In this document: one piece after another, positions 1-42,760 of the stretch
Numbering within the stretch: position 1 is the stretch's first letter
How the letters are laid out: every line of letters starts with the position of its first letter
Origin: Thermoplasmata archaeon
GTDB taxonomy: Archaea; Thermoplasmatota; E2; DHVEG-1
NCBI GenBank assembly: GCA_030640585.1
Contig: DAOWIZ010000039.1
Span: 1-42,760 of the forward strand
Length of the DNA: 42,760 nt
Reading direction: 5' to 3'
Notes under the pieces: model-generated
What the model was told of the DNA's origin: nothing
Seen by the model: the letters and a program-made list of their open reading frames with translations, nothing else
Databases searched by the model: none
Program-made: the position numbers and the translations under genes

Positions 1-692
1 ACCGTCAGACCCGTTCTAGCTAGACGCCTTCGCCACTGGTGGTCCCCCTAGGATTACAGAATTTCACCTCTACCCCAGGAGTACCTCTAGCCTCTCCCGG
101 TCTCAAGTTTGGCAGTCTACCCGGAATTCGTATAGTTAAGCTACACGATTTACCCAGGCATTTACCAAACCGGCTACGGACGTTTTAGGCCCAATAATAA
201 TGATCACCACTTGAGCTGCAGGTATTACCGCGGCGGCTGGCACCCGTCTTACCCAGCCCTTACTCTCTATGCGTTTTAAACAAAGAAACAGTATACACTT
301 ACGTGCATACACTTGGGATTCCCTCATCGCACTTTCGTACAGTGTGAAGTTTTCGCGCCTGCTGCGCCCCGTAGGGCCTGATATCGTGTCTAAGATATCA
401 TCTCTGGGTTATTGCTCCCACAACCCATATCCGTCGTAGGCTAGTCAGGTCTTTACCCTGACTACAACCTGATAGTCCGCAGACTCATCCTAAGGCACCG
501 GAGTTTTAAGCCTAAGTACATTCCAGTATCTTAGACCTATGGAGTATTATTCTCAGTTTCCCGAGGTTATCCTCCACCTTAGGGCAGATTATCCACGTGT
601 TACTGAGCCGTCAGCCGAGGGCCGAACCCTCTCGACTCGCATGGCTTAGTCGAATCCCAATAGCAGTGACCTCCGGCAGGATCAACCGGAAT
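1..692 (-). rRNA. 16S rRNA, 5' portion (3' part runs off the window)
   Basis: Reverse complement near 692 reads TTCCGGTTGATCCTGCCGGAGGTCACTGCTATTGGGATTCGAC, the archaeal 16S 5' end; conserved 16S segments continue to position 1. Confidence 0.97.
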
Positions 693-966
693 CTGGCACA
701 CTATTATTATTTTTACTCTATTTTTGGTTTAGGAATTTGGCAGGTGAATACAAATTTCACCAACACATATCAATCGTCAGATTCAAGAGAGCGCAAGAAT
801 CCTCTAAGAGAGATTTCTTGTTTTTCTTGAACCTCCACATCCATTATACGTTCTTTTTTTGTAACCCGGCACAGAAATGACCCAGTCACAGATAATGCAA
901 TGACACATTCTCATGGGTCGACCGGAAAGGTCCGGGTCATGATTTGGATTTAAAACGTATAAGGAA

Positions 967-983
967 CCCATATATAAAGCTTA
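967..983 (-). promoter_or_regulatory. Putative 16S promoter TATA box (box A)
   Basis: Minus strand contains CTTTATATATGG upstream of the 16S leader. Confidence 0.4.
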
Positions 984-1094
984 CATATAATTTTTCTGTT
1001 TAGGGAAATACAAAGTAAGATATATTTATTGAGTCTTTAATGTAGTATTTTTGAAAAACTTGGGCCACTATAAAAATAAAAATTTTTTTTGTTT

Positions 1095-1436
1095 TTATAG
1101 TTTTTTCATAGTTTGAATTATTTCTCTTCCAAAATCAGTGAGTTTGTATATTTTAATATTTGAGTTATCTTCAACGAGTTCAACAATTTTTAGATTTATA
1201 AGTGATTCATCCTCACGATATCTTGAACTCATACCTCGTATTGCACCAAGGACATTTGTAGGTGTAGTTTTAACATTATATGCAATATCAGACGTATAAC
1301 TACCACTAGGGCTTATATCAAAAAGGTATTCAGCTATTTTTTTTCTAACATTGCTCCTTCTCAGAGATCTAACTATAAGTGGCCTTATATCATCTCTAAA
1401 AAAATCAACATTGACGTCGCTCTGCATCCCATCCAT
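1095..1436 (-). CDS. Winged-helix/HTH transcriptional regulator-like protein
   Basis: 113-aa ORF; ...VRKKIAEYLFDISPSGSYTSDIAYNVKTTPTNVLGAIRGM... looks like a wHTH domain. Confidence 0.65.
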   Translation of the reverse strand: MDGMQSDVNVDFFRDDIRPLIVRSLRRSNVRKKIAEYLFDISPSGSYTSDIAYNVKTTPTNVLGAIRGMSSRYREDESLINLKIVELVEDNSNIKIYKLTDFGREIIQTMKKL

Positions 1437-1532
1437 TTAATCCCAAGTGATGAATGTTAACTGCTATTTATAAACTAATCGATAATTTTTGAAAAAATAA
1501 GAAAAGTCTCACGTAGCTACAGAGATATAATT

Positions 1533-1958
1533 CTATATCTTTCCCACGAACTCATCGAGTTTTGCTTCCCAGCCTTCCATAAGTCCATTCCCGGTTTTAG
1601 CATCTTTTCCAATCTGAAAGTCTACACCTGCCACCTTTATCATCTTCTTCTTAGAAAGAAGATTCTCCATCTTTTGAAGCCAGTTCTTATTCATACAATG
1701 GGTATTGATTATACCATACTTTTTTTCTTCCATTCCTTGTAGATTTTTCATGAACTTTCTCATGTTCTTCTGGATGTTAAATGCCTCTGTCGGAGCGGAA
1801 AATACATATAAATCTGCCCCGGGCATGATAGCAGGATCTGCTTCATCTGTCTTGAATATTTGCGTCTCAGCGGATTTCTCATTTAGTTTTTTTGCTAGGT
1901 AATCAACAATCTTTTTACCATTACCATATCTTGACCAATAAACAATGACATATTTCAT
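1533..1958 (-). CDS. Flavodoxin-like protein
   Basis: MKYVIVYWSRYGNGKKIVDYLAKKL... flavodoxin FMN-loop-like N-terminus; internal ATG at 1958 preferred over 2009. Confidence 0.7.
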   Translation of the reverse strand: MKYVIVYWSRYGNGKKIVDYLAKKLNEKSAETQIFKTDEADPAIMPGADLYVFSAPTEAFNIQKNMRKFMKNLQGMEEKKYGIINTHCMNKNWLQKMENLLSKKKMIKVAGVDFQIGKDAKTGNGLMEGWEAKLDEFVGKI

Positions 1959-2127
1959 TAACTCACCAAAATGAGATTTATGTCCTAATATAAAAAGATA
2001 GTTAACCAATTATTTCTCAAAAAAATTCGATGGGGATAATAGAAAGATTTAACTTAAATAACCTGTATTATAGGCTTTGATGGGATGTTAGAAACATATA
2101 GGTTAACATCTGTTCGGAGGAAAAAGT

Positions 2128-2334
2128 ATGTCAATAAAAAAAGAGTTACTTGATGAACTAACGGTGAAACAACTAAAAGATTTAGCAGAAGATAAAGGCA
2201 TAGAGTTTGGTCTTAGTAAGGCACAGAAAAAATATTATTATAAGTGGGATGAAAAAGATAAAATTGTTGATCTGATGACAGATCATGGTCCTCTATCTGT
2301 TAGAGAAATAGAGAGTTATTTAAAAGATTTATAA
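2128..2334 (+). CDS. Small SAP-like domain protein
   Basis: 68 aa, ELTVKQLKDLAEDKGIEFGLSKAQKK...; GGAGG ribosome-binding site upstream. Confidence 0.5.
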   Translation: MSIKKELLDELTVKQLKDLAEDKGIEFGLSKAQKKYYYKWDEKDKIVDLMTDHGPLSVREIESYLKDL

Positions 2335-2354
2335 AAAAATGGTTAAGTATTTTT

Positions 2355-3026
2355 TTATCTATTCTTAGTAACTGATACCTGTTTGCAATATTTTTCTATA
2401 GGGCATTTACTGCAAAAAGGCGATATCGGTGTACATATAGTTTGTCCAAATTTTACAAACAGGTGGTTGAAATCATCCCAGTGTTTCTCAGGTAGTATTT
2501 TCCTTAATTCAGTTTCTGTTTCTCCAGGGTTTTTTGTTTGTATCCATCCAAGACGATTTGGGATTCTATGACAGTGAACATCGATCGGCAGGTATCCAGT
2601 TTTTTTGAAACCGTATACCATGACTATGTTTGCTGTTTTTCTACCAACGCCTTTTAGTTTAAGGAGTTCATCAAAACTATCTGGAACTCTGCCGTTGTAT
2701 TGTTCCAGTAGTGTTTTTGATATGTTTTTTATTGTTTTTGTTTTGGTTTTGTAGAAACCTACTGGATAAATGAGTTGTTGTATTTCTTCTCCAAGTGCTT
2801 TTAGTAGTTGTTCTGGTGTATTATATTTCTTTAGCAATCTGTATGATGCTTGTTCTGTGACCTCATCTTTGGTTCGTAAACTAAGAATGCAACTTATTAG
2901 TGTTGTAAAAGGTGTTTTGTTTATTTTTTCCCATTGTGGATGGGATACTGCTGGAAATTTTGTATTTTTTAGTTCTTCTTTTAAAAGATGAAATATTTCG
3001 TCAACATGTTCTATTGCTTTTTGCAT
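2355..3026 (-). CDS. nth: Endonuclease III (HhH-GPD, 4Fe-4S)
   Basis: LKGVGRKTANIVMVYGF hairpin-helix-hairpin; VDVHCHR-type segment; C-terminal CTPISPFCSKCPIEKYC iron-sulfur motif. Confidence 0.92.
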   Translation of the reverse strand: MQKAIEHVDEIFHLLKEELKNTKFPAVSHPQWEKINKTPFTTLISCILSLRTKDEVTEQASYRLLKKYNTPEQLLKALGEEIQQLIYPVGFYKTKTKTIKNISKTLLEQYNGRVPDSFDELLKLKGVGRKTANIVMVYGFKKTGYLPIDVHCHRIPNRLGWIQTKNPGETETELRKILPEKHWDDFNHLFVKFGQTICTPISPFCSKCPIEKYCKQVSVTKNR

Positions 3027-3060
3027 TTAGTAAAAAAAGAGAAGAAGAGTTTTGGTTTTA

Positions 3061-4053
3061 TTATTTTCTTCTTTTTATGACGATTAATGCAATTCCAATT
3101 GCTACAATTAATGCTATTAGTCCGAATCCTGGAATGCTGAAACCATTGCCGTCTTCTTCAAGACTACCATCGTTTACTAGGGTAACACTGATTTGGTAGG
3201 TTTCTCCCTCTAAACTTGAGTCATCATAAGATACTGGCGTGAATTGTATTGTTATTGTTTCGTTGTCAAAGTTTTTATCTGTTGATTTGACAATTAGGTT
3301 TAATGCTTTTTCTTTTCCTACTTCTATTGTTACTTCAGAATCTATTGATATATTAAAGTTAATTGGGGAGTTTATAATTACAGCACGTACAGTTGTTTTT
3401 CCGTTTCCAAGATTTGTTATGTTTATTGGTATTGTTGTTTCATTTAATGGTGGTATAACTTTAGTTATTTGTTCGGATTCAAATGTTATTTTTGGCACAT
3501 ATCCTATTTCAATAGATATGGTTGTATCATTTGATGATTCGCCTATCCTCCAATCTTCGTTTTTGAATTCTGCTATGATTTTTAGGTCAGCTGTTTCAAA
3601 TGCAGGCGCATCTTCTGCCACCAATATTGTTACTTTGGCTTTTGCCTCTGTGAATTCATCAGTTATTTCTATTGATACATTATCTTTATCTAGTGTTGCT
3701 GTACACCAGGTTGGTACACCGGTCAGGCTAAGAATAAGGTTTGCTGGTGGTATGTCTAGTGCTTTTGATTTGAAAAAATAAAAATAATCTTTTCCAAATA
3801 CTAACATTCTTCCGATTCTACTTTCGAATATTAGTTTGTTATATATTTTTGATAAATTTGGCATAGTTGTGTAATTGATTTTGTATTGTATAGTTAACTC
3901 GATTTCTTCTATATCTGATGGAAGAAGTGGGTTATCTATTTGTGTATCTGCTTCTATTGTTATTTTTGACTCTATTGCCATTACTGTACTTGAGGCAATT
4001 GTGGCTGTTAGGAAAACAGCGAGAATTGCTATTATTATAAATTTTTTGTTCAT
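3061..4053 (-). CDS. Secreted protein with PGF-CTERM archaeosortase signal
   Basis: N-terminal signal peptide; repeat-like beta-rich body; C-terminus PGFGLIALIVAIGIALIVIKRRK. Confidence 0.75.
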   Translation of the reverse strand: MNKKFIIIAILAVFLTATIASSTVMAIESKITIEADTQIDNPLLPSDIEEIELTIQYKINYTTMPNLSKIYNKLIFESRIGRMLVFGKDYFYFFKSKALDIPPANLILSLTGVPTWCTATLDKDNVSIEITDEFTEAKAKVTILVAEDAPAFETADLKIIAEFKNEDWRIGESSNDTTISIEIGYVPKITFESEQITKVIPPLNETTIPINITNLGNGKTTVRAVIINSPINFNISIDSEVTIEVGKEKALNLIVKSTDKNFDNETITIQFTPVSYDDSSLEGETYQISVTLVNDGSLEEDGNGFSIPGFGLIALIVAIGIALIVIKRRK

Positions 4054-4155
4054 ATTTGTTAAACACCTGCCTGTATTATTGCAATATAAGTATATAAATC
4101 TTGTTATTTTATTTTATTAATGTCATAATTACACATTAAAAACAGATAAAAAAAA

Positions 4156-4242
4156 CGCTGGGGAAGGGATTTGAACCCTTGCGATGACAAACATCAGCGG
4201 TTTTCGAGACCGCCGCCGTAGGCCGGGCTTGGCTACCCCAGC
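4156..4242 (-). tRNA. tRNA-Ser(CGA)
   Basis: Reverse complement GCTGGGGTAGCCAAGCCCGG...GCGGTCTCGAAAACCGC...GGGTTCAAATCCCTTCCCCAGCG; acceptor GCTGGGG/CCCCAGC; long variable arm. Confidence 0.95.
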
Positions 4243-4300
4243 AAAAAATTATTGGTTCAAAAGTTTAATCAAAGACTTTTTTATATGGGTATCGATTCCA

Positions 4301-4507
4301 GTGAAAATAAAAGTCAAACTAGCACGTACAAATGAAACAAGAGAAATAACACTCAAAAACGGTTCAAAAATCGAAGATTTACTGAAACAAATCAAACTAA
4401 AACCAGACACTCTAATAATAATGAACAAAGACAAACCGATACCTATTGACGGCCTGTTAACCGATGGACAAGATCTAACAATAATGCAAGTCAGTTCAGG
4501 TGGATAA
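4301..4507 (+). CDS. Ubiquitin-like / small archaeal modifier (SAMP, ThiS/MoaD-like) protein
   Basis: GTG start gives MKIKVKLARTNETREITLKNGSKIEDLLKQIKLKPDTLIIMNKDKPIPIDGLLTDGQDLTIMQVSSGG, with C-terminal GG. Confidence 0.75.
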   Translation: MKIKVKLARTNETREITLKNGSKIEDLLKQIKLKPDTLIIMNKDKPIPIDGLLTDGQDLTIMQVSSGG

Positions 4508-4522
4508 AAAAATTGTTTTTTT

Positions 4523-4595
4523 GCTCCCGTAGTGTAGTGGCCAATCATCAAGCCCTCTCGAGGCTTAGACCCGGGTTCAAATCCCGGCGGGAGCA
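4523..4595 (+). tRNA. tRNA-Glu(CTC)
   Basis: GCTCCCG...AAGCC CTCTCGA GGCTT...CCGGGTTCAAATCCCGG CGGGAGC A. Confidence 0.95.
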
Positions 4596-4598
4596 CTA
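4582..4598 (+). repeat. Left 17-bp direct repeat (tRNA-Glu 3' end), putative att site
   Basis: TCCCGGCGGGAGCACTA, identical to 18887-18903. Confidence 0.75.
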
Positions 4599-4910
4599 AA
4601 TTTTTATAGAAAATATTTAAGAATTAAATGTCGTCTATAATGCTTAATTAATACGAAAAATCCTATGAACTTGTTATAGTCACAGAGGAAACATAAAATT
4701 ATTGATTATAATTTCAAATTATAAATATTGTGAATATTTATCTAAATATGTACAGATAGTGTATTGATATGTGTTATTTATGTTTTTAAAAGAAATGTTG
4801 GATTGATGTTTAAAAAAGAACGTTATATTTTTATTTAGTTGGTTAATTATTGAATATGTATGAAATAGGATTTTTTCAAGAATTATAACATATATAAAAG
4901 GCGTCTATCT

Positions 4911-5792
4911 ATGAATAAGAATTCAGATAACAAAAAAAATATTCTTAGATTTTATAAATACTACTGGCCAATTTGTGAGAGATGGGGTGATGTATACAAT
5001 ACACTTGGGATGCATATTGGTTATTATGAAAAAGATACAAAAAATTCTAGTGAAGCATCATTGAGGATGAATGAATACATTGGAAAATTACTTGATTTAA
5101 ACAAAAATCAACCTCAGAGTATTCTTGATGCAGGGTGTGGGATTGGTGGTACATGTATTTACCTTGGAAAACTTTATCCAAACGTCAAATTTACAGGTAT
5201 AACGATAGTCCCAGATCAAGTTGAATTGGCTAAATTTTTTTCAAAAGAAAAAAATGTTAAAAATGTAGATTTTTTTCTAAAAGATTTTACTGATACGAAT
5301 TTTCCAAGTTGTTCTTTTGATGGAGTTTTTGCACTTGAGTCAATGGTTCATGCTCAAAATAAAAAAAAATTTGTTGAAGAAACACATCGAATCTTGAAAA
5401 ACAATGGAAAACTTGTCGTAATCGGACAATTTCAAACTAACACATCTCTTAATCCATTGATAGAAAAACTGTATCGTTTCACTCTTAAGTCGGGTGGCGT
5501 TCCAAATCTGATTAGCGTGGAAACTTTCTCAACATATCTTAAAGAAAATGGTTTTAATAACATAAAAATCATCGATATTTCCAAAAATGTAAGGTGGGGC
5601 CTGACAAGAGAGATGCTTATTAGCATCCCTTTCTTTTTTGCATGTATCATAAAAAAAATAATGAAGTCCAAAAAATATGATCCATTGAAAGATACAGATT
5701 TCTTGTTAGGCATCTCCAGTGTATCAGTCGTATTGGGCTTGAAAAAAACTTCTAAATATTATACGGTGTCTGCAACTAAGAGTAATAAATAA
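4911..5792 (+). CDS. SAM-dependent class I methyltransferase
   Basis: ILDAGCGIGGTCIYLGKLYPNVKFTGITIVPDQVELAK motif I and following; GKLVVIGQF. Confidence 0.85.
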   Translation: MNKNSDNKKNILRFYKYYWPICERWGDVYNTLGMHIGYYEKDTKNSSEASLRMNEYIGKLLDLNKNQPQSILDAGCGIGGTCIYLGKLYPNVKFTGITIVPDQVELAKFFSKEKNVKNVDFFLKDFTDTNFPSCSFDGVFALESMVHAQNKKKFVEETHRILKNNGKLVVIGQFQTNTSLNPLIEKLYRFTLKSGGVPNLISVETFSTYLKENGFNNIKIIDISKNVRWGLTREMLISIPFFFACIIKKIMKSKKYDPLKDTDFLLGISSVSVVLGLKKTSKYYTVSATKSNK

Positions 5793-5796
5793 TATT

Positions 5797-7051
5797 TCAT
5801 ATTTTTTTATCAAAAAGTATCGAATTATTTTCATTTGAATAAAAAACTTTAAAACCATTTTTAGTAAGAAACTTTTTTGCATAATTCATTCTACGAGATA
5901 TTTCATCATAAGGAATTTTAGGTTTAATTTTTTCTGCGGCTGTATCTTCTTTCAACGAGAACCTATAAATTACCCCTGAATCAAAATTAGTTTCAATAAT
6001 AAAATTTAAAGTTTCTTGAAATTCATCCCATGTTTCACTAGGAAATCCTATGATATAAGTGGTGGTTAATAACAAATTTGAAGATGAGTTTTTTATTTTA
6101 ATAAATGCATCTTTCATTTTTTCAACATTGTAATATCTGTTCATGAGCTGGAGTATACGACTACATCCTGATTGAATAGGAATGCCTAGACTGACTATTT
6201 TATTTCTTTTTAGTGGCTTTTTTAAATCATCAGCGTATTTGACAATCCATCCTGGATTGATATGTAAAATAGATATTTCGTATTCTCCAGTAATCTTAGT
6301 AATTTCATCAAGCAACTCAGGAAAACTACTACCTATATCTTGACCATAAACACTTGTGTCATCACCAGTTATAATAAATTTTTTATAACCTTCTTTTAAA
6401 CCTTTTTTAAACTCTGAAACACATTGAGTAAAAGGCTTACTATGAAGCTTTCCGATAGCTTTTTTAATAATGCAATACGAACAATTTCCTTTACAACCCC
6501 ATGAAATTCTAACACGAAATGGTTTGTTATTTGTAATTCCATCTGAAAAAAATTTAACTATATAATCTCCAATTTTAAAATAAACATTTTTTAGTATAGG
6601 CATGTTCCTAAAAACTTTTTTTATTAAACCAATAGGCGTTGTTTCATCTAATTTCTGAAATGGAACATTTGCATAGAATGTGTTTGCATCTTCTACATCG
6701 TGAAATTTTATTTTCTGGAAATAACTTATCAACTTCATCAGGATTTTTATCTAAATCTTTTGTACTAACTGTTTTACCTTTGAAAACCTCTTTAAGCCTT
6801 TCTTCTTCCATTGCTGGTAAACATCCAGCAACAATAATTTCAGCATTATATTTCTTGTATTTTTCAAGTTTTTTAAAGGAGTAATCTGTTGTATCGTTAA
6901 AAATCCCACATCCAATAAAAATTATTACATCGGCTTTCTCTGGTTTGTCAACTATTTCATGTCCATTTACAGTAAAATAAGTACAAAGCTTATTTGCATC
7001 AAGTAGTCTTAGTTCACAAGCTGTTACATAAAGAAATATTTTTTTCATCAA
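5797..7051 (-). pseudogene. Methylthiotransferase-like radical SAM protein, frameshifted (two ORFs, 6644-7051 and 5797-6738)
   Basis: N-terminal UPF0004-like ORF ends in ...LFPENKI; the overlapping ORF continues KFHDVEDANTFY and has the CKGNCSYC radical SAM motif; together they align with the 11123-12376 paralogue (...LFPENKIKFKNIEDVNLLY...). Confidence 0.8.
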
Positions 7052-7125
7052 TATTATTTATTATCTTTTCGTTTAAATAAATTTTGGAAAAAATTGTTAA
7101 TATTTTACAGATAATTTATTAAATT

Positions 7126-7194
7126 AAGTTTTTTAATTTTTCTTTTCAAATAGTAAAAAATTTGACTTTGGGAAATAAATTATTTTATAACCTG
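7126..7194 (-). pseudogene. Relic of the C-terminus of a radical SAM paralogue
   Basis: Minus-strand translation GYKIIYFPKSNFLLFEKKN*, matching ...TGYKIIYLPKSNFFLFEKKN* of 8874-9107; DNA 63/69 identical to 8867-8935 by manual alignment. Confidence 0.8.
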
Positions 7195-7273
7195 ATATCT
7201 TTTATATAAGTCTATAAAGGAGAAATAAAAAGAACATCTAAATAGTATGTACTATATAATATTGCGTATTACT

Positions 7274-8530
7274 ATGCAATCCTATAAAGTTCTCGTTGAC
7301 ACTAGCGTGAAATGTTTGTCAAATATTGTCGAGTCTTCAAGGATCTATCGTTATTTAATTGAAAATGGTCATGAAGTTACAGACGACGAATCTGAAGCAG
7401 ATTTTATAATAATTAATTCATGTGGCGCCACTAAAGTCAATCAAGATCGTTACATCAACCTTTTTCATAAATACTACTCCTTAAAGGAGAAAAATGCAAG
7501 GATTATTATGTTTGGCTGTCTTGTTAAAATTGATGAAGAACGATTACGTCCTTTGGATGTATGTCTAATCAGTTTTGAAGAAAGCTACAAATTAGATACA
7601 TTTTTTTATAGCAAAACAAAATTTCAGACGGTTAGACCATATTGTAGTAACGATACCAAAAAAAGATTAATTAGAAGAAAAGAACGGTTTCTAGTAAAAA
7701 CAAACTTAAGAGGAGATATTAAGAATCTCTTTTTAGAAAATATTACGTTCTTATTGTCTGCGGTATTTTTTCCCTTATCTAAAAAAGTTAGAGTAAACTA
7801 TGAAAAGATTTCTGCGGCTGATGACGAAAAAAGAATTTTGGTTGAAATTTGTAGAGGTTGTGTTGGAAACTGCAGTTACTGTGTCATTAAAAAAGCTAGA
7901 GGAAACATTCGTTCTAGAAAAATCGAAGATATTATCTCTGATATTGAAACATTGTATAATCCTTCAAAAAACATAATGTTGGTTGCCGATGATTGCAGTT
8001 GCTATGGATTAGATATAAATTCAACTTTAATAGAGTTGATCTATGAAATCAACAAAAGATTCCCTAAATTATCAATAGATCTAAATTATATTAACCCTCG
8101 TTGGTTGGAAAAATATCCTGAAAAGCATATCAAACTTTTTAAAGAGGTCGGCATAGGCGCGGCTACAGTTACAATGCAAAGTGGTTCAACAAAAATTGTG
8201 AAAAGTATGAATCGGAATTACAATACAAGCAACGTCATTAAGATTGTTGATCAAATAAAAAAAGTATCTCCTCAAACAATTATGTTCTCTCATTTTATTA
8301 TTGGCCATCCTCAAGAGAGCACCGTAGACTTTCTAAAAACATTATCATCTACTAAGCATTTTGATTATTCATCGCCGTTTATCTATTCTGACCTGAAAGG
8401 GACACGTAGTGCATCGTTACCTAATAAAAAATCAAAATTTGTCAAGTTATTAAGATTTTTTATCTTTATCTTGTTTACTAACTTTGTTATGTTACATAAA
8501 CTACTGACCTATCCATCACCCAATAGATGA
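7274..8530 (+). CDS. Methylthiotransferase-like radical SAM protein (divergent paralogue, opposite strand)
   Basis: Three N-terminal-domain Cys positions (VKC, NSCG, FGC) and the radical SAM motif CRGCVGNCSYC; no evident TRAM tail. Confidence 0.8.
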   Translation: MQSYKVLVDTSVKCLSNIVESSRIYRYLIENGHEVTDDESEADFIIINSCGATKVNQDRYINLFHKYYSLKEKNARIIMFGCLVKIDEERLRPLDVCLISFEESYKLDTFFYSKTKFQTVRPYCSNDTKKRLIRRKERFLVKTNLRGDIKNLFLENITFLLSAVFFPLSKKVRVNYEKISAADDEKRILVEICRGCVGNCSYCVIKKARGNIRSRKIEDIISDIETLYNPSKNIMLVADDCSCYGLDINSTLIELIYEINKRFPKLSIDLNYINPRWLEKYPEKHIKLFKEVGIGAATVTMQSGSTKIVKSMNRNYNTSNVIKIVDQIKKVSPQTIMFSHFIIGHPQESTVDFLKTLSSTKHFDYSSPFIYSDLKGTRSASLPNKKSKFVKLLRFFIFILFTNFVMLHKLLTYPSPNR

Positions 8531-8752
8531 GATAACTGCTGAAAAAAAAATAGAAGTGGATTATGGGAGATTCAAACACTTGATATTCACCATACCAAAG
8601 CGGTACCTCAATCAATCTAACCATAAGTTCATAAAAAATGCACAAACAATAAAAAAGCAACGCATCTAATCTCACAGGTCCATGAATAATCTCATACCCC
8701 TTTTTGGAAAAGCTTGATCTATAAGATATAGTTCCTAGACAGGTTTTATAGT

Positions 8753-8868
8753 ATCCGCCTTTGGCGGATGCACCTATCTAAGAGATAAGAACAATTATAA
8801 AAAGAAAAGAGTAGCGCGATTCATCTCCCAAACTAAAGTTTGGGGATTTCTTACTTACTGCATGTCAA
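8753..8868 (+). mobile_element. Possible IS605-type right-end / TnpB-associated RNA remnant
   Basis: Perfect hairpins ATCCGCC-TTT-GGCGGAT (8753-8769) and CCCAAACT-AA-AGTTTGGG (8827-8844), then TTAC...TCAA. Confidence 0.4.
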
Positions 8869-8935
8869 GCTTTTTAATTTTTCTTTTCGAATAGGAAAAA
8901 ATTTGATTTTGGTAAATAAATTATTTTATAGCCTG
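8867..8935. repeat. 69-bp direct repeat copy, partner of 7126-7194
   Basis: Six mismatches over 69 bp by manual alignment. Confidence 0.8.
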
Positions 8936-9176
8936 TTTTTCTCAAAAATTTTTTTGCATATTTCATACATGATAAAATTTCATTTCTGGTTATCTCTGGT
9001 TTGATTTTATCTGCTAAGGTTCCTTTATTTGGAGAAAATGGGAAAAGTCTACCTGAAGTAAAACCTCCATCTATTATAAGCTTTAAAGTCTGTTTGAATT
9101 CATCCATTGTTTCAGATGGAAAACTAACTATGCAAGCTGTGTAAACTGCTAAATTTGGAAATTTTTTCTTTATTTA
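8874..9176 (-). pseudogene. C-terminal fragment of a radical SAM (methylthiotransferase-like) paralogue, 5' truncated
   Basis: Frame stays open upstream of the annotated ATG: IKKKFPNLAVYTACIVSFPSETMDEFKQTLKLIIDGGFTSGRLF..., aligns with the C-terminal third of the neighbours. Confidence 0.85.
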
Positions 9177-9177
9177 C

Positions 9178-9777
9178 TCCTGCATGGGTTTAATACCCCG
9201 GAGCTCTGCTGCGGTTAGTTTTTAAACCTGTTGTGGAATCAACTTTTTAATGGAAGTTAAATATGCATCTCATTGTAGCTATCGTATATGATATCATATG
9301 GTGTTTGTTCTCAAATACCGAAAAAATCTCATCACTAAGGAAATTTTTGAATATATGAAATATATTCTCTCTGGCATATCTAAGCGATATTATCTAAATT
9401 TTCAAGCGATAGGTGCTGAGAGAAATCACCTTCATATTCTCATCGAAGCAGCACCAAGATATTCTCCATCTCAGGTCATGCAAATCTGTAAAAGTATTAC
9501 TGCAAAGCAAATCTTCAAACATTTTCCTGAGATCGAAGAAGAACTTTGGGGAGGTCATTTTTGGTCTGAAGGAGGCCATATCGATACAGTTGGGGATGGT
9601 TATGGTGTAAAAGAGATGGAGAGGTATATTCTAAGCCAAGGTGTTTCAAAGAAACAGATGAAATTGTATCAATTTCCATCAACAGTTGTTGATGAAGAAT
9701 CGCCGTCTAGAAAATCTGCGTAATGCCCCGATGCTCTGCATCGATTGGGATAGCAGATTTTAGGCGATTCTATTTAC
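9178..9777 (+). mobile_element. IS200/IS605-family element (about 600 bp)
   Basis: TnpA-like ORF; subterminal hairpins CCGgAGC-TCT-GCTgCGG (9198-9214) and CGATGC-TCT-GCATCG (9729-9743); TATTTAC at both boundaries (9171-9177, 9771-9777). Confidence 0.75.
9298..9723 (+). CDS. tnpA: IS200/IS605-like TnpA (Y1 transposase), N-terminally interrupted
   Basis: VFVLKYRKN...GAERNHLHILIEAAPRYSPSQVMQICKSITA...GHFWSEGGHIDTVGDG...MERYILSQG; in-frame ATG at 9250 followed by TGA at 9289. Confidence 0.9.
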   Translation: MVFVLKYRKNLITKEIFEYMKYILSGISKRYYLNFQAIGAERNHLHILIEAAPRYSPSQVMQICKSITAKQIFKHFPEIEEELWGGHFWSEGGHIDTVGDGYGVKEMERYILSQGVSKKQMKLYQFPSTVVDEESPSRKSA

Positions 9778-11072
9778 TTTTTTTCAAAAAACACTCCGTT
9801 TACCCACAAACTATTATACCACACAGAATAATCTAAATTCTTGAGATATTTTTTGGCCATTTTCAATCTTTTATTCATCTCTCTTTTTAAAATTTGAGGT
9901 TTAATGTCATTTGCATCGGTTTTATTCATAGGTGAAAAACCATATATCATTCCAGAATCAATTTTTGATTCTTTTATAAACTCTAATGTGTCTTTGAATT
10001 CATCACTTGTTTCACTTGGAAAACCAGCTATTGCTTCAACTTCAATTTTCAAATTTGAATCGGCTTTTTTAAATCTGTTTAGAACATTGATTAAATCTTC
10101 TTTTTTGTAATTTCGACGCATAAGTTTTAGAATTCTACTGTTTGCAGATTGAATTGATAAAAGAAGATATTTTATCTTATTTTTCTTAAATATTGTTTCA
10201 AATTGATCAGCGTACTTTATAAGCCAATAAGGGTGCGTATTGGAAAGATAGAGCATATAATCGCCTTTTATTTCAGTCATTTCATTTAATAATTCAGGCA
10301 AACTACTTTTGATATCTACCCCATAGATCCCGACATCGTCTGCTTGTAATAAAAATTTTTTATAACCTTCTTTTAAACCTTTTTTAAATTCATTCATGCA
10401 TTGTTTTTTTGATTTACTTTGTAAAGGACCTACAGCTTTTTTAATTGCACAATAAGAACAATTATGTATACATCCCCTTGATATGAATATCTGATTCATT
10501 AGCGGATTATCAAAATATCTTTCCTCCGGGAAATATAAAAATGCAAACGGAAATTTTTTAATAAAAATTTTTCCAATTGTGTTGTCTCTTAAAAAAATAT
10601 ATGTTTCTCTCATAATTTTTGAATTATTAAGAATATTTTTAACAAGATTTGCCGGTTGCTCATAAATCCCTATTGGATTAAAATTTTGCCATACGATGTT
10701 TTCATCTTTAATCTCGCTAAATTTTATTTCATTATTTTCAAAAAAAGTATCAATAATATCCATGTTTTTTGTTGGAATTTTTTTCCCATCAAACACTTCT
10801 TTTAATTTACTATCAGCAATGTCTGGTAGACAACCTGCTACTATAAGTTCTCCATCAAATTTTTTAAATTTTTTAATCGTTTTTATGCCATCATCAGCTA
10901 CAGTATTAACAAATCCACAAGTAAAAAAAATTATATAATCAGCTATTTTTGGATTATTAACAATCTTGTAATTATTTTTCATAAAATATGTGCTTATTTT
11001 TTTAGCATCAAGAGATCTTCTTTCACATCCTTTTACATATATGAACACATTTTTATTATTCATTTTACCCAT
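9774..11072 (-). CDS. Methylthiotransferase-like radical SAM protein without evident TRAM domain
   Basis: GCERRSLDAKK, FFTCGFVN, AGCLPD Cys positions; SRGCIHNCSYCAIKKAVG radical SAM motif. Confidence 0.85.
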   Translation of the reverse strand: MGKMNNKNVFIYVKGCERRSLDAKKISTYFMKNNYKIVNNPKIADYIIFFTCGFVNTVADDGIKTIKKFKKFDGELIVAGCLPDIADSKLKEVFDGKKIPTKNMDIIDTFFENNEIKFSEIKDENIVWQNFNPIGIYEQPANLVKNILNNSKIMRETYIFLRDNTIGKIFIKKFPFAFLYFPEERYFDNPLMNQIFISRGCIHNCSYCAIKKAVGPLQSKSKKQCMNEFKKGLKEGYKKFLLQADDVGIYGVDIKSSLPELLNEMTEIKGDYMLYLSNTHPYWLIKYADQFETIFKKNKIKYLLLSIQSANSRILKLMRRNYKKEDLINVLNRFKKADSNLKIEVEAIAGFPSETSDEFKDTLEFIKESKIDSGMIYGFSPMNKTDANDIKPQILKREMNKRLKMAKKYLKNLDYSVWYNSLWVNGVFFEKK

Positions 11073-11122
11073 ACTCTAGTATCATTTTTTAATAAAACTT
11101 TAGTATCGCATTCAATAACCTA

Positions 11123-12376
11123 TTATATACCTTTATCAAATAGAAAAGAATTAATCTTTGCAATATAAATAACTTTGTATTTATTATTAACCAAGATACA
11201 TCTAGTATATTTCATTGATTGTAATATTTCTTTTTTTGAAAATTGTGGTTTGATTAAGGCTGCATCAGTTCCAGTTTTTTTTGAATATGGAAATATCTGT
11301 CCAGAATTAAATCCAGCACCCTTAAGCAGAAATAAAGTTTGATTTAATTCATTTTTTGTTTCAGTTGGAAAACCTACAATTATGTGAGTAATTAAAGATA
11401 TCTCTGGAAAAGATTTTTTAATTTCTTTAACTGTTTCTTTTAGTTTTTCAACATCAGAATATCGGTGCATTAATCTCAAAATACGGCAGCTACCAGATTG
11501 AAAAGGAATTTCTAAAGCTATAATTTTACCTCTTTCCAATATTGGTTTTAATTTCCCATGGTATTTAATCAACCATCTCGGGTTTAAACCTCTGATATAC
11601 AGTTTATAGTTTCTCTCTATTTCAGTCATCTTATCAAGTAGTTCTGGCAAAGAACTATTATTGTCTAGCCCATATGAACCGATATCCTCAGCCGTGATAA
11701 CAAAATGTGTGTAACCATTTCTCAATCCTTTTTTCAACTCATCAATACACTGGTTAAGTGGTTTACTGTGCATAGGACCTGTAGATTTTTTTATTGTACA
11801 GTAAGAGCAATTCCCCTTGCAACCCCATGAGACTCTAATGTGGAATTGGTTTTTTGTATATGCCAAATATACAAATGATCGTTCATCAAAAAGATTTCTT
11901 AAAATATGTGTTTTAAGAAATAGATACGATTTGTTAATAATTCTTACCTCTTCCAAAGTTTTTTTAAAAATACTTTCTGGAAAATTTAGGTTAATATTAT
12001 CATATAATAAATTTACATCTTCAATATTCTTAAATTTGATTTTATTCTCTGGAAACAAAATATCTATCTCGTCTAAATTTTTTGTAGAAATTGTTTTTCC
12101 GTTAAAAATTTTAGATAAAGATTCTTTCTCAACTTCTGGAAGACAACCTGCAACAATTAATTCTGCATCATATCTCTGGAATTTTTTTATTTGGTCTAAC
12201 GAACTATCAGAAACTTGATTTACAGCTGCGCATGTAACAAAAATAATTATATCTGCTTCGTCTGGTTTATTTACAAGAGTACTATTGTTTTTAGATAAAT
12301 AATTGTATATTTTTTTTGTGTCCAAAGACCTTCTTCGGCAAGATTGAGGGTCGTTGTATACAAATATTTTTTTCAT
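11123..12376 (-). CDS. Methylthiotransferase-like radical SAM protein without evident TRAM domain
   Basis: SCRRRSLDTKK, FVTCAAVN, AGCLPE Cys positions; SWGCKGNCSYCTIKKSTG radical SAM motif. Confidence 0.85.
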   Translation of the reverse strand: MKKIFVYNDPQSCRRRSLDTKKIYNYLSKNNSTLVNKPDEADIIIFVTCAAVNQVSDSSLDQIKKFQRYDAELIVAGCLPEVEKESLSKIFNGKTISTKNLDEIDILFPENKIKFKNIEDVNLLYDNINLNFPESIFKKTLEEVRIINKSYLFLKTHILRNLFDERSFVYLAYTKNQFHIRVSWGCKGNCSYCTIKKSTGPMHSKPLNQCIDELKKGLRNGYTHFVITAEDIGSYGLDNNSSLPELLDKMTEIERNYKLYIRGLNPRWLIKYHGKLKPILERGKIIALEIPFQSGSCRILRLMHRYSDVEKLKETVKEIKKSFPEISLITHIIVGFPTETKNELNQTLFLLKGAGFNSGQIFPYSKKTGTDAALIKPQFSKKEILQSMKYTRCILVNNKYKVIYIAKINSFLFDKGI

Positions 12377-12493
12377 GAACTATAGTGTTTATGCCTGTTA
12401 TATTATAAGGAAGTTTTGGAAGTTTTAAAAGAACGATATCTATTTAAAAAGTTAATATGATGCGTTAGATATAACTAAATATTAACTGATTAA

Positions 12494-13918
12494 ATGGAAA
12501 GAATTGGTCTTAAAGGGCGCATCAGCAATTATATGTATGATCGTCTCGCTGATAATGATGTTTCTTTTACTGCTGAAGGAATAATCATTTTGATGAATTA
12601 TAAAATATACAAGAATACATGTGGCTTTTTAACAGAATCTCAATCTTGGAGTAAAGAAAAAATTAAAAGATATCAACTTAAAAAATTACATCAATTAATA
12701 AAACATTCATATGAAAATGTTCTATATTATAAAGAATTATTTGATAAAAATGGAATAAAAATTGAAGATATAAACGACTTTAACGATTTGCAAAAAATTC
12801 CTTTTTTAACAAAAGAAATTGTTAAAAAAAATATTGAAGATCTCAAATCAATAAATTATCCTAAATATTCCTTTTCTTATTTGACAACAGGTGGTTCTAC
12901 AGGAGCTCCTTTGGGGTTTTTTGATGAAAAAAGCATTTCTTATGTCAAAGAATTGGCATACACAAAAACAGTTTTGGATAGAATTGGATATAAATATAAA
13001 GATAAATTTGTAGTTTTTAAAGGAGCGGCGATACCATCCGTTGAAAAAGGAAAATTTTGGAAGTATTCATCTTTTGGTAGATCCTTAGTTTTTTCATCGT
13101 TTTATATGAATGAAAAAAATTTACCAAGATATATCAAAAAAATTGAGGAATTTAAACCACAATATATCATAGGATATCCCTCAGCAATAACAATCCTTGG
13201 AAAATATATTAAAAATAATAACATTAAAAAATTTAAAAACCTCAAGGGAATAATCTGCGGTGCTGAGACTCTTTACAAATGGCAAAAAGATTTTTTAGAA
13301 GAAATTTTTGGATGCAGAGTCTTAAATAATTATGCTCTTAGTGAACAGGTAGTATTTGCAACAAGTTGTGAAAAAAGTGATGATTTACACATTTTTCCAG
13401 AGTATGGATTCGTTGAATTAATTGACAAAAATGGCCGAGCTATAAATTGTGAGGATAAAAGAGGAGAAATTGTAGCTACTGGATTTAAAAACTTTATATT
13501 TCCATTTATAAGGTATAAAACTGGGGATTTTGGAATATACACAAACAAAAAATGTGAATGCGGTCGAAACTGTCTCATTATAAAACAAATTGAAGGACGT
13601 AAACAAGAATTCATAGTAACAACTGATGGGCGACAAATTTCTATGGCTGCAATGAATATGCATTCTAATGTTTTTGATAATGTTAAACAATTCCAATTTT
13701 ATCAGGATAAAAAAGGTGAAGTTGTATTCAGAATTATTAAAAATAGTTTATATTCTGAGAAAGATAGCAGAAATATAAAGCAGGAACTTTATAGAAAACT
13801 AGGTAAAAATATTGATTTAAAACTTGAATTTGTTGATGAAATACAAAAAACCTTTAGAGGAAAACATAGTTATTTAATTCAGAAATTAGATGAAAATAAT
13901 TATAATTCTAACAGATGA
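12494..13918 (+). CDS. CapK / phenylacetate-CoA-ligase-like adenylate-forming enzyme
   Basis: YLTTGGSTGAPLGFF, GAETLYKWQKDFLEEIFGCRVLNNYALSEQ, RYKTGDFGIY; start may be ATG 12593. Confidence 0.85.
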   Translation: MERIGLKGRISNYMYDRLADNDVSFTAEGIIILMNYKIYKNTCGFLTESQSWSKEKIKRYQLKKLHQLIKHSYENVLYYKELFDKNGIKIEDINDFNDLQKIPFLTKEIVKKNIEDLKSINYPKYSFSYLTTGGSTGAPLGFFDEKSISYVKELAYTKTVLDRIGYKYKDKFVVFKGAAIPSVEKGKFWKYSSFGRSLVFSSFYMNEKNLPRYIKKIEEFKPQYIIGYPSAITILGKYIKNNNIKKFKNLKGIICGAETLYKWQKDFLEEIFGCRVLNNYALSEQVVFATSCEKSDDLHIFPEYGFVELIDKNGRAINCEDKRGEIVATGFKNFIFPFIRYKTGDFGIYTNKKCECGRNCLIIKQIEGRKQEFIVTTDGRQISMAAMNMHSNVFDNVKQFQFYQDKKGEVVFRIIKNSLYSEKDSRNIKQELYRKLGKNIDLKLEFVDEIQKTFRGKHSYLIQKLDENNYNSNR

Positions 13919-13987
13919 TAAAAATTAATTGAGAAAATATTATGTTATATCTGACTAGCAAAAACTTGATTGAAAAAATATGATCAC

Positions 13988-14917
13988 ATGAAACAAGAAA
14001 AATTATACGATGAACAATATTTGCTCGAACTTGAAGATATTTCATTTAAACCTATATTTATCTTGGGTTTGCATAGGTCGGGGACAACAATCTTATATAA
14101 GATGTTAAATGAAACAAAACAGTTTGATGTAGTAACCGCATATCATATTTTAAATTATGAAAAAATTCTATATAACCATATCAACAACCTTAAAACAAAT
14201 GCAAAAGATCAACTAAATCAGCTTTTTAAAGACAAAGGAGTCATAGATAGAAAAATAGACCATATCAAAGTCAATGCAGATTATGCACATGAATATGGAT
14301 ATATACTATCTAAACATAGTTCCTCAAATAAAATTAATAATAAAAACCTTAGATTATTCAATGAAATGTGCAAGAAGATTAAGTATGTCTCAAAAAATAA
14401 GAAACCATTGCTTTTAAAAAATCCTTTTGACTATGCAAATTTCATTTTCATCAAAAAGAATTTCCCAAACGCAAGATTTATTTTTATAACAAGAAAACCT
14501 TTGAATATTATTAATTCAACAATGAAAGTATTGAACGATTTAATGAACGAAAAAAATAACTATGCTGTTTTGTTTTCTAAAAAATATAACAAATATTTTG
14601 AAAATCCTTTGTTACTAAATACTTTAAGATTTTATTGCTCTTCTTTGTTACCTTTTGGTTTATTTAGAGTTATAAATCAATCTGCAAAAGAAACAAAGTT
14701 TTTTTTGAAAAATATAAAAAAAATCCCTGAAGAAGATTACATGATTATCAGATATGAAGATTTGTGTACAGAAACAAATAAAATTATGATGGAAACTATG
14801 GATTTTTTAAAAATTAAATCCGATATAGACTTTAATCGATATATCTCAGTCCGGGAAATTGAATTATTACCTAATGTAAACTTTCTGAAAAAATTTATCG
14901 AATTTAAAATGAAATAA
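13988..14917 (+). CDS. Sulfotransferase family protein
   Basis: PIFILGLHRSGTTILYKML (PAPS 5'-phosphosulfate-loop-like) and NARFIFITRKPLNIINSTMKVL. Confidence 0.8.
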   Translation: MKQEKLYDEQYLLELEDISFKPIFILGLHRSGTTILYKMLNETKQFDVVTAYHILNYEKILYNHINNLKTNAKDQLNQLFKDKGVIDRKIDHIKVNADYAHEYGYILSKHSSSNKINNKNLRLFNEMCKKIKYVSKNKKPLLLKNPFDYANFIFIKKNFPNARFIFITRKPLNIINSTMKVLNDLMNEKNNYAVLFSKKYNKYFENPLLLNTLRFYCSSLLPFGLFRVINQSAKETKFFLKNIKKIPEEDYMIIRYEDLCTETNKIMMETMDFLKIKSDIDFNRYISVREIELLPNVNFLKKFIEFKMK

Positions 14918-15021
14918 TATGGCACATTCTTGAATTATAATTATTAAAAATATTTCATTTTAATTTTTGAAAAATGTTTTGTAGGTTTAACTTTATACTC
15001 TTTTTGAAAAGTTGTGAATTC

Positions 15022-16083
15022 ATGGAAATAAGATATATCAATGACATTGAACTTTTATCTAATGAAAATGCTGAAGAGTATGGTACTTTTATATCAAATA
15101 ACTTGGATTCAACAATATATCATACAACATATTGGAAAAATATTGTAGAGAAAAAATTTGCGTTTAAACCGTATTATATTATATCACGAAATCAAAACGA
15201 CGAGATATGTGCTGTTCTTCCATTATTCTATGTTAATAACTGCTTAGGTAAAAGGCTTGAATCTATCAGTTATTCCCCATATGGTGGAGGTATTGGGAAA
15301 AAAATATACATCAAAGATTTGTATGAAAAAGCCTTAAAACTTAGAAAACATTTGAATTGTAAATCATTAATCACTAGAGAGGTTTCAGGCAAATATGATT
15401 CCATTTTCAGCGATCTTAACATGGTAAAAATTGAGAAATGGTTTAGACAATATTCTAAAATTACAGATCCTATAAAAACGTGGGATTTAATAGATAAATC
15501 AAATAGAACAAATGTTCGATTTGGGGATAGAAGCAAGCTAACAGTAGAAACCGTAAAAGATCAAAAGGGTTTAAGAGAATTTTACGATTTATATTTAAAG
15601 ATTTATACCCATCTAGGTTTCCCTGTTTGTTCATTTGATTTTTTTTCAGAGATCTGGAATAATTTTCATTCAAAAAAATTAATCGAAATATTCATTGCAA
15701 GGTATGATGAAAAAGCTATTTCTTCGACACTTAATTATTTATTCAATAAAACAGTTTATTCTGCTAATCTTGGGTGGGATATAAAGTATTCAAATCTAAA
15801 ACCTAATAATTTTATTGACTGGTATCTTATCAAATGGTGTTACATTAATGGTTATGATTACTTTGATTTTGGATTAACTAATGTCCAAAATAAAGGTTTA
15901 TTTACATATAAAAATTCTTTTAACACAATCAATGAGTCTTATTCGATGTATTGCTATCCAAAAAACGTTCAATATGCAAATAAAAGTGATTTAATAAAAA
16001 ACTCTGGAAGATTTATTATATCAAAATTACCTGTTTCATTTAATCGACGTTTTGGTATGTTTCTTAATAAAAATTTTTTATAA
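15022..16083 (+). CDS. FemAB/GNAT-like acyl- or aminoacyltransferase
   Basis: AVLPLFYVNNCLGKRLESISYSPYGGGIG ... YDYFDFGLTNVQNKGLFTYKNSF, FemAB-type layout. Confidence 0.75.
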   Translation: MEIRYINDIELLSNENAEEYGTFISNNLDSTIYHTTYWKNIVEKKFAFKPYYIISRNQNDEICAVLPLFYVNNCLGKRLESISYSPYGGGIGKKIYIKDLYEKALKLRKHLNCKSLITREVSGKYDSIFSDLNMVKIEKWFRQYSKITDPIKTWDLIDKSNRTNVRFGDRSKLTVETVKDQKGLREFYDLYLKIYTHLGFPVCSFDFFSEIWNNFHSKKLIEIFIARYDEKAISSTLNYLFNKTVYSANLGWDIKYSNLKPNNFIDWYLIKWCYINGYDYFDFGLTNVQNKGLFTYKNSFNTINESYSMYCYPKNVQYANKSDLIKNSGRFIISKLPVSFNRRFGMFLNKNFL

Positions 16084-16153
16084 ACAAATAATTTTTTTTA
16101 AAAAAATGTTTTTACCGATTATTTTTTAAATTGTTTTTTCTTTATAAGTTAAA

Positions 16154-17473
16154 ATGAAAATTTTATTCATTCAACCTAAATCAAATATCAAAAAAATCCA
16201 TAAAATTCTACAAATCTTTGAAGAAGATCAATTTTATTATTTGCATACATCTGTTTATTACCTAGCCTCGATAACTCCTTTAGATTATCAAATAAAAATA
16301 ATCGATGAACGTTTTAAAAAAATTAAAGATTGCAGCGAGTATAATTTAGTAGTTATATCTTTTTCAGCACCTTTTTCATCAAGAGCTTATGAATTATGTA
16401 GATATTTCAAAGAAAAAGGCAAAATTGTTGTTCTAATGGGTCCGCATCCTTCGTTTATGCCAAATGAAGCTAAAAAAAATGCTGATTCTGTTATAATAGG
16501 TGAACCAGATGCTATTTGGATTAATTTATTAAAAGATGCTGAGAATAACAAACTTAAGGAGTGTTACAAGGCTGATGAGTTAATAGATCCTACGGATATA
16601 AAAAGATATAGATTTAACTTCACAAATATATTTTTACCTGAACGAATAGAAGCAAGTCGGGGGTGTCCCAACTGTTGTAGTTTTTGTTTGGCGCCAAAAA
16701 TCCTGGGTTCAACTCAACGTAAAAGACCTATCCAAAATGTAATAGATGATATAAAATCTATAAAAAATAAAGTAATTGTATTTGATGATTCTTCATTTAC
16801 AAATGATCCGGGTTATGCAAAAAAACTGTTTAAAAAACTTAGAAGATTAAAGAAAAGATTTATTTGCTGTGGTAATGTAAATGTTCTAAGTGAAGATGAT
16901 GAATTACTGAAGCTTGCAAAAAAAGCAGGATGCATTGCTTGGTATATAGGTTTCGAATCTTTCAATCAGAAAACGCTTGATGCTATAGGAAAAAAAACAA
17001 ATGATAGACTCGTTTACAAATCGCTTGTAAAAAAAATTCATGATCATGGCATGGCTATTGAAGGCTCTTTTATCTTTGGCTTTGATAGCGATAACATTGA
17101 TGTTTTTGATGAAACTTTAAAATCTATACTTGAACTAAATATTGACATAGCTGCTTTCAATATACTTGGAGTGTATCCTGGCACAGAATCGTATCAAAAA
17201 TTAGATGATGAACAAAGAATTCTTACGAAGGATTGGGATAATTATCATTTCTTTCAAGCTACCTTTAAACCAAAAAATATGTCTAAGCAAGAGTTGGAAA
17301 AAGGCGTTTATAACTTGGCTTTAGAATTTTATTCGATAAAAAACATACTTAAACGTTCGCTAAAATCATTTAAATTTGGTTATTATCCTTTTTTTTATGT
17401 GTTGACCAAGAATTATTTACAAAGACAGTTTTATAAATCTTGGATAGTATTTTATAAGAATTACACAAAATGA
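16154..17473 (+). CDS. B12-binding-domain-type radical SAM protein
   Basis: MKILFIQPK...VVLMGPHPSFMPNEA...IIGEPDAIW; RGCPNCCSFC (CxxxCxxC). Confidence 0.88.
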   Translation: MKILFIQPKSNIKKIHKILQIFEEDQFYYLHTSVYYLASITPLDYQIKIIDERFKKIKDCSEYNLVVISFSAPFSSRAYELCRYFKEKGKIVVLMGPHPSFMPNEAKKNADSVIIGEPDAIWINLLKDAENNKLKECYKADELIDPTDIKRYRFNFTNIFLPERIEASRGCPNCCSFCLAPKILGSTQRKRPIQNVIDDIKSIKNKVIVFDDSSFTNDPGYAKKLFKKLRRLKKRFICCGNVNVLSEDDELLKLAKKAGCIAWYIGFESFNQKTLDAIGKKTNDRLVYKSLVKKIHDHGMAIEGSFIFGFDSDNIDVFDETLKSILELNIDIAAFNILGVYPGTESYQKLDDEQRILTKDWDNYHFFQATFKPKNMSKQELEKGVYNLALEFYSIKNILKRSLKSFKFGYYPFFYVLTKNYLQRQFYKSWIVFYKNYTK

Positions 17474-17534
17474 TTATTTTTTTCAAAACAAAGATTCTTA
17501 TTAATGTTGATGGTGTTACACTTTTAGTAAAAGC

Positions 17535-18794
17535 ATGAAAATTCTCTTAATTTCACCAAAATCCAAAAGCAGTACAGAAAAAAGTAAAAAATTAATTTTT
17601 AAGCTTCGTATACATCCAACTTTAACTCTAAAACAGTTAGCTAGTGTGACACCTGATAAACATAATATGAAATTGATCGATGAGAGATATGAGAATCTAG
17701 ATTTTAATTTAAATTTTGATTTAGTAGGTATTTCTTGTATGACACCAGAGGCTAATAGGGCATATAAAATATCTGATAAATTTCGAGAAAAAGGAATACC
17801 AGTTATATTAGGGGGCTGGCATCCTTCGGTTTTACCTAAAGAAGCTAAATTGCATGCCGACTCAGTTGTTGTTGGAGAAGCAGAATATCTATGGCCTCGA
17901 TTGTTAAAAGATTTTGAAGGAGGAAATCTTAAACAATTCTATAAACAAAATGAAGCAGTTAACCTGGGTCAGATTAGACCTATAAAAAGAAAACCAGAAA
18001 ATTATGTTTCTTTTACAGATGCCGTGCAGAGTTCAAGGGGTTGTCCTTTTAGATGCGAATTTTGCGCAATCTCAAATAATGAATATGGTAAATTATATCG
18101 TAAAAGAAAAGTTGAAGATGTAGTAGATGAACTAAAATCTATAAAACAAAAATACATATATTTTTTTGATCCCTCGCTGACTATTGATTTAGATTATACA
18201 AAAAAACTATTTAGAGAAATGAAAGGATTAAACAAAGAATTCAAATGTTTTGGTAATTTAGATAGTTTAGCCAAGGATGATGAACTTTTAAAGCTTGCTT
18301 CTGAGGCAGGATGTAGAATATGGTTTGTTGGCATGGAATCTGTATCTCAAAAAACTCTTGACTTCCTCGGTAAAAATAATAGTATAAAAGATTATAAATC
18401 TTTAATTGGAAAAATCCATGATTATAATATGTCTATTTTTGCCAGTTTTATATTTGGTTTTGATACCGATACAATCGATGTTTTTGATAAAACAATTGAA
18501 AATGTATTTGATTTAGATATTGATGAGGCGAATTTTGGGATTTTAACCCCATATCCTGGTACACCATTATTTGATCGTTTAGAAAAAGAAAGAAGGATTA
18601 TTACAAAAGACTGGTCTAAATACACAGAGAATAATGTAGTTTTTCAACCTAAAAATATGACTCCAAATGAGTTAATGGATGGAACAATAAGAGTTAGAAG
18701 GGGGATAAATTCTTTTTCAGGTATTTTTAAAAGAAAAGTTAAATCAAAACGAGTATCTTGCAAAGTTCTTTCACAAACTTTTTTATCTGCTTAA
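17535..18794 (+). CDS. B12-binding-domain-type radical SAM protein (paralogue of preceding gene)
   Basis: MKILLISPK...VILGGWHPSVLPKEA...VVGEAEYLW; SRGCPFRCEFC. Confidence 0.88.
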   Translation: MKILLISPKSKSSTEKSKKLIFKLRIHPTLTLKQLASVTPDKHNMKLIDERYENLDFNLNFDLVGISCMTPEANRAYKISDKFREKGIPVILGGWHPSVLPKEAKLHADSVVVGEAEYLWPRLLKDFEGGNLKQFYKQNEAVNLGQIRPIKRKPENYVSFTDAVQSSRGCPFRCEFCAISNNEYGKLYRKRKVEDVVDELKSIKQKYIYFFDPSLTIDLDYTKKLFREMKGLNKEFKCFGNLDSLAKDDELLKLASEAGCRIWFVGMESVSQKTLDFLGKNNSIKDYKSLIGKIHDYNMSIFASFIFGFDTDTIDVFDKTIENVFDLDIDEANFGILTPYPGTPLFDRLEKERRIITKDWSKYTENNVVFQPKNMTPNELMDGTIRVRRGINSFSGIFKRKVKSKRVSCKVLSQTFLSA

Positions 18795-18886
18795 ATACAG
18801 GTCGTCCTAATCATTCCAGCCTTTCGAGCATTATTGCTAATGATCAAGTGTCCTTACAGTAGGAGCATTGAACCATTAGCAAGTAT

Positions 18887-18903
18887 TCCCGGCGGGAGCA
18901 CTA
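18887..18903 (+). repeat. Right 17-bp direct repeat (tRNA-Glu 3' fragment), putative att site
   Basis: TCCCGGCGGGAGCACTA identical to 4582-4598. Confidence 0.75.
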
Positions 18904-19072
18904 TTCATCTTCCAATTTATTTGTGCAATTCAAAAGGGAAGGGGATGCTGGTTAGCTAAGAGGGAATGGGATACACTCCTAAAAAACATACCAGCACAAA
19001 TCCTTCCAAACCTAAATATAAAAATTCATTTATATATTTTGTTGATAGAACAGAGTATATTCTAAAATAATG

Positions 19073-19663
19073 TTATCGACTTAGGATATCTCCCATGCAT
19101 ATCTTTATTAGTTCTTTTTTTGGCACAGTTGCATCAATTTTAAGGAAACGCTTTCCTTTGGCTAATTTTAAATAGTTTTTATGTACTTTTTCAAGGAACG
19201 CCTGTTTTTCAAATGGTATAAGATTATCACGGTGTTGAATACGAGCAAGTGCACTTTCTGGTTTTATTACAAAAACAAAGGTTCTATCAGGAATTAGTAT
19301 CCGATCTTTGGACAGTTCTTTCAACCATTTAATTGGATTATTCACTAATTCCTCTAATTGTACACCCTGATATGCATATGTCGATTCAGCATAACGATCA
19401 CAGAGCACAATTTTATCATCATCAAGCCATTTCTGTATCTGCTGACAGTGTTGTATACGATCAGCAATAAACGTAAATGATGTTACAAACGGATCGGTAT
19501 GTAATTCTATACATTTCTGTACTTGTTTACCTATCCGTGTATTTGTTGGCTCTTGTGTTAAAATTACATCATATCCCTGATTCCTGATCTCTTTGAAAAC
19601 AATTTTTGAAATAGTTGATTTACCGCTTCCATCGATTCCTTCAAAGGTTACAAAATGTTTCAT
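19073..19663 (-). CDS. tmk: Thymidylate kinase
   Basis: MKHFVTFEGIDGSGKSTISK, LTQEPTNTRIG, LCDRYAESTYAYQG; ATGA overlap with priL. Confidence 0.93.
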   Translation of the reverse strand: MKHFVTFEGIDGSGKSTISKIVFKEIRNQGYDVILTQEPTNTRIGKQVQKCIELHTDPFVTSFTFIADRIQHCQQIQKWLDDDKIVLCDRYAESTYAYQGVQLEELVNNPIKWLKELSKDRILIPDRTFVFVIKPESALARIQHRDNLIPFEKQAFLEKVHKNYLKLAKGKRFLKIDATVPKKELIKICMGDILSR

Positions 19664-20694
19664 TTCTTTTTTTTCTCCTGTCCCCATTTAGCAGTATAAT
19701 AACTAAGTGGATGTCTTGTTCGTTTACAAAGACCATCTATTTTTTCAACAGGGCATATACCATAAGTTCTCATTTTGTCACACCCAGGTGGCTTGTAAGA
19801 GGTCGCCGATATATCACCAGTTATGTGTTCCACTTGATATCTGGTTCTTTCTTCTTCATAATCAGGTGCAGTACTAAATAATTTTAATATGTCATTTGTA
19901 CTGAGTTTAATGGAATTCAAGAACGCTACAAGAGCAAATCGACCAGCATGTGGTACGTTTTCACCGGCTTGTATCGCAGCAAGTATATCTTTAATACATG
20001 GTGGCAGTTTTTCTACATCCAGTCTTCCAACGGGTACCGCCTCTATTTTTTTACGATGCATCATAACAGTATTCTGTATCCGTTGAATATCAGTTGAAAA
20101 TGTTTTGTATATAGCATTATTACATTGTCGGCTGTCAAGTTCATTATTAATACGTGCCCGTAGTGCTTCCTGTATTAATCGTGCTAGGTCTTTATGGGAT
20201 ATGTTAATGTATCCTTGGCTCATTTCACGGTTAATCATCTTCCACTCTTTGTAACGAGTTGGAGCATATTTTAGGTAATCTGTAAAATGGATTTTTATCT
20301 TGTTTGCATCCTCATCGTATTCTATTTTGATATCGAACTCTTTTGAAACTTGTGTAAGAAAAGACATCTGTTCATTTATCAGGTTTTTATATGCATGTAC
20401 TGCTTCACCAAGTGCATATCTACGTTTGAAATATACATCACCGATGCATACAGCAATCATTCTTGCTATTGGGTAAGATAATAGTTCCATGATACAATCA
20501 GTTTCACCAGATAGGCTACGATTTCCTGCATCCCTATTTTTAAATGACTTATCTATCCTTTCTAGCCCTATCATACGAGCCCGTTCATATAATGGGTCAT
20601 CTAAAATCTCTGAGACTGATAAATTATTGTCCTTAACATAGTCTTTAGAAGCATTAAGAAATGGATATTTAGCAAGTGTTGAAATTTCTGCCAT
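19660..20694 (-). CDS. priL: DNA primase large subunit
   Basis: MAEISTLAKYPFLNASKDYV...; C-terminal PPGCDKMRTYGICPVEKIDGLCKRTRHPLSYY Fe-S region. Confidence 0.92.
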   Translation of the reverse strand: MAEISTLAKYPFLNASKDYVKDNNLSVSEILDDPLYERARMIGLERIDKSFKNRDAGNRSLSGETDCIMELLSYPIARMIAVCIGDVYFKRRYALGEAVHAYKNLINEQMSFLTQVSKEFDIKIEYDEDANKIKIHFTDYLKYAPTRYKEWKMINREMSQGYINISHKDLARLIQEALRARINNELDSRQCNNAIYKTFSTDIQRIQNTVMMHRKKIEAVPVGRLDVEKLPPCIKDILAAIQAGENVPHAGRFALVAFLNSIKLSTNDILKLFSTAPDYEEERTRYQVEHITGDISATSYKPPGCDKMRTYGICPVEKIDGLCKRTRHPLSYYTAKWGQEKKKK

Positions 20695-20863
20695 CTTTTT
20701 GCCTTCGTTATACTTAACCACATTTTATTAAAGTAGTTTTTCCCAGGTGATTTTACATTTTGACATTCTGCCACGATATATATAAATACTAACCATTGAC
20801 AAAGAATATCACGTTAATATTTATCCAGATAATAATTTGGAAAAAAATGAGGAGATAAAGAAT

Positions 20864-20971
20864 ATGGAAAATATAGATCTTAACGACGATGATGAAGATC
20901 TTAACTTTGGATTATGGAAGGCTGAATTAAACAAAGAATTACGGTCTTTCTGGAAGTTAATGATTGAATAA
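20864..20971 (+). CDS. Small acidic protein (35 aa)
   Basis: GAGGAGAT ribosome-binding site then MENIDLNDDDEDLNFGLWKAELNKELRSFWKLMIE*; absent from the supplied ORF track. Confidence 0.45.
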   Translation: MENIDLNDDDEDLNFGLWKAELNKELRSFWKLMIE

Positions 20972-21093
20972 AAAAACCTCATAAGTAAAACAAAAAATAC
21001 GGCTTTTTTAAATTAAAATAAAATGAGTAAATAACCTCTAAATTTTAAGTAGTAGAACTTATATTACGGCTAGAACAGACTATTATTAATTTT

Positions 21094-21167
21094 GGGCTTG
21101 TAGCTTAGTCTGGTGGAGCGTCTGGCTCATAACCAGATGGTCGCAGGTTCAAATCCTGCCAGGCCCA
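21094..21167 (+). tRNA. tRNA-Met(CAT), elongator-like
   Basis: GGGCTTG...TCTGG CTCATAA CCAGA...GCAGGTTCAAATCCTGC CAGGCCC A. Confidence 0.93.
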
Positions 21168-21168
21168 T
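21154..21168 (+). repeat. Left 15-bp direct repeat (tRNA-Met 3' end), putative att site
   Basis: TCCTGCCAGGCCCAT identical to 28323-28337. Confidence 0.7.
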
Positions 21169-21467
21169 ACTTCATATTAGGAAAAGTTTTGCCAAGGGTA
21201 TTTTTATTTTCGGGGTGCTTGTTTTTATAGGATCTTCAATGTTAGGTATTTGCTATTGCCTGCTGCATGTCATTTTCAATGACAGATAAGTCCGACCTGT
21301 GAGCGTTTTTTCTTCTATTGAAATTATTCGTGTTTTGTTGTGTTTACTATTTCGTATGGTAATTTCTCGGCGTTGCCGGTCAATATCTGAGAGTTTGAGG
21401 TTGCGTAGTTATATTTTTAAAGAATTACTTATTACTATCCTGCAATTGCAGAGAAGGAGAGACACAA

Positions 21468-22184
21468 ATGGAAAACAAAGAAATAAAATTGATAGTAAAA
21501 ATATTATTGATAATTGGGGTAGTTTTTGTTGGCTTAAGTCTGTTAGTACCTTGGTTAGGTACAGGTTTCTACCTTTGGGGATCCTCGATATTTGGTCAAA
21601 CAAGTGTTTTTTATATCGATTTTATCGGTTTATTGGGCGGATATGGAATATTGTTGATGTTGTCCTCAATTATTACATTTGCGTTGGTTATGATTGCTCT
21701 TGGGGTTGGAATTCGTTCAATTATAAACGTCGATCGGTACAAACCCAATACTGCTCTAACTGCAGGAATATTATCTGTAGTTTCAATGATAGTTCTTGCC
21801 GTTATACTCAATATAGGGTATTCAATATTAGATGGGGGATTTAATTTCACAGGATTAAACTTTGGTTTAGGTTTTTATATGATGATAATTCCAACAATAC
21901 TGTTTTTTGCCGGCTATGGAATTCAGATAACTCTTCTATCAAAACCAACGACACCTATAACTCAACAACCGATGTATCAGCAAAATGTGTATCAACCTCA
22001 GCCTGCTCAACCGATGCAACCAAGTGCTCCACCAATGCCTGCAACTGTAAAACAACCACAACCACCGCCAGTGCAGCAGACTGCGCCTCCACCAGCTCAA
22101 ACCAGCGATAAATTCTGTGCAGAGTGCGGTGCCGAGTTACAGCCGAACGTAAAGTTTTGCCCTGAATGTGGAGCCAAACTATGA
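21468..22184 (+). CDS. Membrane protein with Pro/Gln-rich linker and C-terminal zinc ribbon
   Basis: Several hydrophobic helices; QPMYQQNVYQPQPAQPMQP linker; KFCAECGAELQPNVKFCPECGAKL. Confidence 0.85.
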   Translation: MENKEIKLIVKILLIIGVVFVGLSLLVPWLGTGFYLWGSSIFGQTSVFYIDFIGLLGGYGILLMLSSIITFALVMIALGVGIRSIINVDRYKPNTALTAGILSVVSMIVLAVILNIGYSILDGGFNFTGLNFGLGFYMMIIPTILFFAGYGIQITLLSKPTTPITQQPMYQQNVYQPQPAQPMQPSAPPMPATVKQPQPPPVQQTAPPPAQTSDKFCAECGAELQPNVKFCPECGAKL

Positions 22185-24661
22185 GTAAATATTGTCCTAG
22201 TTGTGGAGCAGAACTTGCCGCAGGAGTTAAATTCTGTGTAAGTTGTGGTACAAAACTTGAAGCTAAAAAACCAGTAGGGAAACTAAAACCATCTCAAGAA
22301 TTTTGTACAAATTGTGGAACTAAACTCCCTGAAGGAACAAAATTTTGTGTTGAATGTGGTACGAAATTTGGATCTAAAAAACCAATAGAAAAACCTACGA
22401 AGCCAATAAAAGAAACGATTGAAAAACCCAAACCACCAAAACCTAAAATTGCAGCTATGCCACCTCCGCCACCTCCAACTATATCTAAATCTAAACCCAT
22501 GCCAGCATCATATACGCCACCCCTTATACCCAAATCGAAACTTAAAGTCATAGGAGCTGTTGCAGTTGTAGCAATATTGATTGTGGCCGTATTTTATGTT
22601 GGGTTTATGATGGGGGGAAAAGATGGCGGAGGTGTAAACAAAGTAAGCATCACAACTGGCGATAACATACCAGTTACTTCGCAATCAGTTGATTATAGCG
22701 GTGGAACAATTAGCGTTACAGATAGTTCAAATCCACTTTATGGATTGAAAATTGAGGTACCGGAAGTAGCAACATCTGATAACATTGGTTTTAGTATCAG
22801 CTACGCCGATGTTATCAATATTAGTGGTTTGCCCGAAGGTTCTTCTGTAGCTAGCAAGATAATTAACATCGAAACTGATGGATCAGAGATTTGGGACAAG
22901 TATAAAGTTTTTGACAAAGCAATCGAGGTAACCCTTCCATACAACCCAGCTTTGATCTCCTCCGATGAACTAGTTCGGTTTTATGCCTATGATGAAGAAA
23001 GCAATACTTTGAGTTCTGCAGGGTTTTTATCTCATGACTCGACAGACCACACCATATCGTTCTATACAAGGACTTTCTCCAGTTTCATTGGTATCAAAAT
23101 CTCCATGACGGCCTATGAACTATTAGGAATAGATTATGCTGTTGACACAGGATTTCGACCTGCAACCGATGGTTGGTATATTACAAACTATGGTTCCTAT
23201 CTTGAATCTGGTGGTATATGTATGGGAATGGTAAGCTTTGCCAAATATTACTATTCAAACAAGAAAGCCAGTGATGGTGTTGGATTATATGAGAAATACC
23301 GTGAAGGCGACCTTAATGAATGGCGTGATGATGACACTGCGATTCAACTTGCCACACGCGCACATACGGCAGAATGCGATATTTGGGATCAAACCTGGAG
23401 ACATGAAATTGCAACACAGGTTCCCACATCAACTGATGTCGCTATTAGTTGGCTACATGGGATGATTGTAACAGGTGCCCCTCAACTCATTGGAATCTAT
23501 CAGCAAGTTGCCAACGGAGATTGGGTAGGCGGACATGCTATAATGACATATAGATACGCTAATGGCCGTTTCGATATCTATGACCCCAATCATCCAGGAA
23601 CAGCACCAGGAACCGATACTAGGCAGATACTTTTTACCTATGAGGATGGTTTCACTCGTGTTTACAGCTCAGGTACTACAGCTGCAGCCAGTAATTTCCA
23701 GTACAATGTTTTCTTGCATTTTGGTTACAAAGCCTTTCATCCATTAAACGCTTTTAACCAGTTTTATACTTATGCAGAAAATGGATTTGAAGATAACACA
23801 GTATTTCCAACCGTAACGCTTACCGACTTGAACTCTGGCGGTTCGACTCCAACAGACACAGACGGTGACGATATTAGAGATACAACTGAAAATACAGCTA
23901 CTATCTCAGGAACCATTACAGGTGGCCAGGAAGAGGTTACCTCCATACTGTTTTTCGTTAGTAACCAAAAATTCATAGTTCCTGTAGCAGGCGGTTCGTT
24001 TTCTCATGAAGTTCCGCTTTATGCAGGAGAAAATGATTTGATAATACTCGCCACTGACGAAAATACATTTAGTAGTTGGGCTGGATATTTAAGAGACTCA
24101 ATAGAAAGCACTGCATCTGAAGCTTCTCTTACATTTACGCTAACTTGGGGACAGGATAATAGTGATGTTGATCTTCATGTGTTAGAGCCGGCAATTGATG
24201 GGACAGATGGACGTCATATTTATTATTCAAATAAGGGCTATGAAGGAAGTGGAAATCCATATCTGGATATTGACAATACTTGGGGATATGGTCCTGAACA
24301 TTACTATGCCACAGAAGAAATGACGTTGCCTAACTATCAAGGTTCAGGCGATTATCTTTATGGAACATACAAGTACAGGGTGCATTACTATGCTGACCAT
24401 GATAGTGACTATGAATCTACACAGCCCATTACTTGGCATGCAACCCTTAGATATTTGGCCTTTAAAGATGATCTGGCTGGTACTGAGTATTGGGAAGAAG
24501 ACGCCTGGAGCGGAAGTTTATCTACTGCAAGTTCTTCTGGCACAAGTAACTTTGAAAATTCTGGAGCATCCTGGTCCTCAACTTATACTGTAGTATATCC
24601 AGAACCTGATCCAGACGACTATGGTGTACTTCCACCGCCACAAAATGAACTCCCAGATTAA
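22181..24661 (+). CDS. Zinc-ribbon, single-TM, predicted papain-like extracellular protein with Ig-like and DUF2135-like C-terminal regions
   Basis: Two CxxCG pairs; TM LKVIGAVAVVAILIVAVFYVGFMMGG; candidate catalytic GGICMGM / GGHAIMTYRY / IYDPNHPG; DVDLHVLEP...YLDIDNTWGYGPE; ATGA overlap with preceding gene. Confidence 0.8.
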   Translation: MSKYCPSCGAELAAGVKFCVSCGTKLEAKKPVGKLKPSQEFCTNCGTKLPEGTKFCVECGTKFGSKKPIEKPTKPIKETIEKPKPPKPKIAAMPPPPPPTISKSKPMPASYTPPLIPKSKLKVIGAVAVVAILIVAVFYVGFMMGGKDGGGVNKVSITTGDNIPVTSQSVDYSGGTISVTDSSNPLYGLKIEVPEVATSDNIGFSISYADVINISGLPEGSSVASKIINIETDGSEIWDKYKVFDKAIEVTLPYNPALISSDELVRFYAYDEESNTLSSAGFLSHDSTDHTISFYTRTFSSFIGIKISMTAYELLGIDYAVDTGFRPATDGWYITNYGSYLESGGICMGMVSFAKYYYSNKKASDGVGLYEKYREGDLNEWRDDDTAIQLATRAHTAECDIWDQTWRHEIATQVPTSTDVAISWLHGMIVTGAPQLIGIYQQVANGDWVGGHAIMTYRYANGRFDIYDPNHPGTAPGTDTRQILFTYEDGFTRVYSSGTTAAASNFQYNVFLHFGYKAFHPLNAFNQFYTYAENGFEDNTVFPTVTLTDLNSGGSTPTDTDGDDIRDTTENTATISGTITGGQEEVTSILFFVSNQKFIVPVAGGSFSHEVPLYAGENDLIILATDENTFSSWAGYLRDSIESTASEASLTFTLTWGQDNSDVDLHVLEPAIDGTDGRHIYYSNKGYEGSGNPYLDIDNTWGYGPEHYYATEEMTLPNYQGSGDYLYGTYKYRVHYYADHDSDYESTQPITWHATLRYLAFKDDLAGTEYWEEDAWSGSLSTASSSGTSNFENSGASWSSTYTVVYPEPDPDDYGVLPPPQNELPD

Positions 24662-24685
24662 AACATAATATCGAATGGGATTACC

Positions 24686-24707
24686 GAAGAAAATTTTATA
24701 TTTCTTC
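24686..24707 (+). terminator. Hairpin plus T-rich tract downstream of 22181-24661
   Basis: GAAGAAA-ATTTTATA-TTTCTTC followed by ATATTTTTTCTTTTT. Confidence 0.45.
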
Positions 24708-24832
24708 ATATTTTTTCTTTTTGACAACATCAAAAGATATTCTGTGCTGTATCACAAAAACCTATTTGTTAAGTATCTCTTTTAAAAAAGGAGAAAAGAG
24801 GTGTTTTGTTGGAAATAGATGTTACTATTGCT

Positions 24833-25291
24833 TTATATGGAGATACCCATGCCTAAAGTAATTGCACCACCGACAATCATCCCAAGTCTCACGTATTTAT
24901 CGATGTCCTTGTTTATGATTCCGCCCCCTGTCAGAAATAGACCTATAAAGACAAATCCTAGGTTGTTTAGGATAAAAGATGCTCTTGCAAGTAATAGATT
25001 TATTCCAGCAAATGTTGCGATAATAGTTCCTATCCAGGCAAGCAAGATTCCAAGTAATGTTCCCATAATGATAAGATTTTTTGAGAACAGTGGCCCAAGC
25101 GTTTCATACATTGGTCGAGATGGGCTTGGCATTGATTGAGGCTGCATTTGTTGAGATTGAATGGGGGGCTGTACTGGCTGGGACTGCACTGGTTGAGGTG
25201 TTTCTATGGCTTTTACCGCTCCGCAACTAGGACAAAATCTTGCTTCTTTTGGAATTTTAGTACCACATTTCAAACATTTATCATCTGTCAT
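24833..25291 (-). CDS. Zinc-ribbon membrane protein
   Basis: MTDDKCLKCGTKIPKEARFCPSCGAVKA, Pro/Gln-rich linker, C-terminal hydrophobic helices. Confidence 0.8.
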   Translation of the reverse strand: MTDDKCLKCGTKIPKEARFCPSCGAVKAIETPQPVQSQPVQPPIQSQQMQPQSMPSPSRPMYETLGPLFSKNLIIMGTLLGILLAWIGTIIATFAGINLLLARASFILNNLGFVFIGLFLTGGGIINKDIDKYVRLGMIVGGAITLGMGISI

Positions 25292-25363
25292 TTTTTCCTC
25301 ACCTAAAAGTCTCAATCAAATCAGCCATATATATTCTTTTCTTTTTTTTATGTTTCTTCTAAT

Positions 25364-25807
25364 TTAAACGCCACAAATAGTCTTTAGAACGGTACCATCG
25401 ACCGCTACAACAAATGTCATTTCATCCTCATCAACATCTTCTGCGAAAACATTATAAAAAACACTGTTTAATTTCACTGCTCTTTTTACATTGCTGTATT
25501 CTTTATACTCTGAACTATTCAATTCTAAGTAATCCTTCACAATATTCATTGCATCTTCTTCATTTGTTATATCAATACCTGTAGGTTCATATAAGACGGG
25601 TGAAGGATAATGAGCATCATCACACCAACAGGTATCAACCATACAATCAAATAACCCACAAATATCATCTTTAAATTCAATGCAATGTTCGGGTATCTCA
25701 GCTGAAGCAATTCCTTTATACAAATTATCATCATTCTGATCGTGATTAGAGGTACAACCACAAATAAAAACAACTATTAAGATCAGTATAAATACTATTT
25801 TTTTCAT
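25364..25807 (-). CDS. Putative lipoprotein with Cys-rich segment
   Basis: MKKIVFILILIVVFICGCTSN lipobox; CIEFKDDICGLFDCMVDTCWCDD. Confidence 0.65.
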   Translation of the reverse strand: MKKIVFILILIVVFICGCTSNHDQNDDNLYKGIASAEIPEHCIEFKDDICGLFDCMVDTCWCDDAHYPSPVLYEPTGIDITNEEDAMNIVKDYLELNSSEYKEYSNVKRAVKLNSVFYNVFAEDVDEDEMTFVVAVDGTVLKTICGV

Positions 25808-26093
25808 CCAATCACACCATTAATAAGAGTCAACATTTTGGTATAAGCATTTTTTGGATTTGTCGACTGTTACATGCATTGTGATGTTTCATATGCTGAA
25901 AGTTAGTAGTATAGACGAATGTCCATATAGACAATCTATTATTAATGTTGAAAGAAGCATGGACATATAAAAATCAAGAAAGGTTATTCACTAACGTGAC
26001 AAAATCAAGTTATATTCCAATTTTTTAATGATGAAAGTTTTTATAACAAAGATATTTATTCTTTTTATTGAGGTTATGATGGAGAATGAATAA

Positions 26094-26984
26094 GTGTCAA
26101 AACTAGTGTTACAATTAATAATAGTTATCATTGTGGTTTTATCTGTCATACTATCTGGTTGTAACGAGTTTAGTAATAACGAGGATGATGATAATAATAG
26201 TAATAATAATTATGATGGAAATATAAATCAACCTGAAGATTGCCCAACTCCTAAAGAAGTTGACATGCTTGAACAAGATTTTTTATCTATGAGAGATGAT
26301 CTGATAACTTACTTAAATGACACCGAATTAGAACAATCGCCATATTCAACTACTCTCCAACAAGGAAATTTAACAGATGAAGGACGAGAGATGAGACTTG
26401 AATATGAAGAATTTAGAGAAGAATATATTGCTACAGCAAATAATGCTTGTTTAAAAACAGATGGAACATATTTAGAAGGTGGCCATGCTATTTGGTTTAA
26501 AGGTAATGATTTAATTGAAGGTGAAATTCATCCTGAATATCTTTTAGGTTTACCAATTTGGTCTAAAAACCGCTATATTTACGAAGAACCTAATTTTTGG
26601 TCAGGGGAAACAACCGAGTACGCAGAATATAAATATCACGCAGAAGTAGATGGATATAGAGTTGTTGCATTAATTTATGCATCTGATGTAGGGACAGTAG
26701 AAAATCAATGGCAGGAATTGGCCGGAAACGAAGGCTTTGAAACGACAACATATGAAAGTGGAGAACCAGTTGGTTCAACAGTTTACTACACCAATTATTA
26801 TGAGAATGAGTATGGACAGAAATACAAAGGAATTTATTTCCAAATTTTTGGGTTTAAAGTATATGCTGGATATTATTCACGTACAGCTCACCTTGGCACT
26901 GAACCCGATTATTTCAATGAAATAGTGTTTACTGAAGATGATGCAAAGGAGCTCTATGAATACTTAGTTTACACTTCTAGGTAG
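26094..26984 (+). CDS. Putative lipoprotein of unknown function
   Basis: GTG start; VIILSGCNEF-like lipobox followed by Asn/Asp-rich linker. Confidence 0.65.
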   Translation: MSKLVLQLIIVIIVVLSVILSGCNEFSNNEDDDNNSNNNYDGNINQPEDCPTPKEVDMLEQDFLSMRDDLITYLNDTELEQSPYSTTLQQGNLTDEGREMRLEYEEFREEYIATANNACLKTDGTYLEGGHAIWFKGNDLIEGEIHPEYLLGLPIWSKNRYIYEEPNFWSGETTEYAEYKYHAEVDGYRVVALIYASDVGTVENQWQELAGNEGFETTTYESGEPVGSTVYYTNYYENEYGQKYKGIYFQIFGFKVYAGYYSRTAHLGTEPDYFNEIVFTEDDAKELYEYLVYTSR

Positions 26985-27077
26985 CTTAATTTATGTTATT
27001 TCATATTGTAATTTTTGGAAGCAAAATCTATAAACACATTTATAACATTCATTTTTTAATTTAAGAAGGGGAAAATA

Positions 27078-28130
27078 GTGAGAGAGGAACCGAAAATTAT
27101 TTTATTTTTTATGCTTATAGCCATTTTTTTATCATTATTCTTCACTCAATCTGTTGGCGCAGATGGAGGAGTGTTAATCCCTGATTTTGAGGGAGTTGTA
27201 TATCTTCCTGAACAGAAAGCTGCTATTTTTTGGGACGGTACAAATGAGACAATGATAATTTCCACGAAGATTAGTTCAGATAATTTTTCTGACATGGCTT
27301 GGATCATTCCTATTCCTTCCAACTCAACGCCTGAAGTTAATAAAGGGGATATCGAAATATTTTATGAGATTGCTCTTGATTTTGGAGAGTGGAAAAGTAT
27401 GGATTATTATTTCCCTATAGAATTTTGTTTAATTTCATTTTTTATTTTTGCAATAGGTGCATTAGGGTTGATATTGCTGTTATTAAAAAGAAAAATTAAA
27501 TTATTCATCCCACTACTGTTGTTTTCGATAATATTAATTATTTTTTCACTCATGATTGGCTTTTATGTTATTATGGATTATATGGTAATAGGTGCTGGTG
27601 ATGGATTATATGATGTTGAAGTAATTGAGATAAAAAAGGTCGACATCTATGATGTTGCTGTTTTAAAGGCAACTAATGCTACTAATCTTGTTGATTGGCT
27701 TAATAATAATGATTTTGTTGTGCCATTGTCAGCCATACCTGTTCTTCAGGATTATTGTAATCAAAGTGATTTTTACTTTGTTGTGAATAAAATTAACTTA
27801 ACTAATATGTATACAACTCCTGAAGAGATACAAAACGCTACTGATGATCTTCAGGATGGAGTTGCAACACCCTTGCAAATCACATTTCAGCCAGAGCAGC
27901 CATTTTATCCTATGAAAATGTCAAGTATAAATAGTGGGAATACATCGATAAATGTTTACTTTATCTCTAATTATACTGTGATGGATGAATCAGATTATTT
28001 GATGCCTCAAGAAACACGTTATGCTTTTCATGGATCAATTATTCCATCTTATAATGTTGGAAATGTCATTACTTGGCTTAGATATGAAGGAAGTACAAAA
28101 GATTTAATGGGAGATTCATATTTCTTTTGA
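27078..28130 (+). CDS. DUF2330-like membrane protein
   Basis: GADGGVLIPDFEGVVYLPEQKAAIFWDGTNETMIIST...MAWIIPIPSNSTPEV; two central TM helices. Confidence 0.6.
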   Translation: MREEPKIILFFMLIAIFLSLFFTQSVGADGGVLIPDFEGVVYLPEQKAAIFWDGTNETMIISTKISSDNFSDMAWIIPIPSNSTPEVNKGDIEIFYEIALDFGEWKSMDYYFPIEFCLISFFIFAIGALGLILLLLKRKIKLFIPLLLFSIILIIFSLMIGFYVIMDYMVIGAGDGLYDVEVIEIKKVDIYDVAVLKATNATNLVDWLNNNDFVVPLSAIPVLQDYCNQSDFYFVVNKINLTNMYTTPEEIQNATDDLQDGVATPLQITFQPEQPFYPMKMSSINSGNTSINVYFISNYTVMDESDYLMPQETRYAFHGSIIPSYNVGNVITWLRYEGSTKDLMGDSYFF

Positions 28131-28322
28131 TGGAATAAAGCCATTTTTGTTATTGGCTGTTCTAAGTAGTTATAACATAGCAAAAAACGAGGGAAGAACA
28201 GGATTATAATTCCCGTTAATAAAACCATTTTGTCTTCACCAGTCTAACAAATCTCTCCGTTTTCCAATACTTACCAAAATAAGGTGCATCTTGAAGTTTC
28301 TTCCCCTTAGAAACTGATTGTT

Positions 28323-28337
28323 TCCTGCCAGGCCCAT
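28323..28337 (+). repeat. Right 15-bp direct repeat (tRNA-Met 3' fragment), putative att site
   Basis: TCCTGCCAGGCCCAT identical to 21154-21168. Confidence 0.7.
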
Positions 28338-29461
28338 CATTGATTTATTGTAACAAAATTATGTAACCTTCTAATTGCATGAAGTCTTTCTTTTTCACCG
28401 ATTTTTGCTTGTTGTATACCTGACCGGATGATTTCTGTGGATTCATCCATAGCCGTTCTATCCACTGGAAAAGGTACACCATCTTTTCCACCATGAGCAA
28501 AGGTGAACCGAACTACTGAGTCATGCCATGATGGTTTTTCACCATAAATAAGATCAGAGATTAATGCAAGTGCTCTAACGGTTTTTGGACCAACGCTACG
28601 CATCGATAATAGTTCCTCATAGTTTTTTGGTTGAAAATCATAAATTTCTCTCATTTTATTCCAGTTTATACTTCTGGGCATATCTAAACGTTCAATAGAT
28701 ACACTATTTTGCTGAGGGGACATCCAGTTATCCAACGTTCTTTGATTACGATGTTTTGTTAACATCGCCCAATCGGTTTTAAGATGTCTTGGGTTGTCAT
28801 TGACAAGATCAACAGAGATTTTTTGAGCAGATTTGCTTTGTTTTGCGGTCATATCAAGTATTTTTTCTTGTTTGGCATCTGCTACAATAGCAGTGTGTGG
28901 CTCACAGACAAAACTACTCATACATTCAGAAAGCCAATGATAACGACGGGCATAACTTGTCTCAGAGTTCATACCCTGTTGGATAACACCCCAAAGTCCA
29001 CTTTCTGAAAGTAAAAAAACATGATGATAAAGATCATGACCATCTTGAACAGCCGTGTTATCCACCTTAGCAGCCATACGACTTGAATATTTCAACTCAT
29101 CAATCTTTGATGTTGAAAAATTAAATATTTCTCCGATTTCTTCAATTTGTTCAGGTGTTTTCCTTGATGCTTTTCCTTTTCCACCAGCTATTGCAAATCC
29201 ATAATCTTGTGGATTTATTGCTTCTTTTAACGCCCCACATGTAACAGTAGTTGTACCACTAGAATGGAAATCAAAACCTAATACACAAGATAGAGCCTGG
29301 AACCAAAAAGGATCGGAAAGCCTTCTAATAAATTCATCTTTACTATATTCATAAGTAATAATTTCTACAATTCCTTTTGATAGTTTTACCATTCTTTTGA
29401 ATAACCATTTTGGTGCTTTACCACCATGCAGTGGTAGGTTTGCTACTCCTGTTTTTGACAT
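28337..29461 (-). CDS. DUF763 family protein
   Basis: MSKTGVANLPLHGGKAPKWLFKRM...LGFDFHSSGTTTVTCGALKEAI...SVGPKTVRALALISDLIYG. Confidence 0.85.
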   Translation of the reverse strand: MSKTGVANLPLHGGKAPKWLFKRMVKLSKGIVEIITYEYSKDEFIRRLSDPFWFQALSCVLGFDFHSSGTTTVTCGALKEAINPQDYGFAIAGGKGKASRKTPEQIEEIGEIFNFSTSKIDELKYSSRMAAKVDNTAVQDGHDLYHHVFLLSESGLWGVIQQGMNSETSYARRYHWLSECMSSFVCEPHTAIVADAKQEKILDMTAKQSKSAQKISVDLVNDNPRHLKTDWAMLTKHRNQRTLDNWMSPQQNSVSIERLDMPRSINWNKMREIYDFQPKNYEELLSMRSVGPKTVRALALISDLIYGEKPSWHDSVVRFTFAHGGKDGVPFPVDRTAMDESTEIIRSGIQQAKIGEKERLHAIRRLHNFVTINQ

Positions 29462-29784
29462 ATCTTACAATTCACAGGGGTTTAACTGAATATAATATCT
29501 TTCTAGAGGTTGGTAAAAGTATTATCAGGCTTTGTCTCAAAATTAATACTTTCAATGAACCCCATTTTAGGTATATAAACAAGGAACAACCTTACTGGTT
29601 TTAGAACGACGCCTAATACGGGGGAAATGTCAGCACGGCTGGCATCTCTGCCATATAATATTTGCTCTTTCAGGTTTACATCCCATTCCTTCTTATCCCA
29701 TCCCACCATCCCCTCCTCTCTTTTTTTCTTTTATCCATTTATGACAGTGTTTTTTAATAACCCAACATATATGCCTCTGCTAGA

Positions 29785-31758
29785 ATGCAACGGAAACTTT
29801 CATCATTTGACATCTATATAATTGCCTCCGAGTTTCAGAATCTCATAGGATGTTATATTGAAAAAATATATCAGTTGTCTCGTAGCGAGATCCTTATTAA
29901 AGTTAAAAATATTCAGACTAAACAAAAAGAATCCATCTATATTAGAAACGGCGAACTTATTTGTACTACTCAGAAACAACTTGAAACTCCTACAAAGCCT
30001 AGTACTTTTGCAATGACCCTTAGAAAATACTTACTCAATGGTCGTATAACAGGAGTAACTCAGCATGAGTTTGATCGGATACTTAAACTAAAAATTGGTA
30101 AAAAAGAAGGAGATTACACTATTGTTGTTGAGTTTTTTTCAGATGGAAATATCATTCTTGTAGATCCTGATAACAAAATAATATTACCATTTATCAGGCA
30201 GTCCTGGGCACATAGAAAGGTAAAAGGTAGAGAACCATACATTCCGCCACCTAGTCAGATAAATCCGTTTGATTTAGACAAAGAAAGATTTGCAGAACTC
30301 CTTAGAGAAAGTAACGCAGACTTGGTTAGGACTCTTGCAGTCAATATCAATCTTAGTGGACCTATTGCTGAAGAAATATGCAATAAAGCAGGTGTTGATA
30401 AAAAAATAAAAATTGAAAACATTGATGATGAAACTATTACAAAAACTTTTGATGCTTTAACACTGTTTTTAGAAGTTTTCAAAAAGGAGAAGTTTGAACC
30501 TGTTGTTGTGAAAAAAGAAAACATGGTTGTTGATGTTCTCCCGTTTAAATTTGATAGTTACCAGGATGTTGATTTTGAAAAAACAGATAGTCTTTCAAGG
30601 AGATTTGAGGAGTTTATTGGAGAAAAAAAGGTAAAAGAAAAGAAAAAGGAAAGTAAAATAGAGAAACTAGTGGGTAAACTCGACCGGCAGCTTGCTCAAC
30701 AGGAAGAAACTGCTAAAAGGTTTGAAAAAGAAATTGAAGTTAAAAAAATTGAAGGTGACTTGATTTATCTTAATTATCAAGAAATTGAAAATATTCTAAT
30801 AGAAATCACCAAAGTTTTAGAACTTAAAGAAAAAACTAGTGAAATTGAAAGAATTAACCAGATAGAAATTGTTGACAAGTTTGATCCAACAAATAATATG
30901 CTTGTTGTAAATCTAAAAGATGCTTCTGGTGTTGTTTTCAAGGTTAGACTTAATTTTAGGAAAACTGTTTCTGAGAACGCTGAGAAATGTTATGATGATA
31001 ACAAGAAATTGCGTAGTAAACTTCATGGTGCAGAGAAAGCCATTCATATAACAAAGGAACATCTTGAACGGACAAAAAAGAAAGAACAAGTTGAACGGGA
31101 AGAACAAGAAAAAATTAAACCTGTGAAAAAAGAGAAACAATTCTGGTTTGAACGTTATCGATGGTTTATTTCCAGTGAGGGAAACTTGGTTGTTGGTGGA
31201 CGTGATGCAAAAACCAATGATCTAATTGTTAAAAAATACCTAAAGGAAGGTGATCGTTATGCTCATGCGGATATTCAGGGGGCTCCTAGTATAATCATTA
31301 AAAGCAAAGATGTTAGTAACAAACCTGTTCCTATTTCTGAGCAGACGCTATCTGAGGCGTGTGTTTTTGCTGCATCTTTTTCAAAAGCATGGAAACAGTT
31401 TGCAGAGGCACAATCCTACTGGGTTTTACCTGAGCAGGTTAGTAAAACTGCCCGGAGTGGAGAGTTTGTCCCCCGTGGTGGTTTTATTATCCGTGGGAAA
31501 CGTAATTATTATAGGTGTAAACTGGAAGTTGCTGTTGGACTAGTCAACATTGAGGATACTGCAAAGGTTATGTGCGGTCCAGTGGACGCTGTTAAAAAAC
31601 ATACAGATAGATATGTTGTTCTTGTACCAGGTGGCATGAAAAAAAATGATATTGCTCATAAACTAGGTAAAGCATTTGATATTGGTGTTGATAATGTTGA
31701 CAGGACTCTTCCACCAGGTGGAGTAACAGTGGTTAAATCAGTGGGTGTAGAGTTATGA
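29785..31758 (+). CDS. rqcH: NFACT-family ribosome quality-control protein RqcH/NEMF homologue
   Basis: MQRKLSSFDIYIIASEFQNLIGCYIEKIYQL...; coiled coil; KFWFERYRWFISSEGNLVVGGRDAKTNDLIVKKYL-type NFACT-R. Confidence 0.93.
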   Translation: MQRKLSSFDIYIIASEFQNLIGCYIEKIYQLSRSEILIKVKNIQTKQKESIYIRNGELICTTQKQLETPTKPSTFAMTLRKYLLNGRITGVTQHEFDRILKLKIGKKEGDYTIVVEFFSDGNIILVDPDNKIILPFIRQSWAHRKVKGREPYIPPPSQINPFDLDKERFAELLRESNADLVRTLAVNINLSGPIAEEICNKAGVDKKIKIENIDDETITKTFDALTLFLEVFKKEKFEPVVVKKENMVVDVLPFKFDSYQDVDFEKTDSLSRRFEEFIGEKKVKEKKKESKIEKLVGKLDRQLAQQEETAKRFEKEIEVKKIEGDLIYLNYQEIENILIEITKVLELKEKTSEIERINQIEIVDKFDPTNNMLVVNLKDASGVVFKVRLNFRKTVSENAEKCYDDNKKLRSKLHGAEKAIHITKEHLERTKKKEQVEREEQEKIKPVKKEKQFWFERYRWFISSEGNLVVGGRDAKTNDLIVKKYLKEGDRYAHADIQGAPSIIIKSKDVSNKPVPISEQTLSEACVFAASFSKAWKQFAEAQSYWVLPEQVSKTARSGEFVPRGGFIIRGKRNYYRCKLEVAVGLVNIEDTAKVMCGPVDAVKKHTDRYVVLVPGGMKKNDIAHKLGKAFDIGVDNVDRTLPPGGVTVVKSVGVEL

Positions 31759-32798
31759 AGGTTATCTTTAAGGATTTAAAACATGGTGAGATTAAACTTG
31801 TTGCAGAAAACCTGGATGATATATGGCATCTGTACAACATTGTAGAAGAGGAAGACCTTGTACGTGCTGTTACTTTTCGTACTGATGAACAAAAGGATGA
31901 TAAAATTCGTTCTAAAAAATCAGAAAAAAAACGTATGAAACTAGGAATTCGTGTATCTGAGATAAAGTTTCATGAGTTTTCTGATAGACTTCGCATTCAT
32001 GGTACAATCGAGGAAGGACCTCAGGATCTTGGATCGTTTCACACGCTTAATATTACTGCGGATAAAATGGATAGTCTTTCTATTGTAAAAAAAGAATGGA
32101 AACATTATCAACTACAGCGTATTGATGAGGCAGTACGACAACGTAGCGAACCAATACTTACTTTTGTAAGCCTTGACGAGGATACTGCTACAGTTGCAGT
32201 ACTCCGCCAGAGTGGTATACAGTGGATAGCAGATATTGACTCGAAACGCTCTGGTAAAATGTATGAAAGCAAAGATACTGAGAACGATTATTTTGGGGAA
32301 ATCCTAAGTGTTGTATGTACTAATAAAACACCGGATTCGTCTCTTGTTGTTGTTGGCCCAGGTTTTGCAAAAGAACACTTTGTTAAAAAGGGACGTGACA
32401 AAGAATCGGAGATGTTTAAAAAATGCATTGTCCATGGAACAGGCACAGCAGGTATGAACGGCGTACAAGAAGCAATTAAATTAGGCATAATTGAACAAAT
32501 AACTAAAGAAAACCGAGTAGTTTTCGAAACAAGTCTTGTTGAAAAACTATTTGAAGAAATAAGAAAAGATGGACTTGTAGCCTACGGGGAACAAGAAGTA
32601 CGTAATGCATTAATGAATGGAGCAGTGGAGCGATTACTAGTTACAGATATTGTGGTTCGTACTAAAAAAGGTGAAGATCTATTAAGACTTGCTAAACAGA
32701 ACAATAGCGAGTTTACAATTATTAACACAATGCATGAAGCAGGTAAAAAAATAGATGGAATGGGTGGTATTGGAGCGTTACTTCGATTTAAAATATAA
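31755..32798 (+). CDS. pelA: mRNA surveillance protein Pelota
   Basis: MKVIFKDLKHGEIKLVAENLDDIWHLYNIVEEEDLVRAVTFR...; GVQEAIKLGIIEQ; NTMHEAGKKIDGMGGIGALLRF. Confidence 0.95.
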   Translation: MKVIFKDLKHGEIKLVAENLDDIWHLYNIVEEEDLVRAVTFRTDEQKDDKIRSKKSEKKRMKLGIRVSEIKFHEFSDRLRIHGTIEEGPQDLGSFHTLNITADKMDSLSIVKKEWKHYQLQRIDEAVRQRSEPILTFVSLDEDTATVAVLRQSGIQWIADIDSKRSGKMYESKDTENDYFGEILSVVCTNKTPDSSLVVVGPGFAKEHFVKKGRDKESEMFKKCIVHGTGTAGMNGVQEAIKLGIIEQITKENRVVFETSLVEKLFEEIRKDGLVAYGEQEVRNALMNGAVERLLVTDIVVRTKKGEDLLRLAKQNNSEFTIINTMHEAGKKIDGMGGIGALLRFKI

Positions 32799-32840
32799 AA
32801 AAATCTTGTAATGTAATGGTTTAAAAAAATAATAAAAAAT

Positions 32841-32859
32841 AGGGCGTTTTAAAAGCCCT
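32841..32859 (+). terminator. Hairpin between convergent pelA and 32908-33663
   Basis: AGGGC-GTTTTAAAA-GCCCT. Confidence 0.45.
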
Positions 32860-32907
32860 GAGTTTGTTATTGTCTATAGAGTACTAAATTATTTTATACA
32901 AATTGTT

Positions 32908-33663
32908 TTAAATCCAGCCTCTACCGTTACTTACCATTTTGCGGTATTCACCAAGACCAGCAGCACCAGATGGTAAAACATCCTCTTCGGTGTCATCGTT
33001 ATCTTCGGATTCTATTTGTTCTATAGAATATGTGTAGTACTCATATTCAACTTCTATTTCGAAGTTGTTACCTTTATCAAGAAGGAATCTTAGAAGACGG
33101 TACATTTTTTCACCGCGCTCAACGTTGACTATTGCATCAATTGTTGCATCTGATAGATCACCGTATTCTGCATATATCATATCGGCAACATCACTCATGC
33201 TGTCTGCTTCAACATAGTCATCTGCTGGTTTACTATTGATACTGAAAGATACTTCTTCATCAGTTCCTTCACCAGTGCTTACAAGGGTTTCTGTTGAGCC
33301 AACATATGTAAATTCTGCAGTGAGCGTATCTAAACCTCTCTTCTGATTTCTTAATATAAATAAGAGATTATATGTTTTATCATCTGTCCAATCGACTTTA
33401 ACGTTAACACCAGTAAGTACACTACCTGATTGGGCATTTATTAAAAGTGACTCTTTATATGTTGAGTCTGTTCCTGCATATCCATCAAAAGTTATTGTTT
33501 TATTATTGAACTCCCAAGTCACATCATATTTATTGGTAGATGGTGTTTCATCTATAGATTCATCGCCTTCATATGTAGTATAAAATATTATTCCTATTGC
33601 AGCTACTATAAGTACAAGTACAGCTACTCCTGCTATTATTTTATCAGTTTTTTTCAAATTCAT
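32908..33663 (-). CDS. Membrane-anchored protein of unknown function
   Basis: N-terminal TM KIIAGVAVLVLIVAAIGIIFYTTY then acidic extracytoplasmic domain. Confidence 0.6.
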   Translation of the reverse strand: MNLKKTDKIIAGVAVLVLIVAAIGIIFYTTYEGDESIDETPSTNKYDVTWEFNNKTITFDGYAGTDSTYKESLLINAQSGSVLTGVNVKVDWTDDKTYNLLFILRNQKRGLDTLTAEFTYVGSTETLVSTGEGTDEEVSFSINSKPADDYVEADSMSDVADMIYAEYGDLSDATIDAIVNVERGEKMYRLLRFLLDKGNNFEIEVEYEYYTYSIEQIESEDNDDTEEDVLPSGAAGLGEYRKMVSNGRGWI

Positions 33664-33821
33664 GTTTCGTTCACCTTATTAAGTCATATGTTACTTTTAT
33701 TTTTCTATTAATATAAGTATGTTTACCCCTTTATTAAGTTTTTCCTTTATTCAACATATTTATAAATATAAAAGGAGTAAGTGACATATATGGTACTTTA
33801 AATTTACTATATTTTATAATT

Positions 33822-34829
33822 TTAAAGCACTAAGTTTATCTTAGCATCACAATTTACACATTTACCATTTTTCATACCGCTTTGATCAACTGAATAACCA
33901 TATCGCTCAATACAGAGATTACCACATGTTGGACAAATAGTATTTTCATAACTACCGTATGGCACATTTCCAATATATGGATATAAAACCCCTGTTTTTT
34001 TTGCAATATTATAAGCCATCTGAAGCGTTTCAATAGGCGTAATTGGGACATCTGTCATCATATAATCAGGGTGAAAACGAGAAAAATGAACCGGTACATC
34101 TTTACCGAGTGTTTCAACAACCCAGTTGCAGAACCTTGTTATTTCATCGGTTGAATCATTATATGTTGGTATCACTAAATATGTAACCTCTAGATGTATA
34201 CCTAGTTCTTTTACAAGTTCGCAAGTCCTAAGAACAGGTTCCAAACGTGCTTTACACACTTTTTTATAAAAATTATCTGTAAACGCTTTTACATCAACAT
34301 TTATTGCATCAAGATATGGAGAGATTTCTCTGAGAGGATCTTCTTGGATAAATCCATTGCTGACATAAACTGTGTATAAACCATGTCTTTTTACAAGTTT
34401 TGAAGTATCATATGCAAACTCATGCCAAATAGTTGGCTCATTATACGTCCAAGCAATACCCTGACAACGTTTTTCTTGTATTAACTCAACTGTTTGCTCT
34501 GGAGTAAATTCTTTCATATGAGGAAAATCTACTCCCGCTGTAGAAATACTATTGTTTTGACAATGTCTACATTTAAGATTACATCCGATTGTTCCCAATG
34601 AAAACACACTTGTACCAGGATGAAAATGATACAATGGTTTTTTTTCAATAGGATCAACAGCCATAGATGAACATGACCCATAGATTAATGTGAAAAGTTT
34701 TCCATCGATGTTTTGTCGAACACCACATATTCCAAAACCATTTTCATTTATTTTACAGCTATGTACACAAAGATTGCATTGAACCTTTTTACCATCAAGT
34801 GGTTTCCAAAAACTTGCCTCATGTTTCAT
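33822..34829 (-). CDS. amrS: AmmeMemoRadiSam-system radical SAM enzyme
   Basis: CNLCVHSCKINENGFGICGVR; GTIGCNLKCRHCQNNSIS; YPYIGNVP. Confidence 0.92.
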   Translation of the reverse strand: MKHEASFWKPLDGKKVQCNLCVHSCKINENGFGICGVRQNIDGKLFTLIYGSCSSMAVDPIEKKPLYHFHPGTSVFSLGTIGCNLKCRHCQNNSISTAGVDFPHMKEFTPEQTVELIQEKRCQGIAWTYNEPTIWHEFAYDTSKLVKRHGLYTVYVSNGFIQEDPLREISPYLDAINVDVKAFTDNFYKKVCKARLEPVLRTCELVKELGIHLEVTYLVIPTYNDSTDEITRFCNWVVETLGKDVPVHFSRFHPDYMMTDVPITPIETLQMAYNIAKKTGVLYPYIGNVPYGSYENTICPTCGNLCIERYGYSVDQSGMKNGKCVNCDAKINLVL

Positions 34830-34871
34830 TTTGCAGATATTTCTAAAAGAAAAAAGGGTTTTAAATGTTAT

Positions 34872-36161
34872 TCATCCAAATATAAGTCCTTTACTGTTTA
34901 GAATACGACCAGGATATCTATCATTAATCTGAGGTTCCATCCTGTTATAATCCTTGAAAGATTCAACATTTTCTAGAACATAACGTGCATAATAGAATGC
35001 TTCTTCAACAGAAACTTTTCCATCTTTGAACATTTTAAGTTTTGTAGGACGCCCCATATCAAATATTCCTGGTCTGAAACCATCAGCTACACCTGTTTTA
35101 ATTCCTTCAAACCAAATCATGGAAAACAATGGCCCATTGGTTGTACTGGTATAACCCACACGATATTTACTCGCGCCAGATATTACAACACGACCGGGTT
35201 TTGGTATAGTTGATCTCAAAAGAAAAAGCGTTGGAAGATTGTAAATTGTTTTATCTGCAAAACCACCACTATAACATGCATCAATAATGACACATGTTTC
35301 TTTAGATTTGATACCATATAAAATATCTCCTAACTCGTTATCAACAAGCTCTGAATTCCATAAGAAAATCTTACTAGTCTCAAGAATTTTACCACCAGCT
35401 CGCTCATTTTCTTCACCAGCACCATGACTGAACAACCAGATGAAAACCTCACTATCATCAAATTCATTTGACGCCTTAGCGATATAATCAACTGCTGAAA
35501 CCAAGTTATGTTTCGATGCGCCACCATAGGTTATATCATATTCATGATGCCGCTCTTGTAATGTTTGAACGCGTTCACCAAAACCATTATCACTTCTTAT
35601 CCATCCATCATCAAACAATACAATAATGTTAGACGTTGGATAATCGCATCTTTCAACTAGATATTTAGTCATTTCTTCTGCAAGGTTAAGACCACCATTT
35701 CCAAGTTTACTCTCATTATCCTCTGGAAAATTAGCACATGCGACAAACAATGCCCATTTATGAGAATCTGATTCCACAGATTCTGGGTTGTCAACACGCA
35801 CAGTTATTTCATCAATTTCCGAATAAAGAAAACTGTCACTTGCACGAACTTTAATGTTATACAACCCGCTTTCAAGATCATAGACATTCCAATCAAAACT
35901 CCATTTAGTAGTACCCTCAGCAGATAACCATTCACCACTATCATCTATCATGACTTCCACACAGTCAAGTGTATCATCACCATCAGGATCAGAAGCAGTA
36001 CCACTTATCATAACAATACTAGAAACAATCTTACCATCATATGGATATGTTATTTCAACGATAGGGCTATCGTTGACACCGCCTTTTCCTCCTAAACACC
36101 CAGAAAACAACGGAATTACAATTGAGATGACTAGTATTAATGCTATGATTTTTTTATCCAT
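34872..36161 (-). CDS. Lipoprotein with Ig-like domain and caspase-like (clan CD) peptidase domain
   Basis: Lipobox LFSGCLGG; WLFSHGAGEE (His) and CVIIDACYSGGF (Cys). Confidence 0.78.
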   Translation of the reverse strand: MDKKIIALILVISIVIPLFSGCLGGKGGVNDSPIVEITYPYDGKIVSSIVMISGTASDPDGDDTLDCVEVMIDDSGEWLSAEGTTKWSFDWNVYDLESGLYNIKVRASDSFLYSEIDEITVRVDNPESVESDSHKWALFVACANFPEDNESKLGNGGLNLAEEMTKYLVERCDYPTSNIIVLFDDGWIRSDNGFGERVQTLQERHHEYDITYGGASKHNLVSAVDYIAKASNEFDDSEVFIWLFSHGAGEENERAGGKILETSKIFLWNSELVDNELGDILYGIKSKETCVIIDACYSGGFADKTIYNLPTLFLLRSTIPKPGRVVISGASKYRVGYTSTTNGPLFSMIWFEGIKTGVADGFRPGIFDMGRPTKLKMFKDGKVSVEEAFYYARYVLENVESFKDYNRMEPQINDRYPGRILNSKGLIFG

Positions 36162-36382
36162 AACTATACTCCATAACTAACTTTGTTACTTACTATTTAA
36201 AAGCTTTATTTAACAACTGTTACCATAAAAGTAGTTATATCATTTATTTTCAAGAAAATACGATCTTTTCTCAATACAACAATCCAAAACAAATTCAGCA
36301 CTACAAAATCACAGCCTCTAAAAAACTTTATTACAACAATAGTGTTTCTGCCACTGTAACAAAAATAATGGGGCGATAAAAT

Positions 36383-37408
36383 TTGAAAAAAATGACCTAT
36401 GCAGAAAGCGGCGTAGATATACTCAAAGAAGAAAAAGCAATAAAGGGAATACTTTCAAGTATCAAATCACAGAGAAAGGGCATAGGCAAACCCCTCGGTG
36501 GACATTATGCAGGTATGATAGAGTTTGGAGAATATGCACTAGTAATGTGTACTGATGGTGTTGGCAGCAAAGTAAAAATAGCATCTGAAATTAAAAAATA
36601 CGACACAGTTGGTATTGACTGTATTGCAATGAATGTAAACGATGCCATATGTGTTGGAGCAGAGCCGCTTGCTTTTGTTGACTATCTCGCAATAAATGAT
36701 CCAAAACCAGAAATTACAAAAGAAATAGGAAAAGGACTAGGAAAGGGAGCAGAACTCTCAAATATATCAATTATAGGCGGAGAGACTGCATCTCTTCCAG
36801 AGGTTATCAATGGTTTTGATCTCGCTGGAACATGCCTTGCATATGTAAAAAAAAGTGAAATTATAACTGGTGAAAAAATAAAACCAGGTGATATAATTAT
36901 CGGTTTATCTAGCAGCGGCATTCATAGTAACGGATATACCCTTGCCAGAAAAGTTGTTCAACATGCTAACTTGTTTTATGAAGATAAGTTCCCAGATGAT
37001 TTGTATAAAGGCAAAACAGTTGGAGAAATACTTCTTGCACCTACAAGAATATATGTCAAAGAGACCGTAGAACTTTTGAAAAAAATAAAACCTCATGGCC
37101 TTGCACATATCACAGGAGGCGGGCTACGTAACCTTCCAAGGCTAAATAAAAATGTAAAATTTGTAATTGATGACTTGTTTGAACCGCAGGACATTTTCAA
37201 ATTCCTCCAAGAAAACGGCAACATCGATGATAAAGAAATGTATCAGACTTTCAACATGGGAATGGGATTTGCCGTGATTGTATCACAGAAAGACGTAGAT
37301 AAAACCCTTAGGATTCTTAACAAACATACTTCTGTTGACGTCAAAGTTGTCGGGAGAATTGAAAAAGGAAGTGGTGTTGAAGTTCCAACCCTTGGATTAA
37401 AATATTGA
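36383..37408 (+). CDS. purM: Phosphoribosylformylglycinamidine cyclo-ligase
   Basis: MTYAESGVDI...MCTDGVGSKVKIA...DTVGIDCIAMNVNDAICVGAEPLAFVDYLA. Confidence 0.95.
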   Translation: MKKMTYAESGVDILKEEKAIKGILSSIKSQRKGIGKPLGGHYAGMIEFGEYALVMCTDGVGSKVKIASEIKKYDTVGIDCIAMNVNDAICVGAEPLAFVDYLAINDPKPEITKEIGKGLGKGAELSNISIIGGETASLPEVINGFDLAGTCLAYVKKSEIITGEKIKPGDIIIGLSSSGIHSNGYTLARKVVQHANLFYEDKFPDDLYKGKTVGEILLAPTRIYVKETVELLKKIKPHGLAHITGGGLRNLPRLNKNVKFVIDDLFEPQDIFKFLQENGNIDDKEMYQTFNMGMGFAVIVSQKDVDKTLRILNKHTSVDVKVVGRIEKGSGVEVPTLGLKY

Positions 37409-38152
37409 AATCCCTGGAAACAGGAGATGGAGAATTCCGACGATTATTGGTTGATGAATGAGATAGACAATCAAGGTATGCCTACCTAGAAAACAGAAAA
37501 ATCTTACGACTTTTACCTTTGAACGGTCTTTTACAGCATATCTTCTTTTACCTTCTGGATACAAACTGTTTCCTAAGAATATACCAATTAATACGACACC
37601 GAACCAAGGTAACAGAGGATAATAATCAACTGTGTAAAAGGTAGTTGGTCTGAATCCTAACCATGCCAGCCAGTAAAAATCAACGGTGAACGTTTTGAGA
37701 AAAAGTCCAAGGAAAATAAATACAGATCCTAAAACGAGATTTTGTACACGAAACTTTAGAAACGGAATAGAAAAAATGATCGATATACCGATACAATGGA
37801 GCACTCCAAAGATGATGAAACCTTCACCTAAATAAAGCCATGTAGCAAGAGTGACCAAGAGTCCGATTCCAAAAATTTTCAGTCCGTTGAGAAGAATTCG
37901 TACATACGCATCTTTTTTTGTTAGAACATTCTTGATTCTTGAAAAGTTAAGTGTCAATGAAAGACCAACAAGCAAAAGAAATGTGGTGGCAACGGCGTAT
38001 GCGATGGGTAACAAAACACCTGAAAAAACATTGATTTTATAGATATTAAAAAAGTTGAAATCGATAAGAATATGAAAGAAAATCACCATAACGATTGCTA
38101 TTCCTCGTATGAAGTCAACTTCCCAAAATCTCTCTCTATGTCCCCTTTTCAC
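37397..38152 (-). CDS. DUF1624-like acyltransferase-type membrane protein
   Basis: RFWEVDFIRGIAIVMVIFFHILIDFNFF, multiple TM helices. Confidence 0.75.
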   Translation of the reverse strand: MKRGHRERFWEVDFIRGIAIVMVIFFHILIDFNFFNIYKINVFSGVLLPIAYAVATTFLLLVGLSLTLNFSRIKNVLTKKDAYVRILLNGLKIFGIGLLVTLATWLYLGEGFIIFGVLHCIGISIIFSIPFLKFRVQNLVLGSVFIFLGLFLKTFTVDFYWLAWLGFRPTTFYTVDYYPLLPWFGVVLIGIFLGNSLYPEGKRRYAVKDRSKVKVVRFFCFLGRHTLIVYLIHQPIIVGILHLLFPGISIF

Positions 38153-38208
38153 AAGACTATAGGGAAAAACTGTAGACTTATAAACCTGGTGCTAGAACGA
38201 AAAAAGAG

Positions 38209-38315
38209 TAGCGGGGAGTGGATTTGAACCACTGATCTACGGGTTATGGGCCCGTCGGGATCTCCTGGCTACCCCACCCTTATAGACAACAAACAAATTT
38301 TGTTTATTGTTCGCT
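38209..38315 (-). tRNA. Initiator tRNA-Met(CAT) with predicted 32-nt intron in the acceptor stem (exon 1 = 38312-38315, intron = 38280-38311, exon 2 = 38209-38279)
   Basis: Spliced sequence AGCG|GGGTGGGGTAGCC...ACGGG CCCATAA CCCGT...CCCCGCT A restores a 7-bp acceptor stem; GGG/CCC anticodon-stem pairs; full BHB at the junction. Confidence 0.85.
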
Positions 38316-38476
38316 ATGATGGGTAGCAACTCCGCCCCATATTCTAATTATTTTTTGGTGAATAACGTTTCTATTACTTAAAGTTAATACATATCTTCAA
38401 AGTAGTAAACTGAAAAATGAAGAAAAATATTATAAAGCCCATTATAAATAAAGATGTCAGGGAGGTTATAATATAT

Positions 38477-38674
38477 ATGGAAATTGAAACCCGACTTATT
38501 AAGAAAGTAGCGAAATTTCCAAGGGTTTGTACAAACTGTAATAATGAGATACCAGTTGGTAACGCATATCATCTTGAAGAAGGAGTTAAAGAGCATGTTC
38601 ACTCCTTGATTGCACGTCAGTATTGTTCTGATTGTTATGCAAAATATGGCGAACGTAAACTACTAAACAAATAA
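38477..38674 (+). CDS. Small zinc-binding protein
   Basis: RVCTNCNNEIPVGNAYHLEEG...RQYCSDCYAKYG paired CxxC. Confidence 0.6.
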   Translation: MEIETRLIKKVAKFPRVCTNCNNEIPVGNAYHLEEGVKEHVHSLIARQYCSDCYAKYGERKLLNK

Positions 38675-38796
38675 AAAAAATCATAAAAATTAGTTTTTTA
38701 GAGTTAAGACTCATTCCATGATCTAAATAGAGTTAAACTAACATAAGACTTTATTTTTAATTTGAAAAACTCTCCTAAAATTCTTCCTTCTGACAC

Positions 38797-38819
38797 ATTC
38801 AAATCCTGGTGGGAGCACT
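38797..38819 (+). repeat. tRNA-Glu-like 3' fragment
   Basis: ATTCAAATCCTGGTGGGAGCACT vs tRNA-Glu(CTC) GTTCAAATCCCGGCGGGAGCACT; directly at the 3' end of the ATPase gene. Confidence 0.55.
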
Positions 38820-40060
38820 TATTCCAATAGCCATTTCCAATAAGGAATAACGTGTATTTTCTTACTATCTTCTATAATGGTTTCTTCCGTATCAAAAGTG
38901 ATAATAGTTCCTTTATCTAAATTAAACTTATTCATTGCAAATTTTAACCCTTCAAGTTCTCTCTTTCTTGTTGATGGATCAGATAGATTATCGGTGACTT
39001 GAATTGCCTGAGTAATATCTCTGCCAGATTTAACCAAAAAGTCACATTCTTTTTTCTCTTCAAAATAAAAAATTTCCTCATGTCTTCTTTTTAATTCTAA
39101 AAAAACTGCATTTTTTAAAATACTTCCTCTGTTTTCACTAAATTGAAAAGACGATGAATTTACCAATCCCGTGTCAACTGCATATACTTTTTTATCATTT
39201 ACAATTTGTTTTTTTATAGATGGATCATACTTATTTATAGTAAAAAATAAATATGCTTCTCTAAGGAAATCGACATAATTTTTAACTTTTGAAGTATTGC
39301 TGAATTCTAGGAGGTTTTTGAGATTATTATAACTTATTTTTTTACTTATATTGCTGAGAAGAAACAAAGAAAGTTCTCTAAAATCTTTTTGATCTCGTAT
39401 TTTGAATCTAACCAGCAAATCTTTTATTATTATATCTCGATAGATTTGATTTAATTCTTCGAAATCTTTTGATTTTGCAATTTCTGGAAATCCACCAAAA
39501 TATAGATAATCTTTAATATGTTGTGAAAGAATTGCTTTTTCTTCTGTCGTAAAAACTTTTTTAAGTTCAAATTTAGAAAACAAAAGATATTCTTTTAAAC
39601 TAAAAGGATATAATTCAATTCTTAAATTTCTTCCGGTAAGGCTTGTTGCAATTTCTGAACTCAATAGAGTCGCATTTGAACCTGTAACAAATATCTTATA
39701 TCCTTCTGTAAACAAACGTCTTGTAAATTTCTCCCATCCCTCAATTACCTGGATTTCATCAAAGAAAAATGTTTTGCTTTTGGGGTCAAAACTAAGAAAT
39801 ATTTCTAATAAATTATTAAAATCACGATAGGTAAAATCTAATAATCGTTCATCTTCGAAGTTAATATAGCTATAATTTTTATAATGTTTTGATAACTGTC
39901 TTAACAATGTCGACTTACCGCATCTTCTTACACCTGTTATTACTATTATTTTAGGAGATGATATGATATTCTTAGAAAGATCTCTATTAACTATATGGAT
40001 ATTTTTTTCAAAGATTTTTCTTTGTTCCATAATTAATTGACTTAATATTGTTTTATCCAT
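38819..40060 (-). CDS. AAA_14/DUF4143-type archaeal ATPase
   Basis: IIVITGVRRCGKSTLLRQLSKHYKNYSYINFEDERL; KTFFFDEIQVIEGWEKFTRRLFTEGYKIFVTGSNATLL; C-terminal nuclease-like ECDFLVKSGRDITQAIQV. Confidence 0.88.
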   Translation of the reverse strand: MDKTILSQLIMEQRKIFEKNIHIVNRDLSKNIISSPKIIVITGVRRCGKSTLLRQLSKHYKNYSYINFEDERLLDFTYRDFNNLLEIFLSFDPKSKTFFFDEIQVIEGWEKFTRRLFTEGYKIFVTGSNATLLSSEIATSLTGRNLRIELYPFSLKEYLLFSKFELKKVFTTEEKAILSQHIKDYLYFGGFPEIAKSKDFEELNQIYRDIIIKDLLVRFKIRDQKDFRELSLFLLSNISKKISYNNLKNLLEFSNTSKVKNYVDFLREAYLFFTINKYDPSIKKQIVNDKKVYAVDTGLVNSSSFQFSENRGSILKNAVFLELKRRHEEIFYFEEKKECDFLVKSGRDITQAIQVTDNLSDPSTRKRELEGLKFAMNKFNLDKGTIITFDTEETIIEDSKKIHVIPYWKWLLE

Positions 40061-40090
40061 GTGTCAATATATGGTCCTTATGGTATATAT

Positions 40091-40141
40091 ATTTTACTAA
40101 AATATACTATATTTTGATTTTGTATTTTACTAAAATATACT
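40091..40141 (-). promoter_or_regulatory. Two palindromic operator-like repeats upstream of the ATPase
   Basis: ATTTTACTAAAATATACT at 40091-40108 and 40124-40141, each containing the palindrome TATTTTA-C-TAAAATA; 33-bp spacing. Confidence 0.55.
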
Positions 40142-40266
40142 TTGTCGTAACTTGCCAGTAAAAATATTCCATGATTTACTATAATATTTGAAACAAAAAA
40201 GTGAAAAATTAGTTTTTTTACACAAAAAGATTTTTGAGTGATATCTATATTAGCATTTCTGATACT

Positions 40267-40349
40267 GCAGGGGTACCCGAGCGGTCAAAGGGGCAGGGCT
40301 TAGGACCCTGTGACGTAGGTCTTCGAGCGTTCGAATCGCTCCCCCTGCA
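40267..40349 (+). tRNA. tRNA-Leu(TAG)
   Basis: GCAGGGG...CAGGG CTTAGGA CCCTG...GAGCGTTCGAATCGCTC CCCCTGC A. Confidence 0.94.
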
Positions 40350-40378
40350 CTATACTTATTTATTTAGGTGGATAAGGT

Positions 40379-40921
40379 TTGAAAATTATAGCATTTGCAG
40401 GTATGCCTTTTTCAGGAAAAAGCGATGCAGTTAAAATTGCAAAAGACAAAGAAATACCTGTTATTCGCATGGGTGATATGGTCTGGGATGAGGTTAGATC
40501 ACGTGATCTTGAACTTTGTGATGAAAACGTAGGATCTGTTGCAAATAAGATGCGGCAAAAACATGGAAAAAACATATGGGCTAAAAGAACTCTTGAAAAA
40601 ATAAAAACGATGGGCCCCTTAGGTGTTTTAATCATCGATGGAATCCGTAACGTTGAAGAGATTGATACTTTTAAAAAAGAACTAGGACAAAATTTCATTG
40701 TTATCGCAATAACAGTTTCAGATGAAATACGGTATCAGCGTGCTATGAACCGTGGCCGGGAAGATGACAGTCAGGATATAAACCTTATAAAAGAAAGAGA
40801 TAAACGAGAACTTGGTTGGGGTCTTGGAAAAGTCATAGATTTAGCAGATATGAAAATTTCAAATGAAGCAGGTATTGAAGATTTCGGAAGAAAGATAAAG
40901 AAAACATTGGATGAAATATAG
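40379..40921 (+). CDS. UPF0200-like P-loop nucleotide kinase
   Basis: TTG start; MKIIAFAGMPFSGKSDAVKIAKDKEIPVIRMGDMVWDEV. Confidence 0.8.
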   Translation: MKIIAFAGMPFSGKSDAVKIAKDKEIPVIRMGDMVWDEVRSRDLELCDENVGSVANKMRQKHGKNIWAKRTLEKIKTMGPLGVLIIDGIRNVEEIDTFKKELGQNFIVIAITVSDEIRYQRAMNRGREDDSQDINLIKERDKRELGWGLGKVIDLADMKISNEAGIEDFGRKIKKTLDEI

Positions 40922-40935
40922 TATAGCAGGTAGTG

Positions 40936-41553
40936 TTATATCTTTGTTTTTTTCTTTTTAAGAAAAAAAGCAGTTAATGTAGTTATTAAAGCAATTGCAA
41001 TTAATGCAATGGCAACGTCTTGTAATGGTATTTTGATTTGATCTTCCACAGTAATTGAAGAAATACCATTATTTGTGGTTTTTTCAGGTGTATCTATATA
41101 GACTCTGATAGCATATTCTTTGTCGATAAAAGAACCTGTGCGTTCGCCTTTTTTAAAGGTTACCCATGTCTCCCAATGTTGTCCAAGGTTTTCATCAACA
41201 TTTGGTATGTTAAGATAAATGTAGAATTCTCCTTTTTCTTTCGGTGGGATAATTATCCATTTTGGTTCTACATCTATCCAGGATAAATCAGATATGTTTG
41301 TTCTATTTGGTCTTATATATGAGATAGGATTTGGATGTTCTTTGTACCATGTAACATTAAAATTGTAGTCATTATTGTTTGTTATTGTGATTTTTTTTGA
41401 TGTGTTTCCATTTATGAAATCATTGTCCATGTTGATTGATATTTCAAGGGGTTGAACAGATATATCTGCAGAGGTTATTGTAGAAAAAATTAGTGGGAAT
41501 AATAGCAGTGCTATTATTGTAAGTGTTTTTTTTATATTCATTGTTTCTTCCAC
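40936..41553 (-). CDS. Secreted, C-terminally membrane-anchored protein
   Basis: Signal peptide, ITITNNNDYNFNVTWYKEHP beta-rich domain, C-terminal TM IALIAIALITTLTAFFLKKKK. Confidence 0.6.
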   Translation of the reverse strand: MEETMNIKKTLTIIALLLFPLIFSTITSADISVQPLEISINMDNDFINGNTSKKITITNNNDYNFNVTWYKEHPNPISYIRPNRTNISDLSWIDVEPKWIIIPPKEKGEFYIYLNIPNVDENLGQHWETWVTFKKGERTGSFIDKEYAIRVYIDTPEKTTNNGISSITVEDQIKIPLQDVAIALIAIALITTLTAFFLKKKKTKI

Positions 41554-41561
41554 ATTAAAAT

Positions 41562-42760
41562 TTATTTTATTTGGTTTTTATCCTTTTTATCAAGTTCTGA
41601 TAAAAGATTATCTACTTTTTTTTCTACCTCATTTAATAACATTTCATCTATCTTTGTTTCAATATCTTTAGAAAATGTTTCTTTTAACTCTGGTTTTGTT
41701 ATATCGGGAGTATCATCTAATTCAACAATCTCTTCTTCTTGAGGAATTGTTATATCTTTGTCTTTACTTATTGGAGTTATTGCAATTTGATCTTCTATCT
41801 GACTAAGTTTATCCATATATTTTATAACATCCTGTTGTATATTTTGGAGCAATATTTTTGTTTGATCGATCATTGCTGCAGCATCTTGATCACCTGCATA
41901 GTCTTTCAAATGTTTTTTTCTAATTGATGGTCTTTCAAATGGGATTTTAAAGCGTTTAGGTATTTTATGAACTCTTCTAGGTTGATATCTACGATAATAC
42001 AAAAAGATAGAGGATATGATAAATATTATTATTGTTAAGAATAGGAATATCCATATGATGAATTGTTCTTTTTCATGAGTAGATATTGATCCATCTGCAA
42101 TATTATAGGTGTAATCCCAGATGGCATCTCCATTTTTGTCGATGAGATAGGTTTCACCTTGTTTTTCTACCGCTGTTGTTGTATCACTGGTTGGATTATA
42201 GAGAATATCATAGATTCCATTCTGAGATGTATCGACAAGATAGTACGCTTCTCCAGTGATATAGATTTTCTTTACGTCTGATTCATCTTTTGGATTTGAT
42301 CCAAGACGAGTTTCTATAGTATCGATTAAATTATCATCGTCATCATCAATATCTCCAGTGTATTTTCCATCAGGTGAATCCTCGTCTGGTACGCCATCAT
42401 TGTCGGTATCAAGTGGATGATCATCTAGGTTAAGAGGATTTGTTCCATATGATTGTTCCATATCGTCACTGTAACCATCGCTATCATCATCAGTATCAAC
42501 AGAGTTAGGTATACCATCACCATCGGTGTCTAATGGATAGTTATTTGGATTATTTGGATCGGTACCATATTTTTGTTCATCTGAGTCTGACCATCCATCA
42601 TCATCTGCATCTATAAATATGGTATCAATTGAAAATGTGATTGAGGCATAATTGCTTGTTGTACCATCAGTACCTTCTGCTTTTACATAAAAGGTGTGGA
42701 CACCATTTGAAATAACATCTGGGGATGTCCAGCTGGTGGTATTATCAACATATATTTCTG
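41562..42760 (-). CDS. Secreted/membrane protein with thrombospondin type-3-like Ca-binding Asp repeats (5' end beyond window)
   Basis: Same frame stays open past the annotated Met to the window edge: ...IDADDDGWSDSDEQKYGTDPNNPNNYPLDTDGDGIPNSVDTDDDSDGYSDDMEQSYGTNP...; TM then cytoplasmic coiled tail. Confidence 0.8.
   Translation of the reverse strand, partial: EIYVDNTTSWTSPDVISNGVHTFYVKAEGTDGTTSNYASITFSIDTIFIDADDDGWSDSDEQKYGTDPNNPNNYPLDTDGDGIPNSVDTDDDSDGYSDDMEQSYGTNPLNLDDHPLDTDNDGVPDEDSPDGKYTGDIDDDDDNLIDTIETRLGSNPKDESDVKKIYITGEAYYLVDTSQNGIYDILYNPTSDTTTAVEKQGETYLIDKNGDAIWDYTYNIADGSISTHEKEQFIIWIFLFLTIIIFIISSIFLYYRRYQPRRVHKIPKRFKIPFERPSIRKKHLKDYAGDQDAAAMIDQTKILLQNIQQDVIKYMDKLSQIEDQIAITPISKDKDITIPQEEEIVELDDTPDITKPELKETFSKDIETKIDEMLLNEVEKKVDNLLSELDKKDKNQIK

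Follow-up and report, generated by a model that had tools for sequence, protein, structure and literature searches.

Genomic islands targeted to tRNA genes, as collected by Islander (PMC4383910), leave a regenerated tRNA gene together with a displaced 3′ fragment of it in the same orientation, and are absent from relatives. Islander requires an integrase inside the interval, whereas the general island concept does not; it contains only four tandems of three or more islands, each member having its own integrase. In additive flexible genomic islands (PMC5217437), site-directed recombination inserts and deletes cassettes at a single location, with tRNA tails between them, and recurring tRNA-Lys tails are described for the Methylophilaceae (PMC10872708).

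The locus described here lies within a 42,760-nucleotide stretch of DNA (contig C79; hereafter the window) from a Thermoplasmata archaeon. It has the regenerated tRNA, the displaced fragment and the absence from relatives of an Islander island, although Islander's filter would reject it because there is no integrase in the interval. We judge, with a probability of about 0.88, that positions 4599–18903 are a 14-kb cargo element integrated site-specifically at the tail of tRNA-Glu(CTC), its integrase acting in trans or since lost. This reading is based on the repeat and the empty site, on the foreign composition and a recurrent end arm, and on the finding that integrases are lacking from the interval but present at other tRNAs of the host. 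The host genome is a MAG of 1,293,340 bases (1.29 Mb) in 102 contigs, 81% complete; an assembly error is therefore possible, and a partner integrase may lie outside the assembled part.

The inserted segment and its boundaries

The integration target, tRNA-Glu(CTC), is intact at 4523–4596 (+ strand; ARAGORN and Rfam). The 17-mer TCCCGGCGGGAGCACTA is present exactly at 4582–4598 and 18887–18903, in both cases on the + strand. The left copy (attL) comprises the last 15 bases of the tRNA and 2 further bases, whilst at the right copy (attR), an orphan tRNA tail, no tRNA was called; the original prediction of a same-strand repeat with an intact tRNA on the left side only is borne out. The 17-mer had no match in 100 dinucleotide shuffles and, allowing at most one mismatch, these are its only two sites in the whole assembly. 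A third match within the window, at 38804, has three mismatches and no relation to the element ends. The right core is identical to the CTC tail at 17 of 17 positions; the tail of the host tRNA-Glu(TTC) deviates (TCCCGTCGGGAGCATAC), its core differing from the CTC core by one base, located inside the palindrome.

Two relatives of another genus have the empty site (G048, locus L303; G019, locus L167). The island-free order in relatives is priL-tmk / tRNA-Glu / SAMP2-like gene / tRNA-Ser(CGA) / orf330 / nth. G019 carries this order complete on a single 7-kb contig, with tRNA-Glu approximately 80 bp from tmk; in G048, tRNA-Glu(CTC) is approximately 150 bp from tmk, which is followed by priL. The tRNA–tmk spacer of G048 aligns with window positions 18904–19072, with TAGCTAAGAGGGAATGGGATACACTCC as an identical run; the local score is 62, whereas 300 shuffles reach at most 19. 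The left end of the island does not align with it (score 13, against a shuffle maximum of 22). What lies on the right-hand side of the orphan tail (18904–19072, no strand assigned) is the native chromosomal sequence that follows the tRNA, and 4599–18903 is therefore the inserted segment. Of the interval first proposed, 4523–18903, the right end stands but the left does not: the element proper begins at approximately 4599, because the tRNA itself is chromosomal. Core genes lie outside, as had been proposed, with nth (2355–3026) on the left, and tmk (19073–19687, − strand) and a priL-like primase subunit gene (19660–20721) on the right.

The composition of the island is foreign. At 28.1%, its GC content is below that of the other window segments (33–36%). 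The tetranucleotide distance between island and outside is 0.244, whereas equal-length stretches of two other host contigs give 0.10–0.17. Both the composition and the search for empty sites in related genomes gave the result expected of an integrated island.

Independent evidence that 18903 is the element end comes from the sequence adjoining the right core. A 28-column profile (class C), built from orphan ends in nine other genomes with the window and the core left out, ranks 18859–18886 (+ strand) first among 85,464 positions, at 26.3 bits against 10.5 for the next. Over 1.85 Mb of fetched sequence, nearly all of its best matches directly precede a tRNA-Glu-like core, and shuffled sequence gives no matches. 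At least nine other loci with an orphan tRNA-Glu tail share the right-end arm.

We regard it as very improbable that this is no insertion at all, i.e. a biosynthetic locus specific to the lineage, next to either a tRNA-like repeat of chance origin or a tRNA-Glu pseudogene. Such a locus would accord with the presence, within the right end (18809–18829, + strand), of 21 nt that exactly match the anticodon arm of the host tRNA-Glu(TTC) (score 42, against a shuffle maximum of 20), and with paralogues elsewhere in the host of the cargo ligase and one cargo radical SAM protein. However, the 17 bp identical to the CTC tail are unique in the genome, the empty sites of the relatives contradict it, and the class-C arm lies exactly at the expected place. 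An intact tRNA with its same-orientation displaced 3′ fragment, an empty site in relatives and foreign composition are all found here; the call of an integrated island is correct, about as firmly as sequence permits.

Cargo genes and integrases

The interior had been described as a biosynthetic-looking cluster with an IS element, and the identified genes agree with this. A SAM-dependent methyltransferase gene (4911–5792, + strand; Pfam Methyltransf_11) is followed by the first of four MiaB/RimO-like radical SAM genes, which is frameshifted (5797–7051, − strand) and split into two ORFs (5797–6738 and 6644–7051). The others are at 7247–8530 (+), 9774–11072 (−) and 11123–12376 (−), the last two encoding proteins without a TRAM domain. 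Between the second and third is an IS200-type Y1 transposase gene (9298–9723, +; Pfam Y1_Tnp, E 3e-27). The remaining genes, all on the + strand, encode a PaaK-like adenylate-forming ligase (12494–13918), a sulfotransferase-family protein (13970–14917; Sulfotransfer_3, E 1e-20), a FemAB/GNAT-like acyl- or aminoacyl-transferase (14974–16083), a radical SAM protein of the B12-binding type, with a weak B12 domain (16154–17473), and a B12-binding radical SAM protein (17535–18794).

The MiaB-like set retains the three UPF0004 cysteines and the CxxxCxxC motif (C16, C52, C201, C205 and C208 invariant, C81 nearly so), and a predicted structure of one member (pLDDT 85) superimposes on MtaB, RimO and MiaB with TM scores of 0.63–0.70 (0.66–0.70 for RimO and MiaB). 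The fold and six cysteines are thus common to these methylthiotransferases, but the cargo proteins score under the TIGR00089 cut-off and have no TRAM domain; the profile match ends before a C-terminal TRAM, and no barrel is present in the predicted structure. Among 80 bacterial loci, the surroundings of a cargo radical SAM protein include no conserved version of the window cluster, only radical SAM genes and chance neighbours, and viral contigs searched with a MiaB-like cargo protein yielded no relatives. The cargo may constitute a tailoring pathway, the putative product being a modified small molecule or surface compound.

Related cargo is found in other islands. In G048, tRNA-Arg(GCG) and its displaced 15-bp tail, 18.4 kb apart, enclose the same type of cargo: a methyltransferase (a 38% relative of that in the window), ligases, MiaB-like and B12-type radical SAM proteins, with additional ATP-grasp-like, aminotransferase and LPG-synthase-TM proteins. 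The end of this tRNA-Arg island was dropped as a class-C candidate (profile rank 7, 3.7 bits). In G041, a MiaB-like cargo gene, a core and an intact 400-aa integrase gene lie in a row. A 48% relative of the sulfotransferase several kb past tRNA-Glu in G006 was not counted as an island because core-type genes intervene; by eye these are PRC-barrel-like, dCTP deaminase-like and peptidyl-prolyl-isomerase-like.

A PF00589 search found no integrase in the island or the rest of the window contig. At least three tyrosine integrases, identified as PF00589 members, are present elsewhere in the host assembly (C13, C69 and C45), where the original prediction had suggested looking. That on C13 is intact (438 aa) and its gene ends inside tRNA-Glu(TTC), such that the C-terminus is read from the tRNA tail; no second tail for this element was found within the contig. 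The C69 integrase, at a contig edge, adjoins tRNA-Ile. No SSV-type integrase halves are present at the island ends, and viral contigs searched with a host integrase gave no relatives.

In relatives, integrases adjoin the cores in G000, G017, G040 and G041. G040 has an 80% relative of the C13 integrase at its tRNA-Glu(CTC) locus, directly after an orphan core. A 55% relative belongs to a complete 4.5-kb element that occupies tRNA-Glu(TTC) in G017 and has a 17-bp att repeat; the 3′ end of this integrase gene overlaps the tRNA in the same arrangement as the host C13 gene. G011 has an integrase fragment approximately 1 kb past tRNA-Glu(CTC). The occurrences at tRNA-Glu in the host and in G040, G017, G041 and G011 indicate that integrases suited to such tails are probably common in the family. 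For the window element they are candidates only; the core of the C13 integrase is one base off the CTC core, so action on the CTC tail is not implied.

As the element has no integrase, one must have been supplied in trans or been lost. We propose that recombination of the tyrosine-integrase type between a short core in the element end and the tRNA-Glu(CTC) 3′ tail would have restored the tRNA tail at the left boundary, the displaced copy remaining at the right one, with the integrase either acting in trans or disappearing afterwards. The original prediction had offered loss or trans mobilisation; the absence from the island is confirmed, and either may apply to the window copy. Both are sub-readings of the integrated element.

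According to the first, the element would be the decayed, now fixed remnant of an integrative plasmid or provirus that formerly encoded its integrase and has lost this and its mobility genes. The frameshifted gene and the internal IS200-type element are in keeping with this, as are the decayed integrase fragments that G011 and G003 carry at the same tRNA, and no replication, capsid or conjugation gene was recognised in the island by the Pfam/profile scan. Most other genes are, however, full length, the cores are identical over 17 bp, and short cassettes that have intact cores but lack a recognised integrase are so frequent in relatives that random decay would not easily account for them. We consider such decay a substantial possibility, somewhat short of even odds.

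The tRNA-Glu tail in related genomes

The 14-base tail TCCCGRYGGGAGCA has 89 matches in 45 genomes of the family. The reversed pattern has none in the 45, which excludes that the repeat is a widespread random sequence, an objection raised with the original prediction. Most of the matches were fetched; they divide about equally between intact tRNA-Glu(CTC) or (TTC) genes and orphans. Several orphan cores share one contig in G062, G048 and G001, some with two or three in tandem, and close neighbours are spaced by about 1.5 to 12 kb. The relatives are mostly fragmented and several contigs stop at the repeat, such that these counts depend on the assemblies. In a scan of part of the ORFs, the intervals between orphan cores contain unrelated cargo (papain, gingipain and carboxypeptidase families, AAA_14/DUF4143, histidine kinase, UbiA and others); among the integrase matches listed, none falls inside most of these intervals. 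Published peptidases of MBG-D/Thermoprofundales (PMC6461988) appear to resemble the C1, C25 and M14 peptidase cargo of the relatives. The tRNA-Glu/tmk interval itself holds 4.5 kb of different genes in G016, and G001 resembles the window in having an orphan tail approximately 190 bp from tmk. In G042, two tails 23 kb apart do not delimit an island, their order being the wrong one.

The orphan cores are preceded by a small number of recurring sequences. One of these, arm A (TTTACYRGTAAATTNNNGTTCNNNTCCC), has 46 matches (reversed control, 0), which fall in 21 of the 45 genomes of the family and in 1 of 35 genomes from elsewhere; most copies of a shorter pattern precede a tRNA-Glu-like core, often a decayed one. 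The core beside the G041 integrase is of the arm-A type, whereas the right end of the window is of the distinct class C. Judged from these matches, the tRNA-Glu tail appears to be a docking site reused by many gene cassettes across about twenty genera, most of which seem to carry no recognisable enzyme for their own movement.

These observations bear on the second sub-reading, in which the tRNA-Glu tail and conserved end arms would form an integron-like system and the window element would be a cassette moved by the integrases of resident elements. The orphan tails with few recurring arms, unrelated cargo and tandem cores, the near-confinement of arm A to the family and the integrases beside cores in four relatives all point this way. 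On the other hand, tandem ordinary islands with later integrase loss would look alike, and the class-C arm of the window has no link to a particular integrase. We hold the chances of this sub-reading to be evenly balanced. Action in trans is favoured by the many small cassettes of relatives that lack a recognised integrase and have recurrent ends, and the element probably belongs to a lineage-wide cassette system on tRNA tails mobilised in this way, although its frameshift, IS element and tRNA-Glu(TTC) scrap suggest that it may no longer be mobile. A fuller version, advanced tentatively and at odds well below even, is that the island belongs, as a single cassette, to a lineage-wide form of integron-like gene capture, with the tRNA-Glu tail as recipient, end arms marking the cassettes and a few resident tyrosine integrases acting in trans, by which secreted proteases, regulators and radical-SAM clusters would spread among about twenty genera.

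Comparison with known systems

The locus shares with additive flexible islands the use of one site, differing cassettes in relatives and tRNA tails between them, the window island representing one cassette. The present system differs in being archaeal, in having conserved arms beside the tail and in extending over about 20 genera. Set against the few Islander tandems, contigs with three orphan tails occur in the relatives. Tycheposons, in the account given in PMC10872708, likewise carry cargo and are bordered by tRNAs, but are associated with a tyrosine recombinase, which the window element does not contain. Integrated elements of Thaumarchaeota, as far as PMC6563490 presents them, also target tRNA genes, mostly at the 3′ end, in a different lineage; no cassette arrays on recurring tRNA tails were found described for them in that source.

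If integrase-less cassettes do move via the shared tRNA-Glu tail, the family would possess a gene-capture system topologically analogous to integrons, and one detectable from sequence by its conserved arms and core. Island finders that need an integrase would miss such cassettes, and many MAG contigs stop at these repeats. Integrons and CALINs (PMC11389934) have the same topology, with cassettes lined up behind a recipient site and a recombination site at the end of each, often without an integrase; the core here is, however, a tRNA tail rather than a known attC, and the likeness is one of topology. The principle is already known from tRNA islands and additive flexible islands; what is new is its form here, archaeal, arm-conserved, integrase-poor arrays on a tRNA-Glu tail, which would be mobilised in trans.

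A second tRNA-anchored interval

The window holds a second tRNA-anchored interval, at tRNA-Met(CAT) (21093-28337). The tail of this tRNA, TCCTGCCAGGCCCAT, lies at 21154-21168 and is repeated exactly at 28323-28337, where the second copy adjoins a DUF763 gene; zinc-ribbon proteins and a DUF2330 protein are encoded between the interval's ends. On the tRNA-Met/priL side, integrases or integrase fragments were found in three of the compared genomes (G020, G048 and G049), and a decayed integrase in a fourth (G014). An archaeal 16S rRNA gene on the minus strand is represented at the edge of the window by its 5′ portion (1-692).

Right end of the tRNA-Glu(CTC) island and the tmk flank

Within the island's right end, 21 nt (18809-18829) exactly match the host tRNA-Glu(TTC). 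Between tRNA-Glu and tmk, a strongly conserved noncoding stretch, TAGCTAAGAGGGAATGGGATACACTCC (18949-18981), is common to the window and the empty site of G048 (L303). The stretch has no Rfam match and may be a small RNA.

An island and candidate end arms at other tRNAs

The tRNA-Arg(GCG) of G048 carries an 18.4-kb island (locus L243, 869-19313), the cargo of which is homologous to that of the window island. At three further loci (L273, L321 and L357), orphan tails, that is, displaced tRNA 3′ ends, resemble tRNA-Ser(CGA) and tRNA-Leu(CAA). In the host, a truncated integrase at a contig edge (C69, L264) adjoins tRNA-Ile(GAT). Because the orphan tRNA-Ser(CGA)- and tRNA-Leu(CAA)-like tails are preceded by GGTAAATT arms, which resemble arm A, one of the sequences recurring upstream of orphan tRNA-Glu tails, the sequences suggest that this end type is also used at tRNAs other than tRNA-Glu.

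What the first reader, a model, noticed from the sequence alone, without database searches (positions are those of the whole stretch)
38209..38340. Initiator tRNA-Met with a 32-nt intron inside the acceptor stem (between nt 4 and 5)
Seen: the minus-strand precursor is CCCATC-ATAG-CGA-ACAATAAACAAA...TTTGTTTGTTGT-CTAT-AAG-GGTGGG. It forms a canonical bulge-helix-bulge: outer helix CCCAUC/GGUGGG (with one U.G), 4-bp central helix AUAG/CUAU, 3-nt bulges CGA and AAG, and a long A/U inner helix. Cutting CG|A and AA|G joins AGCG to GGGTGGGG and restores acceptor stem AGCGGGG/CCCCGCT with a CAT anticodon. Established: archaeal tRNA introns are excised by splicing endonuclease at BHB motifs, usually at 37/38; non-canonical positions are best known from Thermoproteota. 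Inference: exon 1 is only 4 nt, so splicing must precede or accompany 5' maturation, and the 5' leader forms part of the splice substrate.
Basis: partly seen in the sequence, partly recalled or inferred. Interest (0 to 1): 0.88.

Follow-up and report, generated by a model that had tools for sequence, protein, structure and literature searches.

The report
Initiator tRNA split by acceptor-stem intron
In a family of uncultured sediment archaea, the only gene found for the tRNA that starts every protein has an intron after its fourth base, so the RNA must be spliced before its 5' end can mature, and its 5' leader carries two conserved strands that fold the unspliced RNA, one of which looks like a stand-in for the broken acceptor stem.

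Summary
The minus strand carries the only initiator tRNA-Met gene found in this 81%-complete Thermoplasmatota MAG. It has a 32-nt intron between nt 4 and 5, in a canonical bulge-helix-bulge (BHB) motif. The same intron occurs at the orthologous locus in 14 species of the family; 26 others have an intact gene. Its inner helix covaries. One species (G069) has nt 5 changed G to A, with nt 68 changed to keep the pair, which fixes the junction. The genome encodes one catalytic two-domain (alpha'2-like) splicing endonuclease, a type held to need a canonical BHB. Acceptor-stem introns are known in Thermoproteales (3/4), so the kind is not new; the lineage, the gene and the leader anatomy are.

New here: each intron-bearing leader also carries RGCGG, a partial copy of the mature 5' end, which folds onto the 3' acceptor strand of the unspliced precursor in most species. 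It is in 14/14 intron-bearing and 0/26 intact leaders, and differs with the intron in 7/7 independent species pairs. I infer a surrogate acceptor strand that closes the tRNA until splicing; its fixed spacing from the TATA box leaves a promoter role open. A distant relative has three introns in the same tRNA, one at 4/5.

The parts
38312..38315 (-). exon 1: nt 1-4 (AGCG) of initiator tRNA-Met
   Evidence: invariant in 14 orthologues; spliced tRNA folds with 7/7 acceptor pairs
38280..38311 (-). 32-nt intron between nt 4 and 5, removed at CG|A and AA|G
   Evidence: orthologous introns 29-39 nt
38209..38279 (-). exon 2: nt 5-73 of initiator tRNA-Met (CAU anticodon, no CCA encoded)
   Evidence: identical to the intact genes of G003, G005 and G024 over this stretch
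38318..38326 (-). leader strand CTACCCATC: outer helix of the BHB, pairs with exon-2 GGGTGGGGTAG (takes over the 5' side of the D-arm)
   Evidence: outer helix 95% paired in 14 species; compensating U-A for C-G in G091
38316..38317 (-). leader AT: first half of the 5' strand of the 4-bp central helix AUAG/CUAU
   Evidence: central helix 98% paired
38282..38285 (-). intron CTAT: 3' strand of the central helix
38332..38336 (-). leader element GGCGG (RGCGG in most of the family, often extended to RGCGGGG): proposed surrogate acceptor strand, complementary to CCGCU of the 3' acceptor strand
   Evidence: 14/14 intron-bearing vs 0/26 intact leaders, 7/7 independent pairs; predicted pairing P 0.87 at 37 C and 0.96 at 15 C here, at least 0.95 in 11 of 14 at 37 C
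38209..38216 (-). 3' acceptor strand CCCCGCU + A73, left without its partner while the BHB is formed; target of the leader element
38375..38382 (-). TATA-like promoter element TTTAAGTA, shared with most intact orthologues
   Evidence: assignment as TATA box is inference
38200..38205 (-). T6 run after the gene, probable terminator
   Evidence: sequence only

Best explanation
This is a working, apparently single-copy initiator tRNA-Met gene whose transcript carries a 32-nt intron between nt 4 and 5. The 5' leader, exon 1, intron and exon 2 fold into a canonical BHB, which takes the place of the D-arm and of the 5' half of the acceptor stem. The alpha'2-like splicing endonuclease cuts at CG|A and AA|G, and a tRNA ligase (RtcB in archaea, from general knowledge) joins AGCG to GGG. 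Only then can the 7-bp acceptor stem form and RNase P remove the leader. Shown here: sequence, BHB covariation, junction compensation, orthologous locus, the enzyme gene with its catalytic residues, absence of another copy in the sequenced part. Inferred: cleavage, ligation and the order of steps. Second layer (about 0.45): the leader's RGCGG strand pairs with the 3' acceptor strand until splicing, so the precursor keeps a closed, tRNA-like end and 3' maturation can come first as usual.
For:: 16 BHB pairs, 92% paired, 6 pairs with changes on both sides (shuffle mean 2.9, 0/500), all in the inner helix; 42-49% paired when slid; in G069 the 3' bulge reads AC|A and the acceptor 3' strand CCTCGCT, so nt 5-68 is A-U instead of G-C, which fits only the AGCG|AGG junction; no other initiator gene; the same neighbours (HGSNAT-like gene downstream, small ORF upstream) flank intron-bearing and intact genes, so the locus is orthologous; one two-domain endonuclease with Tyr, His and Lys conserved; sequence relatives include the A. 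fulgidus alpha'2 enzyme (PDB 1r0v, 2gjw); spliced sequence is a normal tRNA-Met. RNase P RNA clear in G013 and G019.
Against: No RNA data. The genome is a MAG, 81% complete in 102 contigs, so a second copy in the missing part cannot be excluded here, only made unlikely by the 14 species. RNase P RNA in this genome is only a weak, short match. RNAfold gives the central helix of the BHB modest probability (0.26 here at 37 C), since it penalises 3-nt bulges. The outer helix lacks double changes within the family; the central helix hardly varies. G002 has one mismatch in the central helix.
Confidence: 0.92

Rival explanations
1. The locus is a pseudogene or truncated tRNA; the real initiator gene lies in the missing 19% of the genome.
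For: MAG is 81% complete; standard tools report a truncated 71-nt tRNA.
Against: The intron, BHB and exons are kept at the same locus in 14 species, always as the only strong initiator match; covariation and junction compensation show selection on the spliced product.
Confidence: 0.03
2. The RGCGG leader element is a DNA element of the promoter or initially transcribed region, not an RNA strand that pairs with the acceptor.
For: Its distance from the TATA-like box is 44-47 nt in 13 of 14 genes, while its distance to exon 1 varies from 21 to 32. No covariation: the 3' acceptor strand hardly varies, and in G069 one pair becomes G-U. In G000 and G069 its best complement is not beyond shuffled leaders.
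Against: Most intact orthologues keep the TATA-like box but none has the element; it is absent wherever the intron is absent in 7/7 independent pairs. It is a copy of the mature 5' end, and predicted pairing is strong in most species.
Confidence: 0.3
3. The leader RGCGGGG is a neutral relic of the duplication that created the intron and has no role.
For: It is a near copy of the acceptor 5' strand; duplication at intron origin is plausible (inference).
Against: It is kept in all 14 intron-bearing leaders although the linker around it has diverged, and is gone in intact genes; G035, sister of intron-bearing G069, shows GGTGG where G069 has GGCGG.
Confidence: 0.2
4. The leader copy is the true 5' acceptor strand and a longer intron (about 60 nt) is removed between nt 7 and 8.
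For: In G019, G009, G021 and G027 the leader reads exactly AGCGGGG.
Against: No BHB was seen at that junction; in G000, G069 and G002 the leader copy could not give the family's acceptor stem (GGCGGAG, GGCGGUG, AGCGGUC), while AGCG|GGG or AGCG|AGG does in all 14.
Confidence: 0.02
5. The patchy distribution reflects repeated gain or transfer of a mobile intron rather than one old gain with many losses.
For: At least 7 and up to 11 changes of state on the EF-2 tree; a similar 4/5 intron in a distant family (G091).
Against: Same locus and neighbours in both states; G069 shares its unusual A5-U68 pair and promoter sequence with intact sister G035; G020, intact, keeps CTACTCATCAT in its leader like the outer-helix strand. 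These favour loss in place.
Confidence: 0.2

Closest known systems
Acceptor-stem introns of Thermoproteales tRNAs (position 3/4; Sugahara et al. 2008 as cited in PMC4090602)
   Different: Thermoproteales (Crenarchaeota, (alpha beta)2 enzyme); here Thermoplasmatota with an alpha'2-like enzyme, initiator tRNA, position 4/5, and a leader element complementary to the acceptor. Whether 3/4 introns have such a leader was not checked.
Canonical 37/38 archaeal tRNA introns, including probable ones in initiator genes of relatives (G038, G048, G050, G053-G056, G058)
   Same: Intron of an initiator tRNA in the same class
   Different: Here the intron breaks the acceptor stem and its BHB excludes acceptor stem and D-arm, whereas a canonical intron leaves both formed
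Disrupted initiator tRNAs: split in Nanoarchaeum equitans, permuted in Thermofilum pendens (PMC3218864)
   Same: The same essential tRNA is encoded in pieces and rebuilt by the splicing endonuclease
   Different: One transcript in normal order; no trans-splicing or permutation
Non-canonical introns in Euryarchaeota (D-loop introns of Methanopyrus kandleri tRNA-Glu, PMC3695527)
   Same: Non-37/38 intron in a euryarchaeon
   Different: M. kandleri processes the 3' end, then the 5' end, and splices last; here splicing should come before 5' maturation

Membership tests
Archaeal BHB tRNA intron (canonical hBHBh') | 4-bp central helix flanked by two 3-nt bulges, with outer and inner helices | tested here: met
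   14 species, one central mismatch in G002
Archaeal BHB tRNA intron (canonical hBHBh') | cutting between bulge nt 2 and 3 restores a tRNA | tested here: met
   A5-U68 compensation in G069
Archaeal BHB tRNA intron (canonical hBHBh') | excision and ligation in the cell | not testable with these tools
   no RNA-seq of the organism available
Initiator tRNA-Met (archaeal) | A1-U72 pair, three G-C pairs at the bottom of the anticodon stem, CAU | tested here: met
   spliced sequence AGCGGGG...CCCCGCTA with GGGCCCATAACCC anticodon arm
alpha'2 splicing endonuclease | one polypeptide with two endonuclease repeats, catalytic Tyr/His/Lys in the C-terminal one | tested here: met
   PDB relatives 1r0v, 2gjw, 5x89
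alpha'2 splicing endonuclease | homodimer that cuts only canonical BHB | not testable with these tools
   literature for the A. fulgidus enzyme (PMC12397907)
Split or permuted tRNA gene | halves on separate transcripts or in reversed order | tested here: not met
   exon 1 and exon 2 lie in normal order 32 nt apart on one strand with a shared BHB
Known noncanonical acceptor-stem intron (Thermoproteales 3/4) | same position and lineage | tested here: not met
   position 4/5; all named loci are from Thermoplasmatota or Euryarchaeota MAGs

The most novel reading that the evidence does not exclude
The pre-tRNA leader encodes a surrogate acceptor strand: a copy of the mature 5' end that pairs with the 3' acceptor strand while the real 5' strand is held in the BHB. 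The unspliced RNA thereby keeps a closed tRNA-like end for 3' processing and protection, and a strand exchange follows splicing. Intron and surrogate evolve and are lost as one unit.
Probability: 0.4. Interest if true: 0.75.

Novelty: new variant of a known kind. Interest (0 to 1): 0.57.

Why it matters
Protein synthesis in these archaea would depend on splicing one tRNA whose first exon is 4 nt, which should invert the usual order (ends first, intron last) reported for M. kandleri. A 2014 review describes Euryarchaeota with alpha4/alpha2 enzymes as having introns only in canonical BHBs at 37/38 (PMC4090602); this family shows that a canonical BHB can be built at a very different place in a lineage with an alpha'2-like enzyme, by recruiting the leader. 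The leader element gives a simple testable idea of how a tRNA survives with its acceptor stem broken, and the many apparent in-place losses make the family a good system for intron loss.

Tried and rejected
Second initiator gene in the genome: none. Permuted or split gene: normal exon order. Leader copy as the real exon: rejected (G000, G002, G069 leaders do not fit). 'ATAT' before RGCGG as the TATA box of a leaderless transcript: rejected, because the conserved outer-helix strand must be transcribed. G034 endonuclease halves 375 kb apart looked like a heteromeric enzyme, but the N-terminal half runs into N's and the neighbours show a scaffolding break. Enzyme change tied to the intron: no insertion or motif in the compared stretches separates intron-bearing from intact species. 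Outer helix as a marker of the intron: weak, intact G003 and G024 also reach 6 of 6 pairs, through G-U pairs. Literature searches found no report of this intron; most subscription papers are not in the library. The GTDB scan used a pattern that misses genes with a 37/38 intron or a changed nt 5, so it is not a full census.

Full report
WHAT IS THERE. On the minus strand the leader ...GGCGG-AGTTG-CTACCCATC-AT runs into AGCG (nt 1-4), a 32-nt insert, and GGGTGGGG...CCCCGCTA (nt 5-73). ARAGORN and Rfam report only a truncated tRNA-Met with a weak score. With the insert removed ARAGORN draws a normal tRNA-Met(CAU) with a complete acceptor stem. The genome (81% complete, 1.29 Mb, 102 contigs) has 40 tRNA matches and no other initiator gene. 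The organism is a Thermoplasmatota archaeon: ten related disrupted genes in GTDB r220 all come from Thermoplasmatota or 'Euryarchaeota' MAGs, among them SG8-52-3; 'SG8-52' names recur in the paper on Thermoprofundales/MBG-D (PMC6461988), so MBG-D is the likely group (inference from names).

COMPARATIVE EVIDENCE. Among 46 genomes of the family, 14 carry the intron at exactly 4/5 (G000, G002, G009, G010, G013, G016, G019, G021, G026, G027, G028, G032, G064, G069), 26 have an intact gene, and in 6 none was found. No 4/5 break of this sequence type was found in the other families of the class. In a sample of 393 genomes across the phylum there was one more, G091. Intron-bearing and intact genes share neighbours, an HGSNAT-like acyltransferase gene downstream and a small ORF upstream, so the locus is orthologous. 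On an EF-2 tree the state changes at least 7 times on well supported branches and 11 times on the best tree. Homologous intron ends, the shared locus, the unusual A5-U68 pair that G069 shares with intact sister G035, and the outer-helix-like strand left in intact G020 favour one old gain with many losses.

STRUCTURE. Counted on 14 sequences anchored at the splice sites, the outer helix is 95% paired, the central helix 98% and the inner helix 84%. All six inner pairs show changes on both sides; whole-structure measures exceed all 500 shuffles and clearly exceed slid versions. The central and outer helices are too conserved in the family to covary, but in G091 the outer helix reads CCUAUC/GGUAGG instead of CCCAUC/GGUGGG, a two-sided change. 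The junction is pinned by G069, where nt 5 is A and nt 68 is U.

ENZYMES. The genome encodes one endonuclease ORF (351 aa from its first ATG) with two endonuclease repeats and Tyr, His and Lys at the catalytic positions (positions assigned by general knowledge of the family). Its closest solved relatives by sequence are 5x89, 1a79 and the 1r0v/2gjw enzymes. All family members examined have an endonuclease match, nearly all as one two-repeat ORF. The A. fulgidus alpha'2 enzyme is limited to canonical BHBs (PMC12397907), which fits a canonical motif at a non-canonical place. RNase P RNA is clear in G013, G019 and G091; the match in this genome is weak and short.

THE LEADER ELEMENT. About 21-32 nt upstream of exon 1 all 14 intron-bearing genes have [A/G/T]GCGG, most as T-R-GCGG-KG, a copy of the mature 5' end TAGCGGGG; none of 26 intact leaders has it. 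Intron and element differ together in 7 of 7 independent pairs (sign test p 0.016). RNAfold pairs the element with the 3' acceptor strand at P of at least 0.95 in 11 of 14 precursors at 37 C, 0.87 in G000, and lower in G064 (0.70) and G002 (0.42). The BHB uses nt 1-2 and the start of exon 2, so the true acceptor stem and D-arm cannot form before splicing; the leader element would restore a closed acceptor end. In the M. kandleri data the order is 3' end, 5' end, modification, intron removal (PMC3695527); with the surrogate, 3' processing could still come first. In several spliced precursors the element is predicted to compete with the true strand, so it should have a cost, which argues against neutrality but also calls for active exchange or leader removal. 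Caveats: no covariation at this helix; best complement in G000 and G069 not beyond shuffled leaders; constant 44-47 nt spacing from the TATA-like box in 13 of 14, which would also fit a transcriptional element. The motif was noticed before it was tested on the same genes, so the 14/14 vs 0/26 split is descriptive. I give the pairing role about 0.4-0.45.

COMPARISON. Acceptor-stem introns are known (3/4 in Thermoproteales, PMC4090602; 'acceptor stem regions', PMC12397907), and initiator genes are split in N. equitans and permuted in T. pendens (PMC3218864). tRNAscan-SE 2.0 extends candidates by 60 nt to find introns near the ends (PMC8450103), so it may detect this one. The finding is a new variant: new lineage and position, an alpha'2-like enzyme, and a leader that seems to have co-evolved with the intron.

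VERDICT. Intron and splice mode: very likely (0.92). Splicing before 5' maturation: structurally required, not shown. Surrogate acceptor strand: plausible, testable, about 0.4.

Noticed in passing
L235 (G091, another family of the phylum), minus strand: Initiator tRNA gene with three predicted introns, at 4/5 (34 nt), 37/38 (46 nt) and 59/60 (32 nt); the four exons join to a perfect 75-nt initiator tRNA. Its leader has only a weak acceptor complement (TGGTG).
   Followed up: partly
L143 (G069) and L079 (G035): Sister species, one with and one without the intron, sharing promoter sequence and the A5-U68 pair; the leader GGCGGTGG of G069 faces GGTGGTGG in G035, like a decaying surrogate after intron loss.
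   Followed up: yes
L038 (G020): Intact gene whose leader ends GGCTACTCATCAT, close to the outer-helix strand of intron-bearing genes: a probable relic of a lost intron.
   Followed up: partly
G038, G048, G050, G053-G056, G058, G072, G073: Initiator genes of other families in the order and class match in pieces broken near nt 39-40, as expected for canonical 37/38 introns.
   Followed up: no
G034: C1:1805122 and C1:1430345: The two halves of the splicing endonuclease lie 375 kb apart on one scaffold; N's inside the N-terminal half suggest a scaffolding error rather than a split enzyme.
   Followed up: yes
G064: C89:59681-62099: EF-2 gene matches in two pieces with about 390 bases between them for about 40 missing residues: frameshift, insertion or assembly error.
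   Followed up: no
initiator loci of the family; window 38357-38382 (minus strand): Conserved promoter-like block TTTAAGTATAnGAAACAnTATTC in intron-bearing and most intact loci; elongator Met and a Thr gene of the window's genome carry a similar TTTTAAGTAG...TATTACGG block.
   Followed up: partly
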